Assembly (NCBI RefSeq): GCF_001953635.1
Contig: NZ_MEJH01000003.1
Location: 248,001 to 312,000 of the forward strand
Length of the DNA stretch: 64,000 bases
Direction: 5' to 3'
DNA from: Alteromonas abrolhosensis
GTDB lineage: Bacteria; Pseudomonadota; Gammaproteobacteria; Enterobacterales; Alteromonadaceae
Below the pieces are notes generated by a model. It did no database searches and was not told the DNA's origin. It saw only the letters and a list, made by a program, of their open reading frames with translations. The translations under genes and the position numbers were made by a program. Shown one piece after another: positions 1 to 64,000 of this stretch. Numbering within the stretch: position 1 is the first letter of the stretch; every line of letters starts with the position of its first letter.

Positions 1-710
1 ATGTAGCGCCCACTTTGCTGGCGCAAGCTCAAGCGAAGGGACTACCAGTTTTTGAAGGTTATGGCTTATCTGAAGCGGTATCAGTATCAACATTGAACAC
101 GCCCAATTGCAATACGATGGGCAGTGCCGGAAAAACGCTTGGTCATAATCAACTGCACATCGAAGAGGGTGAAGTCGTAGTTACAGGCAACCACTTTCTG
201 GGCTATCTGAATCAACCTTCCTCATTTTATCCGACCCAGGTCAGAACCGGCGATTTAGGCGTCTTTTCTGACAACACACTTACGCTGAATGGGCGTATAA
301 AAAACATAATGGTGAACAGCTTTGGCAGAAACGTATCGCCAGAGTGGATTGAATCTTTATTGCTGGGAACGGGACTGTTTAGGCAGGCTTTGGTGTATTG
401 CGAAGCTAAACCCTACTGTGTCGCGCTCCTCGTACCCGCTTCCAATACTATTTCTAATACACAGATTCAAAGCGCCCTTGCGCTTATCAATAAGCAGTTA
501 CCTGACTATGCGCAAGTTGTTAGTTTCGCCACCATCGGTCTTTGCACGCCAGAAAACCAACTGCTTACCCCAACGGGAAAACTGAAGCGTGACGCAATAA
601 TTGCCCGCTATGCGACTGACTTAGACATGCTCTACCAGGGCCAAGACCAACACCAGTACAGCGTTCAAAGTACAACAGCATTTTCTTCTCAATTTGTTAT
701 CAAGGACTAA
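1..710 (+). CDS. AMP-binding acyl-CoA/acyl-ACP ligase, C-terminal part (gene runs off left edge)
   Basis: This is the C-terminal half of an ANL-superfamily adenylate-forming enzyme, which activates a carboxylic acid as an acyl-AMP and usually transfers it to CoA or a carrier protein. The reading frame is open to the window edge. A TTG at 15 is not a real start, because the conserved FEGYGLSE motif follows within about 20 residues and most of the family lies upstream of it. Visible motifs are YGLSE (A5-like), TGDLG (A7), GRIKN followed by NSFGRNVSPEWIE (A8 hinge) and PTGKLKRDAI with the catalytic A10 lysine. The substrate cannot be read from this half; the overall look is of a long-chain acyl ligase. 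The stop lies three bases before the next ATG, so it is very probably co-translated with the diiron-oxidase-like gene and feeds it an activated acyl substrate (inference). Confidence 0.85.
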   Translation, partial: VAPTLLAQAQAKGLPVFEGYGLSEAVSVSTLNTPNCNTMGSAGKTLGHNQLHIEEGEVVVTGNHFLGYLNQPSSFYPTQVRTGDLGVFSDNTLTLNGRIKNIMVNSFGRNVSPEWIESLLLGTGLFRQALVYCEAKPYCVALLVPASNTISNTQIQSALALINKQLPDYAQVVSFATIGLCTPENQLLTPTGKLKRDAIIARYATDLDMLYQGQDQHQYSVQSTTAFSSQFVIKD

Positions 711-713
711 TTT

Positions 714-1385
714 ATGAATTTCTATCAGCAACTTCAAAGCAACACCGAACATGCCAGACAGTCATTTTTACAGGCGCCGATTATACAACGCTGCTTTAAC
801 GGTGATTTTAACCTGAACGACTATATTGCCTTTCTTCAACAGGCTTATCATCACGTTAAGTTTACTGTTCCCCTGCTTATGGCTACAGGTGCCAAACTCA
901 ACGAAGATAAGGAATGGCTAAGAGAAGCAATTGGTGAATACATTGAAGAAGAAATGGGTCACCAAGAGTGGATCCTTAACGACCTTGCAACCTGTGGCGT
1001 TGATAAAGAACAGGCGAGGAAAAGTCAGCCTGCACCCGCCACCGAATTAATGGTTGCCTATGCTTTTGATGCAATAGCACGCAAAAGCCCACTGTATTTC
1101 TTCGGCATGGTATTCGTTTTAGAGGGCACAAGTATTGCGCTTGCCGACGCGGCTGCAAAACAAATCAAAGACAAGTTATCTCTGCCTAAATCAGCGTTTA
1201 AATACCTTACCTCTCACGGTGCGCTAGACCAAGAGCACATTGTTTTCTTTGAAGGGCTTATGAACAAAATTACTGACCCCAAAGAGCAGCAAATGATCAT
1301 TCACAGCGCGAACATGTTTTATCGCTTATACGGAGATATCTTTCGCGAATTAACACCTGAACACGGCTTGGAACAGGTTGCTTGA
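714..1385 (+). CDS. TenA/heme-oxygenase-like diiron oxidase (HDO) family protein
   Basis: The protein is 223 residues, all-helical and of the TenA/iron-containing redox enzyme type. It lacks an obvious TenA thiaminase cysteine context but shows the metal-ligand pattern of heme-oxygenase-like diiron oxidases (UndA, CADD, BesC group): E80xxH83, E137 in VLEGTS, and H168xxxD172xxH175 in HGALDQEH, with H46/H47 in the first helix. Known relatives use a transient Fe2 centre and O2 to cleave or oxidise fatty acids and amino acids. Here the gene starts three bases after an acyl ligase and is followed by a short-chain dehydrogenase, which suggests oxidation of an activated or free acyl chain (inference). 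A ribosome-binding site AAGGA lies 7 bases before the ATG. The alternative is an ordinary TenA-like protein without redox activity. The specific substrate is unknown. Confidence 0.8.
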   Translation: MNFYQQLQSNTEHARQSFLQAPIIQRCFNGDFNLNDYIAFLQQAYHHVKFTVPLLMATGAKLNEDKEWLREAIGEYIEEEMGHQEWILNDLATCGVDKEQARKSQPAPATELMVAYAFDAIARKSPLYFFGMVFVLEGTSIALADAAAKQIKDKLSLPKSAFKYLTSHGALDQEHIVFFEGLMNKITDPKEQQMIIHSANMFYRLYGDIFRELTPEHGLEQVA

Positions 1386-1450
1386 ATTCAAGGGTTTACT
1401 TCTGGTGCTTATGCGCCGAGGTAAATTGCTAACACGTAAAGGTAAATACA

Positions 1451-2296
1451 ATGAATATTCAGTGGCGTAATCAAGTGGTACTTCTTACAGGTGCAACTGG
1501 CGGTATTGGTCAAGCAATAGCCAAGGCGCTTGATGAAAAAGGTGCGCACATTATCCTAACTGGCAGAAGTAAGGCAAAGCTCGAACAGCTGCAACAAAAT
1601 TTAACCCTTCATCATACTGCCATTGTGGCTGACATTACGTCAGATGAAGGCAGAGATAGAGTAGTAAGTGCCTGCCAACGACTTCCTTTAAGTATTCTGG
1701 TTAACAATGCTGGCATTACCTATGTGGGCGAGTTTGAGGGCACCCCAATCGAGTCAATTGTGTCGACAAATATGCTGGCTCCGATGCTACTAACCCAACG
1801 CCTACTGCCGTTACTCGAACGTAGACCGTCTGCGCACGTCGTGAATGTAGGCTCAGCTTTTGGAAGCATAGGTTTTGCTGCGCACGGAACCTACTGCGCA
1901 ACAAAATTCGCTTTGAAAGGCTGGACGGAAGCGATGCACAGAGAATTCAGCGATAGCAAAATTAAATTTCACTATCTAGCGCCACGCGCAACGCGTACCG
2001 ATATAAATGACGAACGCGCTAATGCGCTAAATGAGGCATTGGGCAACCAGACAGACGAGCCTGATGCAGTAGCGCAAGCATTCATTAAACAGTTAGAAAA
2101 CAATTTGCCAAGGGTCGCGCTCGGACGTGCTGAACGCTTTTTTGCCAAGCTTAACGCGCTAGTTCCCAGTGTTGTTGACAATGCGCTGGCAAATAAACTC
2201 CCAACAATTAAACGCTATGCCTTTCAAAAAACGCAATCGCAAGACAAACAGACCAGCGCTCAAAACGATACCCGCCTAGGTAACAAGCTGGTTTAA
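1451..2296 (+). CDS. Short-chain dehydrogenase/reductase (SDR)
   Basis: This is a classical SDR of 281 residues that uses NAD(P)H to interconvert a carbonyl and an alcohol. The cofactor motif TGATGGIG sits at residues 13-20, NNAG at about 89-92, and the catalytic Ser and YxxxK appear as NVGSAFGS and TYCATK at about 135-160. It is soluble, with no signal peptide. It lies 65 bases after the diiron-oxidase-like gene and 15 bases before a secreted TPR gene, in one same-strand run that ends at a terminator near 3060. It probably acts on the product of the ligase and oxidase. The C-terminal 30 residues are polar and look disordered. The family and fold are certain from the motifs, but the substrate is not known. 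Confidence 0.88.
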   Translation: MNIQWRNQVVLLTGATGGIGQAIAKALDEKGAHIILTGRSKAKLEQLQQNLTLHHTAIVADITSDEGRDRVVSACQRLPLSILVNNAGITYVGEFEGTPIESIVSTNMLAPMLLTQRLLPLLERRPSAHVVNVGSAFGSIGFAAHGTYCATKFALKGWTEAMHREFSDSKIKFHYLAPRATRTDINDERANALNEALGNQTDEPDAVAQAFIKQLENNLPRVALGRAERFFAKLNALVPSVVDNALANKLPTIKRYAFQKTQSQDKQTSAQNDTRLGNKLV

Positions 2297-2311
2297 CACG
2301 AGGACATTATT

Positions 2312-3013
2312 ATGAAGAAATTAACCACGCTTAGCTCCACGGTAATTCTGGGACTCGGTCTGGCATTAAGTCACACTGCTATGGCTCAAGCTAACGAAGT
2401 CACAGAAAGTACAGCGCCGACATCAGCCTTAAGCGAAACGGCTACCAGCCCTTTAAAGATACTTCAGCATCAATGGGCACATATTAACTATGAACTTGAT
2501 GATGCAGAAAAGGAAAAAGCATTCGTCGCCCTTATTAATACCGCTAAATCTTTCGTAAAGGCAGAGCCCAATAACCCTGAGTTATTGATTTGGCAAGGCA
2601 TAATTCAATCCAGTACAGCCGGTGCCAAAGGGGGACTTGGTGCTCTGGACTACGCAAAGGATGCTCGTAAGAGTTTCGAACATGCAATGCGACTAGATGA
2701 AAATGCACTCTCGGGCTCAGCGATGACCAGTCTAGGCGTACTGTACCATAAGCTTCCGGGTTGGCCTATTAGCTTTGGTAACGACAAAAAAGCTGAGAAA
2801 TTGCTGAAGCATGCACTTGAAATAAACCCTGACGGGATAGACCCCAACTATTTCTACGCCGAGTACTTGTTCGATAATGGAAAATACGAGCAAGCGCTCA
2901 AGTTTGCCAAGAAAGCGCTCGACGCCCCAGCGCGCGCAGATCGTCCTATTGCAGATTCAGGTCGCAAAAGAGAGATCGCTTTATTGGAAGCGAAGATAGC
3001 GAGAAAAAGTTAG
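2312..3013 (+). CDS. Secreted TPR-repeat protein, copy 1
   Basis: The product is 233 residues with a signal peptide (cleavage near AMAQA) followed by helical TPR-like repeats. Conserved stretches are STAGAKGGLGALDYAKDA, YHKLPGWPISFGNDKKA and ALEINPDGIDPNYFYAEYLF, the last being the clearest TPR unit. It is probably periplasmic and mediates protein-protein contact. No catalytic motif is visible. It begins 15 bases after the SDR stop with a GAGG ribosome-binding site, so it belongs to the same transcript, and a strong hairpin terminator follows it. The next gene is a paralogue of it. The function is unknown; a scaffold or quality-control role for the pathway upstream is only inference. Confidence 0.8.
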   Translation: MKKLTTLSSTVILGLGLALSHTAMAQANEVTESTAPTSALSETATSPLKILQHQWAHINYELDDAEKEKAFVALINTAKSFVKAEPNNPELLIWQGIIQSSTAGAKGGLGALDYAKDARKSFEHAMRLDENALSGSAMTSLGVLYHKLPGWPISFGNDKKAEKLLKHALEINPDGIDPNYFYAEYLFDNGKYEQALKFAKKALDAPARADRPIADSGRKREIALLEAKIARKS

Positions 3014-3032
3014 TCACCCCAAAGGTATACAG

Positions 3033-3065
3033 GGAAAGGCAATGCTCTTATTGCCTTTCCATTTT
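3033..3065 (+). terminator. Rho-independent terminator after TPR copy 1
   Basis: An 11-base perfect stem (GGAAAGGCAAT paired with ATTGCCTTTCC) with a 6-base loop is followed by ATTTTC. It closes the ligase-oxidase-SDR-TPR run. Confidence 0.8.
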
Positions 3066-3201
3066 CAACAAGTATTAGATTTTCGCTGCAAATACCGTTA
3101 GATTAGCCGCCGATTCAACGATAATTCATGAAATTACTAACAATTTCGTCGAGTTATCTCGTTTATTCCTAACTACCTCTATCTTATAAAGGCGACTTTT
3201 C

Positions 3202-3849
3202 ATGCAGAAAAAGAATTTCTTCTCTCCTTTTCTATTCATCCTTATTACTACGTTGTCGATATCTACGGTTCATGCAAGCCCCCCTGATTTACTACCGTTA
3301 CAACACGCGTGGGCAAAAGCGAACTATGAGCTTGAAGGTGAAGCCCAATTAGAGGCATTTTCTACATTGATAGCGCAGGCGAAAGTGTTAGTCGAGCAAT
3401 CAGAAAATAGCGCTGAAGCACTGACCTGGCTAGCTATCTCTCAATCAAGCACTGCAAGTGCGAAAGGCGGTTTAGGTGCCCTGGACTTTGCTGAAAGTGC
3501 GAAGGAAAACTTAGAACGTGCCATTGAAAAAGAGGAAGCGGTATTAGAGGGGACGGCACTCACTGTATTAGCGGCACTTTATCATAAAGTACCAGGCTGG
3601 CCAGTTAGCTTTGGAAGCGATAAGAAGGCAAAACAATTATTTAAGCGCGCATTGGAAATTAACCCAAAAGCTATGGACCAAAACTTCTTTTATGCTGAGT
3701 TTCTTTTCGACGATGGTGAATACGAAGAAGCCCAAGGGTTTTTAATCCGTGCTCAAAACGCGCCTGAAAAAGCCAACCGCCCTCTAGCCGATAAAAAACG
3801 CAGAGAAGAGATTGCTATACTTCAGGCAAAATTGGATAAAAAAGCATAG
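3202..3849 (+). CDS. Secreted TPR-repeat protein, copy 2
   Basis: This 215-residue protein is a paralogue of the gene just upstream. It shares the order of blocks QxAWA.xNYELE, SSTASAKGGLGALDFAESA, YHKVPGWPVSFGSDKKA and ALEINPKAMDQNFFYAEFLF, the last being a TPR unit. A signal peptide ends near VHAS, so the protein is periplasmic. It lies beyond the terminator, so it probably has its own promoter in the 136-base gap after it. No enzymatic motif is visible. The pair looks like an old tandem duplication because identity is moderate rather than near-perfect. Function is unknown. Confidence 0.8.
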   Translation: MQKKNFFSPFLFILITTLSISTVHASPPDLLPLQHAWAKANYELEGEAQLEAFSTLIAQAKVLVEQSENSAEALTWLAISQSSTASAKGGLGALDFAESAKENLERAIEKEEAVLEGTALTVLAALYHKVPGWPVSFGSDKKAKQLFKRALEINPKAMDQNFFYAEFLFDDGEYEEAQGFLIRAQNAPEKANRPLADKKRREEIAILQAKLDKKA

Positions 3850-4056
3850 TATCATTTGCTTTATGCGGGGCTATCGCGCGTCGCAAATGAGTTCGAAATA
3901 AGCAATATCCCCGCTTTTTGCGTGTAGAAAGGAGAATTTAACGCCTTTCTAAATAAAAAGCGCATACATAGGTGGCACTTATCCTCATGTATAAATTGTA
4001 AACAGTTCTCATTCGGTATCAGCACTCCTATTATGAAAGAAAAAAGGAGTGGCCCA

Positions 4057-5223
4057 ATGCCTAAAATCCCACGTTCCTCAGACAACGACTATACCCAAGA
4101 GATGAGCCGAACACGCCGCGAGTTTATTGCGCGCGAAACCGGCACTCAGCTAAATCACTTAGGACACTATTCTATACCGCCTGAAACTTTGTCGGGAAAC
4201 ATAGAAAACTTCGCCGGTGTTGCACAGGTGCCTATTGGCTTCGCAGGGCCAATGCTAGTGAATGGAGAGCACGCCAAAGGTGAGTTCTACGTTCCAATGG
4301 CAACAACAGAGGGCACCTTGACCGCCAGCTACAGTAGAGGCATGCGCTTAACAAGAGAGGCTGGGGGCATAACTACCACAGTCATTGATGATGCCATGCA
4401 GCGAGCGCCTATGTTCGCGTTTTCTAACGCAAGAGAAGCCCTCGACTTTGGCAAATGGGTTGAGCAAAACTTTGAAGCCATCAAACGCGCCAGTGATAAC
4501 ACCACCAGCGTGGGCAAACTAAGGGATATCGAGCAGTACGCTGCGTCTAAGCTTCGCTGGCTAAGATTCAATTTCACCTGCGGCGATGCGGCTGGTCAGA
4601 ACATGGTAAGTAAAGCCACTAAAGCGGGTTGTGAGTGGATACAAGCGAACTACCCACGCCCTATCGAGCACTTTGTACTGGCCGCTAATCTTGATACCGA
4701 TAAAAAGCACTCTCACTTAAACTCGCTGCATACCCGCGGAAAGCGCGTTGTAGCAGAAATCACCCTGCCAAAAAAACTTATGACGGACATTATGCATTGC
4801 CCGCCAGAAGCATTATTTAAACAGCGCCAGTATTCAAATATGGGCGCACTAATGGCAGGTAGTGTTAATAACGGTGCCCACTTCGCTAACGGCATCACCG
4901 CCATGTTTATCGCTTGCGGGCAAGATGTCGCTAATGTGGCGGAGTCGTCGGCGGGGTTTACTTACGCTGAAATTACGCCAAATGGAGACTACTACTTCTC
5001 TGTGACTATTCCATCGTTAATCGTTGCTACATACGGTGGTGGAACCGGTTTAGCGACACAAAACGAATGTTTAAGCGTACTTGGCTGCACAGAAAGGGGC
5101 AGCGTAAATAAGTTTGCGGAAATTGTCGCTGCGACCGTATTGTGTGGCGATCTCTCGCTAGGTTCTGCAGTCGTCGCAGACGAATGGGTAAGCAGTCACG
5201 AGCGACTGGGTAGAAACCGTTAA
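4057..5223 (+). CDS. Hydroxymethylglutaryl-CoA reductase, class I type
   Basis: HMG-CoA reductase makes mevalonate from HMG-CoA with two NADPH. The 388-residue protein has all family signatures: ENFAGVAQVPIGFAGP near residue 50, the catalytic Glu (E85) in ATTEGTL, the cofactor-site NFTCGDAAGQNM, the catalytic Lys in DTDKKHS (K216/K217), the Asp (D290) in ACGQDVAN, and the late His (H381) in SSHERLG. A catalytic His in this C-terminal position and the TDKK motif point to the class I (biosynthetic, NADPH) form. I place the start at 4057 because AGGAG lies 7 bases upstream; an in-frame ATG at 4033 lacks such a site. No other mevalonate-pathway gene is in the window. It could supply mevalonate or act on a related acyl-CoA. 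Confidence 0.9.
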   Translation: MPKIPRSSDNDYTQEMSRTRREFIARETGTQLNHLGHYSIPPETLSGNIENFAGVAQVPIGFAGPMLVNGEHAKGEFYVPMATTEGTLTASYSRGMRLTREAGGITTTVIDDAMQRAPMFAFSNAREALDFGKWVEQNFEAIKRASDNTTSVGKLRDIEQYAASKLRWLRFNFTCGDAAGQNMVSKATKAGCEWIQANYPRPIEHFVLAANLDTDKKHSHLNSLHTRGKRVVAEITLPKKLMTDIMHCPPEALFKQRQYSNMGALMAGSVNNGAHFANGITAMFIACGQDVANVAESSAGFTYAEITPNGDYYFSVTIPSLIVATYGGGTGLATQNECLSVLGCTERGSVNKFAEIVAATVLCGDLSLGSAVVADEWVSSHERLGRNR

Positions 5224-5314
5224 AGGTTTTTAAACCTGTCACCTAACGCTTAGCAATGCAGTTCGAATAAACTGTGCGCTACTGCCGAAGGTAACTAAAT
5301 TCTGTATAGAGAAA

Positions 5315-5683
5315 TTATACAGCAGGTATGCTGGGGCGCGTAACAACAAAGTACGCGCCTATTCCCATAAATAGACCTATGCCTATGTAAGCTGGAATAG
5401 GCATTGATGCGAACAGGCAAACCAGAATAAAGCTCACCAACATACTGCAACACGCTATGCATTTCACTTTTTTCGAAATTGCACCATGTTTTCGCCACGC
5501 AACAAGACTGGGGCCATATTTAGGGTGTTGAAGTAACCAGCTTTCAAGGCGTGGTGAAGATTGAGTAAAACAAAAAAGCGCACCTATCAAAAAAACAGTT
5601 GTTGGCATTACCGGCAAGAATGCGCCAATAATACCTAGAAGGGTAAAAAACAACCCGAGTGATAAATACAGTACTTTTTTCAT
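5315..5683 (-). CDS. DUF454/YbaN-family inner-membrane protein
   Basis: A small membrane protein of the YbaN (DUF454) family, about 122 residues. A first hydrophobic block contains the family signature GAFLPVMPTTVFLIGA, a short cytoplasmic stretch carries HPKYGPSLVAW, and two further membrane segments follow. The start at 5683 gives the usual family length and puts the first membrane helix at the N-terminus. A GTG at 5749 would add 22 polar residues not typical of the family. It is convergent with the HMG-CoA reductase gene and separated from mazG by about 300 bases. The biochemical role of the family is not established. Confidence 0.82.
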   Translation of the reverse strand: MKKVLYLSLGLFFTLLGIIGAFLPVMPTTVFLIGALFCFTQSSPRLESWLLQHPKYGPSLVAWRKHGAISKKVKCIACCSMLVSFILVCLFASMPIPAYIGIGLFMGIGAYFVVTRPSIPAV

Positions 5684-5977
5684 GAAATACCAACGCCCAA
5701 TGCTAGCCGATTCCTTGGTAGGTGCTGTGACCACACACCCGCTGAACACTTTTCCGAAGTGCTAAATTTATACAGTCATTTTAGATAGTATGGATCTATG
5801 TAGCCTTGTTATAAATCAAACCTACCTTTTAACCATACGCCAAAATAACTAGGTTTCCACCTTCATTGGTCTAAATTTGTAGTACTAACATTTGCACGGT
5901 TAAAAGTGATGAGCAAATCCGAGACCTTACTATCTGGCTTATTTTCAACCTTAACGGTGAAGTTGTAGAAGGATAAA

Positions 5978-6928
5978 CTACTTCCTATCGGACGACTGTT
6001 TAACCTGCTGCCACAGCGCTTCCATTTCATCAAGCGTCAATGCGTCGAGCTTCTCGCCCTGCTCTGCCGCCAAGCGCTCTACACCTTTAAAACGGTTAGC
6101 AAACTTGTTACTGGCGTTTCTAAGAGCGGTATCCGCATCTACCTTGCAATGCCTTGCCAAGTTAACCATGGCAAAAAGTGCATCGCCAATTTCTTCTTCA
6201 ATTGCTTGTTGGTTGTCGGGCACGCCACTTTTTAAAGGTGCAACACCAGCATCCAGTGCCCCCTCTGCTCGCTGCTTGAAGTCTAGCTCTTGCTGAATCT
6301 CTTCCACTTCCTCGCGCACTTTATCTATGACTGGAGCGGCATCAGGCCAATCAAAACCTACCTTTGCACAGGCTTTCTGCAGCTTTTGCGCATACATAAG
6401 TGCAGGCATACCTCTGGGTACACTATCTAGAATACTGGGCTCTATTGCTTCGTCGTCTTGCTTCAAACGCTGCTTTTTAAGCTGCTTTTCTTGGGCTTTG
6501 ATAGCATCCCACTGCGCGTTTAAAGCACTGTCGTTCAATTGGGTACGTTCGACCGTGACGTTTTCATTTGTATCCCCTGCACCCTCAGATGCGAGCGGGT
6601 TAGCAAAAACATGAGGGTGACGACGCACGAGCTTATCACTAATGCTTTGCGCCACATCGTCAAAAGTAAATACGCTAGATTCACTGGCTATCTGCGCGTA
6701 GAACACCACTTGAAACAGCAAATCACCCAACTCATCTTTGATGTCATGCATATCACCAGTGGCAATAGCATCAGCCACTTCGTAGGCTTCTTCTATGGTG
6801 TAGCGAGTTAGGCTTTCCATGGTTTGTTTTACATCCCACTGGCATCCAGATTGCGGATCGCGCAGCTGCGCCATAATGTCAAGCAGCCGCTGCGTTTCAC
6901 TAAGCTTAGCTTTGTTTGCGTTTTGCAT
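5978..6928 (-). CDS. mazG: Nucleoside triphosphate pyrophosphohydrolase MazG
   Basis: MazG hydrolyses NTPs and dNTPs to the monophosphate and pyrophosphate and is linked to the stringent response through nucleotide pools. The 316-residue protein has two MazG domains. The first has DPQSGCQWDVKQT and the EEAYEVADAI and DELGDLLFQVVF metal-binding helices; the second has EEVEEIQQEL and EEIGDALFAMVNLARH. It is about 50 residues longer than the E. coli protein because of polar insertions between residues about 115-170 and 215-235. Its start overlaps the 3' end of relA by 23 bases, so the two are translationally coupled. The mazEF toxin-antitoxin genes that sit between relA and mazG in E. coli are absent. 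Confidence 0.95.
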   Translation of the reverse strand: MQNANKAKLSETQRLLDIMAQLRDPQSGCQWDVKQTMESLTRYTIEEAYEVADAIATGDMHDIKDELGDLLFQVVFYAQIASESSVFTFDDVAQSISDKLVRRHPHVFANPLASEGAGDTNENVTVERTQLNDSALNAQWDAIKAQEKQLKKQRLKQDDEAIEPSILDSVPRGMPALMYAQKLQKACAKVGFDWPDAAPVIDKVREEVEEIQQELDFKQRAEGALDAGVAPLKSGVPDNQQAIEEEIGDALFAMVNLARHCKVDADTALRNASNKFANRFKGVERLAAEQGEKLDALTLDEMEALWQQVKQSSDRK

Positions 6929-9089
6929 CAGTCACGCCTTTAAGCTGTCGCAATCGGGTTAACACTTTTGATACGGTGTCGAGATCGTGCACCTCTATCG
7001 AAATGGTGATAAGCGCCGTCTGTCTGTTTTTATCACTTAGGCTGTTAACTCCCAAAAGCGGCACGTTTTCATTCGCCAGCACCGTGGTGATATCGCGCAA
7101 CAGCCCGGTTCTATCGTGACAAAATATATCTATGCCTGTCTCAAAGCCCACTTTAAGCTCTTGTGACCAATTCACTTCTATTTGACGCTCAGGGTGTTGT
7201 GACAACAAGTGTTGCAGCTGGTCGCAGCTCTCTTTATGAACGCTTACACCACGGCCTTGTGTGATATAGCCTAAAATAGCTTCGCCTGGTACTGGCTTAC
7301 AGCAATTCGCCAGCTGGCTCATTAAGTGCCCCACGCCCTGCACCACCACTGCATCTTTTTTACCTGATCCGGCTGCAGTTTTGCGCGTTTTAACCTTAGG
7401 GCTAATTTCGGGTTCTGGGGCTGGCGGCTCCTGCAAATGATGAATAAAATTAATCACCTGCATAACGCGCACATCACCGGCACCTACCGCAGTGTACAAG
7501 TCATCGAGGGTTTGTAAGTTAAACTTCTCAAATGCCTCATTGGGTACTTTGGCAGGCAAATGAGCACGCTGAAGTTCGCGTTCTAGTAGTTCTTTACCTG
7601 CAGCCAGGTTTTTGTCTCTATCCTGCTTTTTAAAGAAGGAATGGATAGTGGCACGCGCCCGTGATGAATGCACATAGCCAAGGCCCGGGTGCATCCAGTC
7701 GCGACTTGGGTTTGGCTCTTTTCCGGTGAGTACTTCTATCTGATCGCCACTTTGCAGTAAATAAGTGAAAGGGACTATTCGCCCATTCACTTTTGCGCCA
7801 ATGCAGCGGTGGCCCACATTACTGTGAATATAGTAAGCAAAATCAAGCGGCGTGGCTCCTTGGGGAAGGTCAATAACATCGCCTTTGGGTGTGAACACGT
7901 ACACCCTATCGTCAAACACCTGACTGCGAAGTTCTTCAACCAAATCGCCAGATTCGGCCACTTCCTCTTGCCACGCTAGTATGCGGCGAAGCCAGTTTAT
8001 ACGCTCGTCATAGCCTGACTGCTTGCCCGTGCTACCCTCTTTATATTTCCAGTGAGCAGCCACACCCAGTTCTGCATCCTGATGCATTTTTTGCGTGCGA
8101 ATTTGAATCTCTACCGACTTCCCTTCAGGCCCCACGATAACCGTGTGAATAGACTGGTAACCGTTAGGTTTAGGGGTTGCAATGTAATCGTCGAATTCGT
8201 TCGGTAGGTGCTTATAGCTGGCGTGAACCGTACCAAGCGCGGCGTAACAATCTTGAAGTCGCTCGGCAATAATACGCACTGCACGAATATCAAAAAGCTG
8301 CTCAAACGTAAGGCGCTTTTTCTGCATCTTCTTCCAAATGCTGAATATATGCTTAGGGCGGCCGTATACGTCAGCGCGGATTTGTTCGCTATCAAGCAAG
8401 CCTTGCAAGTCGCCTACTATTGTTTCTATGTACTCGGCACGCTCTCGGCGCTTGCCGTCAAGCTGATGAGCTATTTGCTTGTAGGTGATGGGATGTAGGT
8501 AGCGAAACGCAAGGTCTTCAAGCTCCCACTTTAACTGACCAATGCCCAAACGGTTTGCCAATGGCGCATAGATGCTAGCGCATTCGCGGGCCACCATAAC
8601 GCGGGTTTCTTCGTCGGCTTTTTTAACCTGTTGCAATGCACAAATGCGTTCTGCCATTTTGATCACAACGGCACGCACGTCTTCTACCATCGCCAGCAGC
8701 ATACGACGAATACTGTCTATGTGCTGTTCGTCCGACTTTTCTGCAAAGCCAGAACCTTTTACTTTACGCGCATGTAACGACTTGATGGCATCCATTCGGC
8801 GCACGCCAACGATCAGGTCGCGTATTTCCCCGCCGAATTCTTCATAAATATCGTCTTCACTTAAGGCGTGCTGTTCGCAATATGGAAAAACCAAGGCTGC
8901 CTGAAGCGTTGCGTCATCCATATTGAGCTGACACAAAATCTCAACCATTTCCTGACCAACCAACAGTCGCTCGGGAATAGATGACACTGCACTTAGTTTT
9001 TCTTTTGTTTCTGCACTTAACTCAAGGCTATCTAACCACGCTTCAAAGGGTGGTCGGTCGGCTTGGTGGACCTTTCTTGTCGATACCAT
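6906..9089 (-). CDS. relA: GTP pyrophosphokinase RelA ((p)ppGpp synthetase I)
   Basis: RelA makes (p)ppGpp on stalled ribosomes. The 727-residue protein has, in order, a degenerate hydrolase HD domain (the HDVVED-type metal motif is missing, with FPYCEQHALSEDD in its place), the synthetase domain with DYIATPKPNGYQSIHT and the EIQIRT strand, a TGS domain beginning near VFTPKGDVIDLPQG, a zinc-finger-like region with CCKPVPGEAILGY, and a C-terminal ACT domain. The broken HD site marks it as monofunctional RelA rather than SpoT. An AAAGGAT site precedes the ATG. It lies 12 bases after rlmD and overlaps mazG, the same order as in E. coli apart from mazEF. Confidence 0.97.
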   Translation of the reverse strand: MVSTRKVHQADRPPFEAWLDSLELSAETKEKLSAVSSIPERLLVGQEMVEILCQLNMDDATLQAALVFPYCEQHALSEDDIYEEFGGEIRDLIVGVRRMDAIKSLHARKVKGSGFAEKSDEQHIDSIRRMLLAMVEDVRAVVIKMAERICALQQVKKADEETRVMVARECASIYAPLANRLGIGQLKWELEDLAFRYLHPITYKQIAHQLDGKRRERAEYIETIVGDLQGLLDSEQIRADVYGRPKHIFSIWKKMQKKRLTFEQLFDIRAVRIIAERLQDCYAALGTVHASYKHLPNEFDDYIATPKPNGYQSIHTVIVGPEGKSVEIQIRTQKMHQDAELGVAAHWKYKEGSTGKQSGYDERINWLRRILAWQEEVAESGDLVEELRSQVFDDRVYVFTPKGDVIDLPQGATPLDFAYYIHSNVGHRCIGAKVNGRIVPFTYLLQSGDQIEVLTGKEPNPSRDWMHPGLGYVHSSRARATIHSFFKKQDRDKNLAAGKELLERELQRAHLPAKVPNEAFEKFNLQTLDDLYTAVGAGDVRVMQVINFIHHLQEPPAPEPEISPKVKTRKTAAGSGKKDAVVVQGVGHLMSQLANCCKPVPGEAILGYITQGRGVSVHKESCDQLQHLLSQHPERQIEVNWSQELKVGFETGIDIFCHDRTGLLRDITTVLANENVPLLGVNSLSDKNRQTALITISIEVHDLDTVSKVLTRLRQLKGVTDAKRKQS

Positions 9090-9101
9090 ATCCTTTACTC
9101 G

Positions 9102-10562
9102 TTACTGCTGCTTTCGCGTAAACAAGGCCATCATTTCCATGTGATGGGTGAAGGGGAACATTTCTGCTACGCCCGCTTTTTCCATTTCGTAACCTCCGTC
9201 TATCAACACCTTTGCGTCTCTAGAAAACGTACTTGGGTTGCAAGAAACATACACTATCGTTTTTGGTAGTGCTTTTACAAGCGCATGACAAACGGTCAAC
9301 GCCCCTTCTCTTGAAGGGTCTAGCAATACCTTATCAAAGCCCTGCTGTAATGAAGCCTCGACGTTGGTCTTATCGGCCAAATCCAAATGCAGCCACTCTA
9401 CTTTTTCAATGCCCTGTTGCTGTGCATTGTCTTTGGCGCGGCGCACCATCTCTGCCACGCCTTCTACCGCCTGAACCTCTGCACCTAACTTAGCAATAGG
9501 TAAAGTAAAATTGCCCAGCCCGCTAAACCAATCAGCGATACGTTCGTTGGGCTTTGGGTTTAGCCATCCTATTGCCTGATTAACCATTTTTTCGTTAACC
9601 ACTTTATTAATTTGAATAAAGTCGTTAGCACTAGGTGAAATTGAGCAGCCATTTACCGTGTTCATAACCATATCAGTACCACGACCCACACTGCGAATTT
9701 GCCCCTGCTTATTTTCAAGCTTTAATTCAATACCGTAGTCACCAACCGATGAACTCGTGTTCACCAGTTCGCTCACTGCATCAATAAGCTCAGCTTCAAG
9801 GGCTTTGGTGTGTTTAATAACAAGATGCGAGGTGTTATCGCCAGCAATAAGGCTGATATGCCCAATATGACGCGCTGACTCGAACCCTGAAAGCGCATCC
9901 CGTAAAGGGCCAATGAGTTTAGATAGCGGGTCAACCAGTATTGGGCAGGTTTCTACATTGATAACGTTACTGCTATTTGCTTCACGGAAGCCCAACTTAA
10001 TTTGATTGGGGTTGCGGGCATCTATAGCCAGCCTTGCTTTTCTGCGATATTGAGGGCGCGGCCCTGCTAAAGGTGCTTGCCAAACGTTTGGCTTCATCGC
10101 GAGATGACGTTCCATCATCACTCTAAGAGCACGGTCACGTTGCACAAGGGCAGCGTCGGGCTTTATGTGCTGTAGCTGACACCCACCACATACATCAAAC
10201 ACAGGGCAAAAAGGCGCTTGTCTTTCATCACTTGGCAAATGAATATTTGTCGCCTTGGCATTAATGACTTTCTTTTTGCTAGATACCACCTCTATGTCGC
10301 AGGTTTCTCCTACGAGGGCACCTTCAACAAATACCATCGGATTGCCGCGCACTACGCCATTGCCCATCCAGTCTAAATCTTCAATGGTGACCGTGTTAGG
10401 CTTTTGACTTTCACTGGTATCCGCTGCATTTTTGCTTTTCCCAAATCGAAGTCCTGCGACCTGCGCGTTGGCTCTGGCATTCCCCTTTTTTGAAGCGCCA
10501 CGTTCAGTAAGAGACGTTTTACTTTTTTGCTTACTGCGAGATTGTTTAAAAAGGTTTGCCAA
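9102..10562 (-). CDS. rlmD: 23S rRNA (uracil-1939-C5)-methyltransferase RlmD
   Basis: This SAM-dependent RNA methyltransferase modifies U1939 of 23S rRNA. The 486-residue protein has a basic N-terminal extension, a TRAM RNA-binding domain starting near residue 55, the Fe-S cluster cysteines in CPVFDVCGGC plus the fourth cysteine in VETCPIL, the SAM-binding DWFSGLGNFTLP, and the catalytic cysteine in YVSCNPSTFSRD. The start is a TTG at 10562, supported by GGAG six bases upstream and by the lack of a better in-frame start. The N-terminal extension of about 40 lysine/arginine-rich residues is longer than in E. coli. It leads directly into relA, as in the enterobacterial rumA-relA order. Confidence 0.95.
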   Translation of the reverse strand: MANLFKQSRSKQKSKTSLTERGASKKGNARANAQVAGLRFGKSKNAADTSESQKPNTVTIEDLDWMGNGVVRGNPMVFVEGALVGETCDIEVVSSKKKVINAKATNIHLPSDERQAPFCPVFDVCGGCQLQHIKPDAALVQRDRALRVMMERHLAMKPNVWQAPLAGPRPQYRRKARLAIDARNPNQIKLGFREANSSNVINVETCPILVDPLSKLIGPLRDALSGFESARHIGHISLIAGDNTSHLVIKHTKALEAELIDAVSELVNTSSSVGDYGIELKLENKQGQIRSVGRGTDMVMNTVNGCSISPSANDFIQINKVVNEKMVNQAIGWLNPKPNERIADWFSGLGNFTLPIAKLGAEVQAVEGVAEMVRRAKDNAQQQGIEKVEWLHLDLADKTNVEASLQQGFDKVLLDPSREGALTVCHALVKALPKTIVYVSCNPSTFSRDAKVLIDGGYEMEKAGVAEMFPFTHHMEMMALFTRKQQ

Positions 10563-10795
10563 GTGTGACTCCGGTTACTTGCTTAACGTGGTTTGATGTT
10601 AGTAGAGATTCTTGTACGCGCTACTCAAACAGATTTCGCCGACTTAATGTCGATAGGACAACTTCAATAAGCTAGATCTAACGAGTTTGGCTCATCAAGC
10701 TTTGCTCAAAAAGCGCGTAATTGCATAATTACAGTGTAGTAAGCCAATGATTAGCGTGTGCGTAAGACAGCTACTTTAGTTTTTAACTTATTGGC

Positions 10796-11176
10796 CTATT
10801 CTGATTCCAGTATAACGGTTGCGACGGCGTAATGTTGTTCATCTGAGATACTGACCACACTTCGAGTAATGCTTCGGGTTTCACACAAAGCAGCAAACTC
10901 GCCAGTGAAGTGAAGTTCTGGCGCACCTAGGTGATTATTTCGCACTTCTATATGCTGCCAGCTTATCCCGTTTCCAATCCCAGTACCTAAGGCTTTCACC
11001 GCCGCCTCTTTGGCGGCAAAACGTTTGGCCAAAAAACGTACTGGCGTACTGTGCTCACTAAATTGCTGCCACTCGGCAGGCGTAAGTACTCGCTTGGCCA
11101 AACGCTCATTAGCACCGTCGCCCTTACCAAGACGCGCTATCTCTACAATGTCAGTACCTAGCCCTGCAATCGCCAC
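10796..11176 (-). CDS. acpS: Holo-[acyl-carrier-protein] synthase AcpS
   Basis: AcpS transfers 4'-phosphopantetheine from CoA to apo-ACP for fatty-acid synthesis. At 126 residues it has the usual family length and both signatures: GTDIVEIARLG at the N-terminus, with the metal-binding Asp, and RFLAKRFAAKEAAVKALGTG with the catalytic Glu-Lys region at about residues 48-67. The start is GTG. It follows pdxJ by 27 bases in the conserved recO-pdxJ-acpS order. Confidence 0.96.
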   Translation of the reverse strand: MAIAGLGTDIVEIARLGKGDGANERLAKRVLTPAEWQQFSEHSTPVRFLAKRFAAKEAAVKALGTGIGNGISWQHIEVRNNHLGAPELHFTGEFAALCETRSITRSVVSISDEQHYAVATVILESE

Positions 11177-11203
11177 GTTATCTACACCCTTTTGTATTTA
11201 AGG

Positions 11204-11941
11204 TTAAATGCCCGCTCGCGCTTCAAGCATAAGCTTTCGCATATCCGCCACTGCCGTGTGAAGGCCATCGAAGGCAGCACGGGCAATGATAGCGTGACCA
11301 ATATTAAGCTCAATTAGCTGAGGGATAGCCGCGATAGGCTTAACATTGTGATAGTGCAAGCCGTGACCCGCATTCACTTTAAGCCCTAAACTATCGGCGT
11401 ACTCAATACCTTCAACTAAACGCGCTAGCTCTTTGTGCTGCTCTTCTTCGCTAGTGGCTTCTGCGTATTGGCCCGTATGAATTTCAATGTAAGGGGCGTT
11501 GCATGCTGCGGCCGCGTCAATTTGCGCTTTGTCTGCATCAATAAATAACGACACCAAAATGTTTGCATTAGCGAGTCGCTCACACGCCGCCTTGATGTTG
11601 TCAAAATTCCCTGCCACATCAAGACCACCTTCGGTAGTCAGCTCTTCGCGCTTTTCTGGTACTAAGCAGCAAAAAACAGGCTTTACTTCTTCTGCAATTG
11701 CCAGCATTTCTTCGGTTACCGCCATTTCCAGATTTAGACGGGTATTAATGGTCTGCGCTAAAATGCGTACATCTCGGTCTTTAATATGGCGGCGGTCTTC
11801 ACGTAAATGAACCGTAATGCCGTCTGCGCCTGCGCGCTCGGCGATATCCGCAGCATGCACGGGATCTGGGTAATGCGTGCCGCGCGCATTGCGTAGCGTT
11901 GCGATATGGTCGATGTTAACGCCTAATAGAATCGTGCTCAT
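11204..11941 (-). CDS. pdxJ: Pyridoxine 5'-phosphate synthase PdxJ
   Basis: PdxJ condenses 1-deoxyxylulose 5-phosphate with the PdxA product to give pyridoxine 5'-phosphate. The 245-residue TIM-barrel protein begins with [20 protein letters not shown] and contains [24 protein letters not shown], and the C-terminal phosphate-binding [16 protein letters not shown] lies in front of the ATG. Its partner pdxA is in the same window at 22257, so both halves of the DXP-dependent vitamin B6 route are here. Use of DXP also implies that the organism has dxs and probably the MEP isoprenoid route (inference). Confidence 0.97.
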
Positions 11942-12192
11942 TTCACCACCTAACCTGTAAGAGCGATAGAAGAGGCCTGCTCTTCGTGTTTAATACGTTA
12001 CTTTAAGGGTAAAAATACCCTTCTGAGGAAAGTCGCAATTGTAGCAAATTTTTTTGTAGAACGTGCTTATTAAGCGTTTGAGTTAAGAGAAAATAATTTA
12101 AGGCATTTAGACTAGTTTTAGGGTAGTTAATACGCTTTACCAAAAACTAAGCGCTTGTAAATGTGATCATTTAAGGACTAGGTAAAAACCCA

Positions 12193-12906
12193 CTAACGGG
12201 GCTTTGGCATAAAGAGTTCCCGGCTTTTTAGTGGCTTGTCACCAATTAGCGGTTTAAGTAGGTCGCGACAAAGCACCTTTGCCACTTTTTTGCTGAGCGG
12301 CGTAAACTCCCCTTGTGACAAACTAAGCAGCGCTTGTCCAGGAAATCCTCGCATACCGCGGAGACCAGCCATATCGTCAGGCAGTCTCACAAAACCTGCA
12401 TCTATATGAAAATGATAGCTGCCAGTTTCCTCTATGGGCATTTCGTATTCGACATCAGTGGTGAAATCAGGCAACAGCCCCATTTCATCAAGCAGTGCAA
12501 ATTCGAACTGACGTAAGGTCACCTCTATGTCGCTCTCATCGCGAAGAGACAGCAGCGCATTTTCATAAGCGCTGTGAACGCCATCACTGGCAAGCCCTGC
12601 CGGCATAACGCGATTGGTTAGCTCATTAACATACATGGCGCAAAACAACGCTGTCCCAACAAGGTTGATAGAGGGCGCGACACTTTCTACGTGACGTAAG
12701 TTTTTTAACTCCGATTTTCCGCTTAGCTGTAAACGGAGATGTTGAAAAGGTTGGAGCAGACTTTTCTTGTCTGATTTACTGTTCTTCACCCCTTTCGCCA
12801 CTGCACTAACACGCCCTTCTTCCAGGGTAAAAAAGTCAACAATATAGCTGGTCTCCCTGTAAGGGCGTCTATGCAATACATAGGCATTTAACCATTCATT
12901 ATTCAT
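12193..12906 (-). CDS. recO: DNA repair protein RecO
   Basis: RecO binds single-stranded DNA and, with RecR, loads RecA in RecF-pathway repair. The 237-residue protein has the N-terminal OB fold (NAYVLHRRPYRETSYIVDFF, then GRVSAVAKGVKNSKSDK) and a C-terminal helical domain with the family's CRDLLKPLIG end. The zinc cysteines of some RecO proteins are absent, as is usual in gammaproteobacteria. It sits upstream of pdxJ, separated by 251 bases that hold a small hairpin at 12005-12022 but no gene. Confidence 0.94.
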   Translation of the reverse strand: MNNEWLNAYVLHRRPYRETSYIVDFFTLEEGRVSAVAKGVKNSKSDKKSLLQPFQHLRLQLSGKSELKNLRHVESVAPSINLVGTALFCAMYVNELTNRVMPAGLASDGVHSAYENALLSLRDESDIEVTLRQFEFALLDEMGLLPDFTTDVEYEMPIEETGSYHFHIDAGFVRLPDDMAGLRGMRGFPGQALLSLSQGEFTPLSKKVAKVLCRDLLKPLIGDKPLKSRELFMPKPR

Positions 12907-12959
12907 TGTTGCTCACTGTGTTAGTTGTTCTCGAAGGGGTGCCGGTGGCAGTGTTAATA

Positions 12960-13241
12960 TTAGCTGCGTTTAATCCGTACCACTTTCATGGTTTCAAACT
13001 CAATGCCAGCTACCTCTTCAACGTGGCGATAATAGGTTACGTTCACCCGCGCGCCTTTTAAGCTTTGGTATTGCTGTTTGCGCCGGTAGATAAAAGGAAC
13101 ATCAATACCTTCTAGCATAATGGTGTGGCGTACCCAGTCGCTGTCTTTCTCTTCCCGCTGAACGTGAGAAATCACTTTAGCATTGTCGGTTTGATTCAGC
13201 TGACTATGCTTTTCCACCAGCTTCTGTCTTTCGCTTTTCAC
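12960..13241 (-). CDS. Small conserved-looking protein between recJ and recO
   Basis: This 93-residue soluble protein is not one I can assign to a named family. It has no signal peptide or membrane segment and is rich in charged residues. The C-terminal half, from about residue 40, looks like a compact beta-rich domain containing VPFIYRRKQQYQSLKGARVN and an ending VVRIKRS. It lies 53 bases before recO and 76 bases after recJ on the same strand, so it is probably co-transcribed with the two repair genes. Codon use and spacing look like a real gene. Function is unknown; a link to nucleic-acid work is suggested only by position and basic charge. Confidence 0.7.
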   Translation of the reverse strand: MKSERQKLVEKHSQLNQTDNAKVISHVQREEKDSDWVRHTIMLEGIDVPFIYRRKQQYQSLKGARVNVTYYRHVEEVAGIEFETMKVVRIKRS

Positions 13242-13317
13242 CCTTGCCCCTTTTCCACTGCATACACTTATTGCTTGCTAGGCTTATTGCCATCGCCTGC
13301 GTGTGAACTCGCTGCTG

Positions 13318-15048
13318 CTAACGCGCTTCTATTTGCTCGACAATAAGTTGCACGGTTTCCTGACCGCGAAACACATTGATATCAAGTCGATAGGCAATAT
13401 GCACACGTTTAACCATGGCATTCGGCCATGATTTTAAATCAACGTTAAACGCAATAGCATCAACCTCGTTAGCGCCGTCACTTTTTAACACCATTTTTAA
13501 GTGCTTTTGGCCAACTAAGCGCTGGTCAAGTAATGCAAATTCACCATCGAATAGTGGTGATTCAAAGCCCTGTCCAAACGGACCTGCTTGACGCAATAAA
13601 TGCGCAAAGGGTAAACACAGCTCTTCCGACGACAAGTCCCCGTCGGAAAGTAAGGCATGATTACCATCAAGCTTTTCCATATGCGCACGCGCAATATCAA
13701 CAAAAGCCCGCTCGAAGTCTTGAAGTTTAGCTACGGGCAAGCTCAATCCAGCGGCCATGGCATGCCCACCAAATTTTTCGATAACGCCCGGGTAGCGTGT
13801 ATTGACTTCATCAAGTACATCGCGAATGTGCACGCCAGGAATCGAGCGCGCCGAACCTTTAATGATCTCGTCGTCTTGATGGGCAAAAGCGATAACAGGC
13901 TTAAGATACTTCTCTTTCAAACGCCCTGCCACAATACCAATAACCCCTTGATGGAAGTCTTCGCGATAAACCACCAGTGCGCTTGGCATATCGCCTTCAT
14001 CCAGTGCCATTTGCTCTAGCACGCTTTCCGCTTGCGCTTTCATGCCAGTTTCAATTTCACGGCGTTCTTTATTAAGCGCATCGAGTTCGGCGGCAATCAT
14101 TCGCGCTTGAATGGTTTCATCTTCTAATAAGCACGCAATACCTTGAGACATGTCGTCTAATCGACCCGCGGCATTAAGCCTTGGCCCAACCACGAAGCCT
14201 AAATCAGTTGAGGTTAAGTGAGCGCAATCTCGGTTTGCCACTTCAACCAAGGCTTTGATGCCAGGTCGACACTTACCCGCCCGAATCCGCTGAAGGCCTT
14301 GATGAACTAAAATTCGGTTGTTTTTATCCAGCACCACTACATCGGCCACGGTACCAACAGCAACAATATCAAGTAGCGACGCTAGGTTTGGTGGTGCTAA
14401 CCCCGCTTTTTCAAAATGTCCTTGCTGCTGTAGCTCGGCTTTAAGTGCAAGCATGATATAAAAGGCAACGCCTACCCCAGCCAAATTCTTAGACGGGAAT
14501 TCGCAGCCAGGTTGGTTAGGATTTACTATCGCATCAGCAGGAGGTAGAACATCGCCTGGCAAATGGTGATCGGTAACAACAACCTGCATTCCCAACGACT
14601 TTGCGTGGGTTACACCGTCAATACAGGATATGCCATTGTCCACTGTGACAATAACCTCTGCCCCCTGTTTGGCAGCTTCATCCACGATAGGCACGCTAAG
14701 CCCGTAACCGAAGTCAAAGCGGTTAGGCACAAGAAAATCAACGTTGTGATAGCCCATGGCTCGAAGCGCCAATATACATACAGATGTACTGGTTGCCCCA
14801 TCAGCATCAAAATCGCCGACAATAATAATACGTTTATTTTGCACTACAGCATTGGCGAGAATTTGCGCCGCCTGCGGCATCCCTTTTAATACGTTGAAGT
14901 GAGTAAGACCTTTTAGGCCATTCTCTAAGTCATCCATATTCGCAATATTACGACCGCGATAAATTCTATCAATAACAGGGTGTAAATCTGAACTTAACGA
15001 GGGGCCGGAAACTTCGCGGCGAACAATAGGCAAAATCATAGATACCAC
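13318..15048 (-). CDS. recJ: Single-stranded-DNA-specific exonuclease RecJ
   Basis: RecJ degrades single-stranded DNA 5' to 3' in recombination and mismatch repair. The 576-residue protein has the DHH-family metal motifs GDFDADGATS (near residue 77), VTVDNGIS, VTDHHLPGD and the later NAAGRLDD, then the DHHA1 motif GGHAMAAGLSL and a C-terminal OB-type domain. Its length matches the E. coli protein (577). It follows dsbC in the conserved xerD-dsbC-recJ order; the prfB-lysS genes that follow in E. coli are replaced by the small gene and recO. Confidence 0.97.
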   Translation of the reverse strand: MVSMILPIVRREVSGPSLSSDLHPVIDRIYRGRNIANMDDLENGLKGLTHFNVLKGMPQAAQILANAVVQNKRIIIVGDFDADGATSTSVCILALRAMGYHNVDFLVPNRFDFGYGLSVPIVDEAAKQGAEVIVTVDNGISCIDGVTHAKSLGMQVVVTDHHLPGDVLPPADAIVNPNQPGCEFPSKNLAGVGVAFYIMLALKAELQQQGHFEKAGLAPPNLASLLDIVAVGTVADVVVLDKNNRILVHQGLQRIRAGKCRPGIKALVEVANRDCAHLTSTDLGFVVGPRLNAAGRLDDMSQGIACLLEDETIQARMIAAELDALNKERREIETGMKAQAESVLEQMALDEGDMPSALVVYREDFHQGVIGIVAGRLKEKYLKPVIAFAHQDDEIIKGSARSIPGVHIRDVLDEVNTRYPGVIEKFGGHAMAAGLSLPVAKLQDFERAFVDIARAHMEKLDGNHALLSDGDLSSEELCLPFAHLLRQAGPFGQGFESPLFDGEFALLDQRLVGQKHLKMVLKSDGANEVDAIAFNVDLKSWPNAMVKRVHIAYRLDINVFRGQETVQLIVEQIEAR

Positions 15049-15223
15049 TAAACCAATACTGTAAATGCAGTTGTCGATGCCAGTTCAAACAGGCTCTAAA
15101 TAAAAAAATGGAGTCGGGACACTGGATAATTAGTGCAGATTCCAAGTAAACGCCCGAGTGAACTGTAAAGCAAAACGATACGAAAAACGCTAGAAAATAT
15201 GGGAACGAATCATACCGCAGAAA

Positions 15224-15253
15224 ACAAAAAAACGCACAGAGCGTGCGTTTTTT
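15224..15253 (-). terminator. Rho-independent terminator of dsbC
   Basis: On the minus strand, AACGCAC pairs with GTGCGTT across a 5-base loop and is followed by seven T. It lies about 30 bases after the dsbC stop and separates dsbC from recJ. Confidence 0.85.
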
Positions 15254-15280
15254 TCATATTTAACGTTAGGGACTAAATGG

Positions 15281-16003
15281 CTACTCAACTTCCTCTAATG
15301 CTTTTGCAAGAAGCGCAGCTGGCTGATAACCAGGAATAAGTGAACCGTCTGGCAATACGATATTTGGCGTGCCGTTCACCCCTAATTTTTGACCTAACAT
15401 GTACTGCTCTGCCACTTTGTTTTTACAGCTTGCGCTAGCCACGTCGTTACCTGCTTTGGCTTTAGTTAACGCTTTTTGCGGGTCTTTAGCACACCAAACA
15501 GATACCATGTCGTTGTAGTTTTCACTGTTTAGCCCAGAACGTGGGAACGCGAGGTAGTGTACGGTAATGCCTGCATCGTTGAGTTCATCAATCTCGTTGT
15601 GAAATTTACGGCAGTAACCACACGTAATATCGGTAAATACGCTTATCTCATGCTTTTCGTTTTTGGCCTTAAACGTAATAGACGATGATTCCATCTCTTT
15701 TACGCCTTCTTTGCGCAGCCCTGAAAGCGCCAGCTCTGTTTCGTTACGCATTTCTTCATCAATGTTAAACACGCGGGCCTGAAGCAGATACTGCCCGTTT
15801 TCACTAACATAAAATAAGCCGCGGTTTGTAGATACTTGGACCAAGCCAGATACTGGAGAGTCGGCAATGGTTTCTACATCCAACCCTAACATTGACGATA
15901 ACTTGTTGCGGATAGCGGCTTCGTCAGCTGCCTGCGCGCTAAGACCTAATAATGATCCCGCCGCAACTACACTGGCTAACAATACTTTCTTTACTGCTTT
16001 CAC
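15281..16003 (-). CDS. dsbC: Thiol:disulfide interchange protein DsbC
   Basis: A periplasmic disulfide isomerase that corrects wrong disulfides and is kept reduced by DsbD. The 240-residue protein has a signal peptide ending at SAQA, an N-terminal dimerisation domain (residues about 21-90) and a thioredoxin domain with the active site TCGYCRKF and the cis-proline motif NGTPNIVLPDG. A second cysteine pair, in VWCAKD and SCKNKV, matches the structural disulfide of DsbC. The start is GTG at 16003, supported by GGAGAG five bases upstream. A terminator separates it from recJ. Confidence 0.96.
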   Translation of the reverse strand: MKAVKKVLLASVVAAGSLLGLSAQAADEAAIRNKLSSMLGLDVETIADSPVSGLVQVSTNRGLFYVSENGQYLLQARVFNIDEEMRNETELALSGLRKEGVKEMESSSITFKAKNEKHEISVFTDITCGYCRKFHNEIDELNDAGITVHYLAFPRSGLNSENYNDMVSVWCAKDPQKALTKAKAGNDVASASCKNKVAEQYMLGQKLGVNGTPNIVLPDGSLIPGYQPAALLAKALEEVE

Positions 16004-16365
16004 TAAAACTCTCCATTATGCCATTTAAGCTCATTCTCGCTTATTGGCGTAGAATGCGATTGCTCGACTATGTGCCCCATGGCAAACGGCAACCGCTGAA
16101 AATTTTCACACTTATTATGTCAGACCACCAAACCTAACAAAAAATTGCATTTACCATGCAAATTGTCTGTCTACCACCAGATTTTTACCCTTGCTACAGC
16201 AACATGCAACTTGGTGTACTTAATAAAATGTGAGGGTAGTCATTTTTATATAAATATACTCCATGTATCCTAACATAGACCGCACTATTTTATACATGCC
16301 CGCACTTAACCTCATCGTATGCAGTACACAATTTGTAGCATTATAATTTAAGGCTTTTAAGTCAT
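16004..16365. other. Gene-free stretch between dsbC and xerD
   Basis: This stretch is 362 bases, AT-rich toward xerD. No convincing gene is seen: the open frame on the plus strand is out of context and lacks a ribosome-binding site. It should hold the dsbC promoter. No terminator, riboswitch or repeat stands out. Confidence 0.6.
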
Positions 16366-17292
16366 TTAGCCTCGCGGGTGATGACTGTGAATTAGCGTTT
16401 GCAGACGCTCTGTCGCTACGTGAGTATAAATTTGAGTCGTCGATAAGTCGCTGTGGCCCAACAGCATTTGTACGACACGTAAATCAGCACCGTGATTCAA
16501 AAGGTGTGTCGCAAAGGCATGGCGCAATGTGTGGGGGGAAAGGTGCTGCTCAATTCCCGCTTTCACCGCATAGTATTTAATGCGATGCCAAAATGTTTGG
16601 CGCGTCATTTTCTGTCCGCGCTTGCTTAGAAAAACCACATCAGAGGCTTTACTGGCGAGTATTGGTCGTGCTGTTTTGATATAGGTCAGCAACCATTCTA
16701 TTGCATCTTCACCAAGGGGCACTAAGCGCTCTTTATTCCCTTTACCCACAACCCTAACCACGCCTTGCTGAAGGCTTATTTGATCCATTGTTAACCCAAT
16801 AAGCTCACTCACACGAAGGCCGGTTGCGTAAAGCACTTCAAGCATACTCTTATCCCTACACTCAATAGGGTCGTCGGTAAGAGGCGCATTCAGCAAATCT
16901 TCAACTTGTTGCTCACTGAGTGAAGAAGGCAAAGCTTTGGGCGTTTTAGGGTTTGAAAGCGCGGACACCGGGCTGTCTACACGTACTTGCTTACTGATTA
17001 GGAAGACGAAAAAGGCCCGAATTGCACTGAGCGCCCGTTGGGTGCTGCGCGTAGAGATCCCTTGGTCGTGGCGATAGGCTAAATAATCCTGAAGCTGTTC
17101 AGTAGTCAGCACAGCAATATCTTTTACGCCTTGATTGTTGCTGAAGATAGCAAGCTTAGTGAGGTCGGTGCGATAGCTTTGTTGAGTATGATCTGACAGT
17201 CCTTTCTCAAGCCATAGCATTTCGATAAAACCATCGATATGCGCCTGACTCGCCGCAGGCACATAAGTTAACTCACGTTCAGTTTTTGCCAT
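16366..17292 (-). CDS. xerD: Site-specific tyrosine recombinase XerD
   Basis: XerD resolves chromosome dimers at dif together with XerC under FtsK control. The 308-residue protein has the N-terminal SAM-like core-binding domain and the catalytic domain with ATGLRVSELIGL (first Arg), VVGKGNKERLVPLG (Lys), HTLRHAFATHLL (His-Arg), LLGHSDLSTTQIYTHV (His and the nucleophile Tyr). The presence next to dsbC and recJ separates it from XerC. Its start directly abuts the djlA stop, so the two are co-transcribed here. Confidence 0.95.
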   Translation of the reverse strand: MAKTERELTYVPAASQAHIDGFIEMLWLEKGLSDHTQQSYRTDLTKLAIFSNNQGVKDIAVLTTEQLQDYLAYRHDQGISTRSTQRALSAIRAFFVFLISKQVRVDSPVSALSNPKTPKALPSSLSEQQVEDLLNAPLTDDPIECRDKSMLEVLYATGLRVSELIGLTMDQISLQQGVVRVVGKGNKERLVPLGEDAIEWLLTYIKTARPILASKASDVVFLSKRGQKMTRQTFWHRIKYYAVKAGIEQHLSPHTLRHAFATHLLNHGADLRVVQMLLGHSDLSTTQIYTHVATERLQTLIHSHHPRG

Positions 17293-18153
17293 TTAAAAGC
17301 CACGCTTTTGCTTAATCAGTTCGTAGGCTGATTGAATATCTTGCGCTTTCTTTTTTGCAATTTCCATCGCCTGCTCAGGTAGCCCCTTAGACACCAGTTT
17401 ATCTGGGTGATGCTCAGACATGCGCTTTCTGTAGGCGCGCTTTATTGTCTTTTCATCGTCAGATGCCGCCACACCTAATATGCGGTAGGCATCATCTAAA
17501 CTTTGCTGCTCTGAATAAGCTGATTGGCTGTGCTGACGTTGACCTGAATGAGTGCGTTGCCCTGAGCCGGATGTAGAGCGCTGCCTGAAGCGAATCTCAG
17601 CTTCGTACATCGAAATAAGATAGTCCAAATCACGGCGCCTGAAGCCCAGTGGTTTCGCTACTTTTTCAAGTACATTGTACTCTTCTTGTGAAAGCTGACC
17701 GTCGGCGAACGCGGCTTGTATAAGGATCTCTAAGAACACTTGAAGTATATCCCGTCTACCGTGGCTGGCGTCGTAGAAACCTTTTAAGGTATCAACTAAT
17801 GGAAAGTCCCGCGCTTTGCCTTCTCTAAATGCATCTTGCGCTTCACGACGAGCATCGCCTGTCAGACGCATTTCATCCATCAACGCTGTGGCTATTTGAA
17901 TTTCTCGATCTGTTACTTTGCCATCTGACTTGGCAAGGTGACCTAGCGCACTAAATAGGCTGTGAAAGAAAATTGCCTGTTGCTTTACGTTATCCTGATC
18001 AGTAAAAAAGCGGCCAAAACCACCTAGTTGATTGAAATCCTGTCGGTAGGCTTTATCAAAAAAATGCCCGACCAATAGCCCAAGGATCGCTCCAGGAATT
18101 TTAAGAAACATAAAGCCGAACAAGGCGCCGAGGATTTTTCCCCAAATTGACAT
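17293..18153 (-). CDS. djlA: Membrane-anchored DnaJ-like co-chaperone DjlA
   Basis: DjlA is an inner-membrane J-protein that stimulates DnaK and activates the Rcs envelope stress response in enterics. The roughly 286-residue protein has an N-terminal membrane segment with a glycine-rich helix (GAILGLLVGHFFDKAYR), a TerB-like helical domain at about residues 55-165 (AFADGQLSQEEYNVLEKVA), a Ser/Gln linker, and a C-terminal J domain with YRKRMSEHHPDKLVSKG carrying HPD. I chose the ATG at 18153 because GGAG lies nine bases upstream; the ATG at 18168 has none. It is divergent from lptD, as in E. coli. Confidence 0.93.
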   Translation of the reverse strand: MSIWGKILGALFGFMFLKIPGAILGLLVGHFFDKAYRQDFNQLGGFGRFFTDQDNVKQQAIFFHSLFSALGHLAKSDGKVTDREIQIATALMDEMRLTGDARREAQDAFREGKARDFPLVDTLKGFYDASHGRRDILQVFLEILIQAAFADGQLSQEEYNVLEKVAKPLGFRRRDLDYLISMYEAEIRFRQRSTSGSGQRTHSGQRQHSQSAYSEQQSLDDAYRILGVAASDDEKTIKRAYRKRMSEHHPDKLVSKGLPEQAMEIAKKKAQDIQSAYELIKQKRGF

Positions 18154-18647
18154 CGCGTCATACTCCATTAGTGCACTGCAAAAAAGTCGATGGTGCAGTT
18201 ATTAGTACACGCCGTGCTCAGCGCGATAAGTACATCATCATATCAAATGCTTACATTAATTAACTAGGGCTACAGAACCGTTTGACGATTAAAAGACTTA
18301 TGAAATACCAACAAATTGCACGTTAACATTCACGCCGCCCCAGACGTTAAACTTTTGGTCAGAGTGACTTAAAATCAAGTTTCACTCCTTTATTTGTTCG
18401 CTGTTTGATAAGTAATGTATTTAAAAGTGCATTTTTTTGTCTGAATGGTTGGTAATTGTGCCAGAAGTGCTTAGAATTGAGCGCTTATATAAATTGTAAT
18501 AGCGAGTGAACGCCACATTATCTCTTTGCCAAGAAATAATGTGCATAATCACTGTTTTTTTAAACGTTATGTCGAACTAACCGGGACGGTTGCCGTCTTA
18601 CTTGGGTTTAAAAGCAACATACAACAAAACAGGCCGCCCATTAACGC
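18154..18647. other. Divergent intergenic region djlA/lptD
   Basis: A 494-base AT-rich region between divergent genes, with no gene of its own. It should contain both promoters; a sigma-E-like promoter for lptD is described separately. No repeat or small RNA could be recognised by eye. Confidence 0.6.
18574..18600 (+). promoter_or_regulatory. Possible sigma-E (RpoE) promoter of lptD
   Basis: GAACTA, 16 bases, then TCTTA. E. coli sigma-E promoters have GAACTT, about 16 bases, then TCTGA, so spacing fits exactly and one base differs in each box. It ends 47 bases before the lptD ATG. lptD-surA is a known sigma-E target in E. coli, which raises the prior. Confidence 0.5.
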
Positions 18648-20900
18648 ATGAAAAACACCTGCGCCATGCTTGTTTCCGCGACTCTTTTGCCTACGGTCGC
18701 GTTTGCACAGGAAACGACAGTTTCAAATTCTAAATCAGTGTCAGATGCAGCGCCTCTTGCATTCTGCTCAGTCGAACCTGTTACTTTCAGTAGCCAGGCA
18801 TTAATGCCTAAAGGCCATGTAAAAGTTGAAGCCAACCGAACAGAAATAATTCAAAATACCGTCGCCTTATTTTCGGGAAACGTTGATATTACTTCAGACA
18901 CCGCGGTGATCAGTGCATCACAAGCACAAGTTAACGGTAATGGCAGAGACCTTATTGCAAAAGGTGACGTAACTTATCAAGACGCGCAGTTAAAAGTAGA
19001 AAGCGACGCAGTAACGCTTCGTTCAGAAGAAGAGCGTTTAGAGATGCAAAATACCCGCTATCAACTGACGGGTTTTGTAGGCCAAGGGGCGGCAAAAGAT
19101 ATCGTCTTAGACACTGACACAGGTATAGTGCTTAAAGAGGTAAGCTTCACCACGTGTCCAGAAGGTGACGAAGATTGGCTGATACGTGCCAGTGAAATAA
19201 GTCTGGAAAAAGGGACCGTTTGGGGTCAAGCCAAACACACCCGCTTCTATATTGCCGACGTTCCGGTGTTTTATCTTCCGTATTTTGCATTCCCTGTAAG
19301 CAACGAACGTCAAACTGGCTTATTGTTTCCAGAGCTAACCAGTTCAAGCAGAACTGGTGTTGACTACACGCAGCCTTTTTACTGGAACATTGCCCCTAAT
19401 TACGACATGACGATATCGCCGCGATTGATGACCCTTCGCGGTGTGCAGCTAAACACTGAGTTCCGTTATTTAACAGAGCGCAGTCAGGGTAAGGCTTATG
19501 TTGAATACTTGCCGAGCGACTCAGATATCACTGATAATCCTGATCGGTACTTTTACCGCTTAGAACATCAAGGGCTGATTGCTGACGATTGGCTGCTCAA
19601 CGTCGATTTCAACGGGTTAAGTGATGACAACTATTTAGTTGATTTGGGTTCTGACTATTACAGTCGGGCTGACACCCATCTTTATCGTAGCGTAGGCTTG
19701 AGTTACTACTCTCAAAATTTATCCGTGAGCATGCAGATAAAAGACTTTGAAGTACTAGGCAATACAGCAGATAGTTATCGCGCCGTTCCTGAAATCAAAA
19801 TTAACTACAACAAAGCCCTAGGTGAATATTTAGAGTTTAACCTCGACTCAGAGGTTGCGCATTTTGACAACACTCTGGATACCGCACCTACGGCTACCCG
19901 TTTCCACGTTGCGCCTACTCTAGCGGTGCCGCTTCGCGCTGCATGGGGTGAACTCGTGGCTGAAACCACACTGTTTCAGACGGTTTATCAACAAGACAAC
20001 GTTGAAGGTACTAATTTAAAAGAAGATGTAGAGCGAACGCTGGGTCAAGCCCGTCTATACGGGGCACTTTATTTCGAACGAGATACGTCGTGGTTCAGCG
20101 ATGATATGTCGATGACCTTAGAGCCCAAAGTGCAATATCTTTATACATCTTATGAAGACCAAACTGCTATTGGATTCTATGACTCGACCCCACTACTAAC
20201 TGACGTTGAGGGGTTGTTTAGAGGTCAGGAATTCACTGGCTTAGATAGAATAAGTGACAATAACCAAATCACCCTTGGCGCGACCACACGCATGTTGGAT
20301 AAAAACAATCGGGAACAATTTGTTCTTAGCGTGGGTCAGATATTCTATCTTGAAGATAATAAGGTCATAGCGGCAACCAAGAATCAAGATCGTTCAGCGC
20401 TCGCCGCTGAAGTTGACTGGCGCTTTAATAAAAACTGGTTCTTCCATTCTGATGTGCAAGTGACCACTGACACAGACAAAGTTGACTTAAGTAGTGTAGG
20501 TATTGAATACCGCCAAGATGATGCGCGCTTTATTCAATTAAGTCATCGCTATGTTCGCGATCTCAGTGGTGAAACCATAGATCAAATTGGTATTTCGGCA
20601 AGCTGGCCTATTTCTGAAAATTGGCAATGGGTTGGTCGTACCTACCGTGATCTTGAACGCAATAGAAGTGTGGAAACCTACGCAGGTATTCAGTACGAAT
20701 CATGCTGTTGGGCAGTGCGACTAGTCGCACAGCGTAGTCTAAATAACCGTTATAACGCTAGCGGCGAACAGACCACAGACGATTTCGACTCTGGTATATC
20801 GCTACAATTTATTTTCAAAGGCATTGGGTCATCTGGTACTCAAAGAAGCATGCTTCAAGACGGTATGTTTGGCTATCGTCAGCCTTATAGTTTAAATTAA
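18648..20900 (+). CDS. lptD: LPS-assembly outer-membrane protein LptD
   Basis: LptD is the beta-barrel that, with LptE inside it, inserts lipopolysaccharide in the outer leaflet of the outer membrane. The 750-residue protein has a signal peptide ending at VAFAQ, an N-terminal OstA beta-jellyroll (about residues 50-190) that receives LPS from LptA, and a 26-strand barrel. The conserved disulfide cysteines are present: LAFCSVEP near the N-terminus, FTTCPEGD, and the adjacent pair YESCCWAVRL near the C-terminus. Periplasmic SurA, which folds it, is the next gene, and DsbC, which can fix its disulfides, is 2.6 kb away. No strong ribosome-binding site is seen. Confidence 0.96.
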   Translation: MKNTCAMLVSATLLPTVAFAQETTVSNSKSVSDAAPLAFCSVEPVTFSSQALMPKGHVKVEANRTEIIQNTVALFSGNVDITSDTAVISASQAQVNGNGRDLIAKGDVTYQDAQLKVESDAVTLRSEEERLEMQNTRYQLTGFVGQGAAKDIVLDTDTGIVLKEVSFTTCPEGDEDWLIRASEISLEKGTVWGQAKHTRFYIADVPVFYLPYFAFPVSNERQTGLLFPELTSSSRTGVDYTQPFYWNIAPNYDMTISPRLMTLRGVQLNTEFRYLTERSQGKAYVEYLPSDSDITDNPDRYFYRLEHQGLIADDWLLNVDFNGLSDDNYLVDLGSDYYSRADTHLYRSVGLSYYSQNLSVSMQIKDFEVLGNTADSYRAVPEIKINYNKALGEYLEFNLDSEVAHFDNTLDTAPTATRFHVAPTLAVPLRAAWGELVAETTLFQTVYQQDNVEGTNLKEDVERTLGQARLYGALYFERDTSWFSDDMSMTLEPKVQYLYTSYEDQTAIGFYDSTPLLTDVEGLFRGQEFTGLDRISDNNQITLGATTRMLDKNNREQFVLSVGQIFYLEDNKVIAATKNQDRSALAAEVDWRFNKNWFFHSDVQVTTDTDKVDLSSVGIEYRQDDARFIQLSHRYVRDLSGETIDQIGISASWPISENWQWVGRTYRDLERNRSVETYAGIQYESCCWAVRLVAQRSLNNRYNASGEQTTDDFDSGISLQFIFKGIGSSGTQRSMLQDGMFGYRQPYSLN

Positions 20901-20959
20901 CCCGCAGTTGAGCGCTCAAACGCGCTTAAATGCAATCAACCAATAATAAAAGAGTGTGT

Positions 20960-22243
20960 ATGAAGTTCATTATCCGTGCATTGATGTTAGGTGCCCTACT
21001 CTCGTTTAACAGTATTGCGCAAGAGGTCATGCTAGACCGCGTTGCTGTGATTGTTGACCAAGGCGTAATACTTGAAAGCGAAATCGATGCGCTAATACAA
21101 GACGTTAAACGCAACGCAGAAGCGAATAATCAACAGTTACCGTCAGACCGTGCGCTTCGTACACAGGCTATTGAGCGCTTAATCTCAAAAAGCCTTCAAC
21201 TACAAATGGCAGAGCGTATGGGTATTCGTATCAGCGACCCACAGCTAGAGCAAACCATTAGCAACATTGCCGCTAACCAAAATGCGAGCATAGAAGAGCT
21301 TCGTACTCAGTTAGCAGCAGAAGGTATAGCCTATGACGATTATCGCGAAGACATTCGCGAAGAAGTTATCATGGGTGAAGTTCGCCGTGCCAACGTACGT
21401 CGTCGCGTCTATATTACGCCACAAGAAATCGATACCTTAGTTGACCTAATGGAGCAACAAGGTGCTGAGCAAGCAGAGTACCGCTTAGGCCACATTCTAA
21501 TTGGTTTCCCACCAGAACCAACAGATGAAGATATTCAAGCTGCGCGCGATCGCGCTGATAAAGTAATTTCGCTTTTAGAGTCTGGCTCTGACTTTGCTAA
21601 AATTGCTATTGCATCTTCGTCGGGTAATGAAGCACTAGAAGGTGGTGACATGGGCTGGTTAAATATTAACGCCATGCCTACTCTTTTTGCTGAAGCTATT
21701 CAAAACAAAGAAAAAGATACACTGGTTGGCCCAATTCGAAGCGGTGCGGGTTTTCACATACTAAAAGTGCTAGATACTCGCGGTATAGAGAAAGTCACCG
21801 TGGAAGAGGTTAAGTCTCGTCACATTCTTGTTAAGCCGTCGATCATTCTTAGTGAAGACAAAGCAAAAGCCATGCTTAACCGCTTCAAAGAGGAAGTGAA
21901 AAACGGCGACGCTGACTTCGCAGAGTTAGCCAAAGAGCATTCGGAAGATCCTGGCTCAGCCCTTCGCGGTGGTGAATTAGGTTGGTCAGATCCGAGTGTT
22001 TACGTGCCTGAATTTAAAGATGCACTTGCACAGCTTGAGCCGGGCGAGTTCAGCGAGCCTGTACGCACCGTGCACGGCTGGCACTTAATCCAGCTTATCG
22101 ACCGTCGCATTGACGATGCCACTGACAAGCGTAAAGAAGACAAAGCTTATCAGCTGATCTTCAACCGTAAATTTGCAGAAGAGACAGAAAACTGGTTACG
22201 TGAGATGCGCGATGCCGCTTACGTAGAAGTTGTCGAATCGTAA
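20960..22243 (+). CDS. surA: Periplasmic chaperone/peptidyl-prolyl isomerase SurA
   Basis: SurA escorts outer-membrane proteins such as LptD to the BAM complex. From the ATG at 20960 the protein is 427 residues with a signal peptide (cleavage after SIAQ), an N-terminal chaperone domain, and two parvulin domains starting at [14 protein letters not shown] and [12 protein letters not shown] chose 20960 over the upstream ATG at 20930 because it places the hydrophobic signal at the very start. The lptD-surA-pdxA-rsmA order is that of E. coli. Confidence 0.95.
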
Positions 22244-22256
22244 TTATAAGTTATTC

Positions 22257-23243
22257 ATGAGCACACCAATTAAAATAGCAATAACGCCGGGAGAACCGGC
22301 AGGTATCGGGCCAGATTTGATAATCAAACTGGCCCAAGAAACATGGCAAGCACAGCTTGTCGTGTTTGCCGATGGCGACATGCTCAGGGCGCGAGCAAGC
22401 ACCTTGGGGTTGCCTTTAACGCTAATCGATTACGATGCCACTAACCCGCAAATTCAAGATGCGGGTTCGTTGTTTATAAAGCAGATAGATAAATCCGTTG
22501 ATGTTACGCCGGGCGAGCTCGATAGCGAAAACGGGTTATATGTGGTCGAAACCCTGCGCCAGGCGTGTCAGGCTAATATGGATGGCGACTTCGACGCTGT
22601 AGTCACCGGCCCCGTGCACAAAGGCATTATTAACAAAGCGGGCGTTTCATTTAGCGGCCACACTGAATTTTTTGCCTATCAGTCCAATACCATTGATGTG
22701 GTTATGTTATTGGCAACTGAAGGCCTTAATGTGGCACTTGCTACCACACATATTCCCCTTGAATATGTGGCGAAGGCTATCACTCGAGAACGTCTTCATA
22801 AGGTCATTCATATCATCAACACCGACCTTAAATTGAAGTTTGGCGTTAAAGAACCTCATATCTACGTATGTGGTTTGAACCCTCACGCGGGTGAGGACGG
22901 TCATATTGGTACTGAAGAAATCCACACTATCATTCCCGCGCTTAACGAGCTTAGAGAAGAAGGCTTAAAGATCACAGGTCCTCTGCCTGCTGACACAATA
23001 TTTCAGCCCAAATACTTAGAAAACGCTGATGTGGTACTCGCTATGTATCACGACCAAGGCTTACCCGTGCTAAAATATAAGGGTTTTGGGGCGTCAGTGA
23101 ATATCACGCTAGGGTTACCCTTCGTTCGTACCTCGGTAGATCACGGTACTGCGTTAGATTTAGCAGGAACTGGTGAAGCCGACGCCGGTAGTTTCAGAAA
23201 AGCATTGGAAAAAGCCATCGAGCTTGCACATCATCAACAATGA
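22257..23243 (+). CDS. pdxA: 4-hydroxythreonine-4-phosphate dehydrogenase PdxA
   Basis: PdxA oxidises 4-phosphohydroxy-L-threonine to the aminoacetone phosphate used by PdxJ. The 328-residue enzyme starts with [16 protein letters not shown] and contains [21 protein letters not shown] (zinc-ligand His), [10 protein letters not shown] and [12 protein letters not shown] with the other metal-binding His. The ATG at 22257 is preferred over the ATG at 22230, which lies inside surA and adds nine non-family residues. Its stop overlaps the rsmA start by four bases (ATGA). Confidence 0.96.
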
Positions 23244-24067
23244 GTAAAACACATTTAGGCCATACGGCCAGAAAGCGATTCGGTCAAAACTTCCTTCACG
23301 ACGACTATGTGATAGGCAAGATTGTTGCAGCCATCGCGCCGAAAAATGAACAAAACCTGGTAGAAATTGGGCCAGGTTTAGGTGCGCTAACAGACCCTGT
23401 TTGTGAAGAAGTCGACGCACTGACAGTCATTGAGCTAGATAGAGATCTTGCCAAGCGATTACGACATCATCCGTTTAATGGCGATAAGCTAACGGTTATT
23501 GAACAAGATGCAATGACCATGGACTTTGGCGCCCTTTCGAAAGAGATGCCGATAAAAGACAAGAAGCTGCGCGTGTTTGGTAACTTGCCCTACAACATTT
23601 CAACGCCGCTGATGTTCCATCTTTTTGACCACGCTCACTGCATTGAAGACATGCATTTCATGCTTCAAAAAGAGGTAGTAAATCGTTTAGCCGCGGGGCC
23701 GGGTTCGAAAAACTACGGCAGACTTTCGGTTATGGCCCAGTATTACTGCCACGTCATTCCAGTGTTGAATGTTCCGCCAGGCGCGTTTAAGCCACCACCG
23801 AAGGTAGATTCTGCGGTAGTGAAGCTCGTACCTCATCGGACTCCTCCTGTAGACGTTGAGTCGGTAAATACCCTTGAGCGCGTTTGCGCACAAGCATTCA
23901 ATCAGCGCAGAAAAACCATTCGCAACTCGCTAAAAGACAGTTTGAGTGAGGAAGAGATCCGAGATTTAGGTATTGACCCAACCTCTCGTGCGGAAGTGCT
24001 ATCACTTAATGATTTTGCCACGATCGCTAATGCCGTATCGGCAAAAGAGCACCAACAAGAGCAGTAA
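23240..24067 (+). CDS. rsmA: 16S rRNA dimethyladenosine transferase RsmA (KsgA)
   Basis: RsmA dimethylates A1518 and A1519 in the 3' hairpin of 16S rRNA late in 30S assembly. The 275-residue protein shows [14 protein letters not shown], the SAM loop [10 protein letters not shown], the acidic ELDRDL, and the catalytic motif [10 protein letters not shown], followed by the helical C-terminal domain with [12 protein letters not shown]. The four-base overlap with pdxA indicates translational coupling. Confidence 0.97.
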
Positions 24068-24074
24068 GTTCTCT

Positions 24075-24449
24075 ATGGATGTACTTGATATTAAGGTGCG
24101 GGTGAAAACCCGCCACCTTCCTGACCACCTCCCTTCAGATTCAAAGCAGTTTGCCTTCGCGTACCACATCACGATTGAGAACAATAGCGACCATACGGTA
24201 CAGCTACTCAGCCGCTATTGGAAAATCACTGATGCAAACGGCAAGACGTCAGAAGTAGAAGGTGATGGTGTTGTAGGTAAGCAGCCTATCATGAAAGCAG
24301 GCGAGCACTTTGACTATACCAGTGGTGCTGTCATTGACACACCCGTTGGGAATATGGAAGGCTACTACGTGATGGAAATGGAAGGCGGTGAGCGCTTTCG
24401 CGTTCCTATTAACGTTTTTCGTTTAGCCATTCCAAGTATTCTTCATTAA
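24075..24449 (+). CDS. apaG: ApaG protein (Co2+/Mg2+ efflux-type FN3-fold domain)
   Basis: The 124-residue ApaG domain protein has an FN3-like beta-sandwich; its molecular role is unsettled. The signatures are SKQFAFAYHITIENNSD, the central GDGVVGKQPIMKAGEHF, and YTSGAVIDTPVGNMEGYY. The ATG at 24075 gives the usual length. A longer open frame runs back into rsmA but that part has no family similarity. It is 7 bases after rsmA and 7 bases before apaH. Confidence 0.95.
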   Translation: MDVLDIKVRVKTRHLPDHLPSDSKQFAFAYHITIENNSDHTVQLLSRYWKITDANGKTSEVEGDGVVGKQPIMKAGEHFDYTSGAVIDTPVGNMEGYYVMEMEGGERFRVPINVFRLAIPSILH

Positions 24450-24456
24450 GGTGTCT

Positions 24457-25284
24457 ATGTCGCAAGGTAATACGTACGTCATCGGCGATATACAAGGCTG
24501 CTACGATGGCCTTCGTCGAGCGCTAGATAAAGTGAAATTCGACGAATCAAAAGATAAGCTACTCGCGGTGGGAGACTTGGTCGCGCGAGGAGAGGACTCG
24601 TTAAGTACGCTGCGTTTTTTAAAGTCTCTTGGTAACAACTTCAACAGTGTTCTAGGTAACCACGATCTTCACCTGCTTGCTGTTGTTAACGGTATCCGTA
24701 AAGCCAAAAAATCAGACAAGTTAGAGCCTCTACTCAATGCCGCAGAACTGACTGAACTCATTGACTGGCTTCGCCAGTTTCCGCTGGCAATGAAGTTAGA
24801 CGAGCAGTCAGTAATGGTGCACGCGGGGCTTTACCCTAAATGGTCTATAGATGAGTGTGTTTCACTTAGTGACGAAGTTAGCAACATCCTAAAATCCGAC
24901 AATTACGCAGCTTTTCTTTCAGAAATGTACGGGAATAAGCCAAGTAACTGGTCGAGTGAACTTAAAGGCAAGGAGCGACTGCGTTTTATTGTAAATGCCT
25001 GTACACGCATGCGCTTTGTTCATACCGATGGCACTCTCGATTTTGACAATAAGTCACACCCCAGCGCAGTTTCACACAGTACTAGTAGTACTTTAAAGCC
25101 GTGGTTCGATGTAGAGAATACACAGCTAAACCAAAACCAACGCGTGGTGTTTGGACACTGGGCTGCTCTGTCCGGTCAAACTAATAACCCCCAGTTTATA
25201 GGATTGGATACAGGGTATGTGTGGGGTCAAAGTATGACGCTGCTAAACCTCAATGCTTCTTCGCTTGTGAGCGTTAGTGCGTAA
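24457..25284 (+). CDS. apaH: Bis(5'-nucleosyl)-tetraphosphatase, symmetrical (ApaH)
   Basis: ApaH cleaves Ap4A to two ADP and removes Np4 caps from RNA. The 275-residue metallophosphatase has the motifs GDIQGCYDGL, VGDLVARGEDS, LGNHDLHLLAV, MVHAGLYPKW and FGHWAALSG. I chose the ATG at 24457, with AAGG a few bases upstream; an in-frame GTG at 24451 is possible. It is the last gene of the lptD-apaH string. Confidence 0.96.
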   Translation: MSQGNTYVIGDIQGCYDGLRRALDKVKFDESKDKLLAVGDLVARGEDSLSTLRFLKSLGNNFNSVLGNHDLHLLAVVNGIRKAKKSDKLEPLLNAAELTELIDWLRQFPLAMKLDEQSVMVHAGLYPKWSIDECVSLSDEVSNILKSDNYAAFLSEMYGNKPSNWSSELKGKERLRFIVNACTRMRFVHTDGTLDFDNKSHPSAVSHSTSSTLKPWFDVENTQLNQNQRVVFGHWAALSGQTNNPQFIGLDTGYVWGQSMTLLNLNASSLVSVSA

Positions 25285-25396
25285 AATAACGCTCAACGAG
25301 CGCATGAGCTATCCTAATAAAGCGGTTACAGACCTTAGAATTTCACTCTAACTGGTACTACCAGTTGAAGTTTATACACTTAGGTGCGAAATAAAA

Positions 25397-25423
25397 TAAA
25401 CATTAAGTCACTGTAGCCGATAC
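25397..25423 (+). promoter_or_regulatory. Sigma-28 (FliA) promoter of the chemoreceptor gene
   Basis: TAAACATT, 11 bases, GCCGATAC. The FliA consensus is TAAAGTTT, 11 bases, GCCGATAA, so 6 of 8 and 7 of 8 positions match with exact spacing. It lies about 140 bases before the ATG at 25567. Confidence 0.7.
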
Positions 25424-25566
25424 AATTACTTACGATAGTAACGATGAAGTCTTAATTATCTGTTCAGAAATAGAGCAAAGTAGCTTGTTTAATGGCTATA
25501 TTTTGTTTGCTGAGACGGGTAATATCGTTAGGGATAAAAATAAAAAACACTCATCCAGGAGTTCCG

Positions 25567-27591
25567 ATGAAAATAACGGTAGCCACACGCGTAATCGGGG
25601 GATTTGTAGCGATTAGCGCACTTCTGATCGTCATTAGTGTTGTTTCACTTTATAACCTCAACTCAATTGGCTCAGCAACGGAAGAAGTTAATGACGTTGC
25701 TCTACCCACGGTAGCAGGTAGTAATGCACTCAAAGCAAGCTTCCTCAATATGGGCCGCCTTACCTTTGAAAGTTACATCGAAGAAGATCTAAATGGCTTA
25801 AAAGACAAAAGATCGTCTTTTAACTCAGCCAAAGATAACTTTGAAAGTGAGTATAAGAAACTTGCCCAAGCCGTCGATAACCAGCAGGAACTCAAGAATA
25901 CGCTTAACACTGTACGAGAGTCCTATGAAGCGTATATCACTAATGTTGAGGCGATGTATAAAAATCATCAAATGTATCTTGATATTCGCAACACGATTCA
26001 AGACAGACTGGGTGACGCTGAAGACAACGCAGACGATGCATCAACGTACCTTCTGGACTTCTCAGACTTAGACGCCGTTCAGCGCGACCCTAACTTACGA
26101 CGTGCAGCTGAGATTGGTGGCCAACTTGAGACGTCATTGCTTTCATTATTAACCGTTTCTAACGAATACATTAAGACCGAAACACTACTTCGCTCGCAGA
26201 CACTAGGTAACGAAGTTGATCTGGTTGTTGAAAAAGTAGTGACACAGTTAAGCGATATGATGCAAACCGCAGGTGGTCGCGATGACTCTGGCACGCTTGA
26301 TGACATTAACGACTTGGTTAACAACGCAATCAATGCGATTAAAGCTAACGATGGTGTAGTTCAGCTTCATGTTGATCGTCTAGAGCGCAGAAACGATGCA
26401 GAGAAAGCGCTGAATGCATCAGATTCAAATATTGCACAAGCTGTTGTGGCTTTGGAAAACCTGCTTAACCTAGCGGATAAGAAAGCGTCACACGTAGAAA
26501 GCCAGGTGAATAGTGCCATTGCGACAGGTAACACCTTTGTCATAGTTGTAGTTATTATCTCTATTGCGGTAGCGGCCTTCATTGGCTATGTAACCGTTCG
26601 CGCTATTACACGTCCGCTATACCGTGTAAATGAACTTCTTACAGTGGCCTCATCAGGCGATCTTACTCACCGTCTAGACGATTCGGCACAAGACGAGTTT
26701 GGTCTTTTAGCCCGTAACTGTAATACACTTATTGGCAATCTTAAGGAACTTATCACCGCTATTAACGTTCGTGCAGAACAGTTGGCAGCGGCTTCAGAGC
26801 AAACGTCTGCGGTAACAGCGCAAACCACCCACTCTATTCAGGATCAGAAATCACAAATTGGCCAAGTAGCAACAGCAACCACAGAAATGCACTCTACGTC
26901 GCAGCTGGTTGTGCAAAACGCTGAAGATACGTTAAGTCAAATTCGCCATGCGGATGCTGAGGCTGAGAACGTGCGCCAAATCTCACTAGAAAATAAGAAC
27001 ACCATTGAGATCTTATCTCGTGACGTTCAAGAAGCGGCTGATGTTATTAATAAGCTTCACCAAGACAGCGCAAGTATTGGTGGCATCTTGGATGTTATTC
27101 GCGGTGTTGCAGATCAAACCAACCTGTTAGCATTGAATGCTGCCATTGAGGCTGCCCGCGCTGGGGAACAAGGTCGAGGCTTTGCGGTAGTTGCCGACGA
27201 AGTGAGAACGCTTGCAAGCCGTACTCAAGAGTCGACACAAGAAATCAATGCCATGATTGAAGTACTTCAGGCTGGTGCTGAAAAAGCGGTAGCAGTGATG
27301 AATCAGGGTAAAGAGCAAACGGCAGCTTGTGTGGCGCAAACTGAGAAGGCTACACAGGCACTGGATATCATTTCAGACGCAGTTCACAAAGCCCATGACG
27401 TGAGCTCTCAAATTGAGCAGTCTGCACGTGAACAGAATACGGTATCGCAAGAAATCAGTGAAAAGCTTGAAACTATTGTAGGTATAGCCGAAGAGACGAC
27501 AGCTGGTGCACAGCAAACGTCTGAGTCTAGTCATGAAGTGGCTCGACTTGCTGAAGAGTTACAGCAGTCTATTAGACAGTTTAAAGTGTAA
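25567..27591 (+). CDS. Methyl-accepting chemotaxis protein
   Basis: A transmembrane chemoreceptor that signals through CheW/CheA to the flagellar motor. From the ATG at 25567, supported by AGGAG five bases upstream, it has 674 residues: a first membrane helix at about 8-32, a periplasmic all-helical sensor of about 270 residues (long, more like the HBM bimodular helical type than the short four-helix type), a second membrane helix at about 300-325, a HAMP domain ([16 protein letters not shown]), and the cytoplasmic hairpin with the tip [20 protein letters not shown] and methylation helices. There is no C-terminal CheR-tethering pentapeptide. The ligand is unknown. Confidence 0.93.
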
Positions 27592-27615
27592 CGCTTTTTA
27601 CAAACCTGTTTTAAG

Positions 27616-27638
27616 AAGGGGCTTTTAGCCCCTTTTTT
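27616..27638 (+). terminator. Rho-independent terminator of the chemoreceptor gene
   Basis: A GGGGCT/AGCCCC stem with a three-base loop, extended by AA/TT, runs into six T, 25 bases after the stop. Confidence 0.9.
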
Positions 27639-27761
27639 GTGTCTAACAATTAATCTGGCACACTTTAGGAATGCATAGATAGTTACTTTAGAACCGTTCA
27701 ACTGAGCATTAATCGGCTTTAATTCGTATAAGGACTATTCGTAACAAACCACTAAAAAAGA

Positions 27762-28400
27762 ATGATATTTTCCCGTTTTCGCTTGCCTCTTTTCATTACT
27801 ACTTTATTGGTGTCAACAATGATCCAGGCTGAGCCATCATATTACAAAGATACAGAAACCCTTCCCTATTCCATTATCGAGACCCTTGATGAAGATATTG
27901 AAGTGAGGCATTACAATGAAGCGTTAGGCGTAATGTCTAGTGGGAATGAAGATAACGGAGCATTTCAGCTACTCTTTAATTATATCTCTGGTGAGAATAC
28001 ATCCAGTAGCAATGTGTCAATGACGTCCCCCGTAGAAGTTGGAAAGCGCTCTCAAGAAATTGCAATGACCTCTCCTGTCGAAGTCTTATCTTCAGAAACA
28101 ATGATGTTTTTCTTGCCCAGCAAATATGACATTAAAAGCGCTCCTGTGCCTACGCACAAAGATGTATCGCTGGTTACTGTACCAGCGAGAACGGTAGCCG
28201 CTATTCGTTATTCAGGTTTCAACAAGGACAGCGATAAGAAGCAGTATACGAATAAACTGCTTAAAGCCCTTAGGGACAATAATATTGAGCTTGATGGTGA
28301 ACCTAGCTATATGGGCTACGACTCGCCTTTCACCCTACCGTGGAATAAACGTCACGAAATCATTGTACCGGTCGACATTTTGAAATCATCTACAAACTGA
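27762..28400 (+). CDS. SOUL-family heme-binding protein, secreted
   Basis: The 212-residue protein carries a signal peptide ending near MIQA followed by a SOUL/HEBP domain. Recognisable parts are the opening PYSIIETLDEDIEVRHY, the duplicated NVSMTSPVEV and IAMTSPVEVL motif typical of the family, the strand MMFFLPSKYD, and the ending YDSPFTLPWNKRHEI. Such proteins bind heme or tetrapyrroles. Their bacterial role is not settled; periplasmic heme storage or shuttling is plausible. It stands alone between two terminators, the second of which is shared with convergent lysC. Confidence 0.88.
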   Translation: MIFSRFRLPLFITTLLVSTMIQAEPSYYKDTETLPYSIIETLDEDIEVRHYNEALGVMSSGNEDNGAFQLLFNYISGENTSSSNVSMTSPVEVGKRSQEIAMTSPVEVLSSETMMFFLPSKYDIKSAPVPTHKDVSLVTVPARTVAAIRYSGFNKDSDKKQYTNKLLKALRDNNIELDGEPSYMGYDSPFTLPWNKRHEIIVPVDILKSSTN

Positions 28401-28408
28401 TGTGAAAT

Positions 28409-28440
28409 AAAAACGGCCGCCTTTAAGGCGACCGTTTTTT
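28409..28440. terminator. Bidirectional terminator between SOUL gene and lysC
   Basis: AACGGCCGCC pairs with GGCGACCGTT (one bulge or mismatch) around TTTAA. It has T6 on the plus side and an A-run on the other, so it can serve both convergent genes. Confidence 0.82.
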
Positions 28441-28464
28441 GGGGTCATTCAGCACAGTAGGTGC

Positions 28465-29814
28465 TTATTCAAATAACGCCGTGTGAAGCTTGCGAACCAC
28501 GTCGTCACTGTCGGTCTCGTTAACCAAGAACGATAGGTTGTGCGGGTTGGCACCAAAACAAATCATGCGCAGGTTGAAGTCTGAAACCGCAGCAAAAATC
28601 TTACTTGAAACACCCACAGCGGTTTGCATGTTGTTACCTACAACGGTGACAAGGTCATAGCCTTTTTCCACTTTCACATCACAGATGGTTTCAAGTTCAG
28701 CAATGGTCTCTTTATTCAAACGCTGGGCCACCGAGTTGGCTGGGTTATCAAGAGTAAACGATACCGAGATTTCTGACGTGGTTACCAAATCAACACTTAG
28801 CTTGTGCTTAGCGATGATGGCAAAAACCTGCTGTAGGAAGCCTTGCGCATACATCATCTTCGGTGTTTTCACTGTCACCATTACCTGCTCTTTACGGCGA
28901 GTAATAGCGCGATACGGTGGTTCGTGCTCACAATCACGCACAATCCAAGTACCACCCTTTTCTGGCTCCTTACTAGAGCCTACAAACACCTTTATGTCCT
29001 TGCGAAGTGCAGGCTCCATAGTGGCAGGATGTAGTACCTTGGCACCAAAGGTGGCCATTTCCGCCGCTTCTTCAAAGCTAAGCTCAGGTAATGGGTGTGC
29101 AGCCGCAGTAATACGCGGGTCGGTTGTATACACACCAGTTACGTCAGTCCAAATTTCACAGGATTCAGCGTCTAGCGCTTCGGCTAGTAGCGCTGCGGTA
29201 AAATCTGAGCCACCGCGACCTAATGTTGTGGTACGGCCTTCTTCATCAGCGCCGACAAAACCTTGAGTAACCACAATTGCATTTTCAATTTCAGGCGCAA
29301 GCAATTGTTTAGATAGCTTTTCGATTTCTTCGATTTGTGGCGCGCCTTCACCAAACTCACTGTCCGTACGTAACACCTTACGTACGTCAAAGTTCATGGT
29401 TTTTACGCCCTGCTCTGCAAGCACGGAAGAGAACATTAGCGATGACATTCGCTCGCCCATTGAAAGCAGTTGATCTTTCAAATCATCACGGTGAAGGATC
29501 TCTTCGTGAAACGCTAAGCTTCGCATTTCATCTAACAAGTCGTTGAGCTTTGGCTCAATAACATCTTTGTCTTTCAACTTGTTTAGAATGGCCAGCTCGA
29601 TATTGATGATAGCCTGACAGGTCTCTTCAATTTGCTGTTGCGTCATAGGTGTGTGCGCTAGGCTTACCAGGTGATTAGTTACACCCGCCGCAGCACTCAC
29701 TACTACAATGCGCGTTTTGTCATTACCGGCAACAATTCGGGCGCAGTTCTGCATTACTTCGTAATTCGCAACGCTAGTTCCACCGAACTTAGCTATCGAT
29801 AAGGCATTTGTCAC
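28465..29814 (-). CDS. lysC: Aspartate kinase III (lysine-sensitive) LysC
   Basis: LysC phosphorylates aspartate, the first step to lysine, threonine and methionine. The 449-residue protein equals E. coli LysC in length and has the kinase motifs IAKFGGTSVANYEV, LSMGERMSS and TTLGRGGSDFTAALLAEAL. Two C-terminal ACT domains that bind lysine follow (VTVKTPKM onward, then VTVVGNNM). It is monofunctional, with no homoserine dehydrogenase domain. Two small hairpins lie in the 60 bases before it, where it follows a DUF192 gene. The gap is far too short for a lysine riboswitch. Confidence 0.95.
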   Translation of the reverse strand: MTNALSIAKFGGTSVANYEVMQNCARIVAGNDKTRIVVVSAAAGVTNHLVSLAHTPMTQQQIEETCQAIINIELAILNKLKDKDVIEPKLNDLLDEMRSLAFHEEILHRDDLKDQLLSMGERMSSLMFSSVLAEQGVKTMNFDVRKVLRTDSEFGEGAPQIEEIEKLSKQLLAPEIENAIVVTQGFVGADEEGRTTTLGRGGSDFTAALLAEALDAESCEIWTDVTGVYTTDPRITAAAHPLPELSFEEAAEMATFGAKVLHPATMEPALRKDIKVFVGSSKEPEKGGTWIVRDCEHEPPYRAITRRKEQVMVTVKTPKMMYAQGFLQQVFAIIAKHKLSVDLVTTSEISVSFTLDNPANSVAQRLNKETIAELETICDVKVEKGYDLVTVVGNNMQTAVGVSSKIFAAVSDFNLRMICFGANPHNLSFLVNETDSDDVVRKLHTALFE

Positions 29815-29836
29815 TATATTTAACTCCAGAATAAAA

Positions 29837-29876
29837 CTAGCATTTCGCTAGCGGCAACCGCGCGATCTGCGCGGTT
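29837..29876 (-). promoter_or_regulatory. Two stacked hairpins in the DUF192-lysC junction
   Basis: On the minus strand an 8-base perfect stem (AACCGCGC/GCGCGGTT, loop of five) overlaps the DUF192 stop and is followed by CTAGC/GCTAG and TTTTATT, just before CTGGAG and the lysC ATG. The second hairpin with its T-run could be a weak terminator or attenuator. No leader peptide with lysine codons was seen, so the role is open. Confidence 0.4.
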
Positions 29877-30324
29877 AATCAATCGTTATTTGGTCGCCTA
29901 CTTTTATGTTATTCTCGGCAAACCACCCTTGGTTCATTTCCAACGCGTAAAGTACCTCTTTCGATGATCCGACCGACTCCAAGCTATGCGGAGTGAGAGG
30001 TTTTATATCCGTTATTACGCCTTTTCTGTCGATAAATGCCACGTCTAGAGGAACAAAGGTATTTTTCATCCACATGCCCGCAAATTTTGGGCTAGAAAAC
30101 TTAAAAAACATACCGCAGTCTTCGCACAAGGCTTTGCGAAACATAAGGCCCTGCGCGCGTTGTTCAAAGGTTTTGGCATACTCAACTTCATAGTGCTTGC
30201 CGCCAATCTCCAGCGTAATGGATTCGAAGTCCACTGAGTTCAGCGACGATACAGGGTCAACCTGCGCTTTTGCACACCCTAAGGTTAATACAAGTGCAGC
30301 AACAATAAAGAAAGATTTTCCCAT
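29875..30324 (-). CDS. DUF192 family exported protein
   Basis: The 149-residue protein has an N-terminal hydrophobic segment ending at LTLGCAKAQ, either a signal peptide or a loosely matching lipobox. The DUF192 fold follows, with QGLMFRKALCEDCGMFF, KFAGMWMKNTFVPLDVAFI and YALEMNQGWF. The family is a small beta-barrel of unknown function, often exported. It lies upstream of lysC on the same strand and downstream of the acnB terminator. Confidence 0.88.
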   Translation of the reverse strand: MGKSFFIVAALVLTLGCAKAQVDPVSSLNSVDFESITLEIGGKHYEVEYAKTFEQRAQGLMFRKALCEDCGMFFKFSSPKFAGMWMKNTFVPLDVAFIDRKGVITDIKPLTPHSLESVGSSKEVLYALEMNQGWFAENNIKVGDQITID

Positions 30325-30344
30325 TAGACATTCCTTTTCGCCAT

Positions 30345-30379
30345 AAAAAAGCCGGTCACCATTACGGTCACCGGCTTTG
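30345..30379 (-). terminator. Rho-independent terminator of acnB
   Basis: On the minus strand AAAGCCGGT/ACCGGCTTT, with an inner ACC/GGT extension after a G-G mismatch, runs into T6 about 20 bases after the acnB stop. Confidence 0.88.
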
Positions 30380-30395
30380 TAGTTTATACACTATT

Positions 30396-33008
30396 TTAAG
30401 CAACATTCAATGTTGGAATAATGCGCGCTTTCGCTTCTTCTTCAGCCTTCTTAAAGCTAGGCATTTTGTCGAAGTTTAAGTAACGGAATACTTCACCCGA
30501 CATTGCATTAATTTTGCTGGCGTATTCCATGTACTCTTCAGCAGTTGGAATGCGCCCAACAATGGCACCCACCGCGGCAAGCTCTGCTGAGGTCAAATAT
30601 ACGTTCGCCCCATCGCCCAAGCGGTTAGGGAAGTTACGAGTAGACGTTGAAAGTACGGTTGTTCCCGCATCCACCCTTGCTTGGTTACCCATACACAGTG
30701 AGCAGCCGGGCATTTCTGTACGTACGCCTACGCGACCATAAATGTTGTAATAGCCCTCTTCCATTAACTGGGCTTTGTCCATCTTAGTCGGTGGCGACAT
30801 CCATAAACGGGTGGGCAGTGTTTTGTTGTACTGCTCAAGTAGCTTACCGGCTGCGCGGAAGTGACCAATGTTTGTCATACATGAACCAATGAAGACCTCG
30901 TCTACCTTGTCACCTGCAACGTCAGATAAGGTTTTCGCATCGTCAGGATCGTTAGGGCAGCACACAATTGGCTCTTTAATTTCGTTAAGATCGATTTCGA
31001 TAACCTCAGCGTATTCAGCGTCTGCATCGGCGCGCATCAACTCTGGGTTAGCTAACCATTCTTCCATTTTTTGCGCTCGACGCTCTAGCGTACGAGGGTC
31101 ACCATAACCTTCGTTAATCATCCAGCGAAGCATGGTAATGTTTGAACGCAGGTATTCAGCAATCGACGCTTCAGATAGATTGATAGTACAACCTGCTGCT
31201 GAACGCTCCGCCGACGCGTCGGACAGCTCGAACGCCTGCTCTACGGTGAGGTTTTCTAGCCCTTCGATTTCAAGAATACGGCCAGAGAAGGCATTGATCT
31301 TGCCTTTTTTCTCGACCGTTAATAAGCCTTGTTTAATGGCGTACAGCGGAATGGCGTGTACTAGGTCGCGTAGCGTAATGCCCGGCTGCATTTCACCCTT
31401 GAATCGCACTAGTACCGACTCGGGCATATCTAGCGGCATAACGCCAGTAGCGGCAGCGAACGCGACCAGACCTGAACCTGCAGGGAATGAAATACCTAAT
31501 GGGAAGCGGGTATGGGAGTCACCACCCGTGCCTACTGTGTCAGGCAGCAGCATGCGGTTTAACCAGCTGTGAATAATGCCGTCGCCAGGACGAAGCGATA
31601 CACCACCGCGATTCATTATAAAATCAGGTAGCGTGTGCTGCGTTTCTATATCCACCGGCTTTGGATAAGCGGCAGTGTGACAGAATGATTGCATGGTTAA
31701 ATCGGCAGTAAAGCCAAGACAAGCTAGATCTTTGAGCTCATCGCGAGTCATAGGGCCTGTAGTATCTTGTGAACCCACGGTAGTCATTTTAGGTTCGCAG
31801 TAGGTGCCTGGACGAATACCTTCAACACCACACGCCTTACCCACCATTTTTTGGGCAAGCGAGAATCCCGCACCGCTGTCTTTTGGTTGTTCAGGTTTTC
31901 TGAATAAGTCCGTCGGGCCTAAGCCTAATGTCTCACGCGCTTTCTCGGTAAGACCACGACCAATAATCAGGTTGATACGCCCACCTGCGCGCACTTCATC
32001 TAGAATCACTTTCGACTTATAGCTGTATTCAGCGAGAAGTTCACCAGTTTCGTGGTTGGTGATTTTTCCTTCAAACGGGTAGATGTCTATCACATCACCC
32101 ATGTTCATTTTGTCTACATCAGCTTCAAACACCAACGCACCGGCGTCTTCCATTGTGTTGAAGAAGATAGGCGCGACTTTTGAACCAATGCACACACCAC
32201 CGCCTCGTTTATTAGGCACACCCGGTAAGTCTTCACCAAAGAACCACAATACAGAGTTAGTTGCCGACTTGCGTGACGAGCCAGTTCCAACTACATCACC
32301 GACAAACGCTACGGGATACCCCTTACTTTTGACTTCTTCTATCTGCGCCATTGGGCCTTTAACACCTGGCTCTTCTGGCTCTAGACCTTCGCGGGGCATT
32401 TTATAAGCGGCTAGGGCGTGCAGAGGAATATCTGGGCGAGACCATGCGTCCGGGGCTGGCGACAAATCATCAGTATTGGTTTCACCGGTCACCTTAAATA
32501 CGGTATAAGTGATTTTGTCGTCCATTAACTTACGCGACGTAAACCATTCACCTTCCGCCCAAGATTTAATGATGTCAGTGGCGTACTCATTACCCGCCTT
32601 GTGCTTTTCTTCCACATCGTGATAAGCATCAAACATTAAAAGGGTGTGTTTTAGCTCTTTGGCCGCCAACGGCGCAAGCGCCTCGTCATCAAGTAGCTCA
32701 ACTAAGGTGGCAATGTTATAGCCACCATGCATATTACCTAATAACTCAACGGCTTTTTCTTTAGAGATAAGCTCACAGCTGTCTTCGCCTTTAGCGATTG
32801 CACTTAAAAAACCCGCTTTAACGTAAGCCGCTTCATCAACCCCAGGCGGTACGCGTTCTGAAATCAGTTCTAAAAGGAATTCACCTTCACCCTCTGGCGG
32901 ATTCTTTAATAAATCTACAAGGGCTGCTACCTGTTCAGTATTAAGTGGTTTTGGTGGAATATTTTGAGCGGCACGTTCTTCAACGTGATTGCGGTAGTCT
33001 TGTAACAC
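30396..33008 (-). CDS. acnB: Aconitate hydratase B, canonical (bifunctional with 2-methylisocitrate dehydratase)
   Basis: AcnB isomerises citrate to isocitrate with a [4Fe-4S] cluster and can also act in the methylcitrate cycle. From the start used here the protein is 870 residues. It has the N-terminal HEAT-like domain (LLKNPPEGEGEFLLELI), the swivel domain (VGDVVGTGSSRKSATNSVLW) and the catalytic domains with TVGTGGDSHTRFP, the cluster cysteine in FIGSCMTNIGH and the CSLCMGNQ pair. The start is a GTG at 33008, because GAGG lies seven bases upstream and the next residues (LQDYRNHVEE) align with the E. coli N-terminus; the upstream ATG at 33071 adds 21 foreign residues. Confidence 0.95.
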   Translation of the reverse strand: MLQDYRNHVEERAAQNIPPKPLNTEQVAALVDLLKNPPEGEGEFLLELISERVPPGVDEAAYVKAGFLSAIAKGEDSCELISKEKAVELLGNMHGGYNIATLVELLDDEALAPLAAKELKHTLLMFDAYHDVEEKHKAGNEYATDIIKSWAEGEWFTSRKLMDDKITYTVFKVTGETNTDDLSPAPDAWSRPDIPLHALAAYKMPREGLEPEEPGVKGPMAQIEEVKSKGYPVAFVGDVVGTGSSRKSATNSVLWFFGEDLPGVPNKRGGGVCIGSKVAPIFFNTMEDAGALVFEADVDKMNMGDVIDIYPFEGKITNHETGELLAEYSYKSKVILDEVRAGGRINLIIGRGLTEKARETLGLGPTDLFRKPEQPKDSGAGFSLAQKMVGKACGVEGIRPGTYCEPKMTTVGSQDTTGPMTRDELKDLACLGFTADLTMQSFCHTAAYPKPVDIETQHTLPDFIMNRGGVSLRPGDGIIHSWLNRMLLPDTVGTGGDSHTRFPLGISFPAGSGLVAFAAATGVMPLDMPESVLVRFKGEMQPGITLRDLVHAIPLYAIKQGLLTVEKKGKINAFSGRILEIEGLENLTVEQAFELSDASAERSAAGCTINLSEASIAEYLRSNITMLRWMINEGYGDPRTLERRAQKMEEWLANPELMRADADAEYAEVIEIDLNEIKEPIVCCPNDPDDAKTLSDVAGDKVDEVFIGSCMTNIGHFRAAGKLLEQYNKTLPTRLWMSPPTKMDKAQLMEEGYYNIYGRVGVRTEMPGCSLCMGNQARVDAGTTVLSTSTRNFPNRLGDGANVYLTSAELAAVGAIVGRIPTAEEYMEYASKINAMSGEVFRYLNFDKMPSFKKAEEEAKARIIPTLNVA

Positions 33009-33359
33009 AGTCTCTTCCTCTAAGTTAGCTTGCGCAATGGGAGTAAACGGTCTTGTACGCACTTGACGCAAGGTGTGTTTAATAAATCATCAACAGTATA
33101 ACTTCACGGACTCATTTTTTAAATTTTAAGCCCTTTTAATTCACTTATAATCGCTATTCATCGCATTACTTTTAAACGCAAAAAGCGATTAATTAAAATT
33201 CAATAAAGCGACTTTAGTAATTAACCTATAAGTAAGTTATAAGGCTTTTAGAGATAAAGACAAGGGTTAGCGCTAGACAGGGATATCGCAATAAGAGAAA
33301 AACGTAAACGATAGACAACAGTCGTTTTAAGTCAGTTGTTCAAAAGGTCAGGCATACTA
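33009..33359. other. Gene-free stretch upstream of acnB
   Basis: This is 351 bases, strongly AT-rich, with several TTTTAA and AATTAA runs and the GTTATAAGGCTTTTAG block. No open frame is supported. It should hold the acnB promoter and the 3' region of the ligase gene. No clear terminator was identified. Confidence 0.55.
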
Positions 33360-34325
33360 CTAAGGCATGTCGGTCAAAGACAAATCAGACAATGGCCTAG
33401 TCCTAAGGTAGCTCGCAAACCGCGGCTTACCGTTTTTCGTCACACCATAAAACTTAAAGGTTACCCAACTGCCAACGACGGGGGGCGCTTGGCGCTCTTT
33501 CTCTGAAAAGCCCGTTCCCAGTTTGAATTGAATGCCACCTCTCGTTTCGACTAGAAGCGAGCCCATCATGTCTTTAAACCGCCCTTTCCCCGGAAGTATT
33601 GCAAGCACCCTTGCTTCTGCATCTTCAAATTTTTTTACTTTAAGTAAATCATCACTTCTACCGGCTGCGTATAGCGCTTCTCCATGATGAAGCATTAACC
33701 CTTCCCCACCGCCTTGCGTTACTTCATCTAGTTTTCTTTCAAGCGCATCGAGGGTTGCCAGTTTAAACTGAGAAACTACGGCAAATGTTGGGTTAGCGGT
33801 GACTTTGCCTATACGATTGAGCGCGCTAAGTCGTTTATCAAAGGAAATGCCCGCCGCAGGCATGTCGAAAGCCATGAACCTAACCCGAGACCAGCGGCTA
33901 CTTAATTCGTGGCTCGCTACAGATTTAGCGCCTTTTGTAGATTCAGTGCCAGATAAATGGCTGCCTAAAGAGTGAGGTTCAACGTTCGCCAACTTAGAAA
34001 GAACTATGGAAGCCGTAAGCTCAAACTTCCCTCTCGCTATCCAGAGTTCACCATCGATAGTTGCTTCTGGCCAGTTAGTCGTGAACCACGCAGGCGCGTA
34101 TATCTTGTTCCCGTTGCGAGTACGTAGCTCGGTGCCGTCCCACCTTGCGCGAATACCGTCTAGCTTCTCACTAACCCAATAGTCAGCCACGTTAATAACT
34201 GTGCGGTTTTGATTGTATTGCTTAGCAAGCTGCAGCCCTTCGACAACATCGAACTTGGGCTTTGCACTAACGTTAGCAATAGCAGTGATTAAAAATACAC
34301 TTACAGCAGTCAGAAAATATCGCAT
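33360..34325 (-). CDS. Periplasm-targeted ATP-dependent DNA ligase, Lig E type
   Basis: This minimal ATP-dependent ligase (nucleotidyltransferase plus OB domain, about 321 residues) seals DNA nicks. It shows motif I KLDGIRARWDG with the adenylated lysine, motif III TIDGELWI, motif IIIa FMAFDMP, motif IV GGGEGLMLHH and motif V LLKVKKFEDAEARVL. A cleavable signal peptide ends at NVSA, so the protein is exported, a known trait of Lig E. The ATG at 34325 follows GAGGAAG; an upstream in-frame start would bury the signal. A polar insertion at about residues 125-155 between motifs III and IIIa is rich in Ser/Thr. Exported ligases are proposed to act on incoming or extracellular DNA. Confidence 0.9.
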   Translation of the reverse strand: MRYFLTAVSVFLITAIANVSAKPKFDVVEGLQLAKQYNQNRTVINVADYWVSEKLDGIRARWDGTELRTRNGNKIYAPAWFTTNWPEATIDGELWIARGKFELTASIVLSKLANVEPHSLGSHLSGTESTKGAKSVASHELSSRWSRVRFMAFDMPAAGISFDKRLSALNRIGKVTANPTFAVVSQFKLATLDALERKLDEVTQGGGEGLMLHHGEALYAAGRSDDLLKVKKFEDAEARVLAILPGKGRFKDMMGSLLVETRGGIQFKLGTGFSEKERQAPPVVGSWVTFKFYGVTKNGKPRFASYLRTRPLSDLSLTDMP

Positions 34326-34387
34326 TGAAGCTTCCTCAAAATCGTTAAACCTTGCTTTAACGCTTTTAGAAAAGAAGCGAAAACAAA

Positions 34388-34414
34388 GAAGGCAGAGTAA
34401 ATTACTCTGCCTTC
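34388..34414. terminator. Strong 13-base inverted repeat, terminator
   Basis: GAAGGCAGAGTAA and its exact reverse complement are separated by one base. T-rich sequence follows on both strands (TTTGTTTT on minus). It closes the broken lipoprotein transcript and lies just before the ligase gene. Confidence 0.75.
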
Positions 34415-34464
34415 GACGCTTTTTTAACTGAACAAAAGAACGTATTTGGTGAGGGGAAACGGTA

Positions 34465-34748
34465 TTAGTCAGTAACGATATCGAGAATGGCAAAAATTAC
34501 ATCTTCAACAATGGCTTCACCTGTTGTTCTTTCATTGTCACGCTGTAATTGGTAATTTTCCAGACAAGCATTTAGCTCCTCATCGGGAGTTTAACTCTAT
34601 GTAAATCTGTGCTGTTGGCTTGCTCAATGCAGTGTTCCGTTTGCTTATTAGTAAACATACTGCAGCCGCTTATACTTGCTGTAATTACAACAATTACAGC
34701 CGCATTTACATACCAGATTAGCTGTTCAAATACGCGCCTTTGCTTCAC
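34465..34748 (-). pseudogene. Frameshifted small lipoprotein gene (paralogue of the gene at 37925-38191)
   Basis: Reading from a GTG at 34748 with AAGGA upstream gives a lipoprotein signal (MKQRRVFEQLIW, then lipobox SISGCS) and TEHCIEQAN, then stops early. The neighbouring frame continues with TPDEELNACLENYQLQR and ends FAILDIVTD at 34465. Joined, these match the intact lipoprotein at 37925-38191 (CIEQVN, HCLDESYQVRR, MVAILERAF) along its length. One missing A in an AAA run near 34590 explains the shift. It may be a genuine pseudogene, a phase-variable run or a sequencing error. It starts five bases after the esterase stop, so it belongs to that transcript. Confidence 0.7.
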
Positions 34749-34753
34749 TTAAA

Positions 34754-35935
34754 CTATTCCTTAAGCAACGATTGAAGGCGTTGTTGCCTATTTACATAGA
34801 CCTTATGGCCATCGTACTCAGGTGTGGAAAGAGCTAGAGCCTTATTCACGCTTTCCAGCGCCTTTTTATATTCCCCCATCTGCTCGTATCCGTACGCCAG
34901 GCCGTTGTGTGCATCTGGCGTTTGAGGATACTTAGCAATATCGTGCTTGAACAGGGAAATGGCCTGGTCATAGTTTTGTGCACGAACATAGTGATAGCCC
35001 AACTCGCGTATGACCCACTCCGGCGCTTCAAGTTTCTCGCCCCGCTGTTTTGAAACACGGGCATAATATTCGTCGATGCTATTAATATTCCCACTGTACT
35101 GCTGCGGGGTTAAATAGGCTGACAAGAACAAATGGTGGTAAGCACTAAAGGTTGAAGCAGCTGAAACCAAATTATGTGTAACACCCTCGTAAGCTTCGTT
35201 TTCCCATCTCAATCCGGCAGGTTGGTTTGTCCGCATTCCAGAAATCATATCGTTATAGTAAGGGCGCATGGGCGCGCCTTCGTTGCCGATAGACGTGTAA
35301 ATGAAGTGGTCTAAGAGATTGGCAGATTTTAAAAATGCAACCGTGCTTTTTGCTGATGCGCCATAGTTCCACCACACAGCAGCACTGTAAGTCAGCGCGG
35401 CGTTAAAAAGTTCAGGCTTCTGGGTAAGTGCGTACAACGCAAATACGCCTGCGGCTGATGCACCCTCTATCACTCGAAAGTCATGCACGCGATATTTCTT
35501 CTCTACCATTGGCATAAGCTCAGTGGTTATAAAGGAAAGAAAGTTTGCACCACCACCGCCATAGCCTACGGGCCCGTTTGGATCTTCATTCGCCGTGGGG
35601 TATAGATCGCGAAGACGGTCGGTGTTTTCAATGGCGACTATAATGACTTCCGGTGCAGCATTCTGAGATTGAAGCGATTCTAGCACTGCATTCATCATAG
35701 TGAGATTGCCCGCACCATCTAGTCGATAAATAACGGGGTATTTCTTGTCGGGGTTTTCGGCATAGCTTTTAGGAAGCTGAACAACCACTTCTCGCTGTTC
35801 GTTCAACACTTTAGATTGGAGTTTCTCTATATTCAGTTCGTAACGCAGACTGTTATTACCTGTCTCGCTTTTCACTGAAAGGCTTGGTAAAGCAAGAATG
35901 AGTACGGCAATAATAGTATAAACTTGTGACTTCAA
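34754..35935 (-). CDS. Secreted esterase (Fes/EstD-like alpha/beta hydrolase) with C-terminal TPR
   Basis: The 393-residue protein begins with a signal peptide (cleavage near VKSE). An alpha/beta-hydrolase of the enterochelin esterase-like group at about residues 30-270 has YPVIYRLDGAGN, an active-site serine in EGASAAGVFALY (GxSxxG) and the late HNLVSAAS region with the likely catalytic His. Residues about 305-390 hold TPR repeats (YAYGYEQMGEYKKALESVNK type). Homologues cleave ester bonds in siderophores or acylated sugars. The substrate here is unknown. It is periplasmic or secreted. Confidence 0.85.
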   Translation of the reverse strand: MKSQVYTIIAVLILALPSLSVKSETGNNSLRYELNIEKLQSKVLNEQREVVVQLPKSYAENPDKKYPVIYRLDGAGNLTMMNAVLESLQSQNAAPEVIIVAIENTDRLRDLYPTANEDPNGPVGYGGGGANFLSFITTELMPMVEKKYRVHDFRVIEGASAAGVFALYALTQKPELFNAALTYSAAVWWNYGASAKSTVAFLKSANLLDHFIYTSIGNEGAPMRPYYNDMISGMRTNQPAGLRWENEAYEGVTHNLVSAASTFSAYHHLFLSAYLTPQQYSGNINSIDEYYARVSKQRGEKLEAPEWVIRELGYHYVRAQNYDQAISLFKHDIAKYPQTPDAHNGLAYGYEQMGEYKKALESVNKALALSTPEYDGHKVYVNRQQRLQSLLKE

Positions 35936-36084
35936 ACTTAAATCCTTTTATAGGGCGCTTGCATACATCGAGTACTAATTCTTGTTTCTCAAATTTTAAT
36001 GTTTACTCAATTTGAACAAGCGCGTTTTTATTTTAATTTTTCTAAAACAAGGGGAGTGAAGCGAGCAACGCTTCAAAAGGAACG

Positions 36085-37797
36085 TTACTCGGTATGAACG
36101 GCTTTGGCAATCTGAGAATTATCGGTAGGCATATCAGGGTGTAAATACTTAATCAGCATAGCGTGTAATTCCGTTTTATTGACCGGTTTTGTAAGATACC
36201 CATTCATTCCGGACGCTAACGCTTTATTTATTTCTTCTACCACCACCGCCGCTGTGAACGCAACAATGGGAATGGTGATGTTTGCCTGTCGCAGTGCTAA
36301 CGCAGCTTCCGAACCATTCATTTCCGGCATATGCAAATCCATTAAAATGAGGTCGAAAGGTTGGCTTTGCGCAAGCTCTACCGCTTCTTTACCGGTATTA
36401 GCAAGCACTACGTTAAGTCCTGTATCCTCAAGTAAAGACTTGGCTACTACCTGATTAATATCGTTATCTTCGGCCACCAGAACGGTGAGGTTCGAGAACG
36501 ACGGGGCCATATTTGTCTCGCGAGTAGATACCACTTTATCTGCAACTTCGAACGGTAATTCAAAGTAGAACTCGCTCCCTTCACCCACTGCACTTTTTAA
36601 AGATACCGCGCCCCCCATTGCCTCGACCAGGCTTTTAACTATCTGTAACCCAAGCCCTGTTCCCCCATGCACTCTATTAATGCTGCTATTGGCTTGCGTA
36701 AACGCTTCGAAAACCCGTTCTTGTTCAGATGCATCAATTCCCTCACCTGTGTCCTTTACAGAAAACCTGACAATTTGGTGAGTTGATGAGGTTTCTCCTT
36801 TATCTAAAGTAAGCGTCACACTTCCTTGATGTGTAAACTTTATCGCATTACTCACTAAATTATTGAGCACTTGAGAGAGGCGCGTTGCGTCTCCCACCAC
36901 ACTAGTATTCAGTGTTTTATCTACATTAATTCTCAGTGAAATACCTTTGTTCTTTGCAAGTTGCGCATAGAAAGCAACGCAATCTTTGGCCGTCGTTTTT
37001 AAATCAAAGGAAATAGTTTCTAGCGCGAGTTTCCCAGCATTCAGTTTGGAGAGATCTAATATGTCGTTCAAAATGCGATTAAGGGAGAGCCCTGAACGCT
37101 GGATTTTCTCCAAATTAGGCCGAGCATTTTCCGAGATTTCATGGAAAAGCACTACATCAGTAAGCCCCAATATTCCATTTAGTGGCGTACGAATTTCGTG
37201 AGACATGGTAGCGAGAAACCTAGACTGTGCCGCCGACGCCTGCTTTTCGCTTTCAAGCGCCCGGTTTAATTCGCGCGTTTTCTCTTTACTCTCAACCAGT
37301 GCCTTTTCCAGTTGGCTGGCAAGTGCATAAATAAGTAGCGATACGACCAGATTAGTGACACACAGCCTCAGCCACAAGCCTTCGTCATAGTCACCATCAA
37401 AAAATGGCACTAAGAACGTGCAACTCGCTAGGACGACCATCGCACTCACACGCCATCCATTTGAAAGCAACAATATAGGGAATATTGTGGCGATAGGAAC
37501 CAAGGTTGCAGGCAAAAGTCCATTGCTTATGACGAGGTAGGGCGCCACCGGGATAGTGAGTACAGCCCACAACTTTGCGAACCATTCCCTATAGTTAGGT
37601 AACGAAATCCCTGCAATAGATATTGCACACCAGGACAAACCAAAAAAAGACGCGACATAAACATTTTGGGGTTGCGCGATGACGATCACGACCAAAATAA
37701 GTAACGAAAAGACCAGCAGAATTTTAAAACCTGCACTTCGCAAGGCGGTGGTAATTTCACCAAGTGATTCAGGCTCTGTAATGTACTGCTTCGGCAT
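36085..37797 (-). CDS. Hybrid sensor histidine kinase/response regulator
   Basis: The 570-residue protein has an N-terminal domain of about six membrane helices (residues about 20-170) with no extracellular sensor domain. A short coiled coil is followed by HisKA with [15 protein letters not shown] (phospho-His near 198), HATPase with NNLVSNAIKFT and GTGLGLQIVKSLVE, and a receiver domain at about 440-555 with VLVAEDNDINQ and the acceptor Asp in LILMDLHMPE. No Hpt domain is present, so a separate phosphotransfer protein must complete the relay. The signal is probably sensed in the membrane. It lies alone between the esterase and the REP-flanked lipoprotein. Confidence 0.92.
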   Translation of the reverse strand: MPKQYITEPESLGEITTALRSAGFKILLVFSLLILVVIVIAQPQNVYVASFFGLSWCAISIAGISLPNYREWFAKLWAVLTIPVAPYLVISNGLLPATLVPIATIFPILLLSNGWRVSAMVVLASCTFLVPFFDGDYDEGLWLRLCVTNLVVSLLIYALASQLEKALVESKEKTRELNRALESEKQASAAQSRFLATMSHEIRTPLNGILGLTDVVLFHEISENARPNLEKIQRSGLSLNRILNDILDLSKLNAGKLALETISFDLKTTAKDCVAFYAQLAKNKGISLRINVDKTLNTSVVGDATRLSQVLNNLVSNAIKFTHQGSVTLTLDKGETSSTHQIVRFSVKDTGEGIDASEQERVFEAFTQANSSINRVHGGTGLGLQIVKSLVEAMGGAVSLKSAVGEGSEFYFELPFEVADKVVSTRETNMAPSFSNLTVLVAEDNDINQVVAKSLLEDTGLNVVLANTGKEAVELAQSQPFDLILMDLHMPEMNGSEAALALRQANITIPIVAFTAAVVVEEINKALASGMNGYLTKPVNKTELHAMLIKYLHPDMPTDNSQIAKAVHTE

Positions 37798-37870
37798 TAG
37801 GCGTTCTAATAATTATTAAATGTCTGATAACTCAGTATAAGTACGAAACAGCAACTCTGCAGAAAAAATA

Positions 37871-37912
37871 TGGGGTCAGAGTACTTTTCTCAATAATTAA
37901 CTCTGACCCCAA
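37871..37912. repeat. REP inverted repeat acting as bidirectional terminator
   Basis: TGGGGTCAGAGT and its complement ACTCTGACCCCA-type arm flank a roughly 17-base loop. ATTTTT follows on the plus side and TATTTTTT on the minus side. It belongs to the same REP family as the copies at 38288-38425 and sits right after the lipoprotein stop. Confidence 0.8.
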
Positions 37913-37924
37913 TTTTTAGACAAC

Positions 37925-38191
37925 TTAATTTCTACTAGTAAATGCACGTTCCAAAATGGCCACCATAAGGTCGCCGAAAAGTGCTCCAGCTGTGGAGCGC
38001 TCGGCTCTTCTAACCTGATATGATTCATCAAGGCAATGTTGCAAACGTGTGTTTGCCACTTCGGCGCTGTTAATTTCGTCTTTGTTTACTTGCTCAATGC
38101 ACTTATCGGTATGAACCATACTGGTGGTGCTACAGCCCCCCAACAAAATGGCTGACCCGAGCAGGAAGAAGAATATCGTTAAATTTTTCAT
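37925..38191 (-). CDS. Small lipoprotein, intact
   Basis: This 88-residue lipoprotein has the signal MKNLTIFFFLLGSAILLGGC with a good lipobox (LLGGC) and a mature part of about 70 residues. Two cysteines (DKCIEQ and HCLDES) about 22 residues apart could form a disulfide. The rest is helical and charged, ending in VAILERAF. An AAAGG site precedes the ATG. It has a frameshifted paralogue at 34465-34748. I cannot assign it to a family. REP elements flank it on both sides. Confidence 0.78.
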   Translation of the reverse strand: MKNLTIFFFLLGSAILLGGCSTTSMVHTDKCIEQVNKDEINSAEVANTRLQHCLDESYQVRRAERSTAGALFGDLMVAILERAFTSRN

Positions 38192-38287
38192 AGGTTACCT
38201 TTCCCTAGTACACAATGAACAAAACAACCACTATATCGCTTCAGTGTAGTAGCTTAGCGGTATTGTTCAATCCTACAACAAAAGTAA

Positions 38288-38425
38288 TGGGGTCAGAGTA
38301 CATTTCTAGCTGTGTACCACTAGGCCTGCAATCGTATTAATGTACTCTTATTAATGTACTCTGACCCCATTATTTCTAGCTGGCTACCGCAGGGTTTATT
38401 ACCCTATTAATGTACTCTGACCCCA
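38288..38425. repeat. REP cluster, core GGGGTCAGAGTACA
   Basis: One forward core TGGGGTCAGAGTACATTT at 38288-38305 and two inverted cores AATGTACTCTGACCCCA at 38353-38369 and 38409-38425. A truncated copy lies at 38337-38348, and the accompanying tail TTTCTAGCTG is also repeated. Sequences of this core are widespread in marine gammaproteobacteria and are linked to REP-associated tyrosine transposases. No transposase gene is nearby. Confidence 0.85.
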
Positions 38426-38443
38426 ATTTTTTGTTTCGGGTAC

Positions 38444-38474
38444 AAAAAAGCCCCAACCGGGGTTGGGGCTTTTA
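38444..38474 (-). terminator. Rho-independent terminator of the second acnB
   Basis: On the minus strand a 13-base stem (AAAAGCCCCAACC/GGTTGGGGCTTTT) is followed by further T, about 25 bases after the stop. Confidence 0.9.
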
Positions 38475-38498
38475 AATGTTTTTGAAAGCGTTAGGTGC

Positions 38499-41309
38499 TT
38501 ATACGCGCTTAACCGCTACATCAGCTTCAAACTTTGGCTTAACTGCTAAGTCTTCTGAAGGAGGAGCAAACTTAGTTAGGTCAATGCCTGCAACCGCTTG
38601 CTTGTACTCTTCTGTCGTCGGGAAACGACCAAGAACCGTTGAAAGTACTACTAGCGGCGTAGAGCCAAGTAGTGATTCACCTTTCTTCTCAGCAGAGTCA
38701 GCTACAACACGACCTTGGAAAAGACGAGTAGACGTCGCAATTACTGTGTCGCCTGGCTCAGCTTTTTCTTGGTTACCCATACATAGGTTACATCCAGGAC
38801 GCTCTAGGTAAAGAATGTTGTCGTACTTAGTACGCGCCGCTTCTTTAGGCTTAGCGTCGTCAAATTCAAAACCTGCGTACTTCTGAAGGATTTCCCAATC
38901 GCCTTCTGCTTTAAGCTCATCAACGATGTTGTATGTAGGTGGCGCAACAACTAGCGGCGCCTTGAACTCTACAGAGCCGTTAAGCTTCTCTAGGTTACGC
39001 AGCATTTGTGCGATAATTTGCATGTCACCTTTGTGAACCATACAAGAACCAACAAAGCCTAGATCTACAGGCTTACCATCGTAGTAAGAAACTGGACGGA
39101 TAACGTCGTGGGTATAACGCTTAGATACGTCTTCGTTGTTTACGTCCGGGTCAGCAATCATTGGCTCATCGATTTGATCTAGGTCGATAACCACTTCTGC
39201 GTAGTACTTAGCGTTGTCATCTGGTGCAAGCGCTGGCTCTTCACCCGACTTGATTTCAGCGATACGCTTGTCAGCAAGGTCAATAAGACCCTGAAGCATC
39301 TTCGCTTCGTTGTCCATGCCCTTGTCGATCATAATCTGGATACGGCTCTTCGCAAGCTCAAGTGACGCAATCATTGTCTCGTCGTTAGAGATACAGATTG
39401 ACGCTTTCGCCTTCATTTCTGCAGACCAGTCAGTGAATGTGAACGCTTGATCCGCTAATAGCGTACCAATTTGTACTTCAATTACGCGACCTTGGAACAC
39501 GTTCTCGCCAGAGAACTGCTTAAGCATTTGCGCTTGAGTAGCGTGAACCACGTCACGGAAGTCCATGTGCTCTTTCATTTTACCTTTAAAGGTAACTTTC
39601 ACAGACTCTGGAATTGGCATTGCCGCTTCACCTGTCGCAAGCGCTAGCGCTACCGTACCTGAGTCAGCACCGAATGCTACACCTTTAGACATACGCGTGT
39701 GCGAGTCACCACCGATGATAATTGCACGGTCGTCTACTGTGATGTCGTTAAGCACTTTGTGAATAACGTCAGTCATTGAGTGGTAAACGCCTTTAGGGTC
39801 ACGCGCAGTGATTACACCAAAGTTGTTCATGAAAGACATTAGCTTAGGAATGTTAGCCTGCGCTTTCTTGTCCCATACCGACGCCGTGTGACAACCCGAC
39901 TGGTAAGCACCATCAACTGTTGGAGAAATTGTTGAAGCCGCCATTGACTCTAGCTCTTGGCAAGTCATTGGGCCCGTAGTGTCCTGAGAACCTACGATGT
40001 TAACTTTAACGCGAACGTCAGAACCAGCGTGAAGCGGTGCATCTGAGTTTACGCCTACTGCATTACGGTTAAAGATTTTCTCAACCGCTGTTAGACCTTG
40101 GCCTTCGTGAGACACTTCTTTCGACGGTGCATAAACCGCTGGCGCTTTAACACCTAAAGTACGTGCTGCGAAAGATTGTAGCTGCTTACCGAATACTACT
40201 GCGTAAGAACCACCCGCTTTCATGAACTCCATTTTCTGAGGAGTAAATGATGCAGATACGTCTGCTAGCTCTTGTGAACCGTTGTAAAGCTTTTTCGCTT
40301 TAGTATCGATAGTTAGTACGGTACCTGTTGCAACAGAGTAAGCTTCTTCTAGCACTGGGTCGCCGTTAGCATCGCGAACTACTTCGCCGTTCTCGTCTGT
40401 TTTCTTGACCCAGTTTTTAAGGTCAAGACCAATACCACCAGTTACATCTACGGTAGTAAGGAAGATTGGTGCGATACCGTTAGTACCAGCAACAATTGGC
40501 GCTTTGTTTACAAAAGGAATGTAAGGACTTGTTGGCTCACCTGCCCATAGTGCAACGTTGTTCACACCAGACATACGTGAAGAACCTACACCCATTGTGC
40601 CTTTTTCAGCAATTAGCATTACTTTGGCGTTAGGGTGCTTTTTTCCAAGCTCAACAATTTCTTGCTGTGCTTCAGGAGAAATCATGCACTGGCCGTGAAG
40701 TTCACGGTCTGCACGAGAGTGCGCTTGGTTACCTGGAGAAAGAAGGTCAGTTGAAATATCACCTTCAGCAGCAATGTAAGTTACTACTTCAATTTTCTCT
40801 GGAACATCAGGAAGCTTGGTGAAGAACTCCGCTTTTGCGTAGCTTTCTAGTACGTCTTTAGCAATGGCGTTACCCGCTTTAAACGCTGTTTCTAGACGTT
40901 CAGTATCAGCTTCGTATAGATAAACTTGAGTCTTCAATACTTCTGCAGCTGGCTTTGCAACTGCTTCGTTGTCAGAAAGTGCCAGGTCTAATAGCACTTC
41001 TACAGACGGGCCACCTTTCATGTGTGAAAGCAGCTCTAGTGCGAATTCAGGCGTAATTTCTTCTACTTTCTCTTCGCCAAGTACAATTTCTTTTAGGAAT
41101 TGTGCTTTAACACCAGCAGCAGGTGTAGTACCTGGTAGCGTGTTATAGATAAAGAATTTTAGAGAGTCTTCGCGATGCTCGTTTGTTGTATCTTTGATTT
41201 GAGCAATAATTTCAGACAGCAGCTCAGCACTGTCAATTGGCTTAGGGTTAAGACCTAGTTCCGTTTTACGGGTTTCGATCTCTGCCAGATATTCTGAATA
41301 CAAACTCAT
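38499..41309 (-). CDS. Divergent AcnB-type aconitate hydratase (second copy)
   Basis: This is a second AcnB-family enzyme of 936 residues, well diverged from the canonical copy 5.5 kb away. It keeps the AcnB domain order (N-terminal HEAT-like, swivel, then catalytic domains) and the key sites: GVGSSRMSGVNN in the swivel, GGDSHTRMSKGVAFG, the cluster cysteine in FVGSCMVHKGD and the pair in CNLCMGNQ. It differs in carrying extra segments (for example residues about 315-345 and 660-690). This longer form resembles the AcnB lineage seen in Bacteroidetes and some deltaproteobacteria. It may serve the citrate cycle under other conditions or the methylcitrate cycle. GAGAG precedes the ATG. It is flanked by REPs and its own terminator. 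Confidence 0.88.
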   Translation of the reverse strand: MSLYSEYLAEIETRKTELGLNPKPIDSAELLSEIIAQIKDTTNEHREDSLKFFIYNTLPGTTPAAGVKAQFLKEIVLGEEKVEEITPEFALELLSHMKGGPSVEVLLDLALSDNEAVAKPAAEVLKTQVYLYEADTERLETAFKAGNAIAKDVLESYAKAEFFTKLPDVPEKIEVVTYIAAEGDISTDLLSPGNQAHSRADRELHGQCMISPEAQQEIVELGKKHPNAKVMLIAEKGTMGVGSSRMSGVNNVALWAGEPTSPYIPFVNKAPIVAGTNGIAPIFLTTVDVTGGIGLDLKNWVKKTDENGEVVRDANGDPVLEEAYSVATGTVLTIDTKAKKLYNGSQELADVSASFTPQKMEFMKAGGSYAVVFGKQLQSFAARTLGVKAPAVYAPSKEVSHEGQGLTAVEKIFNRNAVGVNSDAPLHAGSDVRVKVNIVGSQDTTGPMTCQELESMAASTISPTVDGAYQSGCHTASVWDKKAQANIPKLMSFMNNFGVITARDPKGVYHSMTDVIHKVLNDITVDDRAIIIGGDSHTRMSKGVAFGADSGTVALALATGEAAMPIPESVKVTFKGKMKEHMDFRDVVHATQAQMLKQFSGENVFQGRVIEVQIGTLLADQAFTFTDWSAEMKAKASICISNDETMIASLELAKSRIQIMIDKGMDNEAKMLQGLIDLADKRIAEIKSGEEPALAPDDNAKYYAEVVIDLDQIDEPMIADPDVNNEDVSKRYTHDVIRPVSYYDGKPVDLGFVGSCMVHKGDMQIIAQMLRNLEKLNGSVEFKAPLVVAPPTYNIVDELKAEGDWEILQKYAGFEFDDAKPKEAARTKYDNILYLERPGCNLCMGNQEKAEPGDTVIATSTRLFQGRVVADSAEKKGESLLGSTPLVVLSTVLGRFPTTEEYKQAVAGIDLTKFAPPSEDLAVKPKFEADVAVKRV

Positions 41310-41708
41310 ATAGTTCTCTCGGTCTTAGTTTTACTTGGGCGTAGTGTTAAGTCGGTCTTAGCTATACGCATATAAAAATGAGGGATATTTTAACCGATTT
41401 TTGCCCGTTACGTAATGACTGAAAGTAATCAGGCTGGCAATCACGCCGCTAAAGAATGGTAATGAAAGGAGGCGTTACAAAAGGCATAAAAAAGCGCCCT
41501 TTATCTAAATAAAAATTAAACCATAATTTTCAGTAGGTTATGATTATTGTGCGAGAAAACCATAGTCATTAATTATAAGAATGGTTTGACCAATAAAGAT
41601 AAATAATAGTGTTGCACTTATGACAGACATTCATTTTATTTATGGTGCTACCAGTACAAATTACCATCAATTTTGAAACAAAATTTCATTTTTAGCGCTT
41701 TTGAATGC
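41310..41708. other. Gene-free stretch upstream of the second acnB
   Basis: A 399-base AT-rich region with no supported open frame. It should contain the promoter of the second aconitase and the 3' end of the sugar dehydrogenase transcript. No convincing terminator, repeat or operator was recognised. Confidence 0.55.
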
Positions 41709-42923
41709 TTAATCTTCTTTTGGCGACAGTTTAATCACCCTCGCATTCTCGCTGTCAGTTAAAAGAAGAATGTTCCCGTTATGGTCAACTGCAATATCTC
41801 GTAACCGCTCGCCCAATTCATCGAAAACCCTTGAAGAAGTATAGGCGTTCGACACTGCTTTAACTACATACAGCGCTTTCGCCTTTAAACTGGTGACAAG
41901 TAAGCTGTTGGTCAACATGGGGTATTGAGAATCGGTATAGTAAAGCATAGACGAGGGTGCGATGGACGGTGTCCAGTTTACAATGGGATCCGTCATGCCG
42001 GGGTAGGTTTTAAAAGGCGAGATCCTAGCGCCTGAATAGTCTTTCCCAAGCGTAACGACGGGCCAACCATAGTTGGCGCCCTGTTGAAGAAGGTTCACTT
42101 CATCGCCACCATCCGGTCCGTGCTCATGCAAAAATATCTGGCCATTGTTGCCCTGTACAAGCCCTTGAGGGTTGCGGTGTCCAACGGTAAAAATGAACGG
42201 ATTTTCAGGAAAAGGATGATTAACTAACGGCTCGCCGTCTATCGTAAATCCCAACACTTTCCCAAGCTGCGAACTTATAACTTGCGCTTGCTCCCGGTAA
42301 TCAAAGCCATCTCCTGTCGTGACCAAAAACCCGTGTGTTGCGCCTAAGGCGCTCCCCTCAAGTTGAAGTAGCTTTCCACCATAGTGGACAGGCGTGTCTT
42401 TGGTTTGTGCCACTTCTAAAACGGGCTGAAGATTGGTTATACCAGAAGTAAGGGAAAGCTGACCTTTCACTACAGCAAGGCGATTGGCGCGATCACTGCC
42501 TTTGGAGTAGCTCAGTAACACATTACTGTCATCAGGGAATTGCGAAGGGATGAGAATGTCTAGAACGCCTCCCTGCCCTTTGGTATACAAGTTATCGAGC
42601 ATCAAGGGAAATCGCTTACTTTCCCCTTTATTATCGACAATTACCAGTTCACCGTCTCGGGTTACTATCAGTATGTGGGTCTTTGATTGCGACTTGTCTA
42701 TTACGGTTGCTATGGCCTTTGGAAACAGTAGTGAAGCAATAACATCCTCGGTTACTACTTGCTGAGCAAACTTCTCAACATCAACTTGCTGTGTGCTTGT
42801 GCTTTTAGAGGGGGCATTCTCAGAAACAACAGCAGCAGTAGTGTTTGAGGCAAACGCAGGTGACAGCGCACCTCCCCATGAAGCCAACACCAATAGACTA
42901 TAAAATGCACGCCATGACTTCAT
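41709..42923 (-). CDS. PQQ-dependent aldose (glucose/sorbosone) dehydrogenase-like protein
   Basis: A secreted six-bladed beta-propeller of the soluble glucose dehydrogenase/YliI family, 404 residues. After the signal peptide (cleavage near AFAS) and a Ser/Thr-rich linker, it shows family motifs: GQGGVLDILI, HYGGKLLQL (the catalytic His), GHRNPQGLVQG, HEHGPDGGDEVNLL and NYGWPVVTLG. YliI-type proteins oxidise aldoses when supplied with PQQ. No PQQ biosynthesis genes are in the window. It is divergent from the small membrane protein gene. Confidence 0.88.
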   Translation of the reverse strand: MKSWRAFYSLLVLASWGGALSPAFASNTTAAVVSENAPSKSTSTQQVDVEKFAQQVVTEDVIASLLFPKAIATVIDKSQSKTHILIVTRDGELVIVDNKGESKRFPLMLDNLYTKGQGGVLDILIPSQFPDDSNVLLSYSKGSDRANRLAVVKGQLSLTSGITNLQPVLEVAQTKDTPVHYGGKLLQLEGSALGATHGFLVTTGDGFDYREQAQVISSQLGKVLGFTIDGEPLVNHPFPENPFIFTVGHRNPQGLVQGNNGQIFLHEHGPDGGDEVNLLQQGANYGWPVVTLGKDYSGARISPFKTYPGMTDPIVNWTPSIAPSSMLYYTDSQYPMLTNSLLVTSLKAKALYVVKAVSNAYTSSRVFDELGERLRDIAVDHNGNILLLTDSENARVIKLSPKED

Positions 42924-43050
42924 TATGATTGTCCTCTTTTATTTATCATACTAAGGTATACCCTATTGCCTCACTAAACATAAATAGACCCCGCTGAGCT
43001 TTGTTACTCGTTATGTAATGCATTGTTCATCAGATCTCGGACTATAAAGC

Positions 43051-43527
43051 ATGAACAACCTAATACGACGCGCTATCTTCCAGTTTATCCCATCATGGGC
43101 TGTCGGCTTTTTGCTGGCAAGTGTGTTTCATTCTAGTGCTGTTTTAATTGGGCTGTTGCGCATTGAAGTTAAGTTAACCCTTAACGATTGGTTATTCATG
43201 ATATGGCATGACCTACTCGGTCTCTTACCTACCTATGGCGTTATTATTGCTGCCACCTTGTTGCTGGCATTTCTAATAACTCACTTTATCGTTAACCGCA
43301 CGGGTTCTCGTATTTCAAAGCAGCGTTTGTCTAGCATTCGATTTACGCTTTTCACGAGCGCAGGAGGATTGTCTTTTCTTCTAATGCTCTTGGCCATGCA
43401 GCCCATATTAAATGTAACGCTTATCGCAGGCGCACGTTCCACTCTTGGCCTTTTGGCTCAATGCTTTGCAGGTATTTGTGCCGGCGGGGTATACAGCTAC
43501 TTAAGTAATAGTTATACAAACAATTAA
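43051..43527 (+). CDS. Small four-helix membrane protein, unknown
   Basis: A 158-residue integral membrane protein with about four hydrophobic helices (residues about 12-35, 50-75, 105-125 and 128-150). A short loop contains a basic patch (NRTGSRISKQR) between helices 2 and 3, likely cytoplasmic. No catalytic or binding motif is visible, and I do not recognise the family. The gene is 113 bases before fadD on the same strand, so co-transcription is possible but not shown. Confidence 0.65.
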   Translation: MNNLIRRAIFQFIPSWAVGFLLASVFHSSAVLIGLLRIEVKLTLNDWLFMIWHDLLGLLPTYGVIIAATLLLAFLITHFIVNRTGSRISKQRLSSIRFTLFTSAGGLSFLLMLLAMQPILNVTLIAGARSTLGLLAQCFAGICAGGVYSYLSNSYTNN

Positions 43528-43639
43528 TAAGTGAAAATTATAATGCTTAATAACCTAACACAGATGTAAATGAAAAGTTAAGTTTGCTAATGTAAGGTAC
43601 AAACAACTACTCCACTTTGCCTTACTAGGAACAAGCAAC

Positions 43640-45208
43640 ATGATAACTTATCCCGATAACGTGACCTGTTTAGCCGACTACATTGAAGGCGTTTTGCAAA
43701 AGTTCTCCGACAGGCCTGCGTATACGGCACTTGGGCAAACTCTTACGTTTGCTGAAATAGACCGTAAGTCATCTGCATTAGCACGCTACTTTGTACACGA
43801 GGCAAAACTCTCACCTGGCACTAAAGTCGCTATACAGCTTCCTAATTTAATTCAAAATCCTATCGTGGTGTATGCGGCGCTGCGCGCTGGCCTTGTAGTG
43901 GTTAACACAAACCCGCTCTATACCGAGCGCGAAATGAAACACCAATTTACTGATAGCGGAGCAAAAGCCTTGGTCATTCTTGGAGATTTGCTTCCCAAGT
44001 TTACAAGTATAAAAGATGACACCAGCATCGAAACCGTTGTCACTACTTCAGCTACAGAACTTCTCGACCCTAGCGCTGCTCCTCAACTCGATGGCACTGT
44101 CTCTTTCACAAAAGCGATTGAGATAGGAGATACCCTTCCTTCATTCGAGCGCCCAACTATTGATTTAGATGATCTTGCCATGCTCCAGTATACCGGAGGT
44201 ACAACAGGCGTATCTAAGGGCGCAGCGTTAAGTAACAAGAATGTGCTGGCTAACTGTATTCAGATGCTTGACCGCATTGGTGAAGGCTTTAAAGATGGTG
44301 AAGAAGTCTTGGTATGCCCGCTCCCGCTTTATCATATATACGCATTCACCGTAGGCATGATGGCACTTTTTGCGAAAGGTACGCATATTATTCTTATTCC
44401 AAATCCTCGTGATATAGACGGTTTTATACAAACGCTTAAACCCCACAAAATTTCAGCATTCATGGGTATCAACACCCTTTTTGTAGGCCTTGGTCGACAC
44501 CCTGAATTTGCAAAACTGGACTTTTCTAAATTGCATCTCACCATGTCTGGTGGCACCGCCCTTACACAAGCTGCAGTTTCCATTTGGCGAGACGTCACTG
44601 GCAACACCATAACTGAAGGATATGGATTATCTGAAACCGCCCCGGTTGTCTCGTTCAATATTCCAGGTAAAGAAGAAATTGGAACCGTGGGTCTTGAACT
44701 TGAAGGCACTGAAGTGGCGTTATTAGATAGTTCTGATAAACCTGTTGCAAATGGTGAATCAGGGCAGATTGCAGTACGTGGCCCACAGGTAATGCTGGGT
44801 TACTGGAACCGAGATGACGAAACAGCCAAAGTGATGACTCCCGACGGCTTCTTTAAAACCGGAGACATTGGAATTCGCACGGAATCTGGCGCTATTAAAA
44901 TTGTAGACCGATTAAAAGACATGATTATTGTCTCTGGGTTTAATGTTTATCCTAACGAGATTGAAGATGTACTTACTTCACACCCAAGCGTGATGGAAGC
45001 AGCGGTGGTGGGTAAACCTGATGAAAAAACCGGTGAACGAGTGTGTGCTTTCATCACGGTTTCAAATGAAGTCTCTACACAGGACGTTGTCGATTTTTGT
45101 AAGCAGCACCTCACCAATTACAAAATACCGAAGTCGATTACGATATTAGAAGAACTTCCAAAATCTACCGTTGGCAAGATTTTGCGCAGAGAGCTTCGTT
45201 CGGCGTAA
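43640..45208 (+). CDS. fadD: Long-chain-fatty-acid-CoA ligase
   Basis: It activates long-chain fatty acids with ATP and CoA for beta-oxidation or lipid synthesis. The 522-residue protein has the P-loop LQYTGGTTGVSKGA, EGYGLSETAPV, the FKTGDIG hinge-side motif, DRLKDMIIVSGFNVYPNEIE and the catalytic lysine in STVGKILRREL near the C-terminus. It is complete, unlike the partial ligase at the window start, and belongs to the FadD group by its NVYPNEIEDV region. It is about 40 residues shorter than E. coli FadD. A terminator follows. Confidence 0.92.
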   Translation: MITYPDNVTCLADYIEGVLQKFSDRPAYTALGQTLTFAEIDRKSSALARYFVHEAKLSPGTKVAIQLPNLIQNPIVVYAALRAGLVVVNTNPLYTEREMKHQFTDSGAKALVILGDLLPKFTSIKDDTSIETVVTTSATELLDPSAAPQLDGTVSFTKAIEIGDTLPSFERPTIDLDDLAMLQYTGGTTGVSKGAALSNKNVLANCIQMLDRIGEGFKDGEEVLVCPLPLYHIYAFTVGMMALFAKGTHIILIPNPRDIDGFIQTLKPHKISAFMGINTLFVGLGRHPEFAKLDFSKLHLTMSGGTALTQAAVSIWRDVTGNTITEGYGLSETAPVVSFNIPGKEEIGTVGLELEGTEVALLDSSDKPVANGESGQIAVRGPQVMLGYWNRDDETAKVMTPDGFFKTGDIGIRTESGAIKIVDRLKDMIIVSGFNVYPNEIEDVLTSHPSVMEAAVVGKPDEKTGERVCAFITVSNEVSTQDVVDFCKQHLTNYKIPKSITILEELPKSTVGKILRRELRSA

Positions 45209-45213
45209 CCACT

Positions 45214-45250
45214 AAGCCGTCGCTAGGGCTCCTTTGGCGACGGCGTTTTA
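45214..45250 (+). terminator. Rho-independent terminator of fadD
   Basis: GCCGTCGC pairs exactly with GCGACGGC across a 13-base loop, followed by GTTTTA. Confidence 0.75.
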
Positions 45251-45354
45251 CGTTAAAAATCAGTTTATTGCTACCAAAGGATGACGGCTAAGAATTGTAA
45301 AAAAGTGCAGCTCTTACTATAACTTAGATAAGTCGCACATATTCTCTTTTTGCC

Positions 45355-46500
45355 ATGATTTCCAAGACACTATTTTTTGACAATTTAGATGCGTTAAAGT
45401 CGGAGAGTGCGGCGCTAAAAGCCTTTTCTCCCTCGCTACTTATTGCGTTTGCGTCAGCGTCCTTTTTTGAACAAGAACAACTCTACACTACCCTTAAAGA
45501 TGTTTGTCCTAATGTGATTGGGTGTAGCACGGCAGGCGAGATATCTGGGACAAGAGTTCTTGAATCTTGTATTTCCATTTGTGCGATCCGCTTCGAATCT
45601 AACGCTCAGGTGAAGGTGTACGAAACACACCTTGCCGATATGCAGCACTCCAACGGTGCAGGCGCTGCGCTGCTACGCAAAATCGAAAAAAACGGCCTGA
45701 AAGGCATATACTTACTTGCCCCGGGCATCGACATTAATGGCTCAGCCCTCATTGAAGGGTTAACCGAGAACTTACCTGAAGGCGTAAGTATTAGCGGAGG
45801 GCTTGCGGGTGACAATGGTTCGTTCGAGCAAACTTTCGTTATGCACAACCACGGAGTAAGTACCAGAAGCGTTGTGGCAGTCGCATTTTATGGAGACCAG
45901 CTTTCATTCGAATATAGTGCTCATGGCGGTTGGCGTTCTTTTGGCCCCGCCAGAAGTGTGAGCTCCGCTAAGGCGAATGAACTGTTCGCATTAGACAATA
46001 AACCAGCCTTGGATATCTATAAAAACTATTTGGGTGAATACGCCAAGGACTTGCCTGCTAGCGGGCTTCTATTTCCTTTCGAAGTGCTTAACGAGGCCGG
46101 TACTCCTACTGGAATTATAAGAACTATTCTGGGCATTGACGAAGAAGCAAAAAGCTTAATATTGGCGGGCGAAGTTAATGAAAACCAATATTTGCGTTTG
46201 ATGCACGCGTCAACAGACGACCTTATAAGCGGTGCACTTGAGGCTATTTCTCCCCTCTCAAAAACCATCAAGTCGGGTGAATCTCAATCGTTGGCACTTG
46301 TTACTAGCTGCGTAGGACGCAAGCTGGTCATGGGCGACCGAGTCGAAGAAGAGATTGAGGAAATCGGTCGCAGATTGCCTAAGAATACCAGTATTGCTGG
46401 CTTTTACTCCTACGGCGAAGTTAGCCCATCGTCCAACACCTCTCACTGTGAATTACACAATCAAACACTCACTATTATGTTGTTAAGGGAAAAACCTTGA
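45355..46500 (+). CDS. FIST domain sensor protein
   Basis: The 381-residue soluble protein has FIST_N (about residues 20-215; GCSTAGEIS, SISGGLAGDN) and FIST_C (about 220-370; LVTSCVGRKLVMGDRVEEEI, TSIAGFYSYGEVSP) domains. FIST domains are predicted small-ligand, probably amino-acid, sensors found with histidine kinases, chemoreceptors and GGDEF proteins. There is no signal peptide or membrane segment, so it senses in the cytoplasm. Its stop overlaps the start of a hybrid kinase by four bases, so it very likely acts on that kinase. This is the first gene of a three-gene operon. Confidence 0.9.
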   Translation: MISKTLFFDNLDALKSESAALKAFSPSLLIAFASASFFEQEQLYTTLKDVCPNVIGCSTAGEISGTRVLESCISICAIRFESNAQVKVYETHLADMQHSNGAGAALLRKIEKNGLKGIYLLAPGIDINGSALIEGLTENLPEGVSISGGLAGDNGSFEQTFVMHNHGVSTRSVVAVAFYGDQLSFEYSAHGGWRSFGPARSVSSAKANELFALDNKPALDIYKNYLGEYAKDLPASGLLFPFEVLNEAGTPTGIIRTILGIDEEAKSLILAGEVNENQYLRLMHASTDDLISGALEAISPLSKTIKSGESQSLALVTSCVGRKLVMGDRVEEEIEEIGRRLPKNTSIAGFYSYGEVSPSSNTSHCELHNQTLTIMLLREKP

Positions 46501-49500
46501 ATTTGTTGTTAGAGCGACAGCTAAGACGGGCATTTAATGTTGACGACAAACTGCCCATAGAGCTTTGGCTTGAAAGCCTTACTTCAGAGAAACAAAGCTC
46601 GAACAACTTAAGTGATACAAACATTAAGCAGGGCTTAGCAAAGCTTATACCTCGTATCGAAGAAGCGTACGCCTTCCATGAAAGAGACATTAAACTCAGA
46701 GATAGAAGCTTACAGATAAGCTCCGAAGAGCTCATTGAAGTAAACAAAAGGATTCGTCAGGAATACAACGACCAGCAGAAGGTTGTTGAAACCCTAAGGC
46801 TAGCAGTCAATCAGTTGCTCAATGAAAGAAATAAGCCGCTTATCGACGAAGAGTTCACTAACCTCTCCGATTTGTCGTCTTTAATGTTTGAGCTGATTAG
46901 CGAGCAGAAAGAAGCAAATAATGAGCTAATCCTGCAACGCAGGGCAATGGATAAGCATGGGATAGTGGCTACGATCGATCTGAAGGGAACATTGCTGACC
47001 GCGAACGACAAGTGCTGCCAACTGTCTGGCTATTCTCGCGATGAGCTTATCGGAAATAATACGTCCATTTTCCGCGTAGACAATATCTCTATTGAGGAAC
47101 AAATCGAAATAGTAAGGTCGCTTGTTAAAGGAGAGATTTGGCAAGGTGAGCTTAATAGTTACACAAAAATCAATATGCCATGGACCGTATTCGCCACTGT
47201 GGTGCCCGTCGTTGAATTTGATAAACGGGTAAACAGGCTTGTCGTTATTTGTACCGATATTTCTGAGCAAAAGCGTTTAGCCAGAAAACTCAAAGACGAC
47301 CGCGCTTTCCATCAAAGTATTACAGACAGTATTGGCGAAGGCGTATATGCCGTGGATGGGAAAGGCAAAACACAGTTTCTTAACCCAGCTGCATCCAAGT
47401 TGTTAGGCTGGACGCTTGAGGAGTTGGAAGGCAGACGCTTTCACGATACGGTCCACTATCAAAAAGGAGATGGCACTCTTCTTCCAAGAGAGCAATGCCC
47501 TGTCAATCTCACCATCAGGAGCGGACAGTCATACACATCGTACGAAGATTTCTTCACTAATAAGCGCGGACGCCTGTTTCCCATATCAATAGTTGCCGTG
47601 CCCTTACTCGATAAGCATGGAACCCCAGATGGGCATGTTGGTGTATTCAACGATATAAGTGGCCAAAAAGCCGTTGAGCAAAAGCTCCATAAAGCCTATG
47701 ACGAAGCTCAAAGTGCTAACAAGGCTAAAAGTGACTTCCTAGCCACAATGAGTCACGAAATTAGAACGCCGATGAACGCCATTATCGGCCTTACTCACTT
47801 AGCTCTCGAATCTAAAGACAATGAGCAGCGCCAGCAGTACTTAGAGAAAGTTCAGCGCAGCTCAACAGCGCTTTTGGACTTGATAAACAGTATTCTCGAC
47901 TTTTCCAAAGTAGAAGCTAACAAAATAGACATTGTCGATGAACCGTTCACACTAACAAAAACCATCGACAAGCTTGCACAAGTGTTTCAGGTCAAAGCGC
48001 AGCAGAAGCAACTTCAGCTTCTGTTCGATATTCGTTGCAATACCAACACCGAATGTCACGGCGACAGTGAGAAGATTTACCAGGTACTGCTTAACCTTTT
48101 AAGTAATGCCATTAAATTTACCGCCACTGGACACGTTATTCTATTAATTGAAAAGCACAATAATCAACTAATGTTCAGCGTGTCCGACACCGGCATGGGA
48201 ATTAATGACGAGGTAAAATCGAAGCTATTTAAGGCCTTTGTTCAAGCAGATGCCTCAATTTCCAGAGAATATGGCGGTACGGGCCTGGGGCTCGCCATCT
48301 GCAAGCGGCTGGTCGAACTCATGGGTGGCGAATTAACACTTGAAAGTAAGGTAGGAGAAGGAAGTTGCTTTTCATTTTCATTGCCTGTTTGTGCAGATGA
48401 GGAGCAAGGAACAAACGCAACACTACCCGTATCAGTCCCTGAAAAAGTGCTGTGTATTCAAACACACGAAAGCGTCCGTGAAGGGTGTGAAATTCTTGCC
48501 TCGACATTGAACCGATACAATATCCATTGCCAGATAGTCGACCAAGCGGAGGGTCTATTACCGACCAAGTCTACTCAAACCATTGTATTTTTGCCACACG
48601 ATGAGCAAAGCTGGAACAGCTTTATCAAACACCTACAATTTGGTGAATACAAGGCGCTGAATTTTAATATTTTGATCAGCCCCTTTAATAAGCAAGACGT
48701 ACAAAAAAGAATGGGAAGCTTACTTCCATCTAACACTAGTATCATTGAACTACCGTTTACCGATACCGAGCTCATTTCTGCGCTATCTCCTCACAAATTA
48801 TTATTGAGAAAGCGAACCACTGAAGGACTTGAAAGCAAAAAATGGCGAACAAGGCGTCTTCTAAACAAACAAGTGCTTGTAGTAGACGACGATCCTATCA
48901 GTGTGGAAATAAGTCAACAGATACTGTCTGACCTGGGTATGAACGTAGTAACCGCCTCGTCCGGTGAACAGGCCCTTTCCTTGTGTGAGGTAACGAGATT
49001 TGACGCCATACTCCTAGATTGCTACTTACTAGGCATATCGGGCTATGAAGTCGCCGAACAACTCACACAAAGAGACGGGTGGTTTACGCCAATTATTGCA
49101 TTGAGTGCCGACGAATCACCGGAGGCTTCAGAAAAGGCGCTTATCGCAGGGATGTGCCAACACTTAGTAAAGCCCGCTACTGCTGATGAAATCATTCATA
49201 CTATCGACAGCCATATTCATTCCGGCTACGTAGAAATAAATCCTACCAATGCAATGGATGAATTTGTTTCGTCTATGCTTACATTTTACAAAACTTACAG
49301 CCAACGTAGCGTTATGTCTGAGTTACTTGATATTTTCCATGCCCAAGACAATTCCTCTCAACTGTTAGGTACGTTGCTTAAAGACGCCCAGCTAATTGGT
49401 GCTACAACACTTGAGCAAAGTTTACTCCCGCTTATTGAAACGCGGGAAAGACCTGAAGCCGTTAACGCTAAGCAGGTTACTCAATTATCTTATCAGTTAG

Positions 49501-49793
49501 ACGCAACGCTGCGCTTAATTGCTCACAGTATTGATAAGAGTAGCGCTGCCACTGACCAAAGCGATTACAAGCTAGATACAGAAACACTGCTATCGAGGTT
49601 ACGTAACGTAGAAGATGCACTTAAAGCTTATGATGCTAAAGCTGTTGAATACATAAATTCATTAGCAGCTAACTACAGCGAGTCTTTATACGCGCATAAA
49701 ATTAACCGACTAAAACAGCTTGCGACTGTTTATGATTTCGAGAGTGCTCAAGAGGTTATTACGCAACTTATAGGCGATATCACCGATGAATAA
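46497..49793 (+). CDS. Soluble PAS hybrid histidine kinase with degenerate Hpt
   Basis: The 1098-residue cytoplasmic kinase has no membrane segment. In order: an N-terminal coiled coil (about 40-140), PAS (about 145-255, [12 protein letters not shown]), PAS with PAC (about 268-390, [14 protein letters not shown]), HisKA with [15 protein letters not shown] (phospho-His near 420), HATPase ([26 protein letters not shown]), and a receiver at about 792-910 with [13 protein letters not shown] and the acceptor Asp in ILLDCYLLG. After this comes a helical C-terminal region resembling an Hpt domain in which the phospho-His position is lost ([13 protein letters not shown] where an HTLKGxAxxIGA motif would lie). 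Four-base and eight-base overlaps link it to the FIST gene before and the HD-GYP regulator after. Confidence 0.92.
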
Positions 49794-50886
49794 TCATCAT
49801 AGTAAAGAACACAGATTCAGCATATTGGTTGTTGATGATGAACCGGCAAATATTGACATACTGCTGGGAATATTAGCCCCTTATTACGATGTTAAAGTTG
49901 CTTCTTCAGGGGCGATAGCATTAAAAATTACCCAACAGTTCATTCCCGACTTAATTCTACTCGATATTATGATGCCAGGTATAGACGGGTTTGAAGTGTG
50001 CAAAAAACTTAAAACTGATGAAGCGCTCAGCCGAATTCCCATTATCTTCGTTACTGCGCTGACACAGGGAGAAGATGAGGAAAAAGGATTTAAGCTGGGA
50101 GCGGTTGATTATATTACTAAGCCCGTTTCACCGAGTATTACTCTAGCTCGCGTCAAAACCCACCTCAGTTTGGCCAATCAGATGCGAGTAACAGAAAACC
50201 TTGTAGCGGCGCGCACCGAAGAGTTAAGCAGAAGCCAACAAAGTGCCATCAGCATGTTAGCTGCCGCAGGTCACTACAATGATACTGATACAGGCCACCA
50301 CGTTTGGCGTATGGCTGCTTACAGTCAATGTCTGGCCCTCGCCTATGGGTGGTCTTACGAAAAAGCATATTTGCTTGCTCAAGCTGCGCCCATGCACGAC
50401 ACAGGAAAAATAGGTATTGCCGACGCAATCCTGAAGGCGCCACGTCGTTTAACCTTAAGTGAAATGGAAATTATGCGCTCCCACGCAGAAATAGGACACC
50501 GGATTCTGTCTCAAAGCGATACGCCGCTGTTTAACCTTGCCGCTGAAATTGCGCTATGTCATCACGAAAAGTGGGATGGCTCTGGCTATCCTAATGGCTT
50601 GAAAGGCGAAGCCATTCCCGAAAGTGCTCGAATAGTGTCTATCGCAGATGTTTTCGATGCCCTCACCATGAAGAGACCTTATAAAAAAGCGTGGGAAGAC
50701 GATGATGCCTTTGATCACCTGAAACGAGGCGCTGGCGTGCATTTCGACCCCACCATGGTCGACTGCTTTCTATCGATAAAGGAAGAGATATTAAAAACTA
50801 AACGCTACTGGAACCAGCTAGAAGCAGAAGGAAAAATGGCGTCAATGTCTGACCTTTTACCCCAGGTACTTTTCCCTACCGCATAA
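49786..50886 (+). CDS. Response regulator with HD-GYP c-di-GMP phosphodiesterase domain
   Basis: This RpfG-like regulator of 366 residues has a receiver domain (SILVVDDEPANID, acceptor Asp in LILLDIMMPGIDG) and an HD-GYP domain at about 165-350 with the metal and catalytic motifs MHDTGKIGIADAIL and HHEKWDGSGYPNGLKGE. The GYP is read as SGYP. Such proteins degrade cyclic di-GMP and so favour motility over biofilm. It overlaps the hybrid kinase gene by eight bases and is its obvious partner, so FIST input would be turned into a c-di-GMP change (inference). A terminator follows. Confidence 0.93.
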   Translation: MNNHHSKEHRFSILVVDDEPANIDILLGILAPYYDVKVASSGAIALKITQQFIPDLILLDIMMPGIDGFEVCKKLKTDEALSRIPIIFVTALTQGEDEEKGFKLGAVDYITKPVSPSITLARVKTHLSLANQMRVTENLVAARTEELSRSQQSAISMLAAAGHYNDTDTGHHVWRMAAYSQCLALAYGWSYEKAYLLAQAAPMHDTGKIGIADAILKAPRRLTLSEMEIMRSHAEIGHRILSQSDTPLFNLAAEIALCHHEKWDGSGYPNGLKGEAIPESARIVSIADVFDALTMKRPYKKAWEDDDAFDHLKRGAGVHFDPTMVDCFLSIKEEILKTKRYWNQLEAEGKMASMSDLLPQVLFPTA

Positions 50887-50916
50887 AAAAGGGTCGAATA
50901 TTATTCGACCCTTTTA
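50885..50916 (+). terminator. Terminator of the FIST-kinase-HD-GYP operon
   Basis: AAAAGGGTCGAATA and TTATTCGACCCTTTT form a near-perfect hairpin directly after the stop. It also faces the convergent TPR gene, for which it has T-rich sequence on the minus strand. Confidence 0.85.
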
Positions 50917-50943
50917 AATGGAGTATTAACGAAAGTACGGTAC

Positions 50944-52293
50944 TTAACTCGTACCTAACTCAGCTGCAATGGCGTCTGCCTGACGTTTTTCGCCCTGCAC
51001 AAACTGCTTCCACTGCTGTGCCATAGCACGACTTTTCTGATGCTTTTCTGCTTCAGCTAGCTGATTAAGCGCAAGGGCATATTGCTTCTTGTTGTAAAGT
51101 GCCATGCCTTTAATCAGGTAAACCAAACCAGGGTTTCTCAAATCGCCCTTTTCAACCGCACGGTCTGCCGCAGCAATTGCCTCGTCAAAGCGCTCTTCAT
51201 TAAGAAGAATTTGCGCTAACTGTGCATCTAACTCACCGTCTTCAGACAGTTCAGCCGCTTGCATCATAACGGGAATGGCTTTGTCTTGCTCTTTAGCAAG
51301 TGACCAGCTTTGGCCTAAGAACTTAAGGTTGCGCAAGTTTTTCTCTAGCACGCCGTCGTTCATCGCCTGCTCCATCAACTTAGCACCTTTGTAAGGTACG
51401 CGATGATAGTAATAAAGCTGCGCCATGTTAAACACATCAGCGGATGTATTAACGAACCCTCGCTGATAGGCGGTTTCCATAATAGCCAACTGCTTGCGCT
51501 CTTCGCCTAGCTCACCGTACATACCCGCTAGCTGGATCCAATACTTAGGCTCGTCAAACAGCTTCACCATTTTAACCAGAACGTCTTTAACCTTCTCAGG
51601 CTGCTTGAGTTCATAGAAAATAGCACGCTGAAGTATTAACCAGCCTTCGTCAGGGATCATGCCTTCCGCTTCGTGATCGGCAACGGCTTCTGAAATCCAC
51701 GTTGAGGCTTGCTCGTACTGCTTATTCTGGTAGTACGCTTGGGCTTTGATGACTTTGTTTTTCACCGGCACAGGGCCAGCATTAAGACTTTCCCAACGTT
51801 CCAAATAAGTGATGGTGTCGTCGTAATTACCCTGCATAAGGTTAAGCTGCGCTAAACTGAAAAGTGTAGTCATTTCGAACTTTTCAGGAATAGGCTGTTG
51901 CTCTACCACTTTCGCGAACGATTCCAACGCCTTTGCATAGTCTTCGTTGTTGTAATAAATGAAACCGAAAAAGTTGTACATCATGGCTTTTTCGTAAGCG
52001 TTCATAGAGTGAGACTTATCTTCCACTTCTTTCAAAATGGAAATAGCTTCTTCTACATCGCCAGCTTCATCTGCTGCCGTTTGTGCACGGGCTAGTTGCT
52101 CGTAGACTTTGCCGCGAAGCGTTGGTACCCGACGGGTTTGCTTATCGCTAGCTTTTATCTCTTGTCCATCTTGCTGCTCAGCCTCTTGCGCTATTGCGTT
52201 AGAAACAATGAACATAGTAGGTACAGATACCGTGGCCGATGCAAATGCAAACGCCAGTGCACTAAGCAATGTATTCGTCTGTTTTCTCATCAT
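50944..52293 (-). CDS. TPR protein of the TonB2/TtpC cluster
   Basis: The 449-residue secreted protein carries a signal peptide ending near AIAQEA and a long array of TPR-like helical repeats (for example MYNFFGFIYYNNEDYAKAL, LAQLNLMQGNYDDTITYLE). It is probably periplasmic. It is the last gene of a tightly packed operon (six bases after tonB) that energises an outer-membrane receptor. TPR genes in this place are usual in the TtpC-TonB2 clusters of Vibrio, Shewanella and relatives. A role in assembling or stabilising the periplasmic complex is inference. Confidence 0.85.
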   Translation of the reverse strand: MMRKQTNTLLSALAFAFASATVSVPTMFIVSNAIAQEAEQQDGQEIKASDKQTRRVPTLRGKVYEQLARAQTAADEAGDVEEAISILKEVEDKSHSMNAYEKAMMYNFFGFIYYNNEDYAKALESFAKVVEQQPIPEKFEMTTLFSLAQLNLMQGNYDDTITYLERWESLNAGPVPVKNKVIKAQAYYQNKQYEQASTWISEAVADHEAEGMIPDEGWLILQRAIFYELKQPEKVKDVLVKMVKLFDEPKYWIQLAGMYGELGEERKQLAIMETAYQRGFVNTSADVFNMAQLYYYHRVPYKGAKLMEQAMNDGVLEKNLRNLKFLGQSWSLAKEQDKAIPVMMQAAELSEDGELDAQLAQILLNEERFDEAIAAADRAVEKGDLRNPGLVYLIKGMALYNKKQYALALNQLAEAEKHQKSRAMAQQWKQFVQGEKRQADAIAAELGTS

Positions 52294-52299
52294 GATCTG

Positions 52300-52908
52300 T
52301 TACCCGTCTATTTGGAACGAAATACGGTTTTGTACACCAGACACTTCTGTTGCTTCGCCATTTACTACCCGAGGCTTATATTTGAACTTCATTGCCGCAT
52401 CAATCGCCGCTTGTTCAAAAATACCTGAAGGGTTAGCTTCAACAACAATTGGGTCGCGTACTGCGCCTTGCTTAGTTACTGTAAATTCAACAATAACGAA
52501 ACCTTCAATACCCCGTTGAAGTGCACGTCGTGGATATACTGGCGCAACCTTAACGATAGGAAGATATTCACCGTCACCGGATTCAAGGGCCAGCCCGCCT
52601 TCTAGCGAGATGTCGTCTCCGACTTCAGCACCAAAGTCCATCGACGTTCCTTCTGCATCTGGAGAAGGTGAGTCCATTTGAGGCTGCTCCATTTGCGGTG
52701 GCGGCTCTTCAGGCTTAGGTGGCTTCTTCGGCTTACGATCTTTTTTCTCAACCTGTTCATCCTGCTTAACCCTTACGAAGTCAAGCACGCTTCCCTTAGG
52801 CGGCTCAGTTAGTGCGCTGCCACCCATCTTGATAAGCGATTGCATCAAGAAGAACAGGCCTAAGGTGATCGCAAGGGAAATAACAAATGCGATTAAATAT
52901 CGTGGCAT
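52300..52908 (-). CDS. tonB: Energy transducer TonB (TonB2 type)
   Basis: TonB carries the proton-motive-force signal from ExbB/ExbD to outer-membrane receptors. The 202-residue protein has one N-terminal membrane anchor (residues about 5-25), a Pro/Lys/Glu-rich spanner that is short for TonB (KKPPKPEEPPPQMEQPQ, residues about 60-77), and the C-terminal beta domain with PVYPRRALQRGIEGFVIVEF and KYKPRVVNGEA. A short spanner is typical of TonB2, which relies on TtpC. It lies three bases after exbD. Confidence 0.94.
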   Translation of the reverse strand: MPRYLIAFVISLAITLGLFFLMQSLIKMGGSALTEPPKGSVLDFVRVKQDEQVEKKDRKPKKPPKPEEPPPQMEQPQMDSPSPDAEGTSMDFGAEVGDDISLEGGLALESGDGEYLPIVKVAPVYPRRALQRGIEGFVIVEFTVTKQGAVRDPIVVEANPSGIFEQAAIDAAMKFKYKPRVVNGEATEVSGVQNRISFQIDG

Positions 52909-52911
52909 GAT

Positions 52912-53319
52912 TTATTGCTCTTGGGCTGCAATCGAAACATCGTAAACGCCAGCGGCTCGCGACGCGTCCATAACCTTAATCAGTGTTTCTGTCGTGGCCT
53001 TTTTGTCAGCCTGAATTACGACAGAACCCTGTGGGTTTTCTGCGCGAAGACGCTCAATGTTCGCTTGTACTGCGCGAACGTCGATACGGCGTTTGTTAAT
53101 CCAAATTTCGCCTTTATCTGAAATAGCGATAAGGATATTAGCGCGGTCCTTTTTCACAGCAGTTGCTGCTTCAGGTCGGTTAACATCGATACCCGCTTCT
53201 TTCACAAATGACGCAGTCACAATGAAGAAGATCAACATGATAAATACAACGTCCAGCATGGGCGTCATGTCGATGGCTGCTTCTTCTTCATCGACTAAGT
53301 TTTGAAAGTGCTGCTTCAT
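52912..53319 (-). CDS. exbD: Biopolymer transport protein ExbD
   Basis: ExbD is the single-span subunit of the Ton motor, with the proton-handling aspartate in its membrane helix. The 135-residue protein has IDMTPMLDVVFIMLIFFIVT (the conserved Asp at LDV), then a periplasmic domain with VVIQADKKATTETLIKVMD. It follows exbB by 32 bases and precedes tonB by three bases. Confidence 0.95.
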   Translation of the reverse strand: MKQHFQNLVDEEEAAIDMTPMLDVVFIMLIFFIVTASFVKEAGIDVNRPEAATAVKKDRANILIAISDKGEIWINKRRIDVRAVQANIERLRAENPQGSVVIQADKKATTETLIKVMDASRAAGVYDVSIAAQEQ

Positions 53320-53351
53320 AATAAATACCTTACCTTAACGCTTAGCTAGCA

Positions 53352-53870
53352 TTAACGTTGAATAATCAATGCATCCTCAAGATGCGTGCGTTCTGATTTC
53401 ACCATACGAGTTAACCAGGTAGCGGCGAATACGCCTGAAAGTGCGCCAACCATGCCCGCCATTGTGGGGATAGTGGCTTTCGATACACCTGAGGCCATTG
53501 AACGAGCATTACCTGAGCCCGCAATCGCCATTACATCGAACACTTCAATCATACCGGTAACCGTTCCCATCAAGCCTAGCAGCGGACAAAGCGCAACCAG
53601 TGACTGGATAATTGGGATGCTGCCGTTTAGGCGCATGGTTAACTGTGAAATTGTTTTCTGACGAACCTGCTCTGCGAACCAAGAAGAGCGATCGGCACGT
53701 GCTGTCCACATTGCTATCGCTTCTTTCTTGGCTTGCTTGTGCCAAACCATCAGATACATCGCACGCTCGAGGATCAAAAGCCACATAACGAATATCAGCA
53801 GACCGATGACCAGGAGAACCTGGCCACCTGTTTCTGTGAAATCGCGAATTGCTTCTAGAAACTCGATCAT
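53352..53870 (-). CDS. exbB: MotA/TolQ/ExbB proton-channel protein, short ExbB2
   Basis: The 172-residue protein has three membrane helices: GGQVLLVIGLLIFVMWLLI near the start, then PIIQSLVALCPLLGLMGTVT and GALSGVFAATWLTR. It shows the MotA/TolQ/ExbB signature LLGLMGTVTGMI. This is the short channel subunit of the Ton motor. It starts two bases after the ttpC stop. Together with TtpC it makes two ExbB-like proteins in one operon, as in the Vibrio TonB2 system. Confidence 0.93.
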   Translation of the reverse strand: MIEFLEAIRDFTETGGQVLLVIGLLIFVMWLLILERAMYLMVWHKQAKKEAIAMWTARADRSSWFAEQVRQKTISQLTMRLNGSIPIIQSLVALCPLLGLMGTVTGMIEVFDVMAIAGSGNARSMASGVSKATIPTMAGMVGALSGVFAATWLTRMVKSERTHLEDALIIQR

Positions 53871-53872
53871 GA

Positions 53873-55246
53873 TTAGCCTCGCTCAGCGCGCTCTGCAATT
53901 ACGCCAGACGCCTGTTCTTGTAGGATGTACACAATGTTCTTAGAACGTGTGTTAAGCATTGCATAAAGCAGTGTCATTGGAATCGCTACAACTAGACCTA
54001 GTACTGTTGTTACAAGTGCAGTTGAAATACCACCTGCCATCAGTTTCGGGTCACCCGTACCAAACAAGGTAATAGCCTGGAAGGTGTTAATCATACCGGT
54101 TACCGTACCTAGTAGACCCATAAGCGGTGCTACAACAGAGATAATCTTAATGATAGTTAGGTTGCGACCTAACTTAGGCACTTCGCCTAAAATCGCTTCT
54201 GTAAGGTGAAGTTCAAGCGCTTCAACGTCAGCGTCTGGGTGCTCGTCACGTACTTTAAGAACACGGCCAAGCGGGTTGTTAGTGTTAACTTCTTTGCTCT
54301 TAAGTTGCTTGTTCACTTTCATGCGAATAAGCGACAGCGTTACAAGACGCTCAAGGGCAAGTAGAAGACCGAACGCACCAACGATAAGAATGATGTAACC
54401 TACTACGCCGCCCTGCTCTACACGCTCTTGAAGGTTAGGCGCTTGAACAAGAAGACCTAGGATTGAACCACCCGTTGGGTCGATACCGAACTGTACTAAT
54501 TCACCGCTTGATGCTTGTAGTTCAGCAGCAGAATCCATGTAACGGTCAGCAGGCTGACGTACAAGTTCAGAAACTGTACCTGTTACACCGTTGTACTCTA
54601 GGTATTTGCCATCAGCAACAAGTGCAAAAGGACCTACGCGAACAACAGACTTATTCACTTTTTCACCGCCTGCTTCAACAACGTCTGTCTTGAACGTAGT
54701 TACTTTGCCGGCTTCAGTCATTTCGCGCTGCATTTCAAACCAAACGCGCTCAATTTCTTCAATTGATGCTAGCTTTGAGCTTGAACCCATGTCCTGTGCC
54801 ATTTTATCAAGGAAGTCAGCACGGCCAGGGATTTGTGCAGAAACCACTGAGTTATAGAATTTGTTTTTGGTGTCGCCAGCGATTTGCTGAAGTACACCGA
54901 ATAGCTCTTTAAGTGAACCAAGACGTGTGTCTAGTGCACCGTTAAGATCTGCTAGTTTGAATTCGTTTTCTTCGAACTGAGTTTCAAGCTTTTCAGATTG
55001 CGCAAGCATCTGGTCGCGCTTCTCGCGAGTTTCGCGAAGAATGCGATCTTGCTCTGCACGTTGCGCTTGGAAATCACGCTCGCGCTGTTTGTTTTGCTGA
55101 GACTGTGCGAACTGACCTTCTTCTAGTTGCTTAAGAAGTGCGTCTAAGTCCATGGCACGGTCGCTTTGTGCGAAAGCACCAACGCTGATGCTAAGGGCTG
55201 CTAGACCAACAGCGATACGTTTTACTGTGTTAAACATTCTCATCAA
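53873..55246 (-). CDS. ttpC: TtpC-type ExbB-like protein with periplasmic coiled coil
   Basis: The 457-residue protein has a signal peptide ending at GAFAQ, a periplasmic coiled coil (residues about 28-115, Gln/Glu/Arg-rich), a beta-rich middle portion, and a C-terminal MotA/TolQ/ExbB domain (about 270-450) with GGVVGYIILIVGAFGLLLAL and PLMGLLGTVTGMINTF. This architecture is that of TtpC, which is needed with ExbB2/ExbD2/TonB2 for receptor energisation in Vibrio. It starts five bases after the DUF3450 gene. A role as a gear or scaffold that spans the periplasm fits its shape (inference). Confidence 0.9.
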   Translation of the reverse strand: MMRMFNTVKRIAVGLAALSISVGAFAQSDRAMDLDALLKQLEEGQFAQSQQNKQRERDFQAQRAEQDRILRETREKRDQMLAQSEKLETQFEENEFKLADLNGALDTRLGSLKELFGVLQQIAGDTKNKFYNSVVSAQIPGRADFLDKMAQDMGSSSKLASIEEIERVWFEMQREMTEAGKVTTFKTDVVEAGGEKVNKSVVRVGPFALVADGKYLEYNGVTGTVSELVRQPADRYMDSAAELQASSGELVQFGIDPTGGSILGLLVQAPNLQERVEQGGVVGYIILIVGAFGLLLALERLVTLSLIRMKVNKQLKSKEVNTNNPLGRVLKVRDEHPDADVEALELHLTEAILGEVPKLGRNLTIIKIISVVAPLMGLLGTVTGMINTFQAITLFGTGDPKLMAGGISTALVTTVLGLVVAIPMTLLYAMLNTRSKNIVYILQEQASGVIAERAERG

Positions 55247-55250
55247 CCTC

Positions 55251-56009
55251 TTAGTCTGTAATTGCCACTGGCAGCATTAGCAAGTCTGGTGCAAGTTGCT
55301 TCTTCGCCATGCGCAGACCTTTTGTAATTTGTGTACGGTAGCTGCTATCAAGCTCTTCCCACTGACGAGTTTGCTTGTTCCAAACACCCTGCATGCTTGC
55401 ATCACGTGTTTGATAAATTAGCGCTGTACGACCAAGGCGTAGGAATTCAACGTCACGCTCTTGACCGTTAATTGTGTGAATACCGCTGTACGCTTCCATA
55501 GTGCGGCCGTAGTCCATCTCTACCTGATACGCTTCCATTACGCGACGGAATTTTTCAGACGCAGCAACGTCGGCACGATCCATCATGGCGCGAAGGTCAG
55601 CTACGCGATTTGCGCGCTCTTCAGGAAGGAAAGGTACGTCTAGCGCAACAAACTGCTCTAGGCCGTCAATCATACGCATCATAAGTGGTGTGATTTGACG
55701 CTCAACAACAGATACTTCATCGATAGCAGCGTTTAGATCTGCCATTTCTTGTTCTTGGTTATTGATTTGCTTACGAAGCTGAGTGTTATAAACCTCAAGG
55801 CCTTCGATTTCTTTCATCAATGTTTTGAACTGTTGAAGTTTGCTGTCGATTTGGTCGGTAATACCGTTAATCTTTTCTTGCGATTTCGCCGCTGACTCGT
55901 TTATTTTCGCTGCCTCATCGACAACGGGTTTTAAGACTTCATCGTCTTGTGCAAGCACGGGTGTCGCTGCTAGCGCACCTGCTACAAGCAAGGCATTGAT
56001 AAGCTTCAT
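55251..56009 (-). CDS. DUF3450 family periplasmic coiled-coil protein
   Basis: The 252-residue protein has a signal peptide ending at PVLAQ, a coiled-coil region at about 25-115 (KINGITDQIDSKLQQFKTL and following), and a helical rest with FVALDVPFLPEERANRVADL and DRADVAASEKFRRVMEAYQ, the recognisable DUF3450 blocks. It ends with LMLPVAITD. The family occurs as the first gene of TtpC-TonB2 operons. A Pho-box-like promoter lies 61-95 bases before its start. Its role is unknown, but the tight operon implies a part in energising the receptor. Confidence 0.9.
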   Translation of the reverse strand: MKLINALLVAGALAATPVLAQDDEVLKPVVDEAAKINESAAKSQEKINGITDQIDSKLQQFKTLMKEIEGLEVYNTQLRKQINNQEQEMADLNAAIDEVSVVERQITPLMMRMIDGLEQFVALDVPFLPEERANRVADLRAMMDRADVAASEKFRRVMEAYQVEMDYGRTMEAYSGIHTINGQERDVEFLRLGRTALIYQTRDASMQGVWNKQTRQWEELDSSYRTQITKGLRMAKKQLAPDLLMLPVAITD

Positions 56010-56069
56010 ACATTCAAACCTTTAAAGTTAAAAGAAATCGGTTTTGTCCGACTATAAATTTCTGCGCGT

Positions 56070-56103
56070 AGGATAGGAGTTTTCTGTGACAGTTTTATTA
56101 CGA
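56070..56103 (-). promoter_or_regulatory. PhoB-box-like promoter of the DUF3450-ttpC-exbB-exbD-tonB operon
   Basis: On the minus strand TCGTAAT, AAAA, CTGTCAC matches the E. coli Pho box (CTGTCAT, 4 AT-rich bases, CTGTCAT) at 4 of 7 and 7 of 7, with the exact spacer. Ten bases further on is TATCCT, a -10-like hexamer, which is the usual distance. The same region also forms a palindrome, TGACAGTTT-N7-AAACTGTCA (56087-56111), so another regulator is possible. Confidence 0.5.
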
Positions 56104-56137
56104 AACTGTCATAAATCGAAGACTATTGTCACAAATA

Positions 56138-56164
56138 GAAAAGCCCGGCAGATAAACCGGGCTT
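56138..56164 (-). terminator. Terminator of the TonB-dependent receptor gene
   Basis: On the minus strand AAGCCCGG and CCGGGCTT pair across eight bases, followed by TTCTATTT, about 50 bases after the receptor stop. Confidence 0.8.
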
Positions 56165-56216
56165 AAGATGATTGTTGCTGCTCTCTTTTTAAAGAAGCAG
56201 AACTAGGATTATTTTC

Positions 56217-58913
56217 TTAGAAGTTATAAGTAATTGAAGCGTTTATACCTGTACCTACACTTAGCTTACGCAGCGTAAGGCCTTCTTGCTCAATTTCTTT
56301 TTCGTCGTTGAAAATATTTTGTACACGGAATTTAATCGTTGTGTTGAAGTCTGGATAGTAGGTATAAACGGCATCCAAAGAATGGAACGGTTTTTCAATA
56401 CCATCTTCAAAACCACGCACACCCGGCGCAATAATACGCTCACCAAATGAGTTATAAACTAATGACGCTGAATGCTCACCGTTATCAGAATCCCAACCTA
56501 GTTGAAAGTTAGCAACCCATTCTGAGTGACCCACTAGACGACGTTTGTCGTTAGTAATAGTCGCTGTGATTGTACCGCCGTATGCTTCACGAGCCTGCTG
56601 AGAGAACAGTGATTCTTGATCGCCACTACCAATGGTTACTTCTGAGTCAGAAAGCGTCATGTTTCCTGATACAAAGAAGTTACTGAAGTTATCACCAATA
56701 AAGCCAAGGTCGTGCAAGAATTCAAACTCGATACCGTACAACTCACCTTCCTGACCGTTTGCCGTCAATAGCTGAGGTACACCTTCACCGCCGTCAAACT
56801 GCACCATCTCGATAGGGTTTTCCATATCTTTATAGAAGAGTGCAACAGACAAGTTGTTACCTTGTGACATATACCACTCCCAGCGGAAGTCGATATTGGT
56901 CAATTCAGTTTCAACCAATGAAGGAGAACCACGTACAAGGAATTCTGTTAGCGGGTCGATAAAGAAGGTTGAGCTGATATCACGTAAGTCAGGACGGATT
57001 AGCGTTTGGCTGATGTTAAAGCGATACTGCATTTCTTCACTTGGGATATAAGTGAAAGCTAATGACGGTAGTACATCAGATTCATTGTAGATGCTGTCAA
57101 TGATGGCATCAGTGTCGTCAGCAAACTTATCCGAGTGCTCGATAAATGGAATCGATACTTGCTGGAAGTCTTCATAACGAGCACCGCCACTTACGCGGAA
57201 CTTCTGGTTGAAGAATGCATCAACCATGAAATAGCCTGCGGTAAGTTTAGTTGCCGCTGAGTACTTATCACCTGCACCTGTATTGTCCTGAAACACAGAA
57301 CGACCCGTTGAGCTGGTGTAGAAGTCGTCGTTATAGATATTTTCTTGTGAGAAAATTTCATTCAAACGGCTACCTTCTTTAAAGTCAGAAGAAATACCAA
57401 AGTGACGCACCGCTAAGTCAATATTGTTACCGTCACGGGTTTTGTCGTAGTAATCCATACCGGCTTTAAGTTCAACGTCGTAGCCATCGCCGAAGAACGC
57501 GGTAGACACGTTGAAGCCATAGGTATCAGACTCATCATAAAGCACCTGATATTGACGGTTTAAGTTAGTTCCTGGCGTATCATCAAGACGCTCAAGCTCT
57601 AATGCACCCGACTCATCGTAGAACTGCTGGAATGTTACTTCCATGATATCTGGCGCTTCACGAGACGCACGGCTAGTTCCCACGTACCAATCGAAAAACA
57701 CACCATCTAACAAGTTAAGGAAGTTGTGCGTGCCTTTAAGCTGTGAAGAAACCATTTCACGCTCTTCAAAAATGATATCCATGCGGCGGAATTCTTCCAC
57801 GCCAGGGTTAGATTCACTTTCGTCGAAGTAGTATCCATCGCGAACACGGTCTCGCATGTCGTGAAGGATCATGTTCACAAGTTCTACTTTGTGGTTGCTG
57901 TTGTACTCGTAACCCACGTTGAACATACCGCTCCAACGCACGTTTTGCTCAGTAGACACCATGTCGCGATATTTAGTGAAACGTGGATTTTCCTGACCAC
58001 CACCAATATCGTTACCTAACATCTCTTCGGCAACTGTCCATTCGTTGCTGTAAGAAACCGTTGCAAGGAAACCAAGCACAGAGTCGTTGTCGAATACGTA
58101 ATTGTTACCAATGGTCGTACCCAAGCTGAAGTTCGGGTCTACAGACTTTTCGTCTGGGCCGATGTCCCAGTTAAATGAACTTAGGATATCCTGCGTTTCA
58201 GCCAGTGTTCTTGTACGGTCACCCTCGAAGCCTGCAGAACCATTTGCAGCAAGACCCGAGCTGATAATGTCAGGCAGTGCACGGGTACCGTCATCACGAC
58301 CTGTCCAATCATCGCCGCCACCAGAATAGAAAACACCGGTGTCGCTGTTTTGCGTATTCCAACCGCCACCTGCACTTACGTTAAATACAAATTCAGATGG
58401 GATTGATTTAGTACGAATGTTTACATTACCACCACCAAAGTGACCAGGCATATTGGGTGAGTAAGATTTCTGAACGTTCAGGCTTTCGATAATGCTTGAA
58501 GGGAATAAATCAAGCGGTACAACCGAGCGCGTAGGATCCGGACTTGGTACTGTCATGCCATTTAGCTGTGTGCTTGAATAGCGCTCACCCAAACCACGAA
58601 CGTAGATAAATTTACCGTCAACTAGCGTAAGACCTGTTACACGTCGAAGTGCAGCAGCGGCATCGCCGTCACCGGTACGAGAAATTTGTTCTGCGCCAAG
58701 AATATCAGCAACGAACGCCTGATTCTGACGTTCTTGTAAAACCGCCGTTGCGGTTCCTTTAAGTCGCGTGCCCGTAGCAACGACTTCTTCAATTACTTCG
58801 TCTTCTGATTGCTGTGCTACTGCTGATAACGGTAACGCACTTGCGCCAAGAATGGACGCGATAGCCAGCGAAAGTCCACCGACTTTAAATGCTGACGTTT
58901 GATTGTTTTTCAT
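56217..58913 (-). CDS. TonB-dependent outer-membrane receptor
   Basis: The 898-residue receptor has a signal peptide ending at AVAQQ, a short TonB-box-like region (EEVVATGTR), a plug domain (residues about 55-170; YVRGLGERYSSTQLNGM, then PGHFGGGNVNIRTK), and a 22-strand barrel ending in aromatic Phe (SITYNF). It lacks the N-terminal STN signalling domain, so there is no FecR-type signalling. Within the barrel, no siderophore or B12 feature can be read. It lies directly downstream of the giant lipoprotein gene on the same strand. AGGAG precedes the ATG. The ligand is unknown; the Pho-box context suggests a phosphorus compound (inference). Confidence 0.93.
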   Translation of the reverse strand: MKNNQTSAFKVGGLSLAIASILGASALPLSAVAQQSEDEVIEEVVATGTRLKGTATAVLQERQNQAFVADILGAEQISRTGDGDAAAALRRVTGLTLVDGKFIYVRGLGERYSSTQLNGMTVPSPDPTRSVVPLDLFPSSIIESLNVQKSYSPNMPGHFGGGNVNIRTKSIPSEFVFNVSAGGGWNTQNSDTGVFYSGGGDDWTGRDDGTRALPDIISSGLAANGSAGFEGDRTRTLAETQDILSSFNWDIGPDEKSVDPNFSLGTTIGNNYVFDNDSVLGFLATVSYSNEWTVAEEMLGNDIGGGQENPRFTKYRDMVSTEQNVRWSGMFNVGYEYNSNHKVELVNMILHDMRDRVRDGYYFDESESNPGVEEFRRMDIIFEEREMVSSQLKGTHNFLNLLDGVFFDWYVGTSRASREAPDIMEVTFQQFYDESGALELERLDDTPGTNLNRQYQVLYDESDTYGFNVSTAFFGDGYDVELKAGMDYYDKTRDGNNIDLAVRHFGISSDFKEGSRLNEIFSQENIYNDDFYTSSTGRSVFQDNTGAGDKYSAATKLTAGYFMVDAFFNQKFRVSGGARYEDFQQVSIPFIEHSDKFADDTDAIIDSIYNESDVLPSLAFTYIPSEEMQYRFNISQTLIRPDLRDISSTFFIDPLTEFLVRGSPSLVETELTNIDFRWEWYMSQGNNLSVALFYKDMENPIEMVQFDGGEGVPQLLTANGQEGELYGIEFEFLHDLGFIGDNFSNFFVSGNMTLSDSEVTIGSGDQESLFSQQAREAYGGTITATITNDKRRLVGHSEWVANFQLGWDSDNGEHSASLVYNSFGERIIAPGVRGFEDGIEKPFHSLDAVYTYYPDFNTTIKFRVQNIFNDEKEIEQEGLTLRKLSVGTGINASITYNF

Positions 58914-58958
58914 TGTGTAACTCCTAAGAAACTGTAATCAGGTAGCTGCGCTTACACA

Positions 58959-58988
58959 AAAGCTAAGGCGTTAAAACGCCTTAGCTTT
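58959..58988 (-). terminator. Terminator between the giant lipoprotein and the receptor gene
   Basis: A 14-base stem (AAAGCTAAGGCGTT/AACGCCTTAGCTTT) is followed by TTGTGT on the minus strand. It would reduce read-through into the receptor gene and let lipoprotein exceed receptor. Confidence 0.85.
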
Positions 58989-59009
58989 ACTGTGTCTCGC
59001 ATTCACTTA

Positions 59010-62000
59010 TTAGTCTTGAAGACCAACAGTTACCCAACCCAGTGTCCAGTCAGACTCACCGTCGAATGCACCTTGGAAGTCTGTGCTATCAAAGAAAGCA
59101 TCCAAAGTAGAAGCGTCGAAGCCTGAACCTAATAAAACTGAATTGCTTGCAGGTACGAAACCTGTTGAATCAAAGCCAAGTGCTGCAGTGTCAGCAAGTA
59201 CACTGTTGCCGTCTTGACCTTCAAACCATGCTTGTGTGCTGTCTGTACCTATTGTATCTGAACCGAAAGCACTCGTAGATGAACATGCTACTGTTGAGTG
59301 TGTAACAGTTAGTGAACCTGCTGCTGCATTAGCAATTGACTCGTCCCCATTCACTCGTAGGCAGTTGCTGTAGTTTGCACCACCGGTAACCACTAGGTTT
59401 TTGATTGTACCCGCTGTACCGTTGCGAAGACGTACACCGTTTGTATTGTCTGCACCTAAGATTGTTACATTAGATACTGTTGGTGTAGTCAGTGGTGTCC
59501 ACGCAGGGTTATCTTCGTTGTTGTCAGCTTCGAAGGCATTGTCACCACCCGCTGCGTCTTGCTTGATAACTACGTACTGCGCCTTACCTGTCCAACCGAA
59601 CGACCAGTCTAGAGAATCGTCACCGATAGCCGTTAGCACTAAGTGGCTTACGTTTACTGTACCGCCGAAGAACTCAACGCCATCATCTAGGTTTTGATGA
59701 ACTTGAACGAAGTCAACTTCAGTACCGCTACCTACACCCGCAAATGAAATACCGTTTAGCTCATCACCTGCCGCAAGTGCTTTACCTGCGTGCTTCACTA
59801 TAACGTAGCGTAGTGTACCTGAGTTATCTTCGCTATCTGCACCACCATATAGACCCGCATCACCTTCTGCAGCTACACCACAGTTAGCAAGCTCTGCTTC
59901 AGAAGTGTCAGCGTCGTCGCCTGTGTTACATAGGTTTGTTGGTGCGTTACCTAAGATAACTAGACCGCCCCATTGACCAATGGCTGTCTCGCCACCAGTC
60001 ATATCTTCAGAAGATGTGAAGGTAATTGGCAATGTTGCTGTACCAGCAGCTTCAATTTTAGAGCCGCGACGAACAACTAGGAAATCATCACCGTCTTCGC
60101 CGAATACTGTCGTACCGCGCTGAATGTAAAGTGTCGCGCTGTCAGCATTGTCGTTACCTACCGCTGTACGACCTTTAATTAGCCAGTGAGCATCGTTAGT
60201 TAGCGATACATCAGCAGTAAATACGGTGTCAGCTGCAAGCTGATACACTGGCTTGTCAGTGATATCAGGGAAGCTAGCAGACACGTCAGTCGCCAAGCCT
60301 TGCTCTAGTGCAGTCGTAACGTCAGCCGGAATGCTATCGTTTACCGCAACAGTCCAACCGTCCATCCAGTTGTTGTCACCGTCAAATGCACCGATATAGT
60401 CAGTTGCTGCGAAGAAATCATTCTCTTCTGATACATCAACGCCCGCACCAAGAAGTGGAGAGCCAGAGCGAGGTGTAAAGCCATCGTTAGAAAGCATTAG
60501 TGCATCAGCGGTAAGTACGCTGTTACCCGTTTGACCTTCAAACCATGCTTGAGTAGTACCGCCACCAATAGTGTCTGAACCAAAGTTATTGCCTGATTCA
60601 CAAGCAACCACTGAATGTTCTACAGAAAGCTCGCCAGATACTGCGTTAGCAATTGACTCGTCGCCGTTAACACGTAGGCAGTTAGAGTAGCCTTCACCAG
60701 CAGTAACAACCAGATTGCGAATGTTACCCGCAGTACCGTTGCGTAGACGTACGCCGTTAGTTGTGTCAGCGCCAACGATAGTCACGTTAGAAATAGTAGG
60801 CTTAGTAAGTGGAAGCCACGCTGGGTTGTCTTCGTTGTTATCTGCTTCAATAGCATTGTCGCCACCAGCAGCTGACTGTTGGATATAAACGTTTTGCGCG
60901 TTACCTGTCCAACCGAAAGACCAATCCAGTGAATCATCACCGATATCAGTAAGTACAACGTTACGTACGCTAACGGTACCGCCAAAGAATTCAATACCGT
61001 CATCAAGGTTTTGGTGAACCTGAATGTACTCAACTTTAGTGCCTGAACCGATACCTGCAAATGAGATACCGTTTAGCTCATCACCGGCTGCAAGAGCGCG
61101 ACCTGCGTGTTTAACTACTACGTAGCGAAGTGAACCTGTGCTGTCTTCTGGGTTATTACCGCCGTAAAGACCCGCGTCACCTTCAGCAGCCACACCACAT
61201 GCAGCAAGTTCAGCGTCAGACGTATTTGCATCGTCACCGGTATTACAAAGGTTAGTTGGAGCGTTACCTAGAAGTACAATACCACCCCATTGGCCAATAC
61301 CCGTTTCGTCACCAATAAGGTCTTGTACAGAGGTAAACGTGATAGGTGCACTTGCTGTACCGTTAGCTTCAATTTTAGAACCACGACGTACTACTAGGAA
61401 GTCATCACCTTGCTCACCAAATACAGTTGTACCTTGCTCGATGTAAAGTGTTGCGCTGTCTTCGTTATCGTTACCTACTGCAGTACGGCCTTTAATTAGC
61501 CAGTAAGCATCGTTGGTAAGGGTCACGTCAGATGTAAATGTGGTGTCTGCAGCGATTTCGTAAACTGGCTTGTCTAGGTCGAAGTCAGCCGATACGTCTG
61601 TTGCTAAACCTTGTGCAAATGCGTTTTGAACGTCAGCTGGGAAACCGCCATTTACGCCTACCGTCCAACCCACCGTCCAGTCTGTGCCGTTAGGGTTGAA
61701 TGCACCGATATATTGACCGCCGCCAAGCGCAACAGGAGAAGAGGCAGTTGGGAAGTAACCGTTGTCTTCAAGCATTAATGCAGAAGCAGCTAATACGCTG
61801 TTGCCATCTTGGCCTTCAAACCATGCTTGAGTAGTGCCACCGTTAATGGTGTCAGAACCAAAGTTGTTCGCAGGTGTTTCACACGCAACAATTGAATCAG
61901 TAATTGTAAGCTCGCCCGACTCAGCATTTGCAATCGCTTCGTCACCGTTTACGCGAAGGCAGTTGTTAGCCAGGGTAGAACCGGTAATAAGTACATTTGA

Positions 62001-62905
62001 AAGTACGCCTGCCGTACCGTTACGTAAACGTACGCCGTTGGTGCCATCAGCACTTACAATAGTCACATTTGAAATAGTTGGCTTAGTTAACGGTAACCAA
62101 GACGGATTGTCTTCGTTGTTATCCGCTTCAATAGCGTTGTCGCCACCGTCAGCTGACTGTTGGATATAAACGTTAGTTGCGCTACCAGTCCAACCAAATG
62201 ACCAATCTAGTGAATCGTCACCGATGTCAGTAAGTACAACGTTACTTACGTTAACTGTACCACCGAAGAACTCAATACCGTCATCTAGGTTTTGGTGAAC
62301 CTGAATATAGTTAACTGTGGTGCCTGAACCGATACCAGCGAATGAAATACCGTTTAGTTCGTCACCTGATGCCAGTGCTTTACCCGCATGCTTAACTACA
62401 ACGTACTCTAGCGTACCTGAGTTATCTTCTGGGTTGTTACCGCCGTAAAGACCTGCATCACCTTCTGCAGAAACACCGCAGTTTGCAAGTTCTTCGTCAG
62501 ACGTATCTGCATCGTCACCCGTATTACAAAGGTTAGTTGGTGCATTACCTAGTAGAACGACACCGCCCCACTGACCGATAGAAGTTTCTTCACCAGTAAC
62601 ATCTTGTACCGATGTCATCACGATAGGCGCTGAAGACGTACCAGATGCGTCAATTTGAGAGCCACGACGAACAACCAAGAAGTCATCGCCATCTTCGCCG
62701 ATTACTGTAGTACCTTCTTGAATAGTTAATACCGCTGCATCAGCGTTGTCGTTACCAACCGCCGTACGACCTTTGATGATCCAGTGAGCATCGTTCGTTA
62801 AGGTCATATCTTGAGTGATAGTTAAATCGGTATCTAAACGATAAACAGGCTTATCTGTAATCGTTCCTGAGAATTCGCTTGATACGTCAGTAGCAAAGCC
62901 TAGAG
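59010..62905 (-). repeat. Three tandem ~1.3-kb protein-coding repeats inside the giant lipoprotein gene
   Basis: Units are approximately 62905-61625, 61620-60310 and 60305-59010. The deduced motifs recur in the same order and spacing in all three. Units 1 and 2 are very close in many stretches (for example the GGNNPED and NLDDGIEFFGGTV regions), while unit 3 is slightly more divergent. Such a gene can change repeat number by recombination. Confidence 0.85.
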
Positions 62906-63080
62906 AGAACGGCGTATCTACATCAGGGGTAGTCGGTGTCGTTGGTGTTGTAGGTGTAGTTGGCGTTGTTGGAGTTGTTACTACTTCATCACCTTCATTA
63001 ATATTGATGTCACCGCCACAGCCTGCAAGGACAAGCGCAGTCGTGATAGCACTTACCTTAAATATGTTACGAATTTCCAT
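59010..63080 (-). CDS. Giant lipoprotein with three tandem beta-helix-like units
   Basis: The 1356-residue protein has a lipoprotein signal (VLAGCGG) and a Thr-Pro linker (TPTTPTTPTT type, about residues 33-52). Three copies of a unit of about 430 residues follow, starting near residues 58, 487 and 925. Each unit carries KPVYxLxxD, DAHWLIKGRTAVGNDN, GDDFLVVRRGS, GQWGGxVLLGNAPTNLCN, GDAGLYGG, VVKHAGxAL, GDELNGISFAG, NLDDGIEFFGGTV, GDDSLDWSFGW, GGDNAIEADNNEDNP, NGVRLRNGTAG and NCLRVNGDE. The repeated short strands and Gly/Asn turns look like a parallel beta-helix. Cysteines recur at fixed places in each unit, suggesting disulfides. It may be surface-exposed and serve the receptor downstream. 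The ligand is unknown. Confidence 0.9.
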   Translation of the reverse strand: MEIRNIFKVSAITTALVLAGCGGDININEGDEVVTTPTTPTTPTTPTTPTTPDVDTPFSLGFATDVSSEFSGTITDKPVYRLDTDLTITQDMTLTNDAHWIIKGRTAVGNDNADAAVLTIQEGTTVIGEDGDDFLVVRRGSQIDASGTSSAPIVMTSVQDVTGEETSIGQWGGVVLLGNAPTNLCNTGDDADTSDEELANCGVSAEGDAGLYGGNNPEDNSGTLEYVVVKHAGKALASGDELNGISFAGIGSGTTVNYIQVHQNLDDGIEFFGGTVNVSNVVLTDIGDDSLDWSFGWTGSATNVYIQQSADGGDNAIEADNNEDNPSWLPLTKPTISNVTIVSADGTNGVRLRNGTAGVLSNVLITGSTLANNCLRVNGDEAIANAESGELTITDSIVACETPANNFGSDTINGGTTQAWFEGQDGNSVLAASALMLEDNGYFPTASSPVALGGGQYIGAFNPNGTDWTVGWTVGVNGGFPADVQNAFAQGLATDVSADFDLDKPVYEIAADTTFTSDVTLTNDAYWLIKGRTAVGNDNEDSATLYIEQGTTVFGEQGDDFLVVRRGSKIEANGTASAPITFTSVQDLIGDETGIGQWGGIVLLGNAPTNLCNTGDDANTSDAELAACGVAAEGDAGLYGGNNPEDSTGSLRYVVVKHAGRALAAGDELNGISFAGIGSGTKVEYIQVHQNLDDGIEFFGGTVSVRNVVLTDIGDDSLDWSFGWTGNAQNVYIQQSAAGGDNAIEADNNEDNPAWLPLTKPTISNVTIVGADTTNGVRLRNGTAGNIRNLVVTAGEGYSNCLRVNGDESIANAVSGELSVEHSVVACESGNNFGSDTIGGGTTQAWFEGQTGNSVLTADALMLSNDGFTPRSGSPLLGAGVDVSEENDFFAATDYIGAFDGDNNWMDGWTVAVNDSIPADVTTALEQGLATDVSASFPDITDKPVYQLAADTVFTADVSLTNDAHWLIKGRTAVGNDNADSATLYIQRGTTVFGEDGDDFLVVRRGSKIEAAGTATLPITFTSSEDMTGGETAIGQWGGLVILGNAPTNLCNTGDDADTSEAELANCGVAAEGDAGLYGGADSEDNSGTLRYVIVKHAGKALAAGDELNGISFAGVGSGTEVDFVQVHQNLDDGVEFFGGTVNVSHLVLTAIGDDSLDWSFGWTGKAQYVVIKQDAAGGDNAFEADNNEDNPAWTPLTTPTVSNVTILGADNTNGVRLRNGTAGTIKNLVVTGGANYSNCLRVNGDESIANAAAGSLTVTHSTVACSSTSAFGSDTIGTDSTQAWFEGQDGNSVLADTAALGFDSTGFVPASNSVLLGSGFDASTLDAFFDSTDFQGAFDGESDWTLGWVTVGLQD

Positions 63081-63124
63081 TAAATTCTCCAGATTTTTGT
63101 AATACGGATTCTAAGGTTTGCTAG

Positions 63125-63158
63125 AGAGTAAAGGAGATCGGTGACATTTTTGTTACAA
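63125..63158 (-). promoter_or_regulatory. PhoB-box-like promoter of the giant lipoprotein gene
   Basis: On the minus strand TTGTAAC, AAAA, ATGTCAC fits the Pho box (two CTGTCAT-type 7-mers with a 4-base AT spacer) at 5 of 7 and 6 of 7, allowing C or T at the last position. Ten bases downstream is TACTCT, a weak -10-like hexamer. The box ends 61 bases before the ATG. Confidence 0.45.
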
Positions 63159-63286
63159 ACTAAAAAACTTATCGAATTTATTTGAACTTTTTCAGCTTTG
63201 AACTAAAGCCAGCGTAAAGCTATTACTTTTCAATTAGATAAAACAAAATTGATTAAAAATAAAACTAAAAGCTTGCCCCAAGGTGT

Positions 63287-64000
63287 TTAGTTTTTCGTTC
63301 TAAACCATTTGGTTATGACAGTTTTGTGACCACGAGTGACAGGTTCTGCAAAATGAATACTGTTAAGGTTGGGGTCGCCAGAGGGCAGCAAATTGTTCCA
63401 AAAGAGTGCCATTCCCTTTTTCGGTCTTACTGCAATATCTAGCTTGGTAAAGCGAGTGTGACCGCCGTCACATTCATCATTCAAGTAAATCATACATGTC
63501 CATGTTCGCTGACCACGCGATAGACAATGCGTTTTGTACTGCGGGCTTCCTGGAGGAAAGAAGTCGTAGTGAGGTTTGTAATATTCCCCAACATTGTAGT
63601 GCTGAGCCTGAATAACTTCCCCTTCTCCCACGCCCAAGCTAAGTGTTGAAACAATGCGACTATCAACGTCTTTCACTAGCTTATTACCGAGAAAGGCTAA
63701 TTCACATGTTGAAGAGGTTCTAATGTCATCAGCGCTAGCGGCTCCCGCCAATTTAGAGGGCGCGAGTTTATCTTTGGTCAACGCAACAATGTCGTCACAC
63801 TCTTGGCTGCTCAAGAAGTCATCGTACGCAAAGAGCTGAATGTCACTGGGTTCGGCCAGAGGCTTAGCCTGTTCGACGCGGGTAATAGCGCTTTTTGCTA
63901 GCTTCTCGTAGAAACTTGAAGAGGGAGAAAACTGATAATTAGTGGGTAAATTGGCGCCGAGCACTTTTTTAATAGTGTCGGGAGAAAAACCGTTTTCCGC
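63287..64000 (-). CDS. 2-oxoglutarate/Fe(II) oxygenase, prolyl-4-hydroxylase type (N-terminus beyond window)
   Basis: This is a 2OG-Fe(II) dioxygenase of the prolyl-4-hydroxylase alpha-subunit group. The C-terminal catalytic domain shows the iron ligands HYDFF (HxD) and the distal His plus 2-oxoglutarate-binding Lys in GHKTVITKWF, with the typical YLNDECDGGHTRF and MALFWNN strands between. The frame stays open to the window edge (AENGFSPDTIKK lies before the GTG at 63964), so the real start is probably outside. It is on the same strand as the giant lipoprotein, 206 bases upstream of it, with no terminator recognised. The target protein is unknown. Confidence 0.88.
   Translation of the reverse strand, partial: AENGFSPDTIKKVLGANLPTNYQFSPSSSFYEKLAKSAITRVEQAKPLAEPSDIQLFAYDDFLSSQECDDIVALTKDKLAPSKLAGAASADDIRTSSTCELAFLGNKLVKDVDSRIVSTLSLGVGEGEVIQAQHYNVGEYYKPHYDFFPPGSPQYKTHCLSRGQRTWTCMIYLNDECDGGHTRFTKLDIAVRPKKGMALFWNNLLPSGDPNLNSIHFAEPVTRGHKTVITKWFRTKN

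Follow-up and report, generated by a model that had tools for sequence, protein, structure and literature searches.

In Alteromonas abrolhosensis, eight genes on the minus strand of the window (the whole stretch of 64,000 nucleotides analysed here) probably form a PhoB-controlled outer-membrane uptake system. Comparison of genus genomes indicates that its two surface components, a large lipoprotein and a TonB-dependent receptor, are inherited together and exchanged as a cassette, flanked by phoBR-pstS on one side and the motor on the other, both of which stay constant. It is this joint inheritance with cassette exchange that is new here; the open-licence PubMed Central matches listed contained no account of the Alteromonas block or of the exchange. 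Phosphorus is often limiting for marine bacteria, and little is known of how starved cells bring phosphorus compounds through the outer membrane. TonB-dependent receptors under phosphate control and lipoproteins of the ElpS type are on record in Caulobacter and Flavobacterium, with no proven ligand in the parts of the reports available (PMC2996285, PMC8115612). The block is compact, brings its own motor and conserved boxes, and occurs in closely related Alteromonas with either of two interchangeable receptor types, which makes it a directly testable system for the phosphorus source.

The first-pass annotation described a complete TonB2-type motor, a receptor and a lipoprotein on one strand, and all eight genes are indeed in place. 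The putative surface lipoprotein (59010..63080, 1356 aa, three repeats, ElpS-type) has the lipobox LAGC and no Pfam family above cut-off. It is followed by the receptor (56217..58913, 898 aa), with Plug and barrel domains and TIGR01782 below its cut-off. The motor set is complete: a DUF3450 protein (TtpB2-like, ttpB; 55251..56009; PF11932, 313 bits), then, as identified by domain search, a TtpC-like MotA/TolQ/ExbB protein whose N-terminal part is weakly DUF3450-like (53873..55246), an ExbB2-type proton channel subunit (53352..53870), ExbD (52912..53319), TonB (52300..52908; TonB_C) and a TtpD2-like TPR protein (50944..52293). The order lipoprotein-receptor-motor is kept in 37 of 40 genus regions, which sample 40 of the 55 further genus genomes that carry the lipoprotein. 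The gene content of the block includes no phosphatase, nuclease or phosphonate gene that would name the ligand. A terminator-like hairpin between the lipoprotein and receptor genes (58959..58988, minus strand) was rejected as a conserved feature: only 8 of 40 regions met the hairpin-plus-T-run rule, and the window hairpin, despite its 13-bp stem, failed it.

Both transcription units begin with a PhoB-box-like direct repeat (7-bp repeats, 11-bp period) and a -10-like hexamer ten bases on, as had been claimed. Before the lipoprotein gene the box is TTGTAAC-AAAA-ATGTCAC (TTGTAACAAAAATGTCAC; 63141..63158, minus strand) with TACTCT 10 nt past it (63125..63130); before ttpB it is TCGTAAT-AAAA-CTGTCAC (TCGTAATAAAACTGTCAC; 56086..56103, minus strand) with TATCCT at the same distance (56070..56075). 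The lipoprotein box matches the degenerate pattern TGTMAYN5TGTMAY perfectly, and the ttpB box departs from it at one position. A PhoB matrix built only from the E. coli phoA, phoB, pstS, ugpB, phnC, phoE and phoH promoters placed the ttpB site first and the lipoprotein site fourth among the 127,966 positions of the window. Equal or better scores are expected 0.07 times per shuffled 64 kb for the ttpB site and 1.9 times for the lipoprotein site, which by itself is thus within chance, so that conservation is what decides. The earlier argument that the boxes are unlikely to be fortuitous therefore holds by virtue of their conservation in orthologous promoters, but not for the lipoprotein site by matrix score taken alone.

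In the genus (window included), all 40 lipoprotein promoters measured have a perfect box no more than 250 bp away (0.03 expected), and all 38 ttpB promoters contain it with at most one mismatch (0.32 expected), mismatch-free in 20. As controls, the box occurred in 0 of 40 receptor promoters of the genus and, at one mismatch or fewer, in 1 of 33 other window ORFs. Among the 41 entries, lipoprotein promoter L078 (contig end) and receptor promoter L082 were unmeasured, ttpB promoters L066, L079 and L081 were left out as having no motor beside them, and for lipoprotein promoters L055 and L074 a shifted start served as the reference point. TANNNT lies at the exact 10-nt spacing in 40/40 genus lipoprotein promoters and TATCCT exactly at +10 in 34/38 ttpB promoters; the latter count is the only one unaffected by a widening of the accepted ttpB -10 hexamers once exceptions were known. 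The degenerate pattern was shaped with window and genus sequences already in view, and the independent tests of the box come from the E. coli matrix and from 31 loci in other genera that were retrieved later. There, the lipoprotein box was found with at most one mismatch in 30 of 31 loci (0.35 expected). More distant ttpB promoters, one of them from a genus genome, had it in 13 of 16 and failed with two mismatches in 3; in Pseudoalteromonas the ttpB box fails in this way and the lipoprotein box is perfect. For four distant homologues (Sphingomonas, Indioceanicola, Hymenobacter and Parabacteroides), no box at one mismatch or fewer precedes the lipoprotein-receptor pair. Chance boxes were rejected on the genus conservation counts and the E. 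coli matrix, and the conservation in related Alteromonas favours the Pho-box assignment of the first-pass annotation.

The genes phoB, phoR and pstS lie just beyond the window end, on the same strand and immediately upstream of the block. A 2OG-Fe(II) oxygenase gene (PF13640; 63287..64000, minus strand, extending beyond the window end) separates pstS from the lipoprotein gene. Of the 56 genus genomes carrying the lipoprotein, 52 have phoB on the same contig, 2.6-4.2 kb from the lipoprotein gene, and 4 have it on another contig. The AATAAAACTGTCACAGA stretch of the boxes recurs in the phoB promoter. Elsewhere, in 30 loci of other genera, the lipoprotein adjoins the receptor in 30, with phoB in the stretch in 15, the motor in 14 and neither nearby in 7, fractions that are biased because the loci were picked from the best lipoprotein matches. 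In Aliikangiella the same block adjoins ppk and ppx. The genome of A. abrolhosensis has two paralogous DUF3450 loci, neither with a Pho box (3 and 4 mismatches). Pho control of the block is thus strongly supported by these comparisons, because the boxes are conserved, score well with the E. coli matrix, share AATAAAACTGTCACAGA with the phoB promoter, adjoin phoBR-pstS and are absent from the paralogues. The block would apparently be switched on at phosphate exhaustion.

We propose that, in low phosphate, PhoR would activate PhoB, which would bind the two Pho boxes and drive two units, one of lipoprotein and receptor and the other the six-gene motor ttpB-ttpC-exbB-exbD-tonB-ttpD. The lipoprotein would be anchored at the surface and capture its ligand with three right-handed beta-helix domains; this ligand is probably a solute or polymer that contains phosphorus. 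The cognate receptor would import it, powered by the TtpC-type motor, and periplasmic carriers, among them the adjacent PstS-like protein, might take over the freed phosphate.

Lipoprotein identities (computed from the last 440 residues) and receptor identities are correlated at 0.97, and the types of the two proteins agree in 38 of 38 genomes. Correlations with motor identity (averaged over five proteins, without TPR) are weaker, at 0.31 and 0.36, and these too exceeded all 1000 permutations. On a motor tree made by a quick method, at least 8 lipoprotein-receptor exchanges are counted among the 38 genomes. In swapped genome pairs receptor and lipoprotein differ at more than half of their residues, whereas the motors are 97.8-99.7% identical. 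The oxygenase gene was inside the exchanged stretch in the 3 of 3 relatives compared, and two broad lipoprotein/receptor types recur across the genus. We tentatively suggest, as a serious possibility, that phosphorus capture at this outer-membrane locus is modular: into a fixed chassis under PhoB control, with phoBR-pstS on one side and a dedicated TonB2/TtpC motor on the other, matched beta-helix lipoprotein/receptor cassettes with their own Pho box would be exchanged time and again, changing the phosphorus compound (or phage) accepted.

Alternatively, the swaps might represent escape from receptor-using phages or bacteriocins and not a change of ligand, an explanation that is possible, if somewhat unlikely, and is compatible with an uptake system. 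TonB-dependent receptors are common phage receptors, and such escape would fit the strong divergence of swapped pairs beside near-identical motors. However, the lipoprotein swaps along with the receptor, and the same two broad types recur across the genus; phage pressure may act even so.

The lipoprotein capturing the ligand in the proposed uptake system would do so with a predicted right-handed beta-helix (pectin-lyase-like; model pLDDT 95), and its repeat 3 shares 71% identity with repeat 1 and 75% with repeat 2. Among the 50 PDB matches of the model listed, mainly beta-helix enzymes, surface proteins and tailspikes by name, all are weak (best E 0.005, TM 0.17-0.36, none at E<=0.001). By sequence, no PDB relative of lipoprotein or receptor was found in searches up to E 1 and E 0.01. 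The window pair may work as a lipoprotein-receptor pair in the manner of SusCD/PusCD, yet the lipoprotein is not SusD: a SusD-type protein was rejected since it contains no SusD family (PF07980/PF14322).

A closer counterpart is ElpS (CC0170) of Caulobacter crescentus, likewise a surface lipoprotein with an LAGC lipobox adjoining a TonB-dependent receptor, CC0171 (PMC2996285). Alphaproteobacterial homologues are 36-38% identical to repeat 3 of the window lipoprotein over the matched part, and both of the two examined show the synteny lipoprotein-receptor-gsp described for ElpS. ElpS is thus a probable relative by the synteny of these homologues, rather than by alignment of the CC0170 sequence. 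Unlike ElpS/CC0171, the Alteromonas block has one to three repeats, phoBR-pstS linkage and a TonB2 motor with a Pho box, and no type II secretion genes alongside. ElpS is produced under phosphate limitation and exposed at the cell surface (PMC2996285). Against an uptake role, CC0171 is reported to be constitutive, ElpS loss left phosphatase activity unchanged, and intracellular phosphate showed no detected change in Caulobacter shifted to poor medium (PMC2996285). The FI, FII and FIII lipoproteins of Flavobacterium johnsoniae and their TBDTs (PUSIII, PUSIV) also resemble the window pair, by description. FI-FIII, modelled on polygalacturonase, are strongly induced by Pi depletion and reported to be ElpS relatives, and FII lies with its TBDT in a phosphate-sensitive cluster containing phoBR (PMC8115612). 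That system differs in belonging to Bacteroidetes and, in the sections of the report available, in having no TtpC motor described (PMC8115612).

These precedents also allow for an ElpS-like helper: the lipoprotein would be shed or act outside to aid secreted phosphatases, and the receptor would take a different ligand. Caulobacter releases ElpS, and overexpressing it increases the activity of secreted alkaline phosphatase (PMC2996285); the Flavobacterium lipoproteins are a large share of the low-phosphate exoproteome (PMC8115612). We nevertheless consider such a role unlikely in Alteromonas, where lipoprotein and receptor are inherited as matched pairs (r = 0.97, types agreeing in 38/38) and swapped together while the motor stays, and the pair is adjacent in 30/30 loci of other genera.

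Within the uptake system, the receptor would be driven by a motor with known relatives. The TonB2-TtpC system of Vibrio comprises TtpB2, TtpC2, ExbB2, ExbD2, TonB2 and TtpD2. It has the same kinds of genes, with a DUF3450 protein first (TtpB2 in V. vulnificus) and a TPR protein also belonging to the set (PMC6957404). The window motor, unlike the Vibrio copy, has Pho boxes and a lipoprotein-receptor pair alongside. An uncharacterised, putative TonB energiser for phosphate starvation is also present in Pseudomonas aeruginosa, where exbB2-exbD2-tonB4 (PUMA3 regulon) is expressed under these conditions via PhoB and the sigma factor VreI; in contrast to the window motor an ECF sigma factor is needed, and the available parts of the reports describe no TtpC, DUF3450 or ElpS-type lipoprotein beside it (PMC4971064, PMC7035377). 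The motor may be a dedicated energiser, as first annotated, but the genome contains three DUF3450 loci, each with an ExbD match nearby, and 56 Plug-domain matches.

Quite improbable is Pho-controlled import of a non-phosphorus ligand, such as an iron complex or cofactor, through the receptor under phosphate limitation. The Vibrio TonB2 motor is induced by iron depletion and powers siderophore and iron uptake (PMC6957404), and the nearest solved structures of the receptor by fold mostly have iron, heme or copper ligands, which at 9-12% identity says little. On the other hand, a crude test against a Fur consensus found no Fur-like site before ttpB (8/19 mismatches at best; 8-9 before the paralogues), which speaks weakly at most against iron control of the motor; the block is linked to phoBR-pstS, and in Aliikangiella to ppk/ppx; and iron depletion did not increase ElpS (data not shown in the source; PMC2996285). 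It is highly implausible that the boxes are sites of another OmpR-family regulator or chance. With the E. coli matrix, roughly two chance sites in every 64 kb would score as well as the lipoprotein box, but the boxes are conserved across genus promoters and in the 31 loci from other genera, the phoB promoter has the same sequence, and the spacing to the -10 is fixed.

Over the whole genome of A. abrolhosensis there are 16 exact matches to TGTMAYN5TGTMAY, compared with 10 in the control, and by itself this pattern is weak. Three of them precede ppk, a PhoX gene and a phospholipase A gene, and the remaining matches have no evident phosphate link. A tighter box pattern gave 128 matches vs 18 controls in 59 genomes, which is a description and not a test because the pattern was derived from these very promoters. 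The named-genome scan gave 10 loci. Upstream of the lipoprotein box, 21 of 40 genus loci and 9 of 31 loci of other genera have a further, divergent near-box; the window lacks it (4 mismatches there), and it is not counted as evidence.

ORF and Pfam analysis confirmed that a motor, a receptor and a giant lipoprotein lie in one same-strand block, as the first-pass annotation had it: the eight genes at 50944-63158 on the minus strand encode a lipoprotein, a TonB-dependent receptor, and the DUF3450 (TtpB), TtpC-like, ExbB, ExbD, TonB and TPR (TtpD) proteins of the motor. These kinds of gene match those of the TonB2 system in Vibrio, whose DUF3450 and TPR proteins go by the names TtpB2 and TtpD2 and are reported to be required for iron transport (PMC6957404). 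The layout lipoprotein-receptor-motor is kept in 37 of 40 genus regions.

Each of the two transcription units starts with a PhoB-box-like site on the minus strand, at 63158-63141 before the lipoprotein gene and at 56103-56086 before ttpB, with a -10-like hexamer 10 nt further on in each case. A PhoB matrix built from seven E. coli promoters alone ranked the ttpB site first and the lipoprotein site fourth among the 127,966 window positions scored (chance expectations 0.07 and 1.9, respectively). Within the genus, window included, the pattern TGTMAYN5TGTMAY is present without mismatch in 40/40 lipoprotein promoters (0.03 expected) and with at most one mismatch in 38/38 ttpB promoters (0.32 expected; 20 have none), versus 0/40 promoters of the receptor; among other window ORFs only 1 of 33 has a box. 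In other genera, lipoprotein promoters carry the pattern with no more than one mismatch at 30 of 31 loci, 21 of them without any (0.02 expected), and of 16 further ttpB promoters, one of them from the genus genome G051, 13 have at most one and 10 none. Judged from promoter sequences, this conservation is decisive, and the proposal that both transcription units are Pho-regulated is supported as to regulation.

The downstream hexamers are also maintained, with TANNNT 10 nt past the lipoprotein box in 40/40 genus promoters and TATCCT at the same distance past the ttpB box in 34/38. The sequence AATAAAACTGTCACAGA or a near variant is common to ttpB and phoB promoters, occurring in the latter at most of 25 readable same-genus loci (30 were taken, 5 lacking a readable start). 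A tighter pattern, derived from these very promoters, gave 128 matches in 59 genomes versus 18 for the control, and 115 of the 128 were at phoB, lipoprotein or ttpB when the list was read by eye. At the two other DUF3450 loci in the window's genome the box is lacking (3 and 4 mismatches). Against the verdict, Pseudoalteromonas has the lipoprotein box without that of ttpB (2 mismatches), and both boxes are missing (2-4 mismatches) in four far homologues, from Sphingomonas, Indioceanicola, Hymenobacter and Parabacteroides. In many relatives a second, divergent near-box precedes that of the lipoprotein by no more than 60 nt (21/40 genus loci, 9/31 other loci, 0/800 control windows); the window has none. 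Two more TonB-dependent receptor genes of this genome (L099, L100) have exact pattern matches near their starts, which could mark additional receptors under Pho control or be due to chance.

Just beyond the window end (contig position C13:312000) are matches to PstS (C13:312186-313091) and PhoB (C13:314596-315273), the gene order from ORFs and Pfam being phoB, phoR, PstS-like binding protein, 2OG-Fe(II) oxygenase, then lipoprotein. Of the 56 genus genomes that have the lipoprotein, 52 carry phoB on the same contig, 2.6-4.2 kb off, and 4 on a different one. At 30 loci from other genera, picked from the best lipoprotein matches, lipoprotein and receptor always adjoin; 15 have phoB nearby, 14 have the motor and 7 have neither. 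In Aliikangiella the block, with both boxes, adjoins ppk and ppx.

No Pfam family scored above its cut-off against the lipoprotein (1356 residues). Repeat 3 shares 71% identity with repeat 1 and 75% with repeat 2, and across 40 genus genomes the length classes of ~480-530, ~920-950 and ~1350-1360 aa correspond to one, two and three repeats (range 482 to 1362 aa). A single-repeat structure model (pLDDT 95, built from 68 sequences) retrieved mainly right-handed beta-helix proteins from the PDB, weakly (best E 0.005) and with no match at E 0.001 or below. The invariant acidic residues D208, D209, E212, D230, D231, D234, E260 and D262 are spaced about one coil apart, a spacing that suggests a stacked acidic patch. 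Homologues occur in 56/59 genus genomes, and a one-repeat query matches 236 of 295 genomes sampled from the family, paralogues counted in. The three genus genomes without the lipoprotein (L138, L139, L140) are of 3.5-3.9 Mb; two have a different receptor, of ~870 aa, near phoBR.

The phosphate-starvation lipoprotein of Caulobacter, ElpS (CC0170), adjoins the receptor CC0171 ahead of type II secretion genes, and ElpS homologues are recorded in Shewanella and Bacteroides (PMC2996285). This gene order recurs around the Sphingomonas and Indioceanicola homologues of the window lipoprotein, so from their synteny we assign the window protein to the ElpS family as a probable member. Import of a phosphorus compound, as first proposed, is the best inference for the block. 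Against it, CC0171 is reported to be constitutive and loss of ElpS to have no phosphatase effect (PMC2996285), the proteins nearest to the receptor by fold mostly transport iron and heme, and the four far homologues lack the box.

Low-phosphate lipoproteins of Flavobacterium, reported to be ElpS relatives, go with TBDTs, one clustering with phoBR (PMC8115612); receptors under PhoB control have been catalogued in Caulobacter (PMC11208175); and exbB2-exbD2-tonB4 of P. aeruginosa is described as a Pho-dependent, uncharacterised TonB energiser (PMC4971064, PMC7035377). The parts of the system are therefore already known; for their combination and for the exchange of the lipoprotein-receptor cassette we found no description in the open-licence PubMed Central literature.

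Over 38 genomes, identities of lipoprotein and receptor correlate at 0.97, but those of each with the motor at only 0.31 and 0.36; for a pair of motor proteins the value was 0.91. Both lipoprotein and receptor fall into two types, concordant in 38/38 genomes. Between the window and the locus L076, motors are 99.7% identical, receptors 47% and lipoproteins 42%. Nucleotide identity to three relatives (G021, G022, G023) is ~80-90% as far as the pstS end and falls across oxygenase, lipoprotein and receptor; in two of them 90-96% identity is back just before the ttpB box (window ~56119), and in the third the match returns already inside the receptor gene, in its 3' end. Type changes counted on a quick motor tree number 9, at least 8 being forced by starred branches. 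These sequence comparisons suggest that the cassette is swapped whole, its own Pho box included, while the chassis around it stays constant.

A natural separation is seen in G051 (loci L141 and L142), where the motor comes straight after pstS and the lipoprotein-receptor pair, on another contig, retains its box. The A. macleodii record pBGP9 (L258; 238 kb, called a plasmid) carries the whole phoB-phoR-pstS-oxygenase-lipoprotein-receptor-motor block at 8032-24365, with both boxes and with neighbours as in the window's contig, reflecting either plasmid capture or an assembly artefact.
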